From Pagrus major (Eukaryota; Chordata; Actinopteri; Spariformes; Sparidae), in contig NC_133225.1 in NCBI RefSeq assembly GCF_040436345.1, forward strand, positions 23,106,040 to 23,170,039: DNA of 64,000 nucleotides, given 5' to 3'. The position numbers and the translations under genes are program-made. The notes beneath the pieces were generated by a model. The model worked only from the letters and a program-made list of their open reading frames with translations. It ran no database searches and was not told the DNA's origin. The first letter of the stretch is position 1. Each line of letters starts with the position of its first letter. Shown one piece after another: positions 1-64,000 of the stretch.

Positions 1-746
1 TCAAAGAAAAAACAAAAAACACCCACATTGGCTCCAACAATTATAGTAATACATAGTTGCTATAAACTCGTCAGTTTGTCACATGAACAGTAAATCTGCT
101 TGGAGTAAAAATGAGTTGAGACAGATCAATTTGCCATTTATGAAAGCATTTCTTTCAAAACATTAAAAAACACATTTTTGATTAATTTTAGCTGTAAAAT
201 CAACTTAAATTATCAACTTTTATTCTGAAATCTGACCTTGTAACTGTTTATGAGCTTTAAAGTCGTAATGTTGAAACAACATGGACGCTACAAAGATGTG
301 TTGTATTCATCAGCCTTAATTCTGATTTTATAACTAATCTAGTTCACTCTACGTGGACTGCAACTAAAGGTTACAACCAAATACTATATTACAAATTAAA
401 TTAAATATGTGAGTAATAAAAAAGTCCTTAAGATCCGCCAAATATTTACATTTGCCTGCCATGTTTTAGGGTATTTGACGTCCAAATCAGCAAGTTGTGT
501 GGCAATGTTTTCGCCCAATTTCAAGGCTGTTGTTTTGACTTGAGGGGGTGTTAATTTTCCTGGTCCAGAACGTTTTTCCAATTATTCTCACTCATATTAA
601 TACACACTAAACCTTGGGAGCAGTTTAAACTACAGCTTAGAAAGTTAAGAGGCCACATGATTTTTATTCCCAGAAAACAGGTTGAAGTAAAGCCTTGAAA
701 AAAGAATAAAGTGTTTAACAGTATGATTTCTGTCCTCGTTCCACAG
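1..746 (+). other. Last intron of the ACSBG2-like gene
   Basis: AT-rich sequence without coding signal, ending in the acceptor at 746. No repeat was recognised in it. Confidence 0.6.
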
Positions 747-865
747 GCCCTACCATGAAGCTGAAGCGTCCGGTGGTGGCGAAGATGTACAAGGAGCAAA
801 TCGAGAACTTTTATAAGGAGCTCGCAACTCCAACGACCCCCGACGCCCCGCTGCCTCCCAAATAA
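747..865 (+). CDS. acsbg2: ACSBG2-like bubblegum acyl-CoA synthetase, terminal coding exon (partial)
   Basis: The exon follows a consensus acceptor (pyrimidine tract and CAG ending at 746). It opens with two bases that complete a split codon and runs to TAA at 863-865. The encoded C-terminus is about 39 residues and contains GPTMKLKRPVVAKMYKEQI, closely matching the end of bubblegum-type long-chain acyl-CoA synthetases (human ACSBG2 has GPMMKLKRHFVAQKYKKQI). These enzymes activate long and very long chain fatty acids to acyl-CoA at the ER and cytosol, using ATP. The AMP-binding domains must lie on earlier exons outside the window. The last residues (a T/P-rich tail) are lineage-specific. ACSBG1 and ACSBG2 share this tail motif; I prefer ACSBG2 because in human it sits next to MLLT1, the next gene here. 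The two genes converge. Confidence 0.85.
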
Positions 866-2092
866 AGCAGCTCCTCCACCTGCAGGGAGATCCAGACCGT
901 CTCCACCTCATTTATCCAACCTCTCCCTGCTGCCATTCGTCTCTTGTACAAATATTTTGATTGCCTTAAGTTTTTCGGTCATTCTGTCCTGGTTTACATT
1001 TATGGGCGCTGTACAAAAGAGAAGCATAAACATGAGAAGCCATCGTATAATAGCTTTATGATTTTGAAGAAAAGTTCTATTTATTTGAATGAACAACGGA
1101 TAGATGAAGTAGCCGCAGCTGTGTGTCGAGGAAATTTTATTGCACTGCTTTACTTGAGATATAGAAATGTAGAATCCAAAAAAAAATACAAGTTTATAGG
1201 ATGTTTTAAAATGAGTAATATGTGTTGTTGTTTTTTTTTGGGGAACATTTATTTATTATCAGTTTGCCAAAGTTTATGTGGGCCAAATGAGCTTCAAATG
1301 AAATTCAGCAATCGTGTCAGATGTTTACTGGCCTTTTACACGTATTTGGTGGTTTTCTCTCGTCTTTGTCAACCTGGTTTTAAGCTAAATATTAATAATC
1401 ACTTATTTTGTATGTGTTCAATAAGTCACAGGTGTATTGAAATCTATCTCATAATTAAAAATCCAAATTTTGTTTTTCCATGCTGTGAAAAAACATGTCA
1501 TTGAAGCCATATCTATTGCCTTTTGTAACTGTAAAGTCAGTGAAGCCTGCACACCTGCCTGGTCCTGTTGAAATGTTTTCCAACAGTCCTTCTGTGTGTA
1601 GACCTGCTGTGATTTGTATGTAATATTGTAAATATGTTCTGCCTACATCTTCATCTTTCTTTCGTTTTTTATTTAATTTTATTTTTCGGTTGATTTTGCT
1701 GCCATTTATTCAGCATTTACGCATCATTATTTGCACTCAAATGTGGAGAAAGTGTAGCAGGAATGGAGAATGTACATAAGTTAGATGATATGTAGGTTTA
1801 GGGCAAATATATCAACTGCATAAGACTTGTCTCTATTGGGCTGACACATGTATAAATGTTCAGATGGTCGAGGTTTTGATCCGCGCCTTTTGCCTCCTTG
1901 AAGACATTTCATCTTCAAATTAAAACACTCTAAAGGAAATAAAAAGAAGTTGAGAGAGTCCAAAGAGCTGATCTTGTATATGAAGTAATTGTATATAAGC
2001 ATATTGTAGGTATTTGTAGCAATCTGATCGTTCAAAGTGAAGGTTCAGCTTGAAGAAATTGAAGTTCAGGATTAAAACGGAGCAATTTCGCT

Positions 2093-2119
2093 GGTGTGTG
2101 TGTGTGTGTGTGTGTGTGT
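2093..2119. repeat. (GT)n microsatellite
   Basis: About 13 uninterrupted GT units inside the ACSBG2-like 3'UTR. Confidence 0.95.
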
Positions 2120-2449
2120 ATAAAATTAAATAAGGATATGATGGCGATTCAGTGTGTCAGGGTGAGTGAGTTTCAACGTCATGAAGCCAATAATACGCAA
2201 CATCTGAACAGTTTAACCGCCTCTAACATGAAGATTTTGTATCCAAGAAGTACAAAAGCACCATTATCAATATTATTTGAGAGTTCAGCGAGAGCTCACA
2301 AGACCCCCGACAGAAAACTGGATTCACCTGACCCTAACAAGTTGTTATTATTGTGAACTATATCAGGGTTGAAAGATTGAAATATGCATGATGCCGCGGG
2401 AGAGAAGTGAAGCTGGCCTGTGACTGTGTGTGTGTTTGATCAGTTATGG

Positions 2450-2455
2450 AATAAA
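2450..2455 (+). promoter_or_regulatory. Candidate poly(A) signal, ACSBG2-like gene
   Basis: Canonical AATAAA with a GT-rich element about 20 bases downstream. Confidence 0.55.
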
Positions 2456-2475
2456 AGTTGATAAAGCTGATGTGT

Positions 2476-3990
2476 GGAGCTCTGTTCTTCCGTCCTTCCT
2501 TGAGTGGTTGTTTCCTGTTTATTGTAAAGCAGAAAGAAGCACTCAGATATTTTACCTGAGTAACAGTAGCAATACCACAATCTACAAACACTGTTAGATA
2601 TAAAAGCCCTGCAATTAAGATTTTACTTAGGTCAAAGTGCAAAAGTAAAGTCAAAGTGTCTCAGGACTCATAATCAGTGCTTCATTAAAGGCAGGTGGTT
2701 CAGGCAGTTAAGCCAACAATAACACAAAGTACATTGTGTGCTACTGATGGACAATTGTGATTTAATTCTAGATGATCTTAAATGTATAAACATTTCTCAG
2801 TTAATTTTAGTCTGTTCGGCTTTATGTTCTCTTTTCAGGTACAAAAAATAAATGGTGTTGGAAAATTTGTTTGCTGAATTAAAATTCTAGTTAATTCCAG
2901 TCATGTAACATGTAAACTATTTTACATAACTGCATTTGCATTTTACATTTAAATAGTTATTAGGTTATTTATGTAACATTTGGATTATTTTTAGTTTTTT
3001 ATCAAATAATTTGATGTAAAACAAAAGTTTTTAATGGCACCGGCCAATTGTGGGAATGCCTTTTCTTGTATTTCTTTCTTTCTCTCTTTTTTCTTGTTTT
3101 GTTTTGACTCATTGTGTCCCTTAATGAGGGTCACCCCTCAGCGATCTGTTAGGTCAAATTTACAGGTTATGATGGTGATGAAAATTAAGTGGGGCTGCCA
3201 TTTGAGATTATTCTCATTCTCAATTAACATGTTGATCACTTAACGTATTAATCAGTTATATTGCCTATTAATAATGGGGGAAAAATCTCATATTAATCCA
3301 GAAATTGCTTGTTTTTCTGAATTACAGTCAAAACACCAAATATATTCAATTTCACAGAGCACAAGAGAACCAGCAGATATTCACATATGAGAAGCTGCAA
3401 CCAGAGATTTTTCTTTAAAAAAAAGACTCAACACACTATACAACTGTTTGATAATCAAAATTGTTAATTATCTGATGACTGAATAACCTAATTGTATAAG
3501 TTTTAGTTTAAAAAGATAAGTCTGAAGTATTGTACATTTTCAATTAAGTGCTTATAGAAAAAAACTCACCCAAAGATAAAGGGAGAGTTGCCTCAGTATT
3601 AAAAGGTATGGAAGAAACTCCACAGTTAACACATTTTCTATCATCTGACGGCATTTATCACCCTCACCACACTACTGTAACTGCTGCAACGTCTAATATA
3701 CTGAATTATTTGTGTTAAACTGCCTCACGGTTCTCACACTAAGTTTTCTCAGCGAGTAGAGTTGCGTCATAGAGAACAATTTATTGATCAGCCTCTACCA
3801 ATAAACGTCCGTCCCTGTGGTGACATTTCCTCGATAGATGGTCAATGCATCATGAGCATTATTACCCGGCCGGCTGCTTGTCCTTTTAACCCCGCGGACT
3901 GCATTGACCATCACATGAACCTTATATGAACCCTCCACACAGCCATGACCGGGTCACACGGCGGTCAATGATCGGACACACGGGGACAAC
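2476..3990. other. Intergenic region between converging ACSBG2 and MLLT1
   Basis: No gene is visible. The one structure noted is a perfect 13-base inverted repeat (GATGGTCAATGCA at 3837-3849 and its complement at 3900-3912) around a short GC-rich segment. Confidence 0.5.
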
Positions 3991-4496
3991 AGTACTTAAT
4001 GACTTTATTAATAATATGATTTCAAAATAAAAAATAACATTAAAATAACATGTTTCGTCCTTGTTAACAACTTGCATCATATGGCCACATGGTGGCATGG
4101 TAATGCCAAGTTTTTATTTTCAAAAATACCAAATTGTTCTGCCATCCAGTTCATTTGTTCTGCCCATCATTTGCAGCTTGGACCACATACATGGAACACA
4201 TTTGGGAATCCACCTTCCCCCTTTTACCCCAGTTAAAAAAAATCAAACCTTTATAAATACAGGCAACCCTGTCCCCTTGTCACAGACACATTATGACGAC
4301 CACTGACACAGGAACATCCCGTCTGCACATGCCCCCTCCCACCCCCCTCCACATATTTTCAAGGAACCATGTTGCTCTTAATTTTTCCTCATCCTCTCAA
4401 AGATCCACACAGTAGATATTCTACCTTTGCTGTATTATACACTTAATATATATAATAGTCTCAGCTGAAATGCTCACTCCCACAGACCTCCTCACA

Positions 4497-4856
4497 GTTG
4501 CGAAGTGGCGATGCAACGCTGGTTCCGGAAGTGTTTTTCTCCTTTAAAGCAAACCAGAACGCAAAATAAGCACCGCATGAAGGTCAGATAGGCCGGCCAA
4601 CCATATTTACTTCTGTGTTTTTAAATGTTACACTTGACAGCAGTCTATTCTCATTTTCATGAATATCTTCAATTTTGCTTAAACACATGACTCTCCCACA
4701 TAATGTAACAAAGAATTTGGTTTGGTGGTAATTTGCGTAATTAAATGGAGAGTTTAATGCTGTTCCAAGATGTAGAAGATCTGCAACCGTCTGCCAAAAG
4801 GGGAAAAATGATCGACACTATTACTTCCGGAACCAACTACCACTCCACTTCGCGAC
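4497..4856. mobile_element. MITE with ~40-bp imperfect terminal inverted repeats
   Basis: The left end reads GTTGCGAAGTGG, then GGTTCCGGAAGTG. The right end carries the complement (CACTTCCGGAACC-like, then CCACTTCGCGAC). About 360 bp, no coding capacity. Its family was not recognised. Confidence 0.7.
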
Positions 4857-6015
4857 TCAATTGTTTCCTATGATGTGTTTCATCAGGCTCAAGTTATCAT
4901 AACACAATAAAATTAGGCATTTGGGTACAGACGTCTATGAATGAGTAGAAAAGAGACACTCAAATCATAAGTGGACGTGACACGGAAAACAAATATTTTA
5001 GCTCGACAGTTCAGTTCCCTGAACAAAACTCCTCTCGTCTCCGTTCTGGTCCAGTTATTCCGACTGGAAGCAGAGGGTGATATCAAAGTTTAGCTCATCC
5101 TGCAAATATTTTCCAACACCTGCTTCTTGGTGTTTCAGCTGTCATCAGAATCATGACACACACAAAAAAAATACAGGGAACATCCCCATAACATTTTCTG
5201 CCTGAAATAGATCCAATGGGCATGTTTGCTTGTGAATAATAGCGACAAATCATGCCAAAATAAAGACAATTAAATAAGAAACAAACAAACAAACAAAAAA
5301 AAAATGGTTGGCAAAGAAAAGGAAAATCAATTCATATTGTATTGCATGTAAATATTGTATAAAATCCTTAAAAATACAGTTTAGGTAACTACTTAAGTAC
5401 TGAAGTCATCACAGCCAAAAGTGCAGAGGTCCATAAATAAAACATTGACTGTGGGTAGACAGTGGGGCTTCTCTCGAGTCCCCACGTAACCTCCCCTCTC
5501 AACCACCACAACAAGGGACTGAATGAGTGCCTGGTCAAAGGTCAGAGTTCATGAACTAGGACTTTAAAGTTCCCACATTGATGCACAGAGAGGACAGGAA
5601 GGTTGGTTTTTAAATCTCTCCCATCGCTGACAAACATACTCACTCACACAGTTTCAAAGTTCATTCTCAGTAATCACGGCCTGAAGTTCTGTTGACGGAG
5701 GCACACCTAGAGAAAATGAGGGTGGGACGGGGGAAGAAGTGAGGGCAGGAGGGGGTTACTGCAGGGCACGTAAGGCGGCAGGGATCCTGGTTATTCTTTT
5801 TTTTTTTTTGTTCGAGACACATTTTCCGTGCTCAGACGGCGTCTACAGTAAGGGCAGAGGGAGTGTGTACAAGTCGCTGAGCCAGGCAGGCAACAGAAAA
5901 ACAGAGCGAACCATTAAAGCTATTGAAGCGTCAGAATAAAAACACAGTCGGCAGGAGGAAAACGGAGAAGGAGGGAGGGAGGGAAACGCTCATTGAAGGT
6001 TTGAACCACAGTGGG

Positions 6016-6052
6016 TTGGTGTGTGTGTGTCTATGTGTGTGTGTATGTGGGG
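6016..6052. repeat. Interrupted (GT)n tract
   Basis: Alternating GT with a few CTAT and TATG interruptions. Confidence 0.8.
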
Positions 6053-6770
6053 CCTAGAGGGGCCACAGGAACTAACACACCAGGGGCCTGAATCAAGGAG
6101 CAAGTTCACCTCAGCCTGGCTTTCTTTGAGTTTTCTGGTCTCACGAAGCTGCCTCTTGGCTCTTCTAACGCACAATTTACCAAAGTGGGTAGACGTCCGT
6201 TTACATTTAAAAAGGTGCACTAATTACTGGAAGATGAAACTGTTGATCCCTCTGGGGGGGATTTTGTCAGTGCAGCAGCAAAAGGTAAAATTCAGTTTAA
6301 AAAATATTTTAAAAGATCAAGACCAGTAGGCAAAATACAGTAAGCAATATTTACATATATAAACATAAAAAGTACATAATAATAGTGACATAATGCAATC
6401 ATCACATAACAGTGGCCATTATCATTATTAACAACATGTGCTAAATTTCATTATTGATATAATGCTTCCGTTTCTTGATGAACAATTACAGAGCCTGACC
6501 AGTTAAAAGTAACACTAAGAGTTAATGTGTACAGGAAAGGAAATCTTTAACTATTGCTCATTATTTCACCTCTACAGAAAGGAAAGCTCTGATTGGCTGG
6601 CAAGTGTCAATTTAAACAACTTTATATATCCAAAATAAAGTCTGGTCAACAGCTAAGTTGTTATAAATCAGTGCACAAGGTATATTAAACTGCATGTAAC
6701 CATAGCAACAACCACTTCACACTTGATTTTGGTAAAGTCGACCTAACCAGGGTCTCACTAATTATTGAAC

Positions 6771-7003
6771 TAGGGCTGCAACTAAAGATGTGGATTGTGG
6801 ATTAATTGTTTGTTCTACCAAATGTCAGGTGATGTCTTTATGTGTCTTGTTTTGTCTACAAGCCAAAGACAATCAGTTAATTTGGAAGATATTGGAAAGG
6901 CAGCGAAGAGAATTTTCTGCCATTTTTGGATGAAAAATCACTTTAAAATTGTGAGCAATTATTTTTCTGTTGATCGAATGATCGATTTGTAGTTGCAGCT
7001 CTA
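6771..7003. mobile_element. hAT-like MITE, TAGGGCTGCAACTA family
   Basis: The termini TAGGGCTGCAACTA and TAGTTGCAGCTCTA are inverted. The flanks TATTGAAC (6763-6770) and TATTGAAT (7004-7011) form an 8-bp target duplication with one mismatch, which is typical of hAT elements. 233 bp, non-coding. Related copies are found throughout the window. Confidence 0.85.
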
Positions 7004-8696
7004 TATTGAATGACAATTTAAATAGGCTACATTCATTTCTTTGGAAAAGTGGTTATGACATAAGCGTGACAAAACAATAACGATATCAAAAATACTACAC
7101 AGTGGAAACTCTGCTTCATCTCGTGTCGTTCGTTAGCTGTGTACAGCAGAACATCGCGCAAGTTTTGTGTAGACTTTGAGTCTACAAAAGTACTGTGTTG
7201 ACCAAGTCCCTGCATGTTCTTCTGAGCTGCATTATTGGATCATTGATGCAAAATAGTCTTTACTGTACCAATTAAAGAATTTTAGTGCATTTAAATACAA
7301 CAGTAACTGTCATTCAGTATTTATCAATATGGCCAACTTGCTTTGTGCGAAATGCTAGAAGCAATGTTGGTGTGGGATTAGGAAACTAAGATGCAACGTG
7401 GCCAATTTCTTGTTTTTCTCCCTCAAGTCTCTCTCCTTTTCCTGTCACCTCTCAAAGTTTGCCTCTAAAAAATCTGTTACAAATCAACATAAATTATCCT
7501 GAAGATCATCGAAGAGGACATAAAAGAATGTTTCAGAACCCCAACAGCACCAAAGACCGTTTGGCAGTATGTCTCAGGTTAAATTACATTTTTAAAGGTG
7601 AAATTTGCAGCCTGATTTTAACTTATATAAACATTAAATAAGTTGTGATTGTGATGTCCTGTAAATTTGGATGGATTTTGATTGGCTGTCAGTGTTTCAT
7701 TGATCACATCTCTTTGAAGTTGATCCAATCTCATTCGTCACCGTCGTTATGGTTGTTGTGTGGACAATTTTTAAAACACTATATTTACAGTTTTCATTAC
7801 AGTCGCTATTTTTGGTGTGGATTGGCCTTTAGGCAATGTTACTTGGTTCAAGTGAGCCAGCTTTGTGAGACCAGTCAGCTCGGGTTTAAGTTATCTGTCA
7901 TCATTGCTTGCTTCATGATTCAGGTCCCTTAGAAATACATTTTAAATATTGAGGGAAAGGAAACACAAGGAGCGTTTTGTTTAGCTTATTTTTCTGCCTA
8001 CATGCCCTTTGTTGATGCTCTGGTAACTTGGTATCAAACGCTCCAACGTTAGTTCGAATACTTGAAGAGGGAACACCGACCCTATTCAATGAGACAAAAT
8101 GCACAACACAGCTGAAGCAACTGTTACTACAGGAGCTAATTAAATGTGAGTAACTACCACACAGTCACCTGACGATTCCTCTTTAAAACACTGAACCTAA
8201 TCTCAGAAAGCAGGAACATAAAAACATGACCACCATCGGTGAGAAATAGTGGTATTAAAACTTCTAGAGGAGAAATGACAAAATGGCAACAGCCTACAAA
8301 GACACTGGAGAAGGAGAAGCAGGGATGGAAGCCATTAAGACAATACTGGATATTCAGGCATCCCTATTAACACTTGTTTCCCCAAAGGGGGGTATTTTGG
8401 GGGGGTTTCAATCTGTGTGACCATGGCTAACAGAGCGCACACCCCCCCCTCACACTGCAAGTCGCAGAAAAAGGCACTAGAGTGGGGCTGTTGCTAGCCG
8501 TAGAAAAGTAAAAGCGATATACATTCATAGCTCACAGGTTATCTTAACCGCAATCTGGGAATAAATACACAAAATGCACTTGTAGAAAAATAAAATGTAA
8601 AAAAGCGTGGCCCCTATTTTCTTTTTTCTTATTTTTGGATTCTGGGAGACAAGTATGGCTACTTTTTCACGGCTTTATTTTTGTTTTAAACCCCCA

Positions 8697-8722
8697 CCCC
8701 ACCCTACCCTACCCTACCCACC
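8697..8722. repeat. CCCTA/CCCCA short tandem repeat
   Basis: Imperfect tandem units CCCCACCCTACCCTACCCTACCCA. Confidence 0.7.
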
Positions 8723-9168
8723 ACTTAGAAGGCAATTCAGGAGTGATCCTCCACTGCTCTGGCCGCGAGCAGTCGAGCCCTTTCATGCACGCCAATATGG
8801 GAATAAGGGAGATGAAGAAAGAGGAGGGTGTAGAGGATGAGGGGGATTCAGTGGGAAGGGGGGAGCTGTTGGTAGGAGGTCAAGGCTCAGCTTTCAGTGC
8901 GAGGAAGTAGAGGGGAAACTCAACAGAACATGTGTTTTCAAATGTTCAGAAAACAGAGAAAGCTCATCCATAACACAGTCACACACACACACATACAGCA
9001 TACGTCTCAGTGTCATCATGTACAGTGTTGAGTGTAAGGACAAACATGTGCTGGGTACGACTTTAACCTCCCCTATTTAGCATTTATAAGCACTGTGAAC
9101 ATTTAATAAATGTTTGATAACACAGTTATTTGTTGTACACACCTCTGTAAGGACATTTTAGATTTTTT

Positions 9169-9484
9169 TTAAAGGGGCTCTAAGTAACAAGTCAACAACA
9201 ATTTCAATTTACATGCATTAACCCCTCAAATGTGAGCGGATTGTAGCGTGATGTGAAAACTGAGACTGTTTTACTGGTTTATTTGGCGGACCCTGCCACC
9301 TTTCTAGCTTCAAACAGTGTTCTGGGGACCTTATTTTCCTCTGAGAACAGCTTGTTTATTCAGTTATGGAAAAGATAAATATTTCTGATTTTGTATTATT
9401 ACCTCATTCATATTGTAAATATTAAAATTCTGAGTTTGAATTTCTTGAATTTTCAACTGAATTTCTTACATATTGCCCCTTTAA
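9169..9484. mobile_element. MITE of the AAAGGGGCACTATGTAG family, diverged copy
   Basis: The interior (GGCGGACCCTGCCACC, then TTATTTTCCTCTGAGAACAG) is shared with copies near 37.2-37.8, 38.6-38.9 and 49.5-49.8 kb. The ends AAAGGGGC and GCCCCTTT are inverted. Confidence 0.75.
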
Positions 9485-9561
9485 AGTTCAGTATTTGTCA
9501 ACATTTATCCCATTAAGACATATTTTATATCATAACAACAGTGTTTCAACAATATTGTCAT

Positions 9562-9878
9562 TAGAGCTGCAACTTTTAGTCGATTTATTGCTCAAAAGAC
9601 AATTAAATGTGAACTATTTTGATAATCAATGAACTGTTTTTTTCAAGCAAACATATCAAACATTTGCTGGTTCCAGTTTCTTAATTGTCAGGATTTCCTG
9701 CTTCTCTTTATCATTTATGATGATAAATGAAGAGTCTCTGGGCTTTGGACTGTTGGTTGGACAAAAGGAGCAATTTGAAAACGTCACTTTGGGCTCTGGG
9801 AGATTGTGATGAGCATTTTTTTCACAATTTTAAGACATTTTATAGGCCGAATGAAAATAATTGTTAGTTGCAGCCCTA
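9562..9878. mobile_element. hAT-like MITE, TAGAGCTGCAAC family
   Basis: The ends TAGAGCTGCAAC and GTTGCAGCCCTA are inverted. The flanks ATTGTCAT (9554-9561) and ATTGTCAA (9879-9886) form an 8-bp target duplication with one mismatch. 317 bp. Confidence 0.85.
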
Positions 9879-10741
9879 ATTGTCAATCATTATCTGTTGG
9901 TAAACCAGCCTCCACTTGTGTGTGCCCACAGGAGTCATTGACAAATACATTAAAAATCACATATCTGCTTACAACTACATTATAGTGTGTCATAAACCAT
10001 TAATTCAATGTTTGTATATTGTCTAAAAATGCTAAATGTGGGGGTTTGAAGTCAAGTATTACCTGAATCTGTCTGTTTGTCGTGTGTGCGGGAAAGGAGG
10101 GGAAACTGTTGTTGTTTGGGCTCGAGCTCCATGAACAAAGAGAAGTCGGTAACCACAGAGACAACATCTCCTCTTAAACCTCAGCAGCGCTCGCATGCAC
10201 ACACACACATGCACAGTCAACACACACACGACTCAACAGTATGTCGGGAGAGAAATGAGCTCCAGCTGACAGCAGGGGGAAGGGAACTGGAGCGTTCTGC
10301 CAAGTAAGGAGTGTGCGTGTGAAGGGGGAGGAAATGGGAGGGGAGGGTGGGTATTGGCTTTGCAAAGGCGAGAGCAATATGAGTGCAGGGGGGTGAAGGA
10401 GGGGGTGTGGGGTGCATTCCACAGCTCTGCACAGACAGAAAAAAAAAAGATGTGTAGTGAAAATCCTGACTGTAGATGGAGTTCTCTCCCACCCCTCCCT
10501 TCCACACCTCCTCCTTCAGTCTCCTCCCCAGCGTCACCTGAAGGCGGTGTGTCTTCATGTGTGCTTGTGTTTTGTTCGAGTGTTTCTGTTTGTGTGGTAG
10601 TTGTTCGACGGTTCAGTCAGGCCTGTGAGACGGCTGCGACAGATGTGGCTGCTTGTCCCCTCCTTAAAAGAGAGGAGAGGTGGTGGCAAGTCTACCTCCG
10701 CGCTGCCATCCACACACCGGTTTCCCCACGTCAGCTTCCTG

Positions 10742-12999
10742 TCACGTGGCCGTCGCCTCCAGGTAGCTCTGTAGTTTGCGGACGGTGGACTCGTCCAGTG
10801 AAAAGAGGTCAAAGTCAAAGGTGGTGTTGGTCACGTTGAAGTGGCCCGTCTCTTCGATCAGGTTGACAATCTGACAGAGGAGAGATCAATTAATCATTTA
10901 CCATATTTGTACTTCAGATCACGTGTTTCATAATCAGACCTAGACATTTTTATTATTATAATATCACATTTTTCAGTACTTCCACTCCAAGCTGTGTGAT
11001 ATGACAACATATGTCACGTGATGTTATTACATATTACATAACATTATTACCTACATTATGCAATAGAAAACACTTAAAATGAAATGTGTTAACTTTGTCC
11101 TTTAGATCTCATTATTCATGCTGAAACTCTCTGCAAAAGATGCAATTTTTAAAAATGGTTGTCAACACTTGTTGGTATTCCAGTTGGTGTAGAATATGGT
11201 GTTGGTATGATGTTTATCAACATGAGAGACCATGGCATGAACACACACCTGCTGTAGGACGTTACGCTCCCTTAAAGCCATCAGTCTGCGATGGAGGTCC
11301 ACTAATTCTTCTGTGTAGGCCTGCAGAGAGGTGAACATGGTCGATTTAGTATTCAAGGACAGCAGAGACTCATAGTGATGTTCCTTTGTAATCAAAAATC
11401 TAACTTCAGTACAAACACAGGGAAAAGGTTTTTAGCTGGGGGTAATGCTGCCCTAACTAGAGAGAAAACTAGCAAACCTTGCTGACCAGATAATCATGAC
11501 ACCAAACCATCTAAGAAGTAATTTCTGGGCGCTTTTTGGATTCGTCATCGTGGATGGCAAAAATCAAAGATAAAGGTTAGGCTGCTTACTGTAATCTTAG
11601 TTTGTCAGGAAAGAGCAGAGGACCAGAAAGCAAATGTCAATTAAACAACATTTAGTATGTCAGGATGGATTAAGATGATGACGGATGTATTAGTTTGAAC
11701 AAATTATGTGCTACTTTCAATTATCGCTAATTTATAAAACACATTTTCGTCATCTTTTCGATGTGAGCACGCACAGTAAGCACATTGCAAATAACGGCCT
11801 GACACGCAATAAATAAGAAAAATTATTGTTATGCATGCAAACATTTGACCTATCAGATGGAGCCCTGGATACACGGGCCAAGCATTCACAACATTTGGCC
11901 AATCAGATGCAGCCCAGCTAGTGGACGGTAGATTTATTGGTGTCAGTTACATGGCAACTGTGAGGTTAGTTAGCACGTTGGCTGAGGACAGAGAGAAGAG
12001 CTATTTTTTTTCACAATTTTATATATTTTTGAAAAAGCAATGTCCCTATAGAGTCGCGATTTAGTGGAGAAACTTAGGGCCCGTGTCTACAGAGCGTTTT
12101 TTTCTGGCTGAAAAGCTCTTGTGAGTGCTGGGATGAAGCGTTTGTGCACTGAGAGAAAAAAAGGTTCCCGTGCATCTTGTCTCTATGACAATTCTCTTGA
12201 CAACCAACGCTGCATGGTCCACACTGCCCTTTTGCGGTTTATTTGTTCAGTTATGGAGCAAACTAATTAATCTAGACATAATCACACAAACGAGAGGGTG
12301 TTTATCGTGTATTTATCCACTGTCAGGGTGTATTGTTATGTATTTTTTATTGTTAATATGCATACATGCTTTGTGTGGTTGACCAGACAGTTGATCTGTA
12401 AAAAGTCAAACTATCATAGTATGTTGTTTAGATTGTAAACGGAGCACGCCCAGACAAATCTGGGCTACATAAATCAAGTCGACTTGAGTGACACCAAACC
12501 ATATCGACAGCTTTTGATTTAGCTGAAAAACGTTCTGCTGCTCTCCAAACAAAATGTTAAACTTGGGACTATTTGATTGAAACTACATATTGAAGTAGAC
12601 ATCTTCCTTTTAATTTAATCTCTGTGGGATTTAACCTTTTTTTCTGATGTCTCAACAGAATCCATTAAACTGAGAATATGTTTAATGTGAAGGGGTGAAA
12701 CAGAACCTGTTCGCCAGAGTTTTATCACTACATGAATCATCTTGTTACAAAGAAGAAAGAAGAGATTTATTTTCAAGGGTTCAAAGGCCAGAGACTGTCT
12801 ACTGTTTGCACATCTGGATCAATTCACTGGCCATCACTCCATATTGAATTCATTGAATATTGACAGAAACATTGAATGTGTATGTGTGGGTGAGAGTTAA
12901 AGCATAAAAAGTTTGATTTACCCTTCCTACCTTGTCGTATCCCTTCTTCAACACCTTCTCTGAGCGAAATGAGGAATCTGGACTCTTTCTGCCTGAAAC
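10742..12999 (-). other. MLLT1 ANC1-homology domain (AHD) exons 10-12
   Basis: Exons 12931-12999, 11249-11320 and 10742-10870 encode the conserved C-terminal helical module ([20 protein letters not shown], then [20 protein letters not shown], ending LEATAT and TGA at 10742-10744). In ENL/AF9 this intrinsically disordered segment folds on binding AF4, DOT1L, BCoR or CBX8. The partial gene copy at 33-38 kb has no counterpart of these exons. Confidence 0.95.
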
Positions 13000-14933
13000 C
13001 TGCAGAAAACACATTGGAGAAAGAAAAAAAAAGAGGGAAAGGGGAGAGAAATTTAAGAGACAGATGATACAGAGATGAGAGACAGAGGCTTGAGGAAATC
13101 TGGGACACTGATTACATTTAATAAAGCTGAAATGTCTGTCTGCTGAATGTCTTTAGGCTATTCTGTGTTAGGAAGCAAGACATTAAAAATATGGCATGTA
13201 GTAAAATTCAAATGAGTCATCTGTGTCTAAACTATTGCCTCACACTGTTCTGGCAATATTATTTTGACACTTTTGCTCATCCATGCGTTTCAAATTTCAA
13301 TTTTTCTAACAATACCACACAAACACACAAAATAAGACTTTAAGGAAGGATTATCCTGAAGAAGAGACACACCGGATGATGAAAAATGTATAATATATTG
13401 TTAAGAATATATGAGGCCTGAATCAGTAATCAGCAGGTCGCACGCTGACTCAGTCTGCGTGACTCACTTTGTTGTTGGTGGAGTTGTGTTTCTGCGGGGG
13501 CGGGGCGGGGTCTCGACTGGGGCTGTGCGAGCCGTCACTGCTGTCACTCTCGCTGTCCAGGCTGAGTCTGACAGGGGACAGGGTGAGGTCAGAGGTCAGT
13601 CACACACAGACTGACAGACAGAACACATTGTCATACGGCTTACCATTGTACTTGAATGATGTGCGTCTGAGATCATCATTAATATCTGCTGTTAATATGG
13701 CAGTCAGTAAATAAAATCAATATAAGCTGTTTTTGGTTTGGAGTTTCATTTGGTGAAGGAGACAGAAATGTATCAAAAGAACAACAAGGGTAAATAATAT
13801 TAAAAAGAGACACGAAATTGTGTCTCTGACTGCATGTCACACTGTTCAAGATAAGTCTAATAAAATCTATTGGCAATCTCTGTCGGTCTGTACCACATCA
13901 GTTCTGAGGCATGTCAGATTGTGTGATAAAAGCCATTTGAATTACAGTGCTACAAATTCTGTAAATGGAAAATAATACTGATGCAAACCAAAACTTCCAG
14001 CCAGCTGTGTTTATATCAATTTTGAAATTTGTGCATATAAAAACCTGACTGTAAATGCTGGAAATCTAAAAAAAAAAAAAAGAAAAAAAAGAAAGAAAAA
14101 TAAAAAGTCAAACTCAAAATATCACAAAAAGGTCGAGGCTGAGGTAGAAAAGTTGGTGTACGGATAAAAGCAAAATGAAACAGGAAAGTCAGGAAACAGA
14201 CTTGGCAAATAAATCATGATGTACTTGGAGCATGTGACTTAAATGTCCACATACAGAGACAAAAAAAATAAGAGGAGAGGAAAACATCAGATTAGAGCTG
14301 CAACAATTAATCGATTAGTTGTAAGCTATTCAATTAATAGCCAACTATTAAACTGTTTGAATAATTTTATCTAGCTCTTTATCTAGCTTCTTAAATGTGA
14401 ATATTTTCAAACCAAGACATTTTAGGATGATATCTTGAACTTTGGGGAACACTTTTCACCATCTTCAGACATTTATAGACCAAACGTCTTATCAATTATT
14501 TGAGAAATCTACAAATTAATCTACAATGAAAATTAGAGATGTAAAGGTGTATTTAGGGAGACTAACCGAGAGTCCCGGTTGGGGGGGTTAGTCTTGATGG
14601 GCGTCTCCTCCTCTGAGCTGCTGTCGTCATCGTCCGACTCTTCTGACTGGATCTCCTCCACCATGGACCGGAGGGGACCTGGGAGAGGACGACAGCATCA
14701 CACAAACTACAATATTGACCTGAACCTTGTAATTCAAGCAAACTTTTAACATACCCAAATTACACGTTTAAACAGTTACATAAAATTATCTTTGGTGAAA
14801 GAAGGTGAATGGACTCTACCTTGCCCTTGTTTCTGTCCAGGCTCAAAGTCTGAATCTGAACTGGAGTCAGAGCTCGAACTGGAGTTGGAGGGACTCGAAG
14901 GGGCTGACTGCTGTAGGAGACAAAACAAAAGAC

Positions 14934-14997
<64 letters not shown>

Positions 14998-17900
14998 CCT
15001 TTTTGTTAAATATACAAATTAGAAAGTACAACAGGGAAATGATTGGTAGATTAATTAATAAATCGAACAAAAAAAACAACAAAAACATTGCCTAGTTTCT
15101 CATTTGTGAGGTTTTGTCACTTTCCTTCATCTTGTGTGATAGTAAATTGAATATCTCTTTTTTGGTTTTGGACATTTTTACTATTTTCTAATATTCTATA
15201 AATGAAACAATCAATAGATTAAACAAGAAAATAATCGTTCGATTAAGACATCATAAAAACAATCCTCAGTTGCACCCCTACATGATATATAATGATAATT
15301 AACATTATATGAATTGTGTTGAAGTGACATTTTTACATAGCTTGACATTATAAAAAAGAATCTTTTTACAGTCAAAAAATGTTGTCTCTTTCCACATTTT
15401 CACGTCGACATACCTCTGACTTTGACGATGGTTCATCTGAATTCGACTCCTCTGACTCTGGAGGTTTCTTGGGCTCCTTCGGCTCCTGTGTGTCATTCTT
15501 GCCTTTAGCCCAGCGACCTTTTTCCTTGGAAGGTTTCTTTTCTGCGTATGGCTGGCTGGCTGCAGACGAGGAGGAGACTCGAGGAGAAGTTCCTGTAAAG
15601 GCCCCGCCGGTCGGCCCCTTCGGCCCCTCTGAGCTGCCCTTCTTCTGCTTTTTCGCACTGGGTTTGGGAGACTCGACAGTGGAGGGTCGTTTCCCCGGGG
15701 CTTTGGACTCCCCGGGCCCTCCCCCTCCTCCTCCCCCACCACCCCCTCCGCTCCCTGCCCCCCCTCCTTTAGGGGACATGCCCTCCATCTTCGACTCCTT
15801 CAGGGTGAGTTTAGGCTCTTTGAAGGCAGCCTTGGGTAGGACCTTAACTTCATCTTTCACTTTGATCTCTGACGGCTTTTTTGAAGACGATGATGAGGAA
15901 GAGGAAGGATCGCGGCCACTCTTGCTGCTTCCGTCTCTGTCGTTGTCTCCTTTTGACGTGGCTTTGCTCTCAGAGTCTTTTCGGGGCCGTTCACGGTGCT
16001 CCTTGGTCAGCTTGTGTGGTTTGGGTCCTTTGCTGCTGCCACCACTTCCTTCTTTGCTGGGTTCCTGGAGAAAGAATACAACAGCAGCACTGTGACTGAC
16101 AATGAGAGCACTCAGCCAAAGGCTTCATAAACGGAGACAGGCTCAGCTGCATAAAGACCTCATCAAGCTCTGGCAAGTCTAGTCTGTACTGTAATAACAT
16201 TATTTACTGTGAACCAGATGTCAAATTAAGCTTGTCGGTCAGCGTGAACTATAGCCAAAATAACAATTTTCTCAGTGATCAGTCTAAAAAAAAAAAACCT
16301 CTTCATGCAATAACAAGACTGAGAGTCTACAGCCACGCTAGCAGCTCTGTGCTAAGGTATAATATTTCTCATGTTCACTAGCATAGTTTAATATGCTGAC
16401 AATTGCTTATGAACACTTAAGTTGAAATGGATGGAGATTTCTTTAGTTTTGCAGGTATTCGATCATAAAACAAAATATTTAACAAGATGAAATTTTAACC
16501 TGATAATGGCACTAGATGAAAAGCTAAAGAACGACGAAAGTTATAGCAATTCATCCAGAGGGCAACATGATTATTTGTACCAAAACTCCTTGCTTATCTG
16601 TCCAAAAGATCTCGAGACATTTCACTCATAACCACAAATATCAAACTTGTGGTGGTACTAGAGAAAAAGTGAAGCGATTACTAAAGTACAATTCATCCTC
16701 TGGGGAGCATGAACGTGTGTACAAAATTCCGCCTTAATCTGTCCGTTAACAGATTTCAGTCGGACCGACTGATAGACTTTGCCTAGAGTCATGCCACTAG
16801 TGTGGACAAAAGTAGAAAAATAAATGAGAAGAAAAAGTTAGTTCAGTGTATTAAACAGAGATACTCTACTACACTGCAGTAGAGTATGCAGACAGTATTT
16901 ACACACTGCTCCTGCTGTGAGCTGCCAATCTGGATTTACAGTCATGAGTCAACTGGCAATGGACTACATTTGTTGTTTTACTGGAGTTACATTAGAACAA
17001 AATCTTATCTTTAAATGCATTTAATGAGGAAACTTAAACTTGTAGTAAAACTTTGAGGGCAGCAGACGAACTGATCATGTAGTGAAGGATGTATGTGTGC
17101 ATCTCATCAACAGGATTGCCTTTTAAACAAAGCTCTCAGGCACAGTGATACAGGTATGGGATGATTATTTCCACACTGTTCATCCACGTATCAGCAAACA
17201 GTTCTAGAGGTGTTCACACAAGGGTCTTTGTTATATTCATTCACTGTAAAAAATAGACTCAATACAGACTGGAAGACTGGAGGGAGTCGCTATGCGAGTG
17301 TGTCTGTGTGATGTGATTTTTTTCTATGTCAGCAGATGGACACAGCTGGATGAAACCAAGTCCTCTATCTGCCTCAAGCTGCTGCTCAACAAACGCCCAC
17401 TCATGTCACAATAATAATGAGGATTGAAGCGACATGTACATCTTTGTCAAATGAAGGGAACATTTTAATTATTTATATGTAGACATTAGGACAACTTGAA
17501 GATAGTCACCAATGTGGGTCTTGAAGTTTTGTAAATTACTCAAAATCTGTAGAACAAAACACTTACAGAAGCAAACCCATACATGTAGAAACTGTACTGG
17601 TCTCTGTGAAAGGTCTATACCAACAGTGGCAACAAATTAAACTGTAGCGGGATCAGTTTCCTGTTTTCTCCTCATATGTACCCTCTCCTGGCAGATAAGC
17701 CGGCTGAGTAATTCTGCATACATGCATACAGATGCTCAAAAACAGCTGGGAATGATTACGAGCCTGAGTCAACCTGTTCTGAAGACTGTTGTTAAGGGCC
17801 AGGCAAAAAACAGGTCAATAAAATGGACTGGAATGATCAATGAAGTTGTGACACCATGAATGAATGAGCAAGCTGACATGTTTGAGATGACTAAGATGGT

Positions 17901-20900
17901 GTTTTTCTTTGGAAAATGTAACCAACCTTTGACACATGAGAGGTCTTGGTCTTCTTGGGGTCTGAGAAGGCAGAGAGGGGGATGGTGGGGAGCATCGGGT
18001 AGTCTGGACTGGGCCTCGACACGGCCTCAGCTCCCTCTGGAACCACCAATACCTGAAATCAAAGAGACAAGAGTCATGGAAGCCACTGAATATATACTGT
18101 AAATTCTCCAAAAATGTACAGGGCCTTTATTTATTTTCACTAATGAGAAAACCAGACTTTTATAGAGGAAAAGGAAATTTTGGCCCTGGTTCTGTATGTA
18201 AAAGTCCCCGTCAAAGACAATGATACGTGACTCACAGTTCAAGCACTTCTACAGCGTGAGTCATCAGTACAAAACATTGCACAGTAACTGAGTGCTGCTA
18301 ACTGCGAGTTTAAGCTTAAGATTAAGGTTCTGACAAAACAGATTGTGAAGCAAACAAAGAATCCTGCACACTTTACAACATTTGTACCAATTTTATAAAC
18401 AACATTTGGTCCTCAGATCTTCATCAGGCAAAGCTCATATGTTGCAACATTTTTGTTCACAAAAAGCTGTCAGCCACGCCAAACTGATTGGAATAAATAT
18501 AATTTCTCTGTAACAAAGATGAAAAGTTAAAACTGATGAACATAACATAAACCTTTATGATCATTACATTATGCAGGAAAGTCACGTTTTTCTTTGTTAA
18601 GTTTAATGAAGTTAAATTCATGACTTTTTAATAGGGATAGACCGATTGTCAGCCTGGCTGATTGTTGGGGCTGATATTCAGTACGGGTGATATTTCTGTC
18701 AGATTGCCAATAAAATAAAAAAATAATTTTAAAATGTACTACTTTGGCTCTGATGCAGCATTATACTTAGCAGACAAAGGAAATACTCTTACATAATACA
18801 AATACAACTCTTAAGATTTTTTATTTTTTCTGCAAATCCATATCAGATCTAAATATTGGTTATCAGTCTCCTTGGTTTCTAATAATCAGTATCCGCCCTG
18901 AAAAAGTCGTATGGGTTGATCCCTACTTGTTGAAACTACTTAGTAAACATACACAACATATTACCTGTTTAACAACCATGCCTGCGAACATATGTTAGCA
19001 TGATGGATAACGAGCAGGGACAATATGGCCTAGAATGAGCCAGCTGCATACTGTTTTTTTCGGTGCTTCCCAGCAGTATATAACAATTTTTTCAATTAAA
19101 ACATTTCAAGGTGGGCACCCAAGAATAGTGTCACCAATTCGGTATCTGACCAAACATAAAATGTGGTCACAATCTCTGAGTGATGGCACTGAATAATGGC
19201 CATAAAATGTGTGACAGTGAACTTGATCTAATCAGTTCATCGTTAAGTCCAATGGAACATTTTTGACAAATTTGAAGAAATTCCCTCAAGGCGTTCCTTA
19301 GATATTGCGTTCATGAGAAAGGGATGGATGGATGGACTGACAACCCGAAAACATAATAAAAAAGGTTTGAAAAGCCGCCTGTACGCACAATCCAGCATCG
19401 CAACAATCCCATTTTAGTGTTTAGTATTTATTAACATTACTAACAATCTAGGGCCTTTTTTGGGGAACTGAATTCAATGATTTTGAAGATGTTTCAAGAC
19501 CTGCAGATACCCTGCAGTGATGATATAGTTTAAAGACAGACTTCAAATGGGGGAATAAAAATCTTCACACCCGTATTTGAGAATTCATAAAAAACATCAT
19601 GTGGTAGCTGCTATTACAGCCCTACTGTTTACTAAAGTCACTTATTTAGCCATCAGTCTAGTCAACCTGGCAGCCAGCCAGTGTGTCAGGCAGCCTCACC
19701 CCTCCAGCTTTGATCAGCTTTCTCCTGAATTCTTTGGTGGGGTTGTTGAAGGTGAGCTTCTCACAGCGCAGGTGGTTCACTGGTGGGTTGCCCTCCAAGT
19801 TAAGGAAGAGGTCGTAGTTGAAACACACCTTTTTTGGCTCCTCCTGAAGAAAGACAGCAGATAAAGACTGTTTAAACCCTCCTGTAACAGTAATGTGACA
19901 CAAACTAATCTGTGTTTGTCTTACTGCATTACTGCCCTTCATACCGTCACCTCTCAATACCTGCATATTTCACAACAAAAGATAAAAGCTGAATGAATGA
20001 ACTATCACCCTGGAAGTCAATAAAAGAGACAGACAAAGCTGGAGCCGGCACACTGATAAGAAACGAGTAACATTCCTGAGAGAAGCTTTAGAGGAGAGGA
20101 CAATTAAAGCAGAGAGAAAGCATTAACACACACTGAGGGATTCTACAAAACAAAATGTCTTCTTGTAAAGCAGGTGGAATAATGGCTGCTGATGTTTACA
20201 CTCCTTGTGATTGCCTTTGAGTATTTTCATCATCTTCTTGACAGATTTGTCCACTGTGTGTAAGTTAATCGCACCTAAGAGGAGGAAGTAACATTGTTGG
20301 GTGCAGTCCAGAGGTTTAATATTGTAAAGAACTGCAGGAGCTGCACTAATGTGCACAGACCTCTGAAGCACCATCCTTATCTTGTAATGAGAGTTAAGTG
20401 GTTCTTTCTGTCTTTCATCATTCTTTTAAACGGCTAATGGAGACTTAAAGGTGCCAGTATAATAGGGTGTACTTATTTTATTTCTATCACTTAAGGAGAG
20501 AAATGTCCCCTATTAAAGTAATGTTTTACTAACACAATTGCTCATTCTGATTGGCTGAGTGGATATATAATAAATATATATGTACTGTATAATAACTCTT
20601 ATTGACCTACTGGAGAGTGTGTTAGTAAGGTTGACCAAAGAGACAGAGCATCGCTGTGCTGCACTCAAACACTATACGTGCACTTAAGTAATCTGATTAT
20701 TTCTGGCTTTGGGCAATAACCTGATTTCTGAAGTATCATGGTAAAAGGAACAGCTGCTTTCTTTTGCCAAGTTAAGGAATTAACCTGGTAAACAAGGTTG
20801 CATTTCTGCTAGAAAAACCTGTTTTTCCCCCGTAACCCAGATTTGTATGTTTATGGAAAGGCAGTCTAAGCTTGGTCTTAATCCGCCGTGAAGCTTAAAA

Positions 20901-23900
20901 CATGACATTTATCTTGGCCAGGACTCGCTTGTTAAAGGCATTTTGAATCTCAATGGGAATATCCCTGGTAAAATAAAGGTTAAATAAAATAAATACATTG
21001 ACACAGAGAGATCCGTGCACAGTTCATACAGCTTTCAGAAGAGTAAAACTCAAGCACTTTCAAGATACCCAAAACAAAAAATTCCAGACTTTTAAACCCT
21101 TCATCATCATAAATGCAATTGTGAAAAATAAAGCTTAAAGAAGTCCTTTATACCAATAGCAATCAATGTGTGACTTTGTTCATTTTATCAGCTGTTCATA
21201 TTAACTTTGATTGTGTGTTTTGATCATGTTTACTTATTTGCTAATTTCGATGCCACCCAGTGAGCAAAAAGTGGTCTAGATCACGTCTTTTAGACGTCAT
21301 TTATGGACATCCAAAGACATCTAAAAGACGTCCTCTGGGGAGCCAGAATGAAAGTTTTTTATATGTCTTTTCTGGACGTTGTATAGACGTTTATATGGCC
21401 ATGGGAAGATGCATACACTGTCTCTTAGCCATGCTGTCTCTCCACCCCAACCAGCATCTTTTTTCTTTGGTCTTTTTTCAGTGTTTTTTATCAACTGATT
21501 ATGGGCTGGCCAGACGTCTTTTGTCAATGTCGTTTATCGACTAATTCTGGCTGTCCGTGGACGTCCAGATCATAGCCAGTACGAACGTCTATTCTCAACT
21601 AATTCTGGATGTCAGTGGATGTCTAGATTATAGCCTGACTGGACGTCTTTTCTCAACGTCCTTTATCGACTAATTCTGGCTGTCAATGGACGTCCAGATC
21701 ATGGCCTGGCCCAACGGACATGATATCAACCTGTTTTGGACGTCCACAGACATTGCCTGCTCAGTGGGCAGGAGACAACAAATAAACGTGACAGTGGGAT
21801 CGTTTCATTTCAAATTTCAGATTATATTGAAAGTCAAGTCTTTATCAAGGATAATATATTTAAATTCAAGCATATTCCCGACCTTGAAAACATAATAGTT
21901 TTTTTTTAGCTCCAACAGTTTCTTTGAAGGAAACAAGCCTACAGTTTACTGTCCGTATTCAGTCTATCTCACCTTGTTCTTGAAGTAAACCTCAATAGGC
22001 ATGAGGAAGCCTGCGTAGCCCGACTCCTCCACTTTGTACGGAGGTTCCTTGCATACTGCAGACAGACAAAGACATTAATTATCACAGTGATACTACACTT
22101 ATCGATAGAATGCTATACTGTCATATGACCTAAATATATTAACTAAATAATTTTTGAGAAACAAATACTCCTTACAAGCTGTCACAAAATAAAATAAACA
22201 AATTATGTTACATTATGGGAGAATAACAGTCTTAGGAAACGTATATACTGCCATAAATTCAGTATGATGAACAACAAATTTATTTTTACAATTTGTACAA
22301 AAATATGATTGAAAGTAGAGTATTATGTCAAGATAAGAGATTTTTTAAAGGCACTCAAACACAAAACATGTTTGTGCGTTGACAGACGGACAGTGAGTGT
22401 ACTTGACTGTATCTTTAAATGTAGAGAGAAAAATAAAAAATAGATTATTTCACTGCACAGTATATGCACCTGTGCATTGTTCATGGAGACAATGTCTGGA
22501 TTGCTTACCTTAACTTTGACCCCTGTTGACGTTCGCATTTTAAATTTGATTTGAAAATTAGGAGCGTTATTACACCTGCTCAAATTTTATCAACTGCTGG
22601 TGCAACAGGATCATCATGAAGAAATGTGAAATGTGTTTGATTCAGCAGCCTCTTCAATTTATTTCCGTTTTCATCATTTTAACTTTTGTGAAATTAGTTT
22701 CTATCCCTGTCTTTTGTGCAAACACTAACTAAAACACTTCATTACCTTGGTGTGCGACATATGCTACGAAAATAAAGACACTGTGTTTGTGTTGAAATAT
22801 CTCTCCGTCTTACCTCTCTTGGGTTTGGGGAAGCTCTCGTGCAGTCGGAAGACGACCTTCTCTACAAAGTGCTGGATGTCGCCGGTCTCTGGCCCTCGGA
22901 CAAACACCATCCAGTCGTGGGTGAAGCCTTCTGATGTCACTTTCTTCCTCAGCTGGGCTCGGTGGCCCAACTCCAGCTTCACCTGCACTGTGCACTGAAA
23001 AGAGGCAGACAGAAAAAAAGAGTCACGTACTATATGAGACCACATTAGACCTGTATATGTGGTGAGTATATATATATATATACGAGCCAAAAATAGGTTA
23101 AAAGTGGACTACATGGGCAGAATGAGAAGCAGCAGATTTATTGAGATGAAGATACTGATGAAGATGTAGAATGGAAACATTTGTCTGTCTTTGATTATCT
23201 CGATGTGGTGAGCAGAGCAAGGTCAAATAAATGCCTAGAGATTTTTGTCTTCTTCCGTTGACTCTTTTAGACTTTAATCTGCATGTGGGCTATGTTGCAA
23301 TGGAAAGATTCATATGCACCTTTAAAGCTCTTCTTTCCTCATGTCTATGCTCATATAACCTGCATGAGATGTCAGATATGATGATGTATTCTGAACATTT
23401 ATGTCACAGATTAAATGTGTCAGACTAGAAAAAGAGACAAAAGAAGGGTAACCTGAAATTAAGTGGGTTTATTATACATGTTTGCTTGTCTATGATAAAA
23501 TAATAAGGGTTACAAATCGAGTAAATTTCAATTATACATCCCCAAATCACAATTTTTGCTCAAGGCTTACAGCATATTACAACATCTATCCTTAAATCCT
23601 TGATATGCATGAGGGAAAACTCCATTATCATAATTTGGAATTATTCCTTCATCTGCAGAATCTCTTATTTTGATATCCAGTTTACTATCACATTTAAAAC
23701 TTTCCTCAGAATTAATGTCACAAATTAAGAAGTCACGCTTTCAGGAAAAGAAGGGGACAGAAAAACTCATTCTAAAAATAAATGACAGCGGACGCGAGGG
23801 GAAGAGCGACTGCTGATTGCCACCTAATTGCTCGTGGAGGCGTCATTCTCGTGGATGGATTAAAAAAAAAAAAAAGCCTCTAAAACGATTTAATGGGTCG

Positions 23901-26900
23901 CCAAATATACTTAGGCCGCTGTTAATATACCTGGGCGACCCGCCCAAGTAAACTGTATGTATGGGAAACAGTGATTGTTATAAATTAAACTGCCCTACAA
24001 CATATACGTTAAGAAAAAAAAATACCAAAACATTTGAGAGAATTTGCTGAAAAATGTTTATGTTTTGGACAGTTTGTCAGACAAAACAAGACAATACAAA
24101 ATCGCATTGTCCTCATGCAATGGACACTTTCACTGTCCTGATGTTGTACGGACAAAACAATTAATGATGAAAATAATCTACAGATGAATCAATGAATGAA
24201 AACAGTCTTTAGTAGACTTGTTTGTCCCCCACAGCTCTAGATAAACACCTTGCTAACCGAGGTTGTTTAAGAAATAAACATCAGCAAAGCGAGAAGTGAG
24301 ATTAAACCAAGGGGCCATTATTCATTGGTTCTTATTCCATCTTGAACAAAACCTCTGGGTCTCTATTTTGAGTGTGTGGACTTGATACTCAAGAGGAGAG
24401 GCTGAACACTTGGCCTGGACTGGTGTCGGGACGCTCCCTGTGGAATGGGAGTGATTAGCTGCCCGAGCCGACTGATCTCAAAGGGTTCGTCCAGAAGAGG
24501 GGCACATTGTTGGGCTACTTCTCTCTGCCAAGAACAATGACAGCGACAGGACGAGCAAATGACACTGTGCTGGTGGTGATTGGCAGAGCAAGTGAAGAGG
24601 CTATGGAGATGGAGTGCAGAAGGGAACGAGGGGGGAGACGAGAGGGGACAGAAAGGCACTTTATGTCCAGGGGAGGACTGAAGAATGTGGGGATTTGGCC
24701 CCGGCAGAGAGCAGCTCATGAGCTGGGACTGAGTGGGGGGATTAGAGGGGACAGGATTGAGATGAGCTGGTCTGGCACTCTCCGACTCACTCTCACACAC
24801 ACACACACAGAAACACACACATACACACACACACCTCCCCTGGCTGGCACTCCGCCCGGCCATTCTGTGGCAGTAATGCCCTTAAACTCCAGACTCCACC
24901 ACACCCACAGCGAGCAGCCGTGGAGTCCCTCCAATCATCAACAACCCCCATCCCCCTGGCAACTTCACAAAATCAGGAATGTGATAAGGACAACATGAAA
25001 ATCAGGATGATAATGAGCCAAAGAGGAAGACTCTATTAGAAACCAAAAGGGAACAATTATCTCAGAGCATGGACAAAATAAACATTTCTCCCAATTATCA
25101 GAAAATTGAGAGCCCAGGAGGCGAAATGAGGCAGAGAAAATTAGAGCTGAGACAATTAGTTGATTAATTGATTAGCTGGTAATTAATCTGGAGCTATTTT
25201 GATGCAAAGGTACCAAAAATTCACTGGTTCCAGCTTCTCAATTGGGAGGATTAGCAGCTTTTATTTGATTTATCTGCCAGTAAACTTTGAATATTTGGGT
25301 TTTGGACAGAACAAGACATTTTTAAAGACATCAACTTGGGCTCTGGATTATTAAACTTCCATTTTTCACGATCTTTTTGACATCTTATAGAGCAATCAAT
25401 CTCAATCAAAAGAATCAAGACTGATCATCTCTGCAGCACTACTTCATTATAATGCTGTTTATCCCACATTTATCCTAAAATTTAAAAATGCAACCTCTTG
25501 CGATTTGTATATTGCAAGTAGCCATACTGCGATTTCAATAATATTTTGATTAATTGTGCAGCCCTAAAAGGTACTAAACATTCACGGGTGAGGATTTGCT
25601 GCTTTTGTTTGATTTTTGTGCCAGTGAACTTCTAATATTTGGGTTTTGCACTGTTTTGAAAACATAAACTTGGGTACTAGACTATTATACATACATTTTT
25701 CACAATCTTTGACATTAAACAAAGCAGACAACCAATCACGAATTATTATTATCATTAAGTGCAGCTATAGATAAAATACTAGGGCTACAACTAATGATCA
25801 TTTTCATAATCAATTAAAGGAAAAGTTCACCTAAAACTGAAAATTCAATCACTACCTGCTGACCCCTGCGCTGATGGAAATTTGGGATAAGTTTTGCAGT
25901 CCACAAAACATTTCAGGAGCTTCGCAGCAAAACAGCGTGGCAGCATTCTCCTAAACAACTGAATTAGATGTGGAGTTGTTTTAAAACGTAAAAAAATAAA
26001 TAAATAAAATGACTCCATACAGCTGGCCTGGTGTAATCCAAGTCTTTGGAAGCCCCGAGATCCCAAACTGATTTGACAAGACAATATTCAGACCCTTTCT
26101 AAAGCTGAAATCGCCACTGTAGCTGCTAAGCTAATAACATTAGGGTGGGTGCACAAGTTCAAGCCAGTGATGTCTGTTCAATCAATTCGGGATCTTCTGG
26201 CTTACACAGGACGGGCTGTATTGAACCATTCTATTTTATTTTATTTTTTGCTGTTTTTACGTTTTCAAACAAGTCTTTTCTTAGGGTGTTTAGGAGAAAG
26301 CTGCAGAGTTTCTATAAATTGTTTCTTTTGTCTAAAAAACCCACATACAAATAATGTATTGTGATATAATAGAACAAAAACAGCACAATGTGACATTTTA
26401 GAAGCTGTAGGAAGCAAATGTTCAGTATTTTACAAGAAAAATGATGTAAACAATGAATTAACCATTAAGTTTCTATTAATTGGCTACTAAACTATTCATC
26501 TCAGCTCTATAAAATACAGACAGGAAGAGAAGTCAAACTGACTGAAAGTATGAAGAGAATTCCTCTATCAAACCGGAAACTGGAGATCATTTCTACTAAT
26601 AATCAGAAAATTAAGAGCCCCAGAGGCGGGGAAAATAAAGACATGAATGAAAATCACGTTGATTGAGCTGGATATCAATTGAACTGCATCACACTGCCTG
26701 AAAAAAATTAACACCAGGGATCTAAAAAACAATGGTTAAGTTTCTCAATCATTCAAGTCTTCCGGTATGAGATGGACAAAATGACTTTAGGCAACACATT
26801 TATTTCTATCCTCTATAAAAGGAACACAGGGGGATACAAAACCAGACACCACAAAGCCACTAACATTGAGATGGTGCTCATGCTCTCTCTCTTTCTCATA

Positions 26901-29900
26901 CACGCACAGAGCTCCAATTGAGAGGATGAGAGGAAATACTAATTTTGGCAGACACGCTGGCACCCACAAAAACAATGAACTCCCAGCTGACTTGTAAATA
27001 ACACCCCTCATGACCATGTTAAATCTCTGCCAGCTAATGAACGATTAAAATGAAAAGTCAGAAACTTTCCCTATGAGCGGAGGACAAACAATCACGTCAG
27101 CAGCTGTGATTTCACAGTGCTACAGCTTCCACTTAAATCCTTCCTCACACCCAGTCTTATATCTAAAAAGATGACACGGAGAGAGATGAAACAGTTACTT
27201 GTATTGGAAAAATAGTCAATCCCAGAGAGCCACGGGGGAGTCATAAATAGCCAATCTGCAGCACCCAAGGAAAACAAGTGAGTATTGGAAATGGGGTGCG
27301 TGAATGTGCGTGTGGGGATTATGAGAAGCTGCATGACCACTCATCCCGTCTTCCCGAATGCTGTGTTCATTACATGCAGATCTCATGACTAAAGAAGAGC
27401 AAAGATCGCAGTATTTGCACACAAAGACGTGGTCCTACTTCACTGTCCACAACACATGAAGCTGATTAACCATCATCCAGCTGTGTCCTGATGCTGTAAT
27501 GTGCAATACATGAATTCAAATGCAACATTTGCAAACTGAACTTGACTCTCTTCCGGATCTGACAGACTCAGAGCTGCTGCATACCCAACGGTATAAAGGT
27601 AGCACACACACAAATCTTCAGGGCTGAGTTGACAAATCTCAATTTCAGCTATTTATTTTGGCCATATCAGCCAACATGCTAATGTTTCGGCCTTGCGGCT
27701 TTCTGTGGCCAAAACAAATAGGGGAAATTGAGATTTGTCAACTCAGCCCTGAAGATTTGTGTGTGTGCTACCTTTACACCATAAAATAAATTACTGGGAA
27801 GACGCATCCTCTCACAAATGGACTTTACTGCCGGTTTTCTCACATCCACCTATCTAAAACAAAAGCAGTACAATGCAATGCAGTGTTATCAAAAATATTG
27901 TAATTTCAATACTAATCAATTCTGAACATTTGAAAAGGTGTCAATACTTATTTTTTTTGCAGTATTTTCCAGTACTAGCTGTTTTTTCGATCCCCTGTCC
28001 AACAGCGAGTTGACACGTGTTGCTGTAGCGCCCACATAGCTGTACCTCCTCCAGAAGTAAATTAACTTTGATGCAGTTGTTCTGAACACACAGTACACAA
28101 GCCTTGTTATATTCATCTTTCAATAACAATCTAAAAAGTTATGCCCTCAATGTTGTGTCAATTTTTCCTCATGGTATTGAATAGGGGTTGACTGATAAGG
28201 CTTTTTCAGGGCCAATACTGATACAGGTTATCAGAAATCAAGGAGACTGAAAACCGATATTTGGGACCGATATTCATTTGCAGTAAAAATGAAACTCTTT
28301 GTAAAACGACCAGTGATGAAATCAAGTACTGTTCTTAAGTACAATTTTGAGGTACTTTACTTTAGTATTACCTTTTTCTGCTACTTTATACTTCCTCTCC
28401 ACTATTATTTGATAAATTTAGTTAGTTTAGTAGTTACTTTGCACATTATTCAGTATTTGTAGACTAATAATTGTGGCGTTTTACCAATCAGATATTATTG
28501 TGGGCCGGACATTGCGTCAGAGGATGCTGCATCAAAGTAAAAGTATCATATTCTAAAATTAGTTCATTTTATCAGCAATCTGACAGAAATAAAATCACCG
28601 ATACTGATCATCAGAAAAGGCTGAATATCTGCTCCCTAGTATTGAACATGGTATTAAATATAAATAATTCTTTATGGTATTGCATCAAAGTTAGAGATCA
28701 TTTAAGTTATAAAATCCATGTTTATCAGTGAGGATCCATCTAGTACAAATCAATTCATTTGACCAGAACCATGAATTACAGCAAAAACCTCTCTAGAACA
28801 GTTTAACAAGATCTTAATATTATAACCTTTATAAAAGGTGTGTTTTGCAAGGGTGCATGATTTTAGCTATGTGCACCACTTAACTTGTGAATGTGCATGT
28901 ATGAATACAAAATGCAAATCTTGCACATGTAACATAGTTAACATTCACGACAGAAGTACAACTACACAACTCTTTTAACTTGTAGCAGAAGACCTCCTCT
29001 GCATGAACACACACATTTTCTAGTTAAACTTCAAAGGGGCCAACACTGAATGGGGACTAGTTCCAAGAAAGTGGCTGAGACACTTTCCAAGGGTGTGTGT
29101 GGCCTAACCTTCTGAAATATAGTCCTGAATAACCCCAGGCATTTAGAGACTAACCCACTTTGAAGTAATATCTCCCTTGCAGTTAGCTCATGTGTAATTT
29201 GGTTAACCCACTTTTCTGTTTTCTGCAAAATAAATGATGAAGCTGTTTAAGATGATATAAATCTTAACTGTGCAGATTTATACATGCAGTAGTATCAAAA
29301 GCGAAGCCTTGATCTTGCAAGAGCAAAAAGGCTTACATGCAGGTCATTAAATTATGTTTTACATTCTGGTTTCTTTATAAAGATCCGCCAATGCATGGGT
29401 GGTCATCATGACTGGATCAAGTTCAACGCTTGCCACAGAGCTTTTCCACCATGCTACATGCATTTTACTCTACAGTCATGAATGTGGTAGGCATTAAACA
29501 TTAACCAACTGCCGGCTAATAATGCAAAGATATTACAGAAGTTGCATGGTCGTTTTTAATCAGCCTTGCATGTGAGGTTTCAGGCCGCTGGCAGTGGAGA
29601 CACCACCCCGCCTCTCCAGCCCAACCTGGAGAGGACAAATCTTTTCCCCGGCGCCTTGTAGCGGCTCCTTAGCCTTTAGCCAACGGCCGACACTCTCCTG
29701 ATAGGTAGACTAGCTTAGCTTAGCTACACAAAAACCCGACTCAAATTGGTCTTCATGGTGTTTAACAAGGTGCATGTGCGTTTTAAACACAACAGAGCGG
29801 AATAAACACCAGGTGTAAATCTCTTTGTGTGCCTGGTTGTGGCTAGAGCTATGCAGCGGTGCTGAATGGTGTGGTAGACTGAAGCTAGCTAGCGGTAAAT

Positions 29901-30101
29901 ACCGATGTATGAGTGCCCAGCTAGCATAGCTCCAGAGCCAAACAACTACGAGTTCATTAGCAGCAGGAGCATTTTTTTCTTCTGGCTAGCAGAACAGAGG
30001 ATTCATTCCTGCCCTGGCAGCGCGCAGCCTGCTGGCATTTTCTCCGTGAAAAGTTCAGATTCCACAAGGAGACACAAAAGCCACTGTACCTGGTTCTCCA
30101 T
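10742..30101 (-). CDS. mllt1: MLLT1/ENL, YEATS-domain acyl-lysine reader of the super elongation and DOT1L complexes (complete, 12 coding exons)
   Basis: Exons on the minus strand, 5' to 3': 30090-30101, 22814-22994, 21973-22055, 19700-19843, 17927-18052, 15414-16064, 14820-14910, 14567-14678, 13468-13567, 12931-12999, 11249-11320, 10742-10870. All introns are GT-AG. Phases join without error to give 1,770 nt, 589 aa (human ENL 559). Residues 1-140 are the YEATS domain. Its acyl-lysine pocket residues all match human ENL: F28, H56, S58, F59, Y78, A79, G80, F81. Exon 6 (217 codons) is a Ser/Lys/Pro-rich disordered linker with a Gly run. Exons 7-9 are Ser/Asp/Glu-rich. Residues ~501-589 form the AHD, which binds AF4-family proteins, DOT1L or CBX8. 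The protein acts in the nucleus, coupling H3 acylation to transcription elongation. ACSBG2 and ACER1 as neighbours favour MLLT1 over MLLT3. The start MENQ matches human MDNQ. A (CT)n tract lies just upstream of the exon 7 acceptor. Confidence 0.97.
12064..12230. repeat. Interspersed repeat fragment
   Basis: The stretch beginning GGGCCCGTGTCTACAGAGCG resembles a dispersed fish element. No second copy in this window confirms it. Confidence 0.35.
14293..14545. mobile_element. hAT-like MITE in an MLLT1 intron
   Basis: The left end TAGAGCTGCAACAATTAATCGATTAG and the interior (CAAACCAAGACATTTTAGG, then a TTTATAGACCAAACG-like block) match the 9.56 kb element. The right end is degraded. Confidence 0.7.
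14937..14993. repeat. (AG)n microsatellite, a (CT)n tract in the MLLT1 pre-mRNA
   Basis: 28 uninterrupted AG units. On the transcribed (minus) strand this is a CU tract ending about 26 bases before the exon 7 acceptor at 14911, so it extends the polypyrimidine tract. Confidence 0.97.
15090..15281. mobile_element. Degraded hAT-like MITE in an MLLT1 intron
   Basis: The right end GTTGCACCCCTA and the interior (GAATATCTC, TTTTGGACATTTT, then AATAATCGTTCGATTAAGAC) match the TAGGGCTGCAAC family. The left end has decayed. Confidence 0.55.
16450..16790. repeat. Interspersed repeat, LINE/SINE-like
   Basis: Two related blocks (CAATTCATCCAGAGGGCAACATG and CAATTCATCCTCTGGGGAGCATG) with similar flanks are arranged as an imperfect direct repeat. 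A further fragment (TTCATCCTCTGGAGACC) lies near 41.3 kb. Confidence 0.5.
18632..18925. mobile_element. MITE with TAGGGAT termini in an MLLT1 intron
   Basis: Ends TAGGGATAGACCGATT and GGTTGATCCCTA. The interior includes CTTTGGCTCTGATGCAGCAT, also present near 47.3 kb, and CAGTCTCCTTGGTTTC, whose complement is near 28.2 kb. Confidence 0.65.
19090..19345. repeat. Interspersed repeat, LINE 3'-end-like
   Basis: Contains CTAATCAGTTCATCGTTAAG and AATTCCCTCAAGGCGTTC, followed by a (GGAT)n tail. This arrangement is familiar from dispersed fish repeats ending in a short tandem tail. It lies about 355 bases on the 3' side of MLLT1 exon 4 in the transcript sense. Confidence 0.5.
20915..20998 (+). repeat. 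Interspersed repeat tail (TCTTGGCCAGG ... GGTTAAATAAA)
   Basis: Resembles the common fish repeat ending TCTCAATGGGA, then CCTGGTAAAATAAAGGTTAAATAAA. Non-coding. Confidence 0.6.
21255..21772. mobile_element. MITE with CCCAGTGAGCA-type ends and an internal ~65-bp tandem repeat
   Basis: The left end CCCAGTGAGCA and right end TGCTCAGTGGGCA are inverted. Inside, units built around TAATTCTGGCTGTC, then GGACGTCCAGATCATAGCC are repeated in tandem, with many GACGT motifs. About 520 bp, non-coding, in the MLLT1 intron between exons 3 and 4. Confidence 0.7.
24796..24835. repeat. (CA)n-rich microsatellite
   Basis: Interrupted CACACA tract in MLLT1 intron 1. Confidence 0.85.
25142..25815. mobile_element. 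Cluster of two or three hAT-like MITE fragments in MLLT1 intron 1
   Basis: TAGAGCTGAGACAATTAG at 25142, TGTGCAGCCCTA near 25555 and TAGGGCTACAACTAATGA near 25781 are ends of the same family. The interior TTGGGTTTTGGACAG, then CTTGGGCTCTGG is repeated twice. Confidence 0.65.
25816..26360. mobile_element. Non-autonomous repeat (AAAGTTCACCTAAAACTGAAAATTC ... family)
   Basis: Contains AGTCCACAAAACATTTCAGG, GCAGCATTCTCCTAAACAAC and CAAGTCTTTGGAAGCCCCGAG, a combination I recognise as a very common dispersed fish element. The second half holds an inverted, diverged repetition of the middle. Confidence 0.6.
27590..27780. mobile_element. Fold-back MITE with ~57-bp near-perfect arms
   Basis: GGTATAAAGGTAGCACACAC through CAAATCTCAATTT is mirrored by AAATTGAGATTTG through GTGTGTGCTACCTTTACACC. 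The roughly 75-base loop is non-coding. It lies in MLLT1 intron 1. Confidence 0.85.
28182..28640. mobile_element. MITE related to the 18.6 kb element, interrupted
   Basis: The left part (GGGTTGACTGATAAGGC, then AAGGAGACTGAAAACCGATATT) is the complement of the right half of the 18.6 kb copy. A TACTTTACTTTAG-type insertion separates it from the other half near 28.57-28.64 kb. Confidence 0.5.
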
Positions 30102-30265
30102 GTTTTTCTGGCCTCAGTGATTGTTGTATTTATTTACAGCGGCGTTTGTGGAGTGTCTCCCCAGCCTCTGCTCCTCATTGTGTGTCAATCCAGCCCAGAA
30201 GCGGAAGGCAGACGGCTCCCCTCCCCTTCCAGACGGCTGCTGGCAGGCAACCAAAACAGAAAGCT

Positions 30266-30345
30266 CTCTCAGCCAATCAGCGAGCCGTAAATTTAAGCAC
30301 TCTTGAAAGTAACCAATCGGAGCACGGGAGAGGCGGGGCAGACGC
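30266..30345 (-). promoter_or_regulatory. MLLT1 core promoter region: two CCAAT boxes and a GC box
   Basis: CCAATCAG at 30273-30280, CCAATCGG at 30313-30320 and GGCGGGGC at 30332-30339 lie 170-240 bases upstream of the start codon. The same arrangement, with CCAAT boxes 41 rather than 40 bases apart, lies upstream of the partial copy at 38.45-38.52 kb, which argues that it is functional promoter sequence. CCAAT boxes are NF-Y sites and the GC box fits SP/KLF factors. Confidence 0.7.
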
Positions 30346-30762
30346 TGAGCTGCAAATACAATTAAAGCATTTTCTGGGGGTTTTCTCGAGTGACAGCGAG
30401 CTTGTCCCAATGGCTACAGCTCTGTTTCAATTGTAAAATGCACATGATGTTAATTGATTAATCGGAGTTCGATTGTAAGGGATTCACGTCTTAGCTATTG
30501 CTATTAGTCTGGTAAATGAAATATCAATAACATTAAGAATGTGACATATATCTTAGTCATACAACTTCATATGTATCACAATTTTATTTTATTTTTTAAA
30601 AAGTATGGTCTGTTTTCTGTCCACACATTCACATTCACACTCGTGTGTGATCTTTCTCAGGGACCACAGGCCAGTGCTTCTGGTTTATAAACCAGTCATG
30701 TAATATGGAGGACTAATACTGCCAAAATCAAACTTAAATAAAGAAATGTATAAATGGCTCAA

Positions 30763-30763
<1 letters not shown>

Positions 30764-30800
<37 letters not shown>

Positions 30801-30813
30801 CTGACTGATTGAT
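30764..30813. repeat. (TTGA)n microsatellite
   Basis: About twelve TTGA/TGAC units immediately beside a transposon insertion. Confidence 0.95.
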
Positions 30814-30844
30814 CAAACAATCATTTGGTCAAACAGTCCATTAC

Positions 30845-31597
30845 TACGGAAGCCCTAAAGGGCCATGCATTCATACATTTTATATCCTCCGTTTTCCCGC
30901 GATAAGTTAATTTCATTTGTTTTCTCGAGATCTCGAGTTATTATCTCGAAATAACAACTGCCGTTTTCCCGAGATAACGTGATAATTTTCTCGAGATCTC
31001 GAGATAACGAAACTTTGTTTTCCCGAGATAACAATATAATTAATTTGAGATCTTGAGAAAACAAAATAATAGTGTAGTATATGAAATCATTGCAGGAAAC
31101 ATCATTCAGTGTAGCAATGTCAGAGGATCATTGTCATACATGTCATATCGTCACATATCTTTTCAATCAAGGCCTGACACAGCCTGAAATAGCATTATGC
31201 CTTGCTATTACAGATAATATACACATTAATGTGCGTAATCTAAAAAGACGGTTAGCAAGGCTTCAGCTATATCGGCGGCGCAATCTAAGTGAGCCTGATG
31301 TCGTCGTTAACTACATAGCTGACCAGCTACGAGGTCCCGGGCGTCTCCATAATCTCAGGCCTATCATATCACAGTCATTATCTCGAGATCTCAAATTAAT
31401 TATATTGTTATCTCGGGAAAACAAAGTTTCGTTATCTCGAAATCTCAAGAAAATTATCACGTTATCTCGGGAAAACGACAGTTGTTATTTCGAGATAATA
31501 ACTCGAGATCTCGAGAAAACAAATGAAATTAACTCGTTATCACGGGAAAACGGAGGAAATAAAATGTATGAATGCATGGCCCTTTAGGGCTTCCGTA
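30845..31597 (+). mobile_element. Complete non-autonomous DNA transposon with ~217-bp inverted repeats and 6-bp target duplication (IS3EU-like candidate)
   Basis: Both ends begin TACGGAAGCCCTAAAGGGCC in inverted orientation. CATTAC is duplicated directly outside (30839-30844 and 31598-31603). The arms run about 30845-31060 and 31381-31597 and are built from repeated units around TCTCGAGATCTCGAG and TTTTCCCGAGATAAC. The central ~320 bp contains an open frame starting at 31081. It includes LTQPEIALCL, NLKRRLARL and GPGRLHN, resembling the N-terminal helix-turn-helix of an integrase-type (rve/DDE) transposase. No catalytic domain is present. The 6-bp duplication, long arms and integrase-like fragment suggest the IS3EU group; this assignment is inference. 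Confidence 0.85.
31081..31380 (+). pseudogene. Truncated integrase-type transposase N-terminus inside the 30.8-31.6 kb element
   Basis: About 100 codons read MKSLQETSFS ... LNQ-type helix-turn-helix ... GPGRLHN before running into the right inverted repeat, where the frame continues as low-complexity translation of the arm (to 31587). The pattern of Leu-Thr-x-x-Glu-Ile helices followed by a basic KRRLARLQLYRRR helix and a G-x-GRLH turn is what I associate with integrase-like fish transposases. The catalytic core is absent, so the element could only move with help from an intact relative. Confidence 0.55.
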
Positions 31598-31979
31598 CAT
31601 TACATTTAATTTCATCACAAAATAACATTCATTATTTTGTAGCTCAGATTTAAACAAAATATTCTGTTACAAAAAAGGTACCCTTCCTAAGGCATAGCTC
31701 AAGTTTTTCATAATCATCCAACCTAAAGAAATCAGCATAAATGAGGACATTTTAATTAATTAACACATTTTTTGTCATTAAATGCAACAAAAATAAGTGA
31801 AAATGAATGTAGGCATATAACATGACATAAATAGCTTTCTGCTTTAATTTGCCTCTGTATTTATTCCATTTATTTATGTACTTTACCATAATGTTCCATC
31901 AATTAATTATTCATTAACGTATCAATTTTTCAATTTATTTATTTATTTATTTCTGTATTCTTCTCCCTCTGTATTTCCC

Positions 31980-32241
31980 TGTTATAAGATTTATACTCAC
32001 GAACTGCATTATATTAAAGAATGTTACTCATAACTGTCTATAGCGAGCTCACCCCTCCCATTCACATGTACACTCCCCTGAGCTATAAATAAAGGAACAA
32101 GGAACTGTTCAGCGGACTCTCTCAGTTTTCTGAGCAGGGTGCCCTTTGTACAAAGCTACTCTCTGTGTCTGACTCGTTTTTGTTGATTCTCTCCGCAGCG
32201 TGGTCATGAGTTTCCAGTCTAATTGCTGAATTCTCCTGACA
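31980..32241 (+). mobile_element. Solo LTR of an LTR retroelement, 5-bp target duplication
   Basis: The 262-bp unit starts TGTTATAAG and ends TCCTGACA (TG...CA, with inverted TGT/ACA ends). It is flanked by TTCCC on both sides (31975-31979 and 32242-32246). A TATAAATA-AATAAA core (GCTATAAATAAAGG, about 32080) sits in the middle, followed by a CTCTCTCAG/T-rich stretch, as in LTR U3-R-U5 organisation. No internal retroviral or gag-pol sequence remains. It could derive from a Ty3-like element or an endogenous retrovirus; the sequence does not decide. Confidence 0.75.
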
Positions 32242-32786
32242 TTCCCCCACTATTTATTTCTACAAACGTCTTCCCCAAAATGAAAAAATGCACCTTTAAC
32301 ATCTTTATCCATTTCTGCTTCATTATGCAAATTAAATAGCTGTCAATCAAAGTGTGTCACGGGGTCAACTTTTCGCCATCAGAGTGCATGGATCGACTAC
32401 ACATGCCTTGCTTCCACTGGGTGTGGATTTATATTGAGCCATTTATACATTTATTTTTATACTTTTGATTTTGGCAGTTTCACTCCTCCATTTTATAACA
32501 GCATAATAAACTCAGTGAAAAGCAGTGATGGAAAATAATTAAGAAAATGTACTCAAGTGTTGTACTTAAATACAATTTTAAGGTACTTTACTGATGATGA
32601 TCGACTACAGGTGTCATTAATCCATCAGCACATGGTAGCATAGAAATTCCATTGCGTCACAATGTAAATTTTGAGAACACATCAATCAAAAGAACCTAAA
32701 GTGCCTAATTGAGATGCTTTTCCAAAGTTGGGTATGTCTGAATTAAAGTATTTTGACCTCTTAACACCACAGGTTGTTAGACTGAT

Positions 32787-33205
32787 CTTACTCAGCCTGT
32801 CTCAAACGTCTAATTCAAATGTTTAATCTGGAAAGAAAGCAGTACGTCCTCTGATTGAAGACTTCTCTTTCATACAGAGTGAGGGAGCGAGGGCCCGTTG
32901 CAGTCAAGTCTCTGTGGTGCTCAGACTTTGATGTGAGATTATCGGGCCTCAGCTATGGGACAGAAGGTCAGCACTCTCTCACTGGCTTGGTGCCTCCTTT
33001 TCTTCTCCTGCCGCTCAAACTGATCCAGTCTGCCTCTCAGTCAAGTCTGAGTAAAAGAAGTCCCACCTGGCTGTCAGACACGAGGGTGTCCCACTTGTAT
33101 TGAGGCATCAACCTTTAAATCCTCCTTTTCAATTTGTAGGAAGAGGGAGAATCACAAAATGAAGCAATGTTGCACAGGTTTCACACATGTAAAAGAACTT
33201 TATTA
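32787..33205. repeat. Duplicated block, copy 1 (partner 40710-41085, direct orientation)
   Basis: Long runs are nearly identical to 40710-41085, such as GAGTGAGGGAGCGAGGGCCC, GACTTTGATGTGAGATTATC and CACTTGTATTGAG. Copy 1 has an extra ~37 bases after GTTTAATCT. The right part includes the minus-strand AATAAA (AACTTTATT). In copy 2 this block is the 3' end of ACER1 and its downstream flank, so copy 1 marks one edge of a tandem duplication. Confidence 0.9.
33199..33204 (-). promoter_or_regulatory. Candidate poly(A) signal for the YEATS-only MLLT1-like gene
   Basis: AATAAA on the minus strand (AACTTTATT on the plus strand) lies 275 bases past the stop codon. It sits in the block homologous to the ACER1 3' end (AATAAA at 41075-41080), so the duplicated gene may use a poly(A) site captured from ACER1. 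Confidence 0.5.
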
Positions 33206-33356
33206 TAATCAAAAGAAAATGTTAATTTAAATTATCAAGTACAATTTATAAAGAAAATTAAACAAGAATCAGTAGATATTACAGTACATATTTTTTAAGG
33301 ATAAAACAATATATACTCCAGTGTGTCCTCACTTGGAGGACCTTAAAAAAAAAAAA

Positions 33357-33435
33357 CAATCAAAAAAAGAATCAAACATGAGTAAACATTAGATACATTC
33401 ATATGTTTACTCATGTTTGATTATTTTTTTGATTG
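33357..33435. repeat. Short hairpin: 32-base arms, one mismatch, 16-base spacer or less
   Basis: CAATCAAAAAAAGAATCAAA ... (33357-33388) is the reverse complement, with one mismatch, of the arm at 33404-33435. It lies in the presumed 3'UTR of the MLLT1-like gene, at the boundary between ACER1-derived and MLLT1-derived sequence. Confidence 0.9.
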
Positions 33436-33478
33436 TTTATTTTTTGTAGCCCTGTTGTAAGAGTCTTGTCAGGGCCGT

Positions 33479-36400
33479 TCATTTGGCTCTTCCCTTGTCA
33501 GTTTGTCTGCTGGTGCCACTTCCTTCTTTGCTGGGTTCCTAAAGAGGGAACACATTTGGATGCACAGCACCACCGTCATTATCTATCATCTAGAGACACA
33601 ATCATCTCCTCCCAAAATGTGCTGTCGTGAAATTATTTGCTGCTTTTGTCAGGGAGAACGTAAGCCAAAATAACACACAGCAATAACAATAAGACTCATT
33701 ACTCGGCGTGGAAACTAATTCATCAAACTAAATCTTTCTCTGTGTAATAAAAAAGGGTGAATATTATACACAATAAAAAAGGCAGTCCAAACAATACCAC
33801 AATTAACAAAAAAAGACTACTAAACATACTACGCTACTACAATATATTTTGGAATATTTACTCACTGCTCTTGCTATCAGCCGCCAATCTCGACTGACAA
33901 ACTGAGGCAATATATAACCAAATTTAAGCAGGTGGTTAAAGCAAAACCATTAAATATGTACACTGGAAATAAAACCCCTGTTGCTGTAGGTGTTGACTTT
34001 GGACAGCAGGGGGTGTAGTTTCACCCTCTCTTGGAGCAGAGTGCTTGCCGAGATGTAAGGTGGCCTCGATAAAATACAGGAAGTACATCATAACATCGAC
34101 AGTGAGAATATTTATGAATAACGTATTTAGCCATTGTATTGAATGTATTTAGCCATAGGGACACATTTCATTTCCTCTGTAAAATAAAGAAGTTTCCAAG
34201 TCTGATCTCACCGTATCGTGATTTAAGAAGGCATTGCTGTTCCCTATGGAGGGGCCACTGCCATGTTTGTGTTGTATTTGTGCCTTATTTATGCAGGAAT
34301 AGCACTGGATTTTTTATTTACTTTTTGCTAGTTTCTTTTTATAAACTGGCAACCAGTTCCTTGAGTGGAATGAAGCTTTATATTTTGACTTTTATAACAT
34401 AAATAATTAAGGGTAAAATTGGGATGACAAGGGAAAAAAACACAAAATAGCATCTGAAGTGGTGTATGAGATTCATCACAGCTTAACAAAAAAGCAAGTC
34501 AAACAGATTTTTTCAGAAGCTTGTGTCAGTACCTTGTTAAGATTGGCAATTTGATTTTAAGAAATGCATTGCCAAATTTTCAGTATCTTTAAAAAAAAAA
34601 AAAAACACCACACAAATGTATTGGAATGATCAATAAAGGCTTGACACTGTTTCAGGTTAACTTATCTAAAACAATATGAGCAGGCTGAGAGTGCTACTGA
34701 GATTTTCTACATGCAGGGATCATAATGCTGACCAACCTGTGACACATGACAGGTCTTGATCTTCTTCTTTGGGAGCATTGGAGAGTCTTGACTGGACCGT
34801 GACGAAGCCTCAGCCCCCTCTGGAACCACCTTTACCTTAAATGGAGGGACAACAGTTATGTGTTATCTGTGTAGTAGTTACAGTCATTTTAAAGCCACTG
34901 TACTTTAGACACACACTGTAAATACTGAAATATTTGCCTGGGCTTTTATTTACCTTAACTAAAGACAGAACTAGATATATTATATACAGTACTCTTCATT
35001 ACATGGTCACTGCGACTATTTACTGTTCAGTCACTTAGCTATCAGCCCAATCAATCAGCCAGTGTCTCCGGCAGCCTCACCCCTCCAGCTTTGATCAGCT
35101 TTCTCTTGAAGTCTTTGTTGGGGTTGTTGAAGGTAATAGTCTCACAACGCAGGTGGTCGCCCCCTGGCTTAAGGTTTAGGTTGTAGCTAAAACACACCTT
35201 TTTTGGCTTGTCCTGAAAGAAACAATAGAGAGAGTGTTTTATCAAGCTAATCTGTTAGCTTTTTTACCGTCTTGTGTGACAGAAAGTAGCTTGTATTTGT
35301 CTTTCTGCATCACAGAAGACATACAGTTGAATGAATAACACATCGATAAAACAGACAGACATAGTCTTTCCATCTCAAACATTTCAGTTGTAGAGAGCGG
35401 GACAAGTGAAGCTTAAGGAGAAGGCATGAAGACACCCTTGAGATATTTCATAAACACAAATGTCTTGTTTGTTTGTCTTTAGTGCATTTTTTATTTTCTT
35501 GACAGATTTGTCCATCTCCTTCACCTTGTTCTTGAGGAAAACTTCGATATGCATGAGGAAGTCATTGGAGCCCGACTCCACCACTTTGTACGGAGGCTCT
35601 GTGAATACTGAACAGACACAGATGACATGATAGAAATACTGGTAATAGTTACAGTGACATTAAACTGATAATATTCTTAGTGCTGACAAATGAATGAGTT
35701 TCATGTGATCAAGGGACAAAGGCAGAGAATAAATCCAGTCAATTTTCTTATCTTTTTCTTTCCCTTTGTAAAGGGAGGGAGGTTGCAGAGACATCAACAT
35801 CTCCTGACCAATTTCCTGGGGGAAACCCTGCATGAATGTGTTATGCTGCACTTCTTAATGTATTTTGTGCAAACTCAGGCAGTTCAAATAGCCTTAAGCT
35901 AAGTAGCCTTAAGCTATTTCAACTGCCTTTTTGTATGAATGTGCTATATAAATATATGATTCTTACATCCACAGTGGGGTCCCAAAGGCTTAGACTACAT
36001 TACAAATATTTAATATTCTTACATAAACTTGGGAATAATCAAAGTTTGAGGATTTAAGAATCATTGAAAACACAGTTTTATGACTGGTAAAATGTAGAAG
36101 ATACATTTAAGATCCAGCAGTATTTCTAGGTCAGCAACAGTGGTTTGACCACCTTTGACCTCCTCTGTACAAAAGGTCAGATTTGCTTGAAGTGTAAAAC
36201 TTTCAATGAAGAAAGACATACTAGATTTGGTTTAATCTTCAGGCCTTGTTCACTTGTAGCCAGTCTTCACTCCATTATAAATATATATTTGCCTCAAGTT
36301 TCCAGCAGATCATTGCTCACTTAGTAACATTGTGACGGGGGAAACATGGCATTAGAACTAAGTGGTTGTGTCAGGAAGTCAAATGTTAATCCAAGCAAAG

Positions 36401-38048
36401 AGGGGCTTTCATGCCAAGATATTCTGGAATTTATGCTCATTTTTGAGGATTCAACTTTTCACTCAAAATAAAAAAAAATAAAAAAAAATAGTGTTACATT
36501 CAAAACAAACGTAAAATAGAAGTATTTGGACTAGTGAACTCAGATTTTTGGACTCTACTGTATTTGCAAAGTGAAAGGTTGTGGTCATGCGCATGTTCAG
36601 ATTTGATTGCCATACCTCTCTTGGGTTTGGGGTAGCTCTCATGCAGGTGGAAGACAACTTTGTGTGTGAAGTGCTGAATGTCATCAGTCTGTTGCCCTCG
36701 GACAAAAACAGTCCAGTCGTGGGTGAAGTCCTCTGATGTTTCCCTCTCTCTTAGCTGGACTGTGTGGCCCAACTCAAGATTCACCTGAACTTTAGACTAC
36801 AAGGGCCAGAAACAAGAGAGTAAAACACTGTGCTTCAAAAGGCCAGAGAAAGAACAAGAATGCAATTCACATGCAAATACTACCCTTAAACAATTACAAC
36901 GGTTATTATCTCTAACTGTTGTCAAACACCAAAAGTTAGGTCAACTCCATCCTTGGAGTCGGACCTTGATATGCAGTTGAAAGAGCACGAAAAAGTGGCT
37001 AAGAGAACCTTTGGTGCCAGACTGTAGGCTCCACATTAATCTTTCATTATACTTACCAATTTACTTTATATCTAATAGATGTTTTGAATAGAGAAGTGTC
37101 AGCTAGTTTTGTTGGAAAGGCATCAGGCAATCAAAGGCAGCCAGAGGGGAGTCCCAAACAGCCTATATACATATATCCCACCAGTTAAAGGTGACCTATG
37201 TAGTTTTTGGGAAGACATTTTAATCAGATAAGGAAAATACACAAACTGGCCTTAAAGGCCAACACAAATTCAAACTGTTTTATGGTCATACTACAGAAAC
37301 GTCCACTTTTGGAAGGGCAACATGTCTGAAAATTGACTTCCTTTTCTAATATTTAAACTTAGACCTCATTATTCCATAACTCATTGACTCTAAAAATACA
37401 CATAAATAAAGGCTTAATTACTTTTTTTTTTAAAACTGGTGTTACTCATAAGGAAAGGAACACCAGTGATTTCCTTCTATACATGACTGGGGACAAAAAC
37501 AAATTGATGGCCCAACAGACAGTAGTTGTTCAAATAACCTATTGTTTTATTATAAAATATGACAAGAACTTAAGTCACAAGTGTTTTTCAGGTGTAATGT
37601 TTCTGTAAAGGCTAGGACCAGAAAAATGGACGTTTCCATAGAATTACCCTTTATTTTGTTTATATGTGGCGGACCCTGCCACCTCTCTAGCTTCAAACAG
37701 TGTTCTTATTTTCCTCTGAGGAAGGAAATAAAAATATCCCTGAGTTTGTATTATTACCTCATCAATATTGTAAGTATTACCTTTCTGAGTTTCTTTTCCA
37801 AAACGACATAGTGCACCTTTAATATTGAGGGGTGTAGAAGCAGTATGACTACTCACCCTGTGATCCTAGCTACACTTTTTATAAACACTTTAGCATTTGA
37901 TGAGTGTCAGGATATACTTTACATCCACTTTGCACAAAATAACCTCGACTTTTGACGTTTAGTGAAGAGGAAAAACATTCAGTTAGTCTGACAGCTGGCT
38001 AACGGGAAAATATATCATACAGAGATGAAGCCACAGTACCTGGTCCAT
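33479..38048 (-). CDS. YEATS-only MLLT1-like gene, partial tandem duplicate with intact frame (187 aa)
   Basis: Minus-strand exons 38040-38048 (MDQ), 36616-36796, 35525-35607, 35081-35212, 34737-34835 and 33479-33538 correspond one for one to MLLT1 exons 1-6. Exons 2 and 3 keep exact lengths (181 and 83). Exon 4 lost 12 bases and exon 5 lost 27, both in frame. All junctions are AG/GT and there is no internal stop. Exon 6 is only a remnant: EPSKEGSG, then a diverged tail and TGA at 33479-33481. The product is a YEATS domain plus a short basic tail (PKKKIKT), without linker or AHD. FTHDW and HLHES are kept, but F59, Y78, A79 and G80 of ENL are Y58, S77, N78 and D79 here, so acyl-lysine binding is probably impaired. 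Retained introns exclude a retrocopy. An unexpressed pseudogene with open exons remains possible. Confidence 0.83.
33961..34090. other. Intron between exons 5 and 6 of the MLLT1-like gene
   Basis: CAGCAGGGGGTGTAG-type sequence here resembles a dispersed repeat tail. Nothing else is seen in the 33,539-34,736 intron. Confidence 0.3.
37190..37822. mobile_element. MITE of the AAAGGGGCACTATGTAG family, in intron 1 of the MLLT1-like gene
   Basis: Left end AAAGGTGACCTATGTAGTTTTTGG, right end ACGACATAGTGCACCTTTAAT. The interior GGCGGACCCTGCCACCTCTCTAGC is shared with three other copies. At about 630 bp it is longer than its relatives, so it probably contains a secondary insertion. Confidence 0.75.
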
Positions 38049-38189
38049 GTTGTGTGTCGGCCCAGCCGCCATCTTCAGTCTGCAGTACCGTGAGCCCTGT
38101 GCACAGATGCTGCTGCACACAACAGTTTGGACAACAGACCGAAAGTAACGGTCGCCACACAGGAAGTCTCTCTGTCAGTTTTAAGAGTG

Positions 38190-38340
38190 GACGTGGTGAC
38201 GCAACCAGGAAACACTCCGAAGCTAGACCGTCCGATTTAACAACGGTTGACGCGGCCTTCGAAGGTACCTCCGAAGGACTCGCCTCCGGAGGCCGCAAAG
38301 GCCGGGTCCTTCGAAGGATGCAGCCCCTGAATTTGGACAC
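38190..38340. mobile_element. GC-rich MITE (CCTTCGAAGG/CTCCGGAGG palindromes) in the 5' region of the MLLT1-like gene
   Basis: Contains GGCCTTCGAAGGTACC, CCTCCGGAGGCC and GGTCCTTCGAAGGATGC as inverted blocks. It lies between the conserved promoter motifs (38.45-38.52 kb) and the start codon (38,048). MLLT1 has no such insertion at the matching place, where the spacing is only about 170 bases. Confidence 0.6.
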
Positions 38341-38445
38341 AGCTAGTGTCTCCATGTTCCGTAGACAGTTGATCTCTTCGGACGATGTAAAGCTGATGTG
38401 ATGATCGTGATTTCGCTTACTTTTCTCAGGAAGTTTCTCTAACTC

Positions 38446-38530
38446 TCTCATCCAATCAGGGTGCCGGGAATTTTAAGCGCTCACGAAAGGAGCCAATCAG
38501 AACTCTCAGAAGGCGGGACAGTCTCGAGTG
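38446..38530 (-). promoter_or_regulatory. Promoter region of the MLLT1-like gene, homologous to the MLLT1 promoter
   Basis: CCAATCAG at 38452-38459, CCAATCAG at 38493-38500 and GGCGGGAC at 38512-38519 mirror the order and spacing at 30273-30339. The surrounding sequence (CTCTCTCA, TTTTAAGCGCTC, AAAGGAGCCAATCAG) also aligns. This shows that the duplication carried the promoter. Confidence 0.65.
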
Positions 38531-38583
38531 GATACGTTCCAACCGCTAGCTCTGTTCTAACTGTACAGCCACATGATGCTAGT

Positions 38584-38942
38584 TTAAAGGTGCAGTATGT
38601 AGTTTTAATCAGAAGAGAAAGATCTTCACTGACTGATGTTTTTATGCCTGAACAAACTCAATAAACAAATCCTCTTTGTTTTCACGACTGAATACACTGA
38701 ATAAACAAACTGACCTTTGGGACAACACAATTTCATACTGTTTTTTTACTTTGTTTATATGTGGCGGACCCTGCCACCTTTCTAGCTTCAGACAGTGTTC
38801 TAGGGACCTTATTTTCCTCTGAGAACAGCTTATTTATTCAGTTATGGAAAATATATATTTGTCAGTTTGTGTTATTACTTCATTAATATTGAAAATATTA
38901 AAAGTTTGAATATCTTCTCCAAAACTACATAGTGCCCCTTTG
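38584..38942. mobile_element. MITE of the AAAGGGGCACTATGTAG family, complete copy
   Basis: Ends AAAGGTGCAGTATGTAGTTTT and AAAACTACATAGTGCCCCTTT are inverted. The interior GGCGGACCCTGCCACC is shared with the other copies. Confidence 0.85.
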
Positions 38943-39034
38943 ATTGCAGCTGGTGTGCATTACTCTTAATGTACCATGTTTTCTCAGTAATTTGTTAAAC
39001 ACTTTGAATTTTGATTTGTTTGAAAGGTGCTAAG

Positions 39035-39036
<2 letters not shown>

Positions 39037-39107
<71 letters not shown>
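39037..39107. repeat. (TGAT)n microsatellite
   Basis: About 17 perfect TGAT units. Confidence 0.97.
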
Positions 39108-39108
<1 letters not shown>

Positions 39109-39299
39109 AAATAATCACACCTCAACGTCCATGTGGTGTCAGGTAGATCTGGAGCCTTTAAGGACAGTCCTCATCAGCACTTTCTAAAGCTATTACCGAG
39201 GCAATTTATTTATTAGCTGTTTAGCTCACCAGGAGGATTAGATCTTATTTGTTTATTCACATAGGTGAAGTGCTTAAAATTGATCATCTCTTTAAAATG

Positions 39300-39745
39300 C
39301 AATATTCTCCTTGGAAACCTTGGGTCCTGGCATTCATGTGAATGCCACTTGACAGGCACCACCCACCCAAACACCAATATAGATCACATAAACAACCTCA
39401 CAACTTGCAGTGCCTCCCCAGTAGGACAATGAGCCCTGCCACACTGCAAAAACTGCTCAGGAATGACCCAATGTGACAAGATCCCAAGGCGTTGATCAGA
39501 TCCCCAAATTCCCCAGTTCCAATCTGACAATCATCTGTGTTATGTGCAAGTACAAGTCCCATCCATGGAGGCCCAACACCCCAACTATCAGGACTTGAAG
39601 GATCCACTGCCAATTGCCGAATGCCAGACACCACAGGGAACCCACAGAAGTCTTGTGTCTTGTGTCTGTCAGAGCTGTTTTGGCGACACAAGGGGAACCT
39701 CCACAATATAAAGCAGGTGGTTTTAATGGTGTTTTTTTTAAACAC
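39300..39745 (+). pseudogene. Tc1/mariner-like transposase relic, C-terminal part
   Basis: The DNA text follows the familiar C-terminal half of fish Tc1-like transposase: GGAAACCTTGGGTCCTGGCAT, ATGAGCCCTGCCACACTGCA, CCCAAATTCCCCAG, CCATGGAGGCCC, GACTTGAAGGATC, GAGCTGTTTTGGCGACA, and a terminal CAGGTGGTTTTAATGG. The PNSPDLNP-like segment survives only as DNA similarity; frameshifts and stops break the frame. The N-terminal half and left inverted repeat are missing. Confidence 0.75.
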
Positions 39746-40709
39746 AGACTGTTAAAGTTTCAAAATAATGTAATAATATTTGAGACTCTCCTTTTCATTC
39801 TCTTCAGTCACTGCTTACAAACCACAAAAACTAGTAAAGCAAGATCTTGAATGTAAGTATACTTAGTTAAAAGCATGCAAAATAGTTCCACGCATACATG
39901 ACAGCAGCCTGCATGCGAGGCTTATGCTATTGTATGCCAATAGTGGAGGGCAATAAGGATAAAATCCCCTAACATGGTGTATTTTCTTTTATTTATTTAT
40001 ATATCATTTTATTTGTGAGGGATCATTTGCAATATTACACACAAATATCACCGTTTGAGGTTTTGTACCAGAGTTATTTTAGAGCTGCAGTTCAATACAA
40101 TGACATAACAGCACCTAACAAACAGGATACTTATTGCAAAATGACACACAGCAGTGCGTCACAATATGGAGTATGTAATCCTACACACACGTCAATATAT
40201 GTATTGTCCAACACTGCCATAAAGCAGATCTGCTCAGTGATTTGTAACATTGCCCACAACGGCCTGAATGTAAAGACAAAGTTACCACTGTTTAAATTAT
40301 AAAGCAAAATCTGAAAATGGTCATATTCCCATCATCTTGTCATTATCATGAGGCCAAGCCCTATGTCCTAATTTAAAATGTTTAACACATAAATCAACAA
40401 ATCTAATGTGATTTTAAACAAGGTTGTGACAGCACCATGCATTTTTTAAAAACATATAGTTAAGGTCCAAATAAATGTGGGTACATGTTGATAAATGTGG
40501 TGTTACCTCTAGCTCTGCAGGTTGTCACATTTGTATTGTATTGTATTAAATGTGTGATTAAAATATCAATAACAAGTTTAACCAACTAGTATTTCTGGTG
40601 CTGACTAGTGAGAGTTTTTGACTGTAAAATCTAAAAAAAAACACACACACAAAAAAAAACAATTTTAACAATGAAATTCTGGCAACCACAGCTGCAGGTA
40701 ATTTCTAAC

Positions 40710-41085
40710 TCTTACTCAGCCTCTGTCTCAAACGTCTAATTCAGATGTTTAATCTTTCATACAGAGTGAGGGAGCGAGGGCCCAGTGCAGTCAAGTCTCT
40801 GTGGTGCTCAGACTTTGATGTGAGATTATCGGGTTTAGCTATGGGACAGAAGGTCACTACTCTCTCACTGGCTTGGTGCCTCCTTTTCTTCCCCTGCCTC
40901 TCAAACTGATCCAGTCTGCCTCTCAGTCAAGTCTGAGTCAGAAATGACCCACCTGGCTGTCAGACATGAGGGTGTCCCACTTGTATTGAGACATCAACCT
41001 TTAAATCCTCCCATCTAAATATGAAGAGAGAGGGAGAAACACAAAATGATGCAATGTCACACACATAACAGAACTTTATTGGTTT
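40710..41085. repeat. Duplicated block, copy 2 (partner 32787-33205), at the 3' end of ACER1
   Basis: Same block in direct orientation. It spans the candidate ACER1 poly(A) signal and the sequence beyond it. It lacks the ~37 bases found in copy 1 and is otherwise closely similar. Confidence 0.9.
41075..41080 (-). promoter_or_regulatory. Candidate ACER1 poly(A) signal
   Basis: AATAAA on the minus strand, about 1.9 kb past the ACER1 stop. No coding sequence lies in between. Confidence 0.4.
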
Positions 41086-43008
41086 TTAAAACTTGTCAAA
41101 CTTATTTTTTTTAAAAGGAGCATAAATCCATGCTAATCATCATCTTCTTCAATGATTACACAAAATACAGTTGTCTTCTGAGTTGCAAGGCTTAAAAAAA
41201 ACAAAAACAAAAATTTTCATAAATAATCACCATGAAATAAATCTGTATGTGTGAGTGAATGAATATCAAGCACTTGTCCTGGCTAGTAGAGATGACCAAA
41301 GTCAGTGGGCTTCATCCTCTGGAGACCTTAAATGTCCTCATAAAACTTTAAAAACATTATCATCTCTGCAGCCATGTTGCTAGCATGTCTAATAATTATC
41401 TGGTGACTCCTCAGATTCTACTTGTGCTTCCCCGAGGGGCTCCCGACCCCGAGAATGAGAACCATGGATCTAGACACACAGACCAACAGACCAGCCCAGG
41501 ATGTAATGTTAGCAGTTAACATTTCTACAAACCACAGATATGTACAAGGTTGACATTTGTACCAAAAAGTGGCACATCACGTCTACATTATATGCTTATT
41601 AGCAACTTTTCACATCAGGGGGTTGAGGGGATGGTGATGGAGTTATAGCAAGCCAACCACGATCTGGCTGTCACCAGTTAATAACCAGAGTTAATGCCTA
41701 AAAGCACTCTATCTCATCACCCACAGGAGGTCACTATTGAACACCAAAGTGCAGAGAACGCCTGTGTGCTTTTCTTTTTGTAAAATATCTATTGTTGGAT
41801 CTTTTGTATCCTTCAGGAAAGATCATGTGAATAGAGGCACAATTGTACCTGAATATTCTCAAAACACCATCAAAATCAAGAGCTTTTTCAACAAAAGGGC
41901 TTTTAACAGTCCAGTGATGAATCAGTCTCACAAAAGAAACAGATTTGCATGTGATTGTTGTGGTCAGAAATACAAACGCACTTAAGAGTCATATTTCAGA
42001 GGTCCTGAACGAGACATCATACATTTATGCTGCTAATTTTCATTCTAAATCAAACAAAACTCAGTTCACAAAGCTCAAACTAACCCCGAGGGCAGGGTGT
42101 ATGACTGTGAAACTACCACATGTTGAGGCCATTTAAAACTCCATGTAAACACTTTTCACTGTGGCGCTTCACTCAAAGAAACCGTCGCACTGAAAACTGA
42201 CAGCAGTTATAGTTTCATAGAAAAACAACAGTTTAATTGTAAGAAAACGTCTCAAAATATTCCGACATGTACAGAATCAAACGTGCATTCATGTCTTGAA
42301 AATAAGTCACAGCAGTTGCTTCACTAAAACACACATGCTTAACTGTAGAAAACAATTCAATACACACACAATTACACTCTTTTCTCTCAGTCATTCATTC
42401 TGCCTATATATACTGTATGGATACACATGTCCTCAGTAGTTAAACTTCAGTCTACTCTGAACATCAGCGGCCCTCCAGCTCTGTTTCCAACAATATTTGG
42501 ATGAATATTATTGTTTTTAAAAAAAAACACAATCACATCTTGAGAAGAGAAATAAAGGGCATACATTTACATTAAAATAATCTTACCTAATGTGCTGTTA
42601 TTTGTAATCAGTTAAAAAGACATGGATCTATAGGATAAAAATTAATTCATCAATTTGATTATGTAAATAATGGATATATTTAAATATATCTATATTTGAC
42701 GTTCAATAAATAGAACACACAGCTCACAGCTTTTGCAGGAAGTGCATTTTGCCTGTTTACAGGATGGCGTTCTCAAATGGTTACGCTCAGGAACCTGGTT
42801 TCAAAAGTTGGCATTTTCAGGCCCCAAAAATGCAGTTGTCGTGTCACTGAACGTCCAAAACGCACCAAGATTTCCGTTTTATGCAAAAAACGTTGTCGTG
42901 TAAACAGCCCCTTCGTGTTTATAGCATGTAAATCACTTTTGGAGTGGTAGTCATTGTGTGGTGTAGCTGTACTAATGGAGCGTATTTACAGAAATGACTT
43001 TAAATGTG
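41086..43008 (-). other. ACER1 3'UTR (presumed)
   Basis: Non-coding sequence after the ACER1 stop codon. It contains a short repeat fragment near 41.28-41.34 kb and the repeat listed at 42.73 kb. Confidence 0.4.
42730..42915. repeat. Dispersed repeat fragment (GTTGTCGTGTAAACAGCCCC)
   Basis: Contains GTTTACAGGATGGCGTTCTC and CGTTGTCGTGTAAACAGCCCC, partly inverted, a pattern I recognise from dispersed fish MITEs. Confidence 0.45.
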
Positions 43009-46000
43009 TTAGCAGCGTTTCCGTGTTTTGGGAGTGCCCTTCAGCACAATGTGAGGTAATCCAACGGCCCATTTATCACATGGCCAGTACTGCAGTCCAG
43101 GCAGTGAGTACGGTATCTCATAGTTAGCATCCAGGTAAGCTATCAGGGTGCTGCCATAGGCCACAGCCATCACGATCAGAATGTGCCTGCAAGATACAGA
43201 TAATGCAGATCAATACACATGAGCATGTCCTTGAAAGCAACAACATGGCATGAAACACAACATGTCGAATGTATTATGTCCACACTTTTCCCAGTCAAGG
43301 AGTAGCTAAGTTCTTGGACATGGAAGTTGCAGGAAGGTGTTTGAGATGAATGATGGATGAACACTTTTGACACCTAAGACCAGGTTCACCTCCTGAGCCC
43401 TGTGTGTGGTTAGTTGTTAGGTGTGGTCAGCACCTTGGTTATGTAAGGCAAAGATTCTGGCTTTGATCACATGTTAATACAGCAAACAAATCCTTTTGTC
43501 GTGCTTCAAGTCAATGTTGTAATAAAGTGCTGGGAGTTTTTAACCATTAAAAAAAGTAAAAAGTAAAATCCATAGATATTGTATTGTAATGTGCCATGTT
43601 GATTAAAACTGTAATTCAGGAGGCATTATGTCTCTGACAGTACTTAGGAAAGGAAAGGACATAAGTATGCTAGGACTTACCAGATTCCATGCAGGTAGCA
43701 GAAGTTCAGTCTCTGCCAGAAGCTGCAGCCAAAGCGGTCACTAATCCAGCAGGAGATGGCGAGCACCCACAGAGCCACTGACAGCTTGGCCAGTCGCAGA
43801 ACCTTCTGGTCAGTGCAGCTGAGACAGAGCGAAAACTGGTTATCACAACAAATCAAAACTGCATCGAATGACTTACAGATGCCTGAGAAACACCAGAGAT
43901 TTCATACCATCTCATCTCAACAGCCAGAACATAAAGCAGATGGAGGCCAAAGCAGTTTAAAGCGTAGGCATTGGCTGTGGGTTTGACAAACGATGATAAT
44001 GTGGTGATGACGGTAACCGCCAGAACGAGGCTTGAAAATGTGGACCTGTGGACGAACAGAGAAAGACAAAAGAAGCGATCAGGAATGCTGCATCTTTTGT
44101 GGTCATTTTTGCAGTTTCAGCTGATAATTGTTTGATATTATTTGATACGTTGTTTTGTAAAAAGATATAGATTCTTGCTATGAAGGGAAAAAGAGACTAA
44201 ATGTAATTGGATTTCACTGGCACATGCTCAGTATGAAAAACACCCCTACTTTTAAATGAACTTTGTGACTTCAAACAAGAGATTTCAGTTTAAAGGACCC
44301 TTTACATCCTGGGCATGTTCAGTATTTCATCCACAATAAGGAGGACCAACCCATTACTTTAAAAAATGAGGGTGAAGTTATTGAGTCACACGTCAGGTGC
44401 TTATTAAAATTGAAATAATCTGTTCCCCACCTTGTGGTTAAATATTTACACAGGTAGGGTGGAGTTCTAGTCTTTCACAATAGCGAGAGCCTCTTTCTGT
44501 CACATTCAGGTGAAGACAGCAGCACTGCATTGTGTCATTGTGACATGAACAACTCCGGTTGGGGCTGTCAGACAGGCTCAGGACAGGTTAGGTTTCAGGC
44601 TGCCATTCCTCGGAAACACGCTGCCATTGTTATGTTTTTTCATTAAAGGATTATTGAGCTGCGTGTGAGTCCTTAGTGACACGTGGAGATGAATTACTGA
44701 ATAAAGACAGAAACAAAGACCGTGCGCTGACTCGACTTGATTGCTGTAAGGTTGCTTTACCTGTCCTTTATGAAAGAAGGGAAGAGCCTGCGGGGGAACC
44801 AGACAGCATATCCCACCGCCAGCACCCACAGGATAGACAGCTCATCCAACATCTGGCCAACGAAACTGAGCGTCATGTGGAAGTATGCCGAAAAGAGCCC
44901 TGCAAGAAGAGAGAACTGTCTTTTTTAATGTGAAACAATTCATGTTTTCATTATTATATTATAGAAGGAAAATCACTTAGAAAGTAAAAAGCCAAATAAA
45001 GAATGTAAAGTCTCTATTAGGCTTCTAGCCTGGGATACTGTGAAACAGTGGTCCCTAATCAGGGGGAAGGGACCACGCAAGGGTTAGCAAAATAAATCTG
45101 CAGGGGTGACTTGTCCCCTTTTGAGAAGAGATGATTATCTTTGCTTTTACAGCAATTAAACAGATGCTACTGAGACACTGGAGAAAAAAGTGCATAGCCC
45201 CTTATGAAGAATGGACCAGAACGATGGCACAGTTTGCTGCTTATGAGAGGGTGACATACTCTCTCTTGGACAAGCTTGATCAATAAATGTTTACATGGGG
45301 CCCATAAAGGGGAAATATAGTAACTGAAAATCTGTTTCAGGGTAGGATTCCACTGTGAAAGTGTGACTGTGTGTTATTTAAAAACATTTTTTTTTAGCGA
45401 TTTTCCAGTTTGTCCTAAGGAGTACTTGAGAAGACATATGTGAATTTTTATTTCTGTTGAATCTCCTACCAATTTGAGTGTAAAATTACATTTTTGACTG
45501 TTTTAAATTGTTCAAACTTCAATAAAATGTGCATTAGAAATCTGCAGGGGTCGAGAGATGATAAAATGCATTATTTTGGGGGGCACAAATCTAAGCTTAT
45601 TTTTCCTGTACATTGCTGAATAACTTTCCTTAAGATATTTTTTGGAAGCATTTATACCTTGACTGGACAGTATGACAGTGAAGCAGCAGACAGGAAATGT
45701 GCCATTATGTGGCGTGCCCTGCGACCATTCGAGTTCCTTTTCCTTTTCAATTTTATTGGATAGGATAATTCATCTCATCTCTTTTGAGAATCTGGAACCA
45801 ATTCATTTTTGTATTTTGAGTTTGATGTTGATCAAATTACTATTCTGTTGCTCGCTGCAGCTCTCATTGGAAGTGGACTTCCTGGTATGAACTACTGCAG
45901 TGAACCTTTTTAAAAAAGTACATTTAGTCTGACCAATTTCTGTGGCTGATGTCCTTTTTTGATGTCTAACAATTCGGGGTATTTTGAAGGTCTGTCTCTT

Positions 46001-48828
46001 CTGACCACACAGTGATTTCTGCTCAGGTCAAATTATAACTGAACACCAACAACTCACAAAAGCAATGATTCATGTAAAGAGAGCTGACATTTTTTGCGAA
46101 GGTCAAGATCTGGTCATGTATCTAAAATGGTGAGACACTTAAATCTAACCATTACATTTATGAATAAAGAGAAAAGCGAGCGACTGACCGACAAATATCA
46201 TCATGATCCAGACCAAGTGAATCGCCAGGTTCCTCTCTTTGGCGTAAGGGTGCAGAAGGTAAAGCATGATGGGAGATATGATGAAGAAAACAAAGCTGCT
46301 CATCTGCAGAGAAAAAATCAATCAGTCAACAAAACAATGAATGAATCACCCAATCAAACCTCCCATTTGTCTGTGAGATTTGACATTTATTTCTTATCCA
46401 AAAATAGAAACAAAAACCATTCCTTATTTTTGCTTGTTTCCTGAATCAAGTATCAACATAAATGCAGCAGAACTCACAGTGTTGAAGTACTCCACCACAT
46501 GTTCAGAGTGTCTGTAGTTGTCTTCACACCAGTCGATTTCTGAACTCTCATATGAGAAAGCTCCTGCCATCTTTTCATTGGAGTAAACACCTGTAAAACA
46601 CAACAGAGAGGGAAACGTCACATCAAGAGCACACCTGCAGTTTTGCACACTTCTCTGTCAGTTGATCCCCCAGCAGATAAAATACCAGTTGTGTATATCC
46701 AGGAGGCTGAGCAGAGCATTTGTATAGATGGTTTATGCAAACCAGTTTCCACTCCCTGCTGAGTTGTATTTAAATTTGTACTCAAATGTGGCTTTACACC
46801 CTTTCTCAGATAGGCATGCAAACGTATGTATGCAACACTTTGGCATAATTTGTTTTAATCAAGCGTTTGATTATAGAATAACCTCTATGAAATAAAACTA
46901 ACGACAAAGTGATAGACTGATCGTTTGTTTAAAAGGAACTTTCATCAAGTTTTGGGACACATTACATTACATTAAAACTGCACGATCAAAAAAGTTCTAG
47001 TACTAGTATGTGTCAACCTCCAAATCCCCTGGATACTTAATTTCCCATAATGCAACTCTAGCCCAAATAACCCTGATGCTGTTATTTCAAAAGCTCCCTC
47101 CCAGTACACAGAAGACACTTCAATACAATATTCATACGAATAATAGTACTCGAGTAAAAGTCTTACAGTATCTGATATTAAATGTTATTGCGTAAATTAT
47201 ACATATATTTACATGTATTTATATACTGTATACTATTGGTTGACTGATCATTGGCCTAGCTGATTATTGGATCCGATAATCATCATTAAATTATTAAAAA
47301 TTAATAATTAAAAAAATTGCTCCTTTGGCTCTGATGCAGCATCCTTTCTCTGTTAGTGGTCACCACACCATGGTCGCAGTGTCCACAGCAAAATCTGATG
47401 TCATTAGCCAATAGCCAATCAGCACTGAATAATCTGAATTAGTTTGCTTAAGTTATCAATTAACTGAAGTGGAGTGAAAGTATTAAGTAGCAGAAAATGG
47501 AAATGCTGAAGCAGATTACCTCCAAATTGTACATAACTACAGTACTTGAGTAAATTGTGTCATGATTGGGACTTTTGGTGTGGCTGTGTTTGTGTTTTCA
47601 GAGGTGCTCTGCAGAGGCTGGACGTGGCTTCCCTGATGGCTGGAGCTGCCTACTCTCTCACACCTGCAGCACATCGGATCATCAGCACCAGCTCAAATAC
47701 TCTGGTCTTCTCTCTACTCGCTGCCAGATTATTTTGTCTCCCTGATGTGTCACATGGCCTCTCAGAAAGCGCTACTACTTGTGATTCTAGTCTCTTGTGT
47801 CATTGTGTTTGCTATCTCGCTAACCTTGTTCCCCCTCAACCTCTCCAGTGATCGACCTGCTTTCAAGTTCCAGCTCCATTGCCACTCAGCCTCCAGCACC
47901 TCTGCTACCTGCCACTCCACTGTGGATCCTCCGTGTTACATGCTCCAGAGCCTCCACCAAAGCTTCTGCCAATGTCAATGTGAGTCTCTGCCACTACACC
48001 TGCTGAGCCACCTGCTGTACCACCTGCCTGAGCCATTTTCACTGCCGTCTACCTCAGCATTTAAAATAAATTCCTTTAACCTTCTCCCTGTCTTGGTGTC
48101 CGCTTTTGGGTCCTACAACCAACCTAGTACGAACCATAACAAACTGTAGCAAGTTACATTGCATCACTGGTTATTCCCAACTTTGAAACTAAGATATTTT
48201 GGGATTTTTCCTGTAAATGTATATTGGTTTCAATATTGTCCAAAAATCCAATCTCCTGGAATACTAATAATTGGTATCAGCCATGAAGAAACCATATCGG
48301 TCAACCCCTGGTATCTACATACATGTAAAAATATATGTAATATATAGGCTACTTTTACTTGTACTTTTGATACTTAGGTCAATTTAATATCAGAGACATT
48401 TACTGAAGTACTATTCATATGTGGGTGATTTTCACCCTTACCAAAGTAATATTTTAACATGATATCTTTACTTTTACTCAAGTATTTACTCAAGTATGAC
48501 AACACTGGATAATAGAGTATAAATACAGTAGATGTGACTGAATATTGACTTCTGGGTTGTGAATTATGCCATAGTCAATCCATTATTATAGGATTACTGT
48601 GTTGATACATGACATACTGTATGTGAAACTCACTATTGATCAGCACATGTGCAGTCAGTCACTGTCAGGATGAACAACAGGAATATTCTAGTGACTTCAG
48701 GCTGAAGGTGTGACAGTTGCACAACTTTTCAAGTCATAAGAGCCATGAAAGTCTGATTAACTCTATATAAAATAACTAGATGAAAATGTAACTATGGTCC
48801 AAGTATCATGCTGGTTCTTACCTCCCAT
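43009..48828 (-). CDS. acer1: ACER1, alkaline ceramidase 1 (complete)
   Basis: Coding exons on the minus strand, 5' to 3': 46478-46570 (from ATG at 46570), 46189-46303, 44761-44899, 43908-44045, 43681-43818, 43009-43186 (stop TAA at 43009). All are GT-AG with consistent phases, giving 266 aa (human ACER1 264). An upstream exon ending at 48822 splices onto 46590 and adds an in-frame ATG (48828) encoding MGGVYSNEK before the conventional MAGAF start. The protein hydrolyses ceramide to sphingosine and fatty acid in the ER membrane. It is hydrophobic with about seven membrane segments. Catalytic residues fit the family pattern: S-x3-H in SAYFH, D eleven residues on in QMLDE, and H-x3-H in LHGIWH. 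The N-terminus [11 protein letters not shown] and the ending DANYEIP ... YWP ... GLPH are ACER1-type. Confidence 0.95.
45040..45560. repeat. Dispersed repeat in an ACER1 intron (GGTCCCTAATCAGGGGG ... type)
   Basis: GTGGTCCCTAATC, AAATAAATCTGCAGGGGTGAC and TTTGAGAAGAG echo the block at 55.08-55.4 kb (GGGTCCGGCCCCCCCAAAGGGTCACAAGATAAATCTGAGG). Similarity is partial. Confidence 0.4.
47236..48312. mobile_element. MITE (ATTGGTTGACTGATCATTGGCC ... family) split by a nested insertion
   Basis: The left part to about 47.36 kb and the right part from about 48.16 kb (TAATTGGTATCAGCC, then ATATCGGTCAACCCC) match the two halves of the 18.6 kb element. The intervening ~600 bp is a separate insertion. Confidence 0.6.
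47558..48146 (+). mobile_element. Nested retroelement-like insertion, LTR-like
   Basis: It starts near TGTCATGATTGGGAC and ends near GAACCATAACA. It includes ATCATCAGCACCAGCTC, CTCGCTGCCAGATTATTTTG, AAAATAAATTCCTTTAACC and TCCGCTTTTGGGTCCTAC, an arrangement typical of fish LTR-like repeats with an internal AATAAA. No clear target duplication was found. Two open frames inside (to about 134 codons) look like chance. Confidence 0.5.
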
Positions 48829-48910
48829 GTTGTTGCTGTCCCAGCCTCCAGTCCGACAGTGCCGCTCTGCTCCAGGTGAGACGACAACAGGTGGATTTTT
48901 CGGGGCGGAG
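48822..48910 (-). promoter_or_regulatory. ACER1 first exon and proximal promoter
   Basis: The exon donor lies at 48821 (minus-strand GTAAGAAC). The exon holds the upstream ATG at 48828 in a strong context (A at -3, G at +4). A GC box (GGGGCGG, 48902-48908) sits just upstream, and a CRE/ATF-like TTACGTCA at 48946-48953 is slightly further. The transcription start was not determined. Confidence 0.5.
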
Positions 48911-48953
48911 CAGAGAAAAGCTCTCGATCCTGTTGCACGAGACTGTTACGTCA

Positions 48954-50109
48954 TTAATGAGCACGCTGAACGGTTTCACGTCTCCAGGTCAAAGTCACCA
49001 AGGAAACAATGGACTCATTTTTTTCTGATGACGAATATAAACAAACTCGATCATCAGTGCCGCAGACAGCCGGTTGGGGTGTTTTGTGTATTTTACCACC
49101 ATGATTTGAATATCACGAACAGATATTCAAACAATATGGTGGCAGAAACAGGTGTTACAGGTAGATGCTGAACTGATCTGCTGTAATCTCAGGTGTTCTC
49201 TAGAGAGCAGGATCAGCGCTCCACCTGCCTCACATCTGCCTCACATCTGCCTCCGCTGTGTCGGGCCAACACCGCCGATTCAAATTTCAAAATAAAAGCC
49301 TAAACGCTTTGAGTGGGCGGAAGGGCAGGAAGACTATTAAGTGGTGGTGTGTGCAAGGTGTTCATTTTTATTTCATTAAAAACTACACGTGTTATGGATG
49401 CGGTGGTATCTTAACAAGGTATAGTGTTAAAATATTACTTTGGTAAAAGTGAAAGCCACCCATAGAAATAGTATTTGAGTAAAACTCTTAAAGGGGCACT
49501 ATGTAGTTTTGGAGAAGATATTTAAACTCGGTTTTTCCCATAACTGAATAAACAAGTTATCAGAGGAAAATAAGGTCCCCAGAACATTGTTTTAAAGCTA
49601 GAAAGGTGGCAGGGTCCGCCACATATAAACAAAGTAAAACAGTATGAAACTGTGATGTATTTTAAGGTCAGTTTGTTTATTCAGTCATGTTTAGGCATGA
49701 AAAATCAGCCATGAAGATCTTTCACTTCCGATTAAATTTTTTTTTCTCCAAAACTATGTAGTGCACCTTTTTAAAGTGTCTGATATTACACCTCCTTCAG
49801 TAGCAAAAGTACAACTAAAAGTATATTATATGTATACTTTCCTGGAAGATGGAGATCATTTTATCAACTTTGAATACCGTTGGTAGTTAAATCTTACTAC
49901 AGTGCATCATATTTTAAAAAGGAAATGCATGTTTTACTTTACATGTGAAATGTTCATCTGAAAAGTATAAAACAGTGTAAATACTGAAGAAAAGTAAAAA
50001 CCTCACTACTACCATGAATTGTTCCCTTTTTTCTTTCCTTAATGAAGTTTGTTTACCATGTAAACACACTAACAAACATATAAATTGTTTTAAAAAGGAT
50101 GAAAAACTC
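48954..50109. other. Intergenic region between ACER1 and MYO1F
   Basis: Contains one MITE (listed separately). Otherwise there is no coding or structural signal. Confidence 0.5.
49490..49772. mobile_element. MITE of the AAAGGGGCACTATGTAG family, complete copy, inverted relative to the others
   Basis: AAAGGGGCACTATGTAGTTTTGGAG and CTCCAAAACTATGTAGTGCACCTTT are inverted ends. The interior holds the complement of GGCGGACCCTGCCACC. Confidence 0.9.
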
Positions 50110-50129
50110 AATTCGGAGTGTTAACACTC

Positions 50130-50135
50130 TTTATT
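50130..50135 (-). promoter_or_regulatory. Candidate MYO1F poly(A) signal
   Basis: AATAAA followed by GAGTGTTAACACTCC on the minus strand, about 0.9 kb after the stop. The region 50136-51028 is the presumed 3'UTR and shows no other feature. Confidence 0.6.
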
Positions 50136-51028
50136 TTTCTCATCTTATTCATATACAAAAACAGATATTGATTGACCGTGAAGGAATTACATTATTTTAC
50201 AAAATCAACCACAAATTCAAAGGCAGAAATAAACATTTCTAAAAAAAGAATAAGTCACTTCTTCCTGTTTGTTATTCAGAAATTTTTCATAACTTACTGA
50301 TGACACAAATCAGTGCATAAGTCCATGAGGGAAAATATGAAAATATATTCTTTCTTTTTTTCTAAGAAGTTAAAAAATATATAAGAAACTGCCATCAATC
50401 GTTTTAGTAACAATCCATGAATAAAACATAATTTTTTAAAAGTGAGATTAAAAGTATTGTCTCTGAATGGTTTTGATTCATCTAAAGCAGGTTTGTTACA
50501 GTGCAAACGTAACATTCAAGTTCACAACTTATCTATTACTTGATTTTATGCTGTTGTTTTAATCAGGAATACTGAGCAGTATTGGACGTTGCTCTGGAGA
50601 AAAGCCTCAGGCAAATATAAACATTGTAGACAACAGAAAGCGATGCATTATTCTCAGCCACTTTTCTTTAAAGGCTGTAACTTTAGCTGTGAGTAATTTT
50701 CAGTGCAGTAACAGTTTAAAGAAAGGTGTTGTGAGGGTCAAAGATCTTGATGCTATGTCACTGAGAACAGGATGAAACCTGAGCTCTCTGCAGTGGATCT
50801 GTGTTTTAACAATGATGACCATAACAGTGATGTCTCCTGTGCTCTGCGCGTACGGCACCGTGTCAACAACTTATAGGTGGCTCAAATGTCAGCGAGGTCC
50901 AACCATAAACAGCCCTGTTTCCGTTATGAAAGAAGATCTACTGTGCAGCCATGAAACCATTAACAGGCAAAATGTGCCGCTGTTAACAAAATACACATAT
51001 TTCTCCACCAGGACTGATTGAGCCCTCT

Positions 51029-62753
<11,725 letters not shown>

Positions 62754-64000
62754 CTGGAGACCACAGCAAAAAAAAATTTATAAAAAAACAAACAAACAAA
62801 CAGATAATGAGGGCAGCAATTTGTAGCATCAACAAGCAGACTCAGTGGAAATATTTGATTTTCGAAACCCTTTTGTTGTAATTTATTATTAATTTTTTTT
62901 GTTTCCTGGTCTTTCTGGCTGAGCAATATTAGACTGTGAAGAACAAACATAGCAACTACACTCAGTTACTGTTAACGCTAGGTCCATCTAGCTAATGTTA
63001 TGCAAACTAAAACTGTAAAAAAAGAATTTAACTTTAGCAATTAAGCCCAACTTTATAAGTATTAAAATGCTTAGTTTTGTTGATACTGTTCTAGAAAAGC
63101 CTACTTTTTATATCAACAAGGGCAAAAAACATGAATAAATTTCAGCAGTAAATCAAAACCGAGCTTAGCTTATATAACATAAGCTACAACAAAACCTGAA
63201 GGTAGTTTTAGCTCAGTTTGTCCAATTAACTGAGTATAGGCATGGCCACTTACCACAGGAAAAAAGAAAAGCGTTCATATAATTTTAAAAGATGGAAAAT
63301 AAAGTTTTAAAGTGGTTAAAGTAACTCATGTCTAGCTAACTGTTTCACTTTTGACAGTTGCTTTTACCGTTAGCTTAGCAAGTCGCAACTGTTAAAAAAA
63401 AGGTGCTGTTGCTATGGATACCTGCCATTTGCGCACTGATTCAGCGTTTTTTACGAGGGACTACTTCTTCGGTAGAAACTAGTTCCAAGTAAATCTGTTC
63501 ATTGTGAGCTCTGTGTATTATATAGAGTAACACTGGCACTGTTTTTGAAAGGATGTGTTTCCATTGATTATTTTAAAAATGTATTTGTCAATGCTGTTTG
63601 CACCTTAAACAAAATTCTAATCACCTCCATTATATTTGAGTGGCGGAGGAACTGGTATCGCCCACACCAAATAAATAAAACAAAAACGAGCTAGTTAGTT
63701 ACTAAAAAGCTGTAGTGAGCTACTACAGGTTGGTCAGAAAATATTGTTATACCTAATAAGTAGTGAATAAATATGTAAAAATATGTTTAGTTTGGATTAA
63801 CAGCCTCATAAGTCGTTTACCAGACCTTTGTTTAATGTGTAGCCTGCAGTTACACGGTTTTAACCATTCATTTCCATGAAAGCTAACGTTAGCTACACTA
63901 TCTTTCTTCAAGGCTGGATTAGCAACTGTCCCTGCCTGGGCCCCAGACCTTTATCAGGACCCCCCAAATCCCCTGGAGCATCACAGTTGGTTTATGGTAA
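62754..64000 (-). other. MYO1F intron (5' part of gene outside the window)
   Basis: No exon of the N-terminal motor half is found up to the window edge. The sequence is AT-rich. A block near 63.95 kb (GGGCCCCAGACC, then GGACCCCCCAAATCCCCTGG) may be the edge of a dispersed repeat. Confidence 0.5.

Follow-up and report, generated by a model that had tools for sequence, protein, structure and literature searches.

Upstream of a complete MLLT1 gene in a 64-kb stretch of the Pagrus major genome (the window) lies a second set of exons, on the same minus strand and head-to-tail with the first, that encodes a YEATS domain and then stops. ENL, the MLLT1 product, is a leukaemia and Wilms-tumour gene, and its acyl-reading pocket is a drug target. 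The locus raises the question of whether this copy is a gene in its own right and, if so, what a YEATS domain that lacks the recruiting end of ENL could do.

Structure and descent of the copy

The copy consists of six exons running from 38072/38048 to 33479 and encodes a YEATS-only protein of 187 or 195 residues in an intact frame (Table 1). As the earlier note had claimed, the exons pair one for one with MLLT1 exons 1–6, the coding length from the ATG at 38048 is 561 bases plus the stop codon, the rebuilt frame holds no stop or frameshift, and all splice junctions of the five introns are AG/GT. Exons 2 and 3 equal those of MLLT1 in length (181 and 83 bases), and exon 1 (9 versus 12 bases, counted from 38048), exon 4 (132 versus 144), and exon 5 (99 versus 126) are shorter. 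The note had counted only the last two of these changes; there are three, each a multiple of three. The NCBI predicted "protein ENL-like [Pagrus major]" is identical to the copy protein, with its model beginning at the upstream ATG (38072, 195 aa). The product is thus already listed. The note knew of no described YEATS-only ENL paralogue in vertebrates, and aimed literature searches likewise listed no description of one.

Table 1. Positions of the MLLT1 and copy features within the window
Feature	Position	Strand	Remarks
MLLT1 (ENL), parent gene	10742..30101	-	12 coding exons, 589 aa, YEATS + AHD; complete in the window
Copy exon 1, coding part	38040..38072	-	upstream ATG 38072; in-frame ATG 38048 homologous to the MLLT1 start
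Copy exon 2	36616..36796	-	first part of YEATS domain; F28, H56, S58 kept; F59 to Tyr
Copy exon 3	35525..35607	-	loop: G77 kept, Y78 to Ser (acyl-lysine cage residue lost)
Copy exon 4	35081..35212	-	12 bases shorter than MLLT1 exon 4, in or adjoining loop L8 (Wilms-tumour hotspot)
Copy exon 5	34737..34835	-	27 bases shorter than MLLT1 exon 5; basic KKKIKT motif
Copy exon 6	33479..33538	-	stop codon 33481-33479; no linker/AHD match downstream
AATAAA, candidate poly(A) signal	33436..33441	-	shortly past the copy stop; read by eye
Second candidate poly(A) signal, copy	33204-33199	-	read by eye
Promoter-like block	38442..38500	-	contains two ATTGG boxes (inverted CCAAT); MLLT1 has the homologous block upstream, at 30320-30263

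The Pagrus copy matches the Pfam YEATS family (PF03366) with an E value of 1.6e-25, above the family cut-off, and ENL in the PDB with an E value of 5.1e-57, so chance similarity is excluded. A YEATS fold is predicted for the protein, and the chains closest to the predicted structure are the ENL T2 and T3 mutants, tied with the wild type. A retrocopy or processed pseudogene is rejected because of the five introns with AG/GT borders. Descent from MLLT1 is instead indicated by the exon-for-exon match, by homology at the intron edges and in the 5' flank, and by the placement of the copy inside teleost ENL in trees. The flank blocks at 38500-38442 (copy) and 30320-30263 (MLLT1) share 80% identity, which shows that the flank was duplicated as well. 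Synonymous divergence from MLLT1 varies between exons, at 0.67 in exon 2, 0.28–0.40 in exons 3–5, and 0.54 in exon 6 (few sites per exon), as exon-wise gene conversion might leave it. The view that the copy is not brand new is supported. We regard it as virtually certain that the Pagrus copy is a real tandem duplicate of MLLT1. When the window was probed with the AHD, the notable matches fell solely in MLLT1, at 11.3 and 10.9 kb, with none significant in the copy region; the sole other row, at 43.6 kb, had an E value of 0.79 and stops within it. Past exon 6, two linker-bearing ENL probes matched MLLT1 only, save for a plus-strand row at 39.5 kb (E 0.11, with a stop). No AHD or linker was therefore found downstream of the copy with probes across the window, in keeping with the YEATS-only duplicate first proposed.

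The acyl-lysine pocket and the basic patches

Tyr78 is part of the aromatic cage of ENL, and Y78A is known as a reader-dead mutant; this mutation is reported to cause a sharp drop in acyl binding, in occupancy on chromatin, or in binding to partners. In the Pagrus copy, Y78 is Ser, F59 is Tyr, so that the opposite wall of the cage is still aromatic, and four residues are missing in or adjoining loop L8. The combination of Y78 and F59 by which a YEATS acyl reader is recognized is absent, owing to Y78S. The earlier note had suggested that the copy could compete with full-length ENL; these changes speak against such competition at the histone ligand that ENL normally binds. Residue 78 is Ser or Asn in all 13 scored copies, whereas Tyr is kept in 120/120 full-length ENLs among the matches listed; no full-length ENL with a copy-type YEATS domain occurs among these 120, of 1091 matches. 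Tyr is likewise found in 207/207 of the reference rows that have the residue (215 rows, being 244 less the 13 copies and 16 omitted, where the omitted P0021, P0039, P0057, P0068, P0111, and P0033 have no Y at 78). The scoring excludes P0067, P0075, P0079, P0093, P0097, and P0115, in which exon 3 or the residue is absent or not homologous; also left out are P0029, which covers exon 2 alone, and P0041, with a deletion around 78. Two further sequences with Tyr at 78, P0042 (Cottoperca) and the additional segment of P0125 (Micropterus), are likewise outside the count of copies; in the pocket-masked tree, they cluster together, away from the copies. The copies were picked after residue 78 had been seen, yet they are the top matches once degenerate models and those full ENLs that are tetrapod or unnamed have been set aside.

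The rest of the pocket varies between copies: F59Y occurs in 7/13, G77 is retained in 12/13, and H56 is replaced by D, N, or P, S58 by G, and F28 by V or S. Loss of acyl-lysine reading, or its severe weakening, is on these residues very likely. Tyr78 has disappeared from ENL/AF9-like proteins elsewhere, too, in two frogs, a skink, and a spider, which suggests that relaxed copies may often lose it. In other YEATS families, W replaces Y78; GAS41/YEATS4, Taf14, and Yaf9 have different C-terminal domains, and their cage has an aromatic residue.

The basic surface shows a different pattern of retention. Nine of the ten basic residues of the AF9-type DNA patches (60th, 90th, 130th) are retained in the Pagrus copy, the exception being K67T; within exon 4, the 130th patch is retained and the 90th in part. 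Across 11 copies, the 90th and 130th patches are kept and K61 and K67 vary, with 9 changes at these two 60th-patch residues versus 6.2 under neutrality. Jointly, nine basic-patch residues are not significantly conserved (76/500 simulations as low), and the 90th+130th subset is significantly conserved by simulation over 11 copies, in a split made after seeing the data, with R64 joined to the 60th patch. In AF9, the 60th patch is the only one with mutational proof of mattering to DNA binding. Charge mutants of the 90th and 130th patches of AF9 were not soluble and folded, so the conservation of these two may be structural.

Relatives in other fishes and constraint

Relatives of the copy were found in Siniperca, Thunnus, Scomber, Perca, Centropristis, and Parambassis; the comparison was made on proteins from a database of open frames only, which biases it towards intact copies. 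Five further relatives lie on contigs too short to hold introns of the Pagrus size, which suggests that spliced RNA is behind them. The 13 copies form a single clade (support 85/80) with long branches. With the pocket columns masked, this clade is not retained, and the Parambassis-type copies, which have lost Y78 yet still share about 96% identity with ENL in residues 1–141, are placed apart from the main clade (p-AU 0.042). Residues 1–190 of Pagrus MLLT1 are identical to those of ENL from Siniperca, Thunnus, and Parambassis. The longest contigs of the Parambassis short copy and ENL (22.5 vs 25.2 Mb) do not indicate tandem linkage, in a comparison whose cluster members possibly come from different assemblies. 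Judged from these sequences, the copies may have arisen in two events.

The earlier note had argued that the copy is intact and hence selected, which is borne out only in part. In support, fold sites are constrained across 11 copies, where 0/500 neutral simulations match the data and a neutral no-stop model is rejected for the clade, and the pairwise dN/dS of copy and MLLT1 is 0.37. On the copy lineage itself, however, dN/dS is 0.75 (0.45–1.27) for exons 2–4 and 0.87 (0.56–1.37) for all exons, not distinguishable from 1. Pocket sites change at the neutral rate across the 11 copies, and an entropy-matched pocket test gave p values of 0.0024 (13 copies), 0.022 (11 copies), and 0.057 without residue 78. 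No frame or splice site is broken in the Pagrus copy, whereas exon 3 is wholly or partly missing from the models of Perca flavescens, Sander lucioperca, S. vitreus, Etheostoma, and Sebastes. Taken together, we think it likely that the protein has been under maintaining selection for most of its history.

Possible roles of a YEATS-only ENL

We propose that an old partial duplication of MLLT1, comprising the 5' flank and exons 1–6, gave rise to a gene of its own, encoding a YEATS domain that ends in a short basic tail. Its product would have little or no affinity for acylated histone lysine and, having no AHD, would be unable to recruit AF4/SEC or DOT1L. What would remain is a nuclear module with the non-acyl surfaces of the YEATS domain, namely, the basic side and possibly contacts to PAF1 or TFIID, through which it could damp ENL/AF9 without competing for acetyl-lysine. 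That the copy is a maintained, acyl-blind, recruiting-dead module strikes us as an evenly balanced proposition. Against it stand the copy-lineage dN/dS, the models with a missing or incomplete exon 3, the variation of K61 and K67 in the 60th patch, the Y78 losses outside the fish copies, and the bias of the protein database towards open frames. The damping of ENL/AF9 at non-acyl contacts, although the likeliest mode of action, is put forward more tentatively, and the full statement, that percomorphs keep a dedicated acyl-lysine-blind YEATS protein antagonising ENL/AF9-driven elongation via DNA, PAF1, or TFIID contacts, is on balance unlikely.

About as unlikely is that the copy is a decaying relic, a partial duplicate once useful or tolerated that now evolves almost or wholly unconstrained in many lineages and in some is still open by chance. 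The copy-lineage dN/dS, the long branches, and the broken exon 3 models all fit such decay, but the clade-wide constraint on the fold does not, the three indels are all in frame, and the neutral probability of a stop-free Pagrus lineage is low (0.024–0.045 at a divergence of 0.226, 0.055–0.085 at 0.168, frameshifts not counted). It is improbable that Ser/Asn78, Tyr59, and a shorter L8 region together form a pocket re-tooled for a different ligand: the changes at 59 and 78 recur on a constrained scaffold and G77 is nearly always retained, but the substitutions at H56, S58, and F28 differ among copies as on a free surface rather than at a new specific site.

A dominant-negative role at acetylated histones, to which the predicted YEATS fold and the missing AHD would lend themselves, is very improbable; with Y78 lost in the scored copies and the pocket changing at the neutral rate, acetyl-lysine competition is unlikely, and the reported effects of Y78A point the same way. 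Least probable, by a little, is that there is no independent gene, only alternative upstream exons of MLLT1 or an assembly artefact. The head-to-tail arrangement on one strand and the additional exon 2–3 pair in the Micropterus ENL isoform model (P0125) would allow this, but the copy has its own promoter-like block, stop, and candidate poly(A) signals, the full-length ENLs listed carry the parental Y78, and in Siniperca and Perca fluviatilis the short copy and ENL are separate models on equally long contigs.

The proposed acyl-blind module has partial counterparts. It shares with ENL/MLLT1 and AF9/MLLT3 the YEATS fold, the exon 1–6 structure, the 5' flank block, and the 90th and 130th basic patches; unlike them, it lacks the linker and AHD, has lost Y78 along with, in certain species, further residues of the pocket, is four residues shorter at or near loop L8, and evolves fast. 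The laboratory mutant ENL Y78A resembles it in losing the Tyr78 side of the cage while the remainder of the domain stays in place, whereas the copy is a natural, AHD-less protein with Ser or Asn in several species. The Wilms-tumour deletions of ENL, p.111_113NPP>K and p.112_114PPV>L, also shorten the domain at or near L8; in the copy, by contrast, a natural four-residue loss is combined with loss of Y78 and of the recruiting end, and because that end is absent, a tumour-style gain of function is not expected.

A natural paralogue with the fold but without the pocket would allow acyl reading to be told apart from whatever else the YEATS domain does, and it would reveal whether a vertebrate tolerates, or makes use of, a recruiting-dead ENL reduced to its YEATS domain. 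The fate of chromatin readers that lose their ligand after duplication is a further question that it raises: the copy may be a chromatin reader that is "blind" by nature, or a relic in slow decay.

Structure and neighborhood of the copy

The six exons of the YEATS-only copy contain no stop and carry AG/GT at every junction, in line with the intact frame claimed in the earlier note; its length differences from MLLT1 are indeed all multiples of three, but there are three of them (3, 12, and 27 bases), not two. Translation from the ATG at 38048 yields 187 aa, and translation from an in-frame ATG at 38072 yields 195 aa. In a protein search, the 195-aa form matched NCBI's "protein ENL-like [Pagrus major]" at 100% identity, so the gene is already on record as an automatic prediction. 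The same note knew of no described vertebrate YEATS-only ENL paralogue; among the open-access papers listed by our searches, none points to this gene in its title or the opening of its abstract. Duplicated along with the exons are the beginning of intron 1, as judged by eye, and a promoter-like block that carries two ATTGG boxes and is 80% identical between its two sites. A search of the window gave no significant AHD match inside the copy or after it.

Features of the locus (window coordinates)
Feature	Position	Strand	Remark
MLLT1 (ENL)	30101 to 10742	minus	12 coding exons, complete; 589 aa with YEATS domain and AHD
Copy, six exons	38072 to 33479	minus	upstream of MLLT1, orientation as MLLT1
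Promoter-like block	38500-38442 and 30320-30263
Exon 4 frame in intron 4, copy	35051-35080		9 codons, VRLPETLAD
Exon 4 frame in intron 4, MLLT1	19658-19699		13 codons
~340-base block	32866-33204 and 40753-41080		either side of copy, same orientation, ~7.9 kb apart
Dispersed repeat	9268-9445		after MLLT1
Dispersed repeat	37662-37791		copy intron 1
Dispersed repeat	38743-38915		upstream of copy
169-aa ORF	31078-31587 and 30963-31480	plus	ORF stop to stop, amid repeated motifs; between copy and MLLT1 exon 1
SH3/myosin-head ORFs	51214-51543 and 61919-62221	minus

The exon 4 frame continues into intron 4 in both genes. The ends of related copies vary: P0011 (P-numbers denote rows of matched proteins) is without exon 5, and P0012 and P0013 run from exon 4 into the equivalent of Pagrus intron 4 and stop there. 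Because the ends of these two resemble that reading, there may be a short YEATS-only isoform that terminates in intron 4, perhaps for MLLT1 too.

The ~340-base flanking block (88% identity overall, 94-98% in the core) could be the trace of a later duplication or of a mobile repeat, and a dispersed repeat of ~130-180 bases (72-90% identity) recurs at three sites. The 169-aa ORF, which has no match in Pfam, sits amid repeated CTCGAGAT motifs and looks like a mobile element. The ORFs with SH3-domain and myosin-head matches are likely parts of a neighboring class I myosin gene, presumably Myo1f.

Relatives, origin, and sign of transcription

The copy protein gave 33 matches in a protein search; when an alignment of 11 rows served as the query, there were 524, of which the best 120 were used. 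YEATS-only relatives with open exons 2-4 come from Siniperca chuatsi, Thunnus albacares, Scomber japonicus, S. scombrus, Perca fluviatilis, Centropristis striata, and Parambassis ranga, and from rows P0002, P0005, P0008, P0013, and P0035; with Pagrus they make up the 13 copies. The other copy-bearing fishes are presumably percomorphs of several families. In a 46-row tree, a branch within teleost ENL separates the 13 copies from the other rows (85/80). With the six pocket columns masked, support is found for a clade of 11 (95/92), Parambassis and P0013 pair outside it, and the test weakly rejects a single clade of the full 13 (p-AU 0.042), so the copy arose once or twice. The short protein and ENL lie on equal-sized contigs in Siniperca and Perca fluviatilis, as neighbors would, and on contigs of unequal size in Parambassis. 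For the sparids Sparus aurata and Acanthopagrus latus, full-length ENL is among the best 120 of 1091 matches, and no short copy is among the 33 matches of the protein search or the best 120 of 524, which is not evidence of absence.

In five relatives the frame runs uninterrupted across several exons on contigs of only 915-1907 bases, compared with the 4.6 kb over which the Pagrus exons are spread. Spliced RNA would therefore be the simplest source, with an intronless copy in these species a possible alternative; the source label lgn presumably denotes the Logan assemblies of public reads.

Some models are broken or odd. A recognizable exon 3 is absent from the copy models of Perca flavescens, Sander lucioperca, Etheostoma spectabile, and Sebastes umbrosus, that of Sander vitreus is missing the residues around 78, and that of Xyrichtys starts only at the end of exon 3; these may be either real losses or prediction faults. 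P0042 (Cottoperca gobio) and an extra segment in P0125 (the Micropterus salmoides ENL model) are near-identical to ENL, keep Y78, and group together apart from the copies in the pocket-masked tree. These pieces, exons 2-4 and 2-3, respectively, with a common PKTG change, perhaps stem from a separate recent duplication. P0244 (Muraenolepis orangiensis), a model with ENL domains and PF05875 that one source names ceramidase, is probably a read-through of two adjacent genes.

Constraint on the scaffold and change in the pocket

The acyl-lysine pocket of ENL includes residues such as H56, S58, F59, and Y78, with F59 and Y78 forming an aromatic sandwich, and affinity for H3K9bhb drops sharply in S58A, F59A, and Y78A (PMC11417371). 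According to other papers, Y78, F59, and F28 of AF9 bind the acyl chain (PMC6212594), AF9 F59A and Y78A are described as H3K9ac-binding deficient (PMC8022399), and Y78A costs ENL tumor mutants their gene activation (PMC11250843) and separates an ENL fusion from MOZ (PMC10082848). At residue 78 (ENL numbering), 10/13 copies have Ser and 3/13 have Asn. The residue is Tyr in 120/120 full-length ENLs (best 120 of 1091 matches) and in 207/207 wider reference rows, this reference being 215 rows (207 with residue 78) left from 244 after removal of the 13 copies and 16 others, which include P0021, P0039, P0057, P0068, P0111, and P0033, without Tyr at 78. The copy is an ENL paralogue that has lost an acyl-lysine cage residue. 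F59 is changed in eight of the 13 (seven Tyr, one gap), H56 in four, S58 and F28 in two each, and G77 in one. Y78 is also absent from the ENL/AF9-like proteins P0039 (Hymenochirus, N), P0068 (Lerista, N), P0021 (Dendropsophus, C), and P0111 (Araneus, S), perhaps through independent losses or as pseudogenes.

Four residues are missing from the Pagrus copy within or beside loop L8, the exact place varying with the aligner; among the 11 copies, at least four are missing here in six, one in three, and none in two. Wilms-tumor ENL alters loop L8 too (p.111_113NPP>K, p.112_114PPV>L, p.117_118insNHL; PMC4686660).

The main rival to the damping role proposed below is that the copy is a decaying relic, which we consider unlikely. 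Pairwise dN/dS against MLLT1 is 0.373 for exons 2-4 (bootstrap 0.22-0.62). Because the MLLT1 protein hardly varies there among percomorphs (99-100% identity in most top rows, best 120 of 1091), nearly all amino acid change is assigned to the copy; with synonymous change divided equally between the two genes, copy-lineage dN/dS is ~0.75 (0.45-1.27) for exons 2-4 and 0.87 (0.56-1.37) for all exons, indistinguishable from neutral evolution. With frameshifts ignored, the chance of a neutral copy showing no stop is 0.024 (kappa 2) to 0.045 (kappa 4) at a divergence of 0.226 and 0.055 to 0.085 at 0.168.

The site pattern is stronger evidence on selection than either measure. Neutral codon evolution without stops was simulated 500 times on the copy tree, with the number of changes scaled to that observed, and with 11 copies and a tree made without pocket columns as the main set. 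Copy changes track conservation in other YEATS proteins (rho 0.314 versus a neutral -0.017 +/- 0.086; 0/500), and 48/136 sites are unchanged versus 26.4 expected (0/500). In the 90th and 130th patches, basic residues changed once versus 9.8 times (0/500). No constraint is seen on the 60th patch (9 versus 6.2), which alone among the patches has DNA binding by AF9 shown through mutation (PMC6212594). The patches were split in this way after a first look at the data. The six pocket sites changed 12 times versus 9.8 (127/500 simulations as high), more than equally conserved sites (12 versus 5.1; p 0.022, or 0.057 minus residue 78). The 13-copy version agrees, as does a simple permutation test on conserved sites (p 0.002-0.015), which counts sequences, not events. 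The constraint test is limited by a protein database of open frames only and by a similarity search that favors conserved rows. From these simulations, the scaffold has been under constraint and the pocket free. The earlier argument that an intact old copy implies selection is borne out in part, by fold-site constraint across the 11 copies but not by copy-lineage dN/dS.

Proposed role

Without Y78, the copy protein would be expected to hold acylated lysine poorly, and without the AHD it would not bring AF4/SEC or DOT1L. The remainder would be a folded YEATS surface, basic on one side, and the basic tail (KKKIKT) could act as a nuclear signal. Since contacts of AF9/ENL YEATS domains with DNA, PAF1, and TFIID are reported (PMC6212594, PMC4686660, PMC11096357), we tentatively favor a module that would take up contacts of this type and damp ENL/AF9, a step that seems less likely than not. 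The copy is a real, transcribed-looking, taxon-restricted ENL paralogue cut down to the YEATS domain; as a duplicated chromatin reader, it belongs to a known kind, in a new form.
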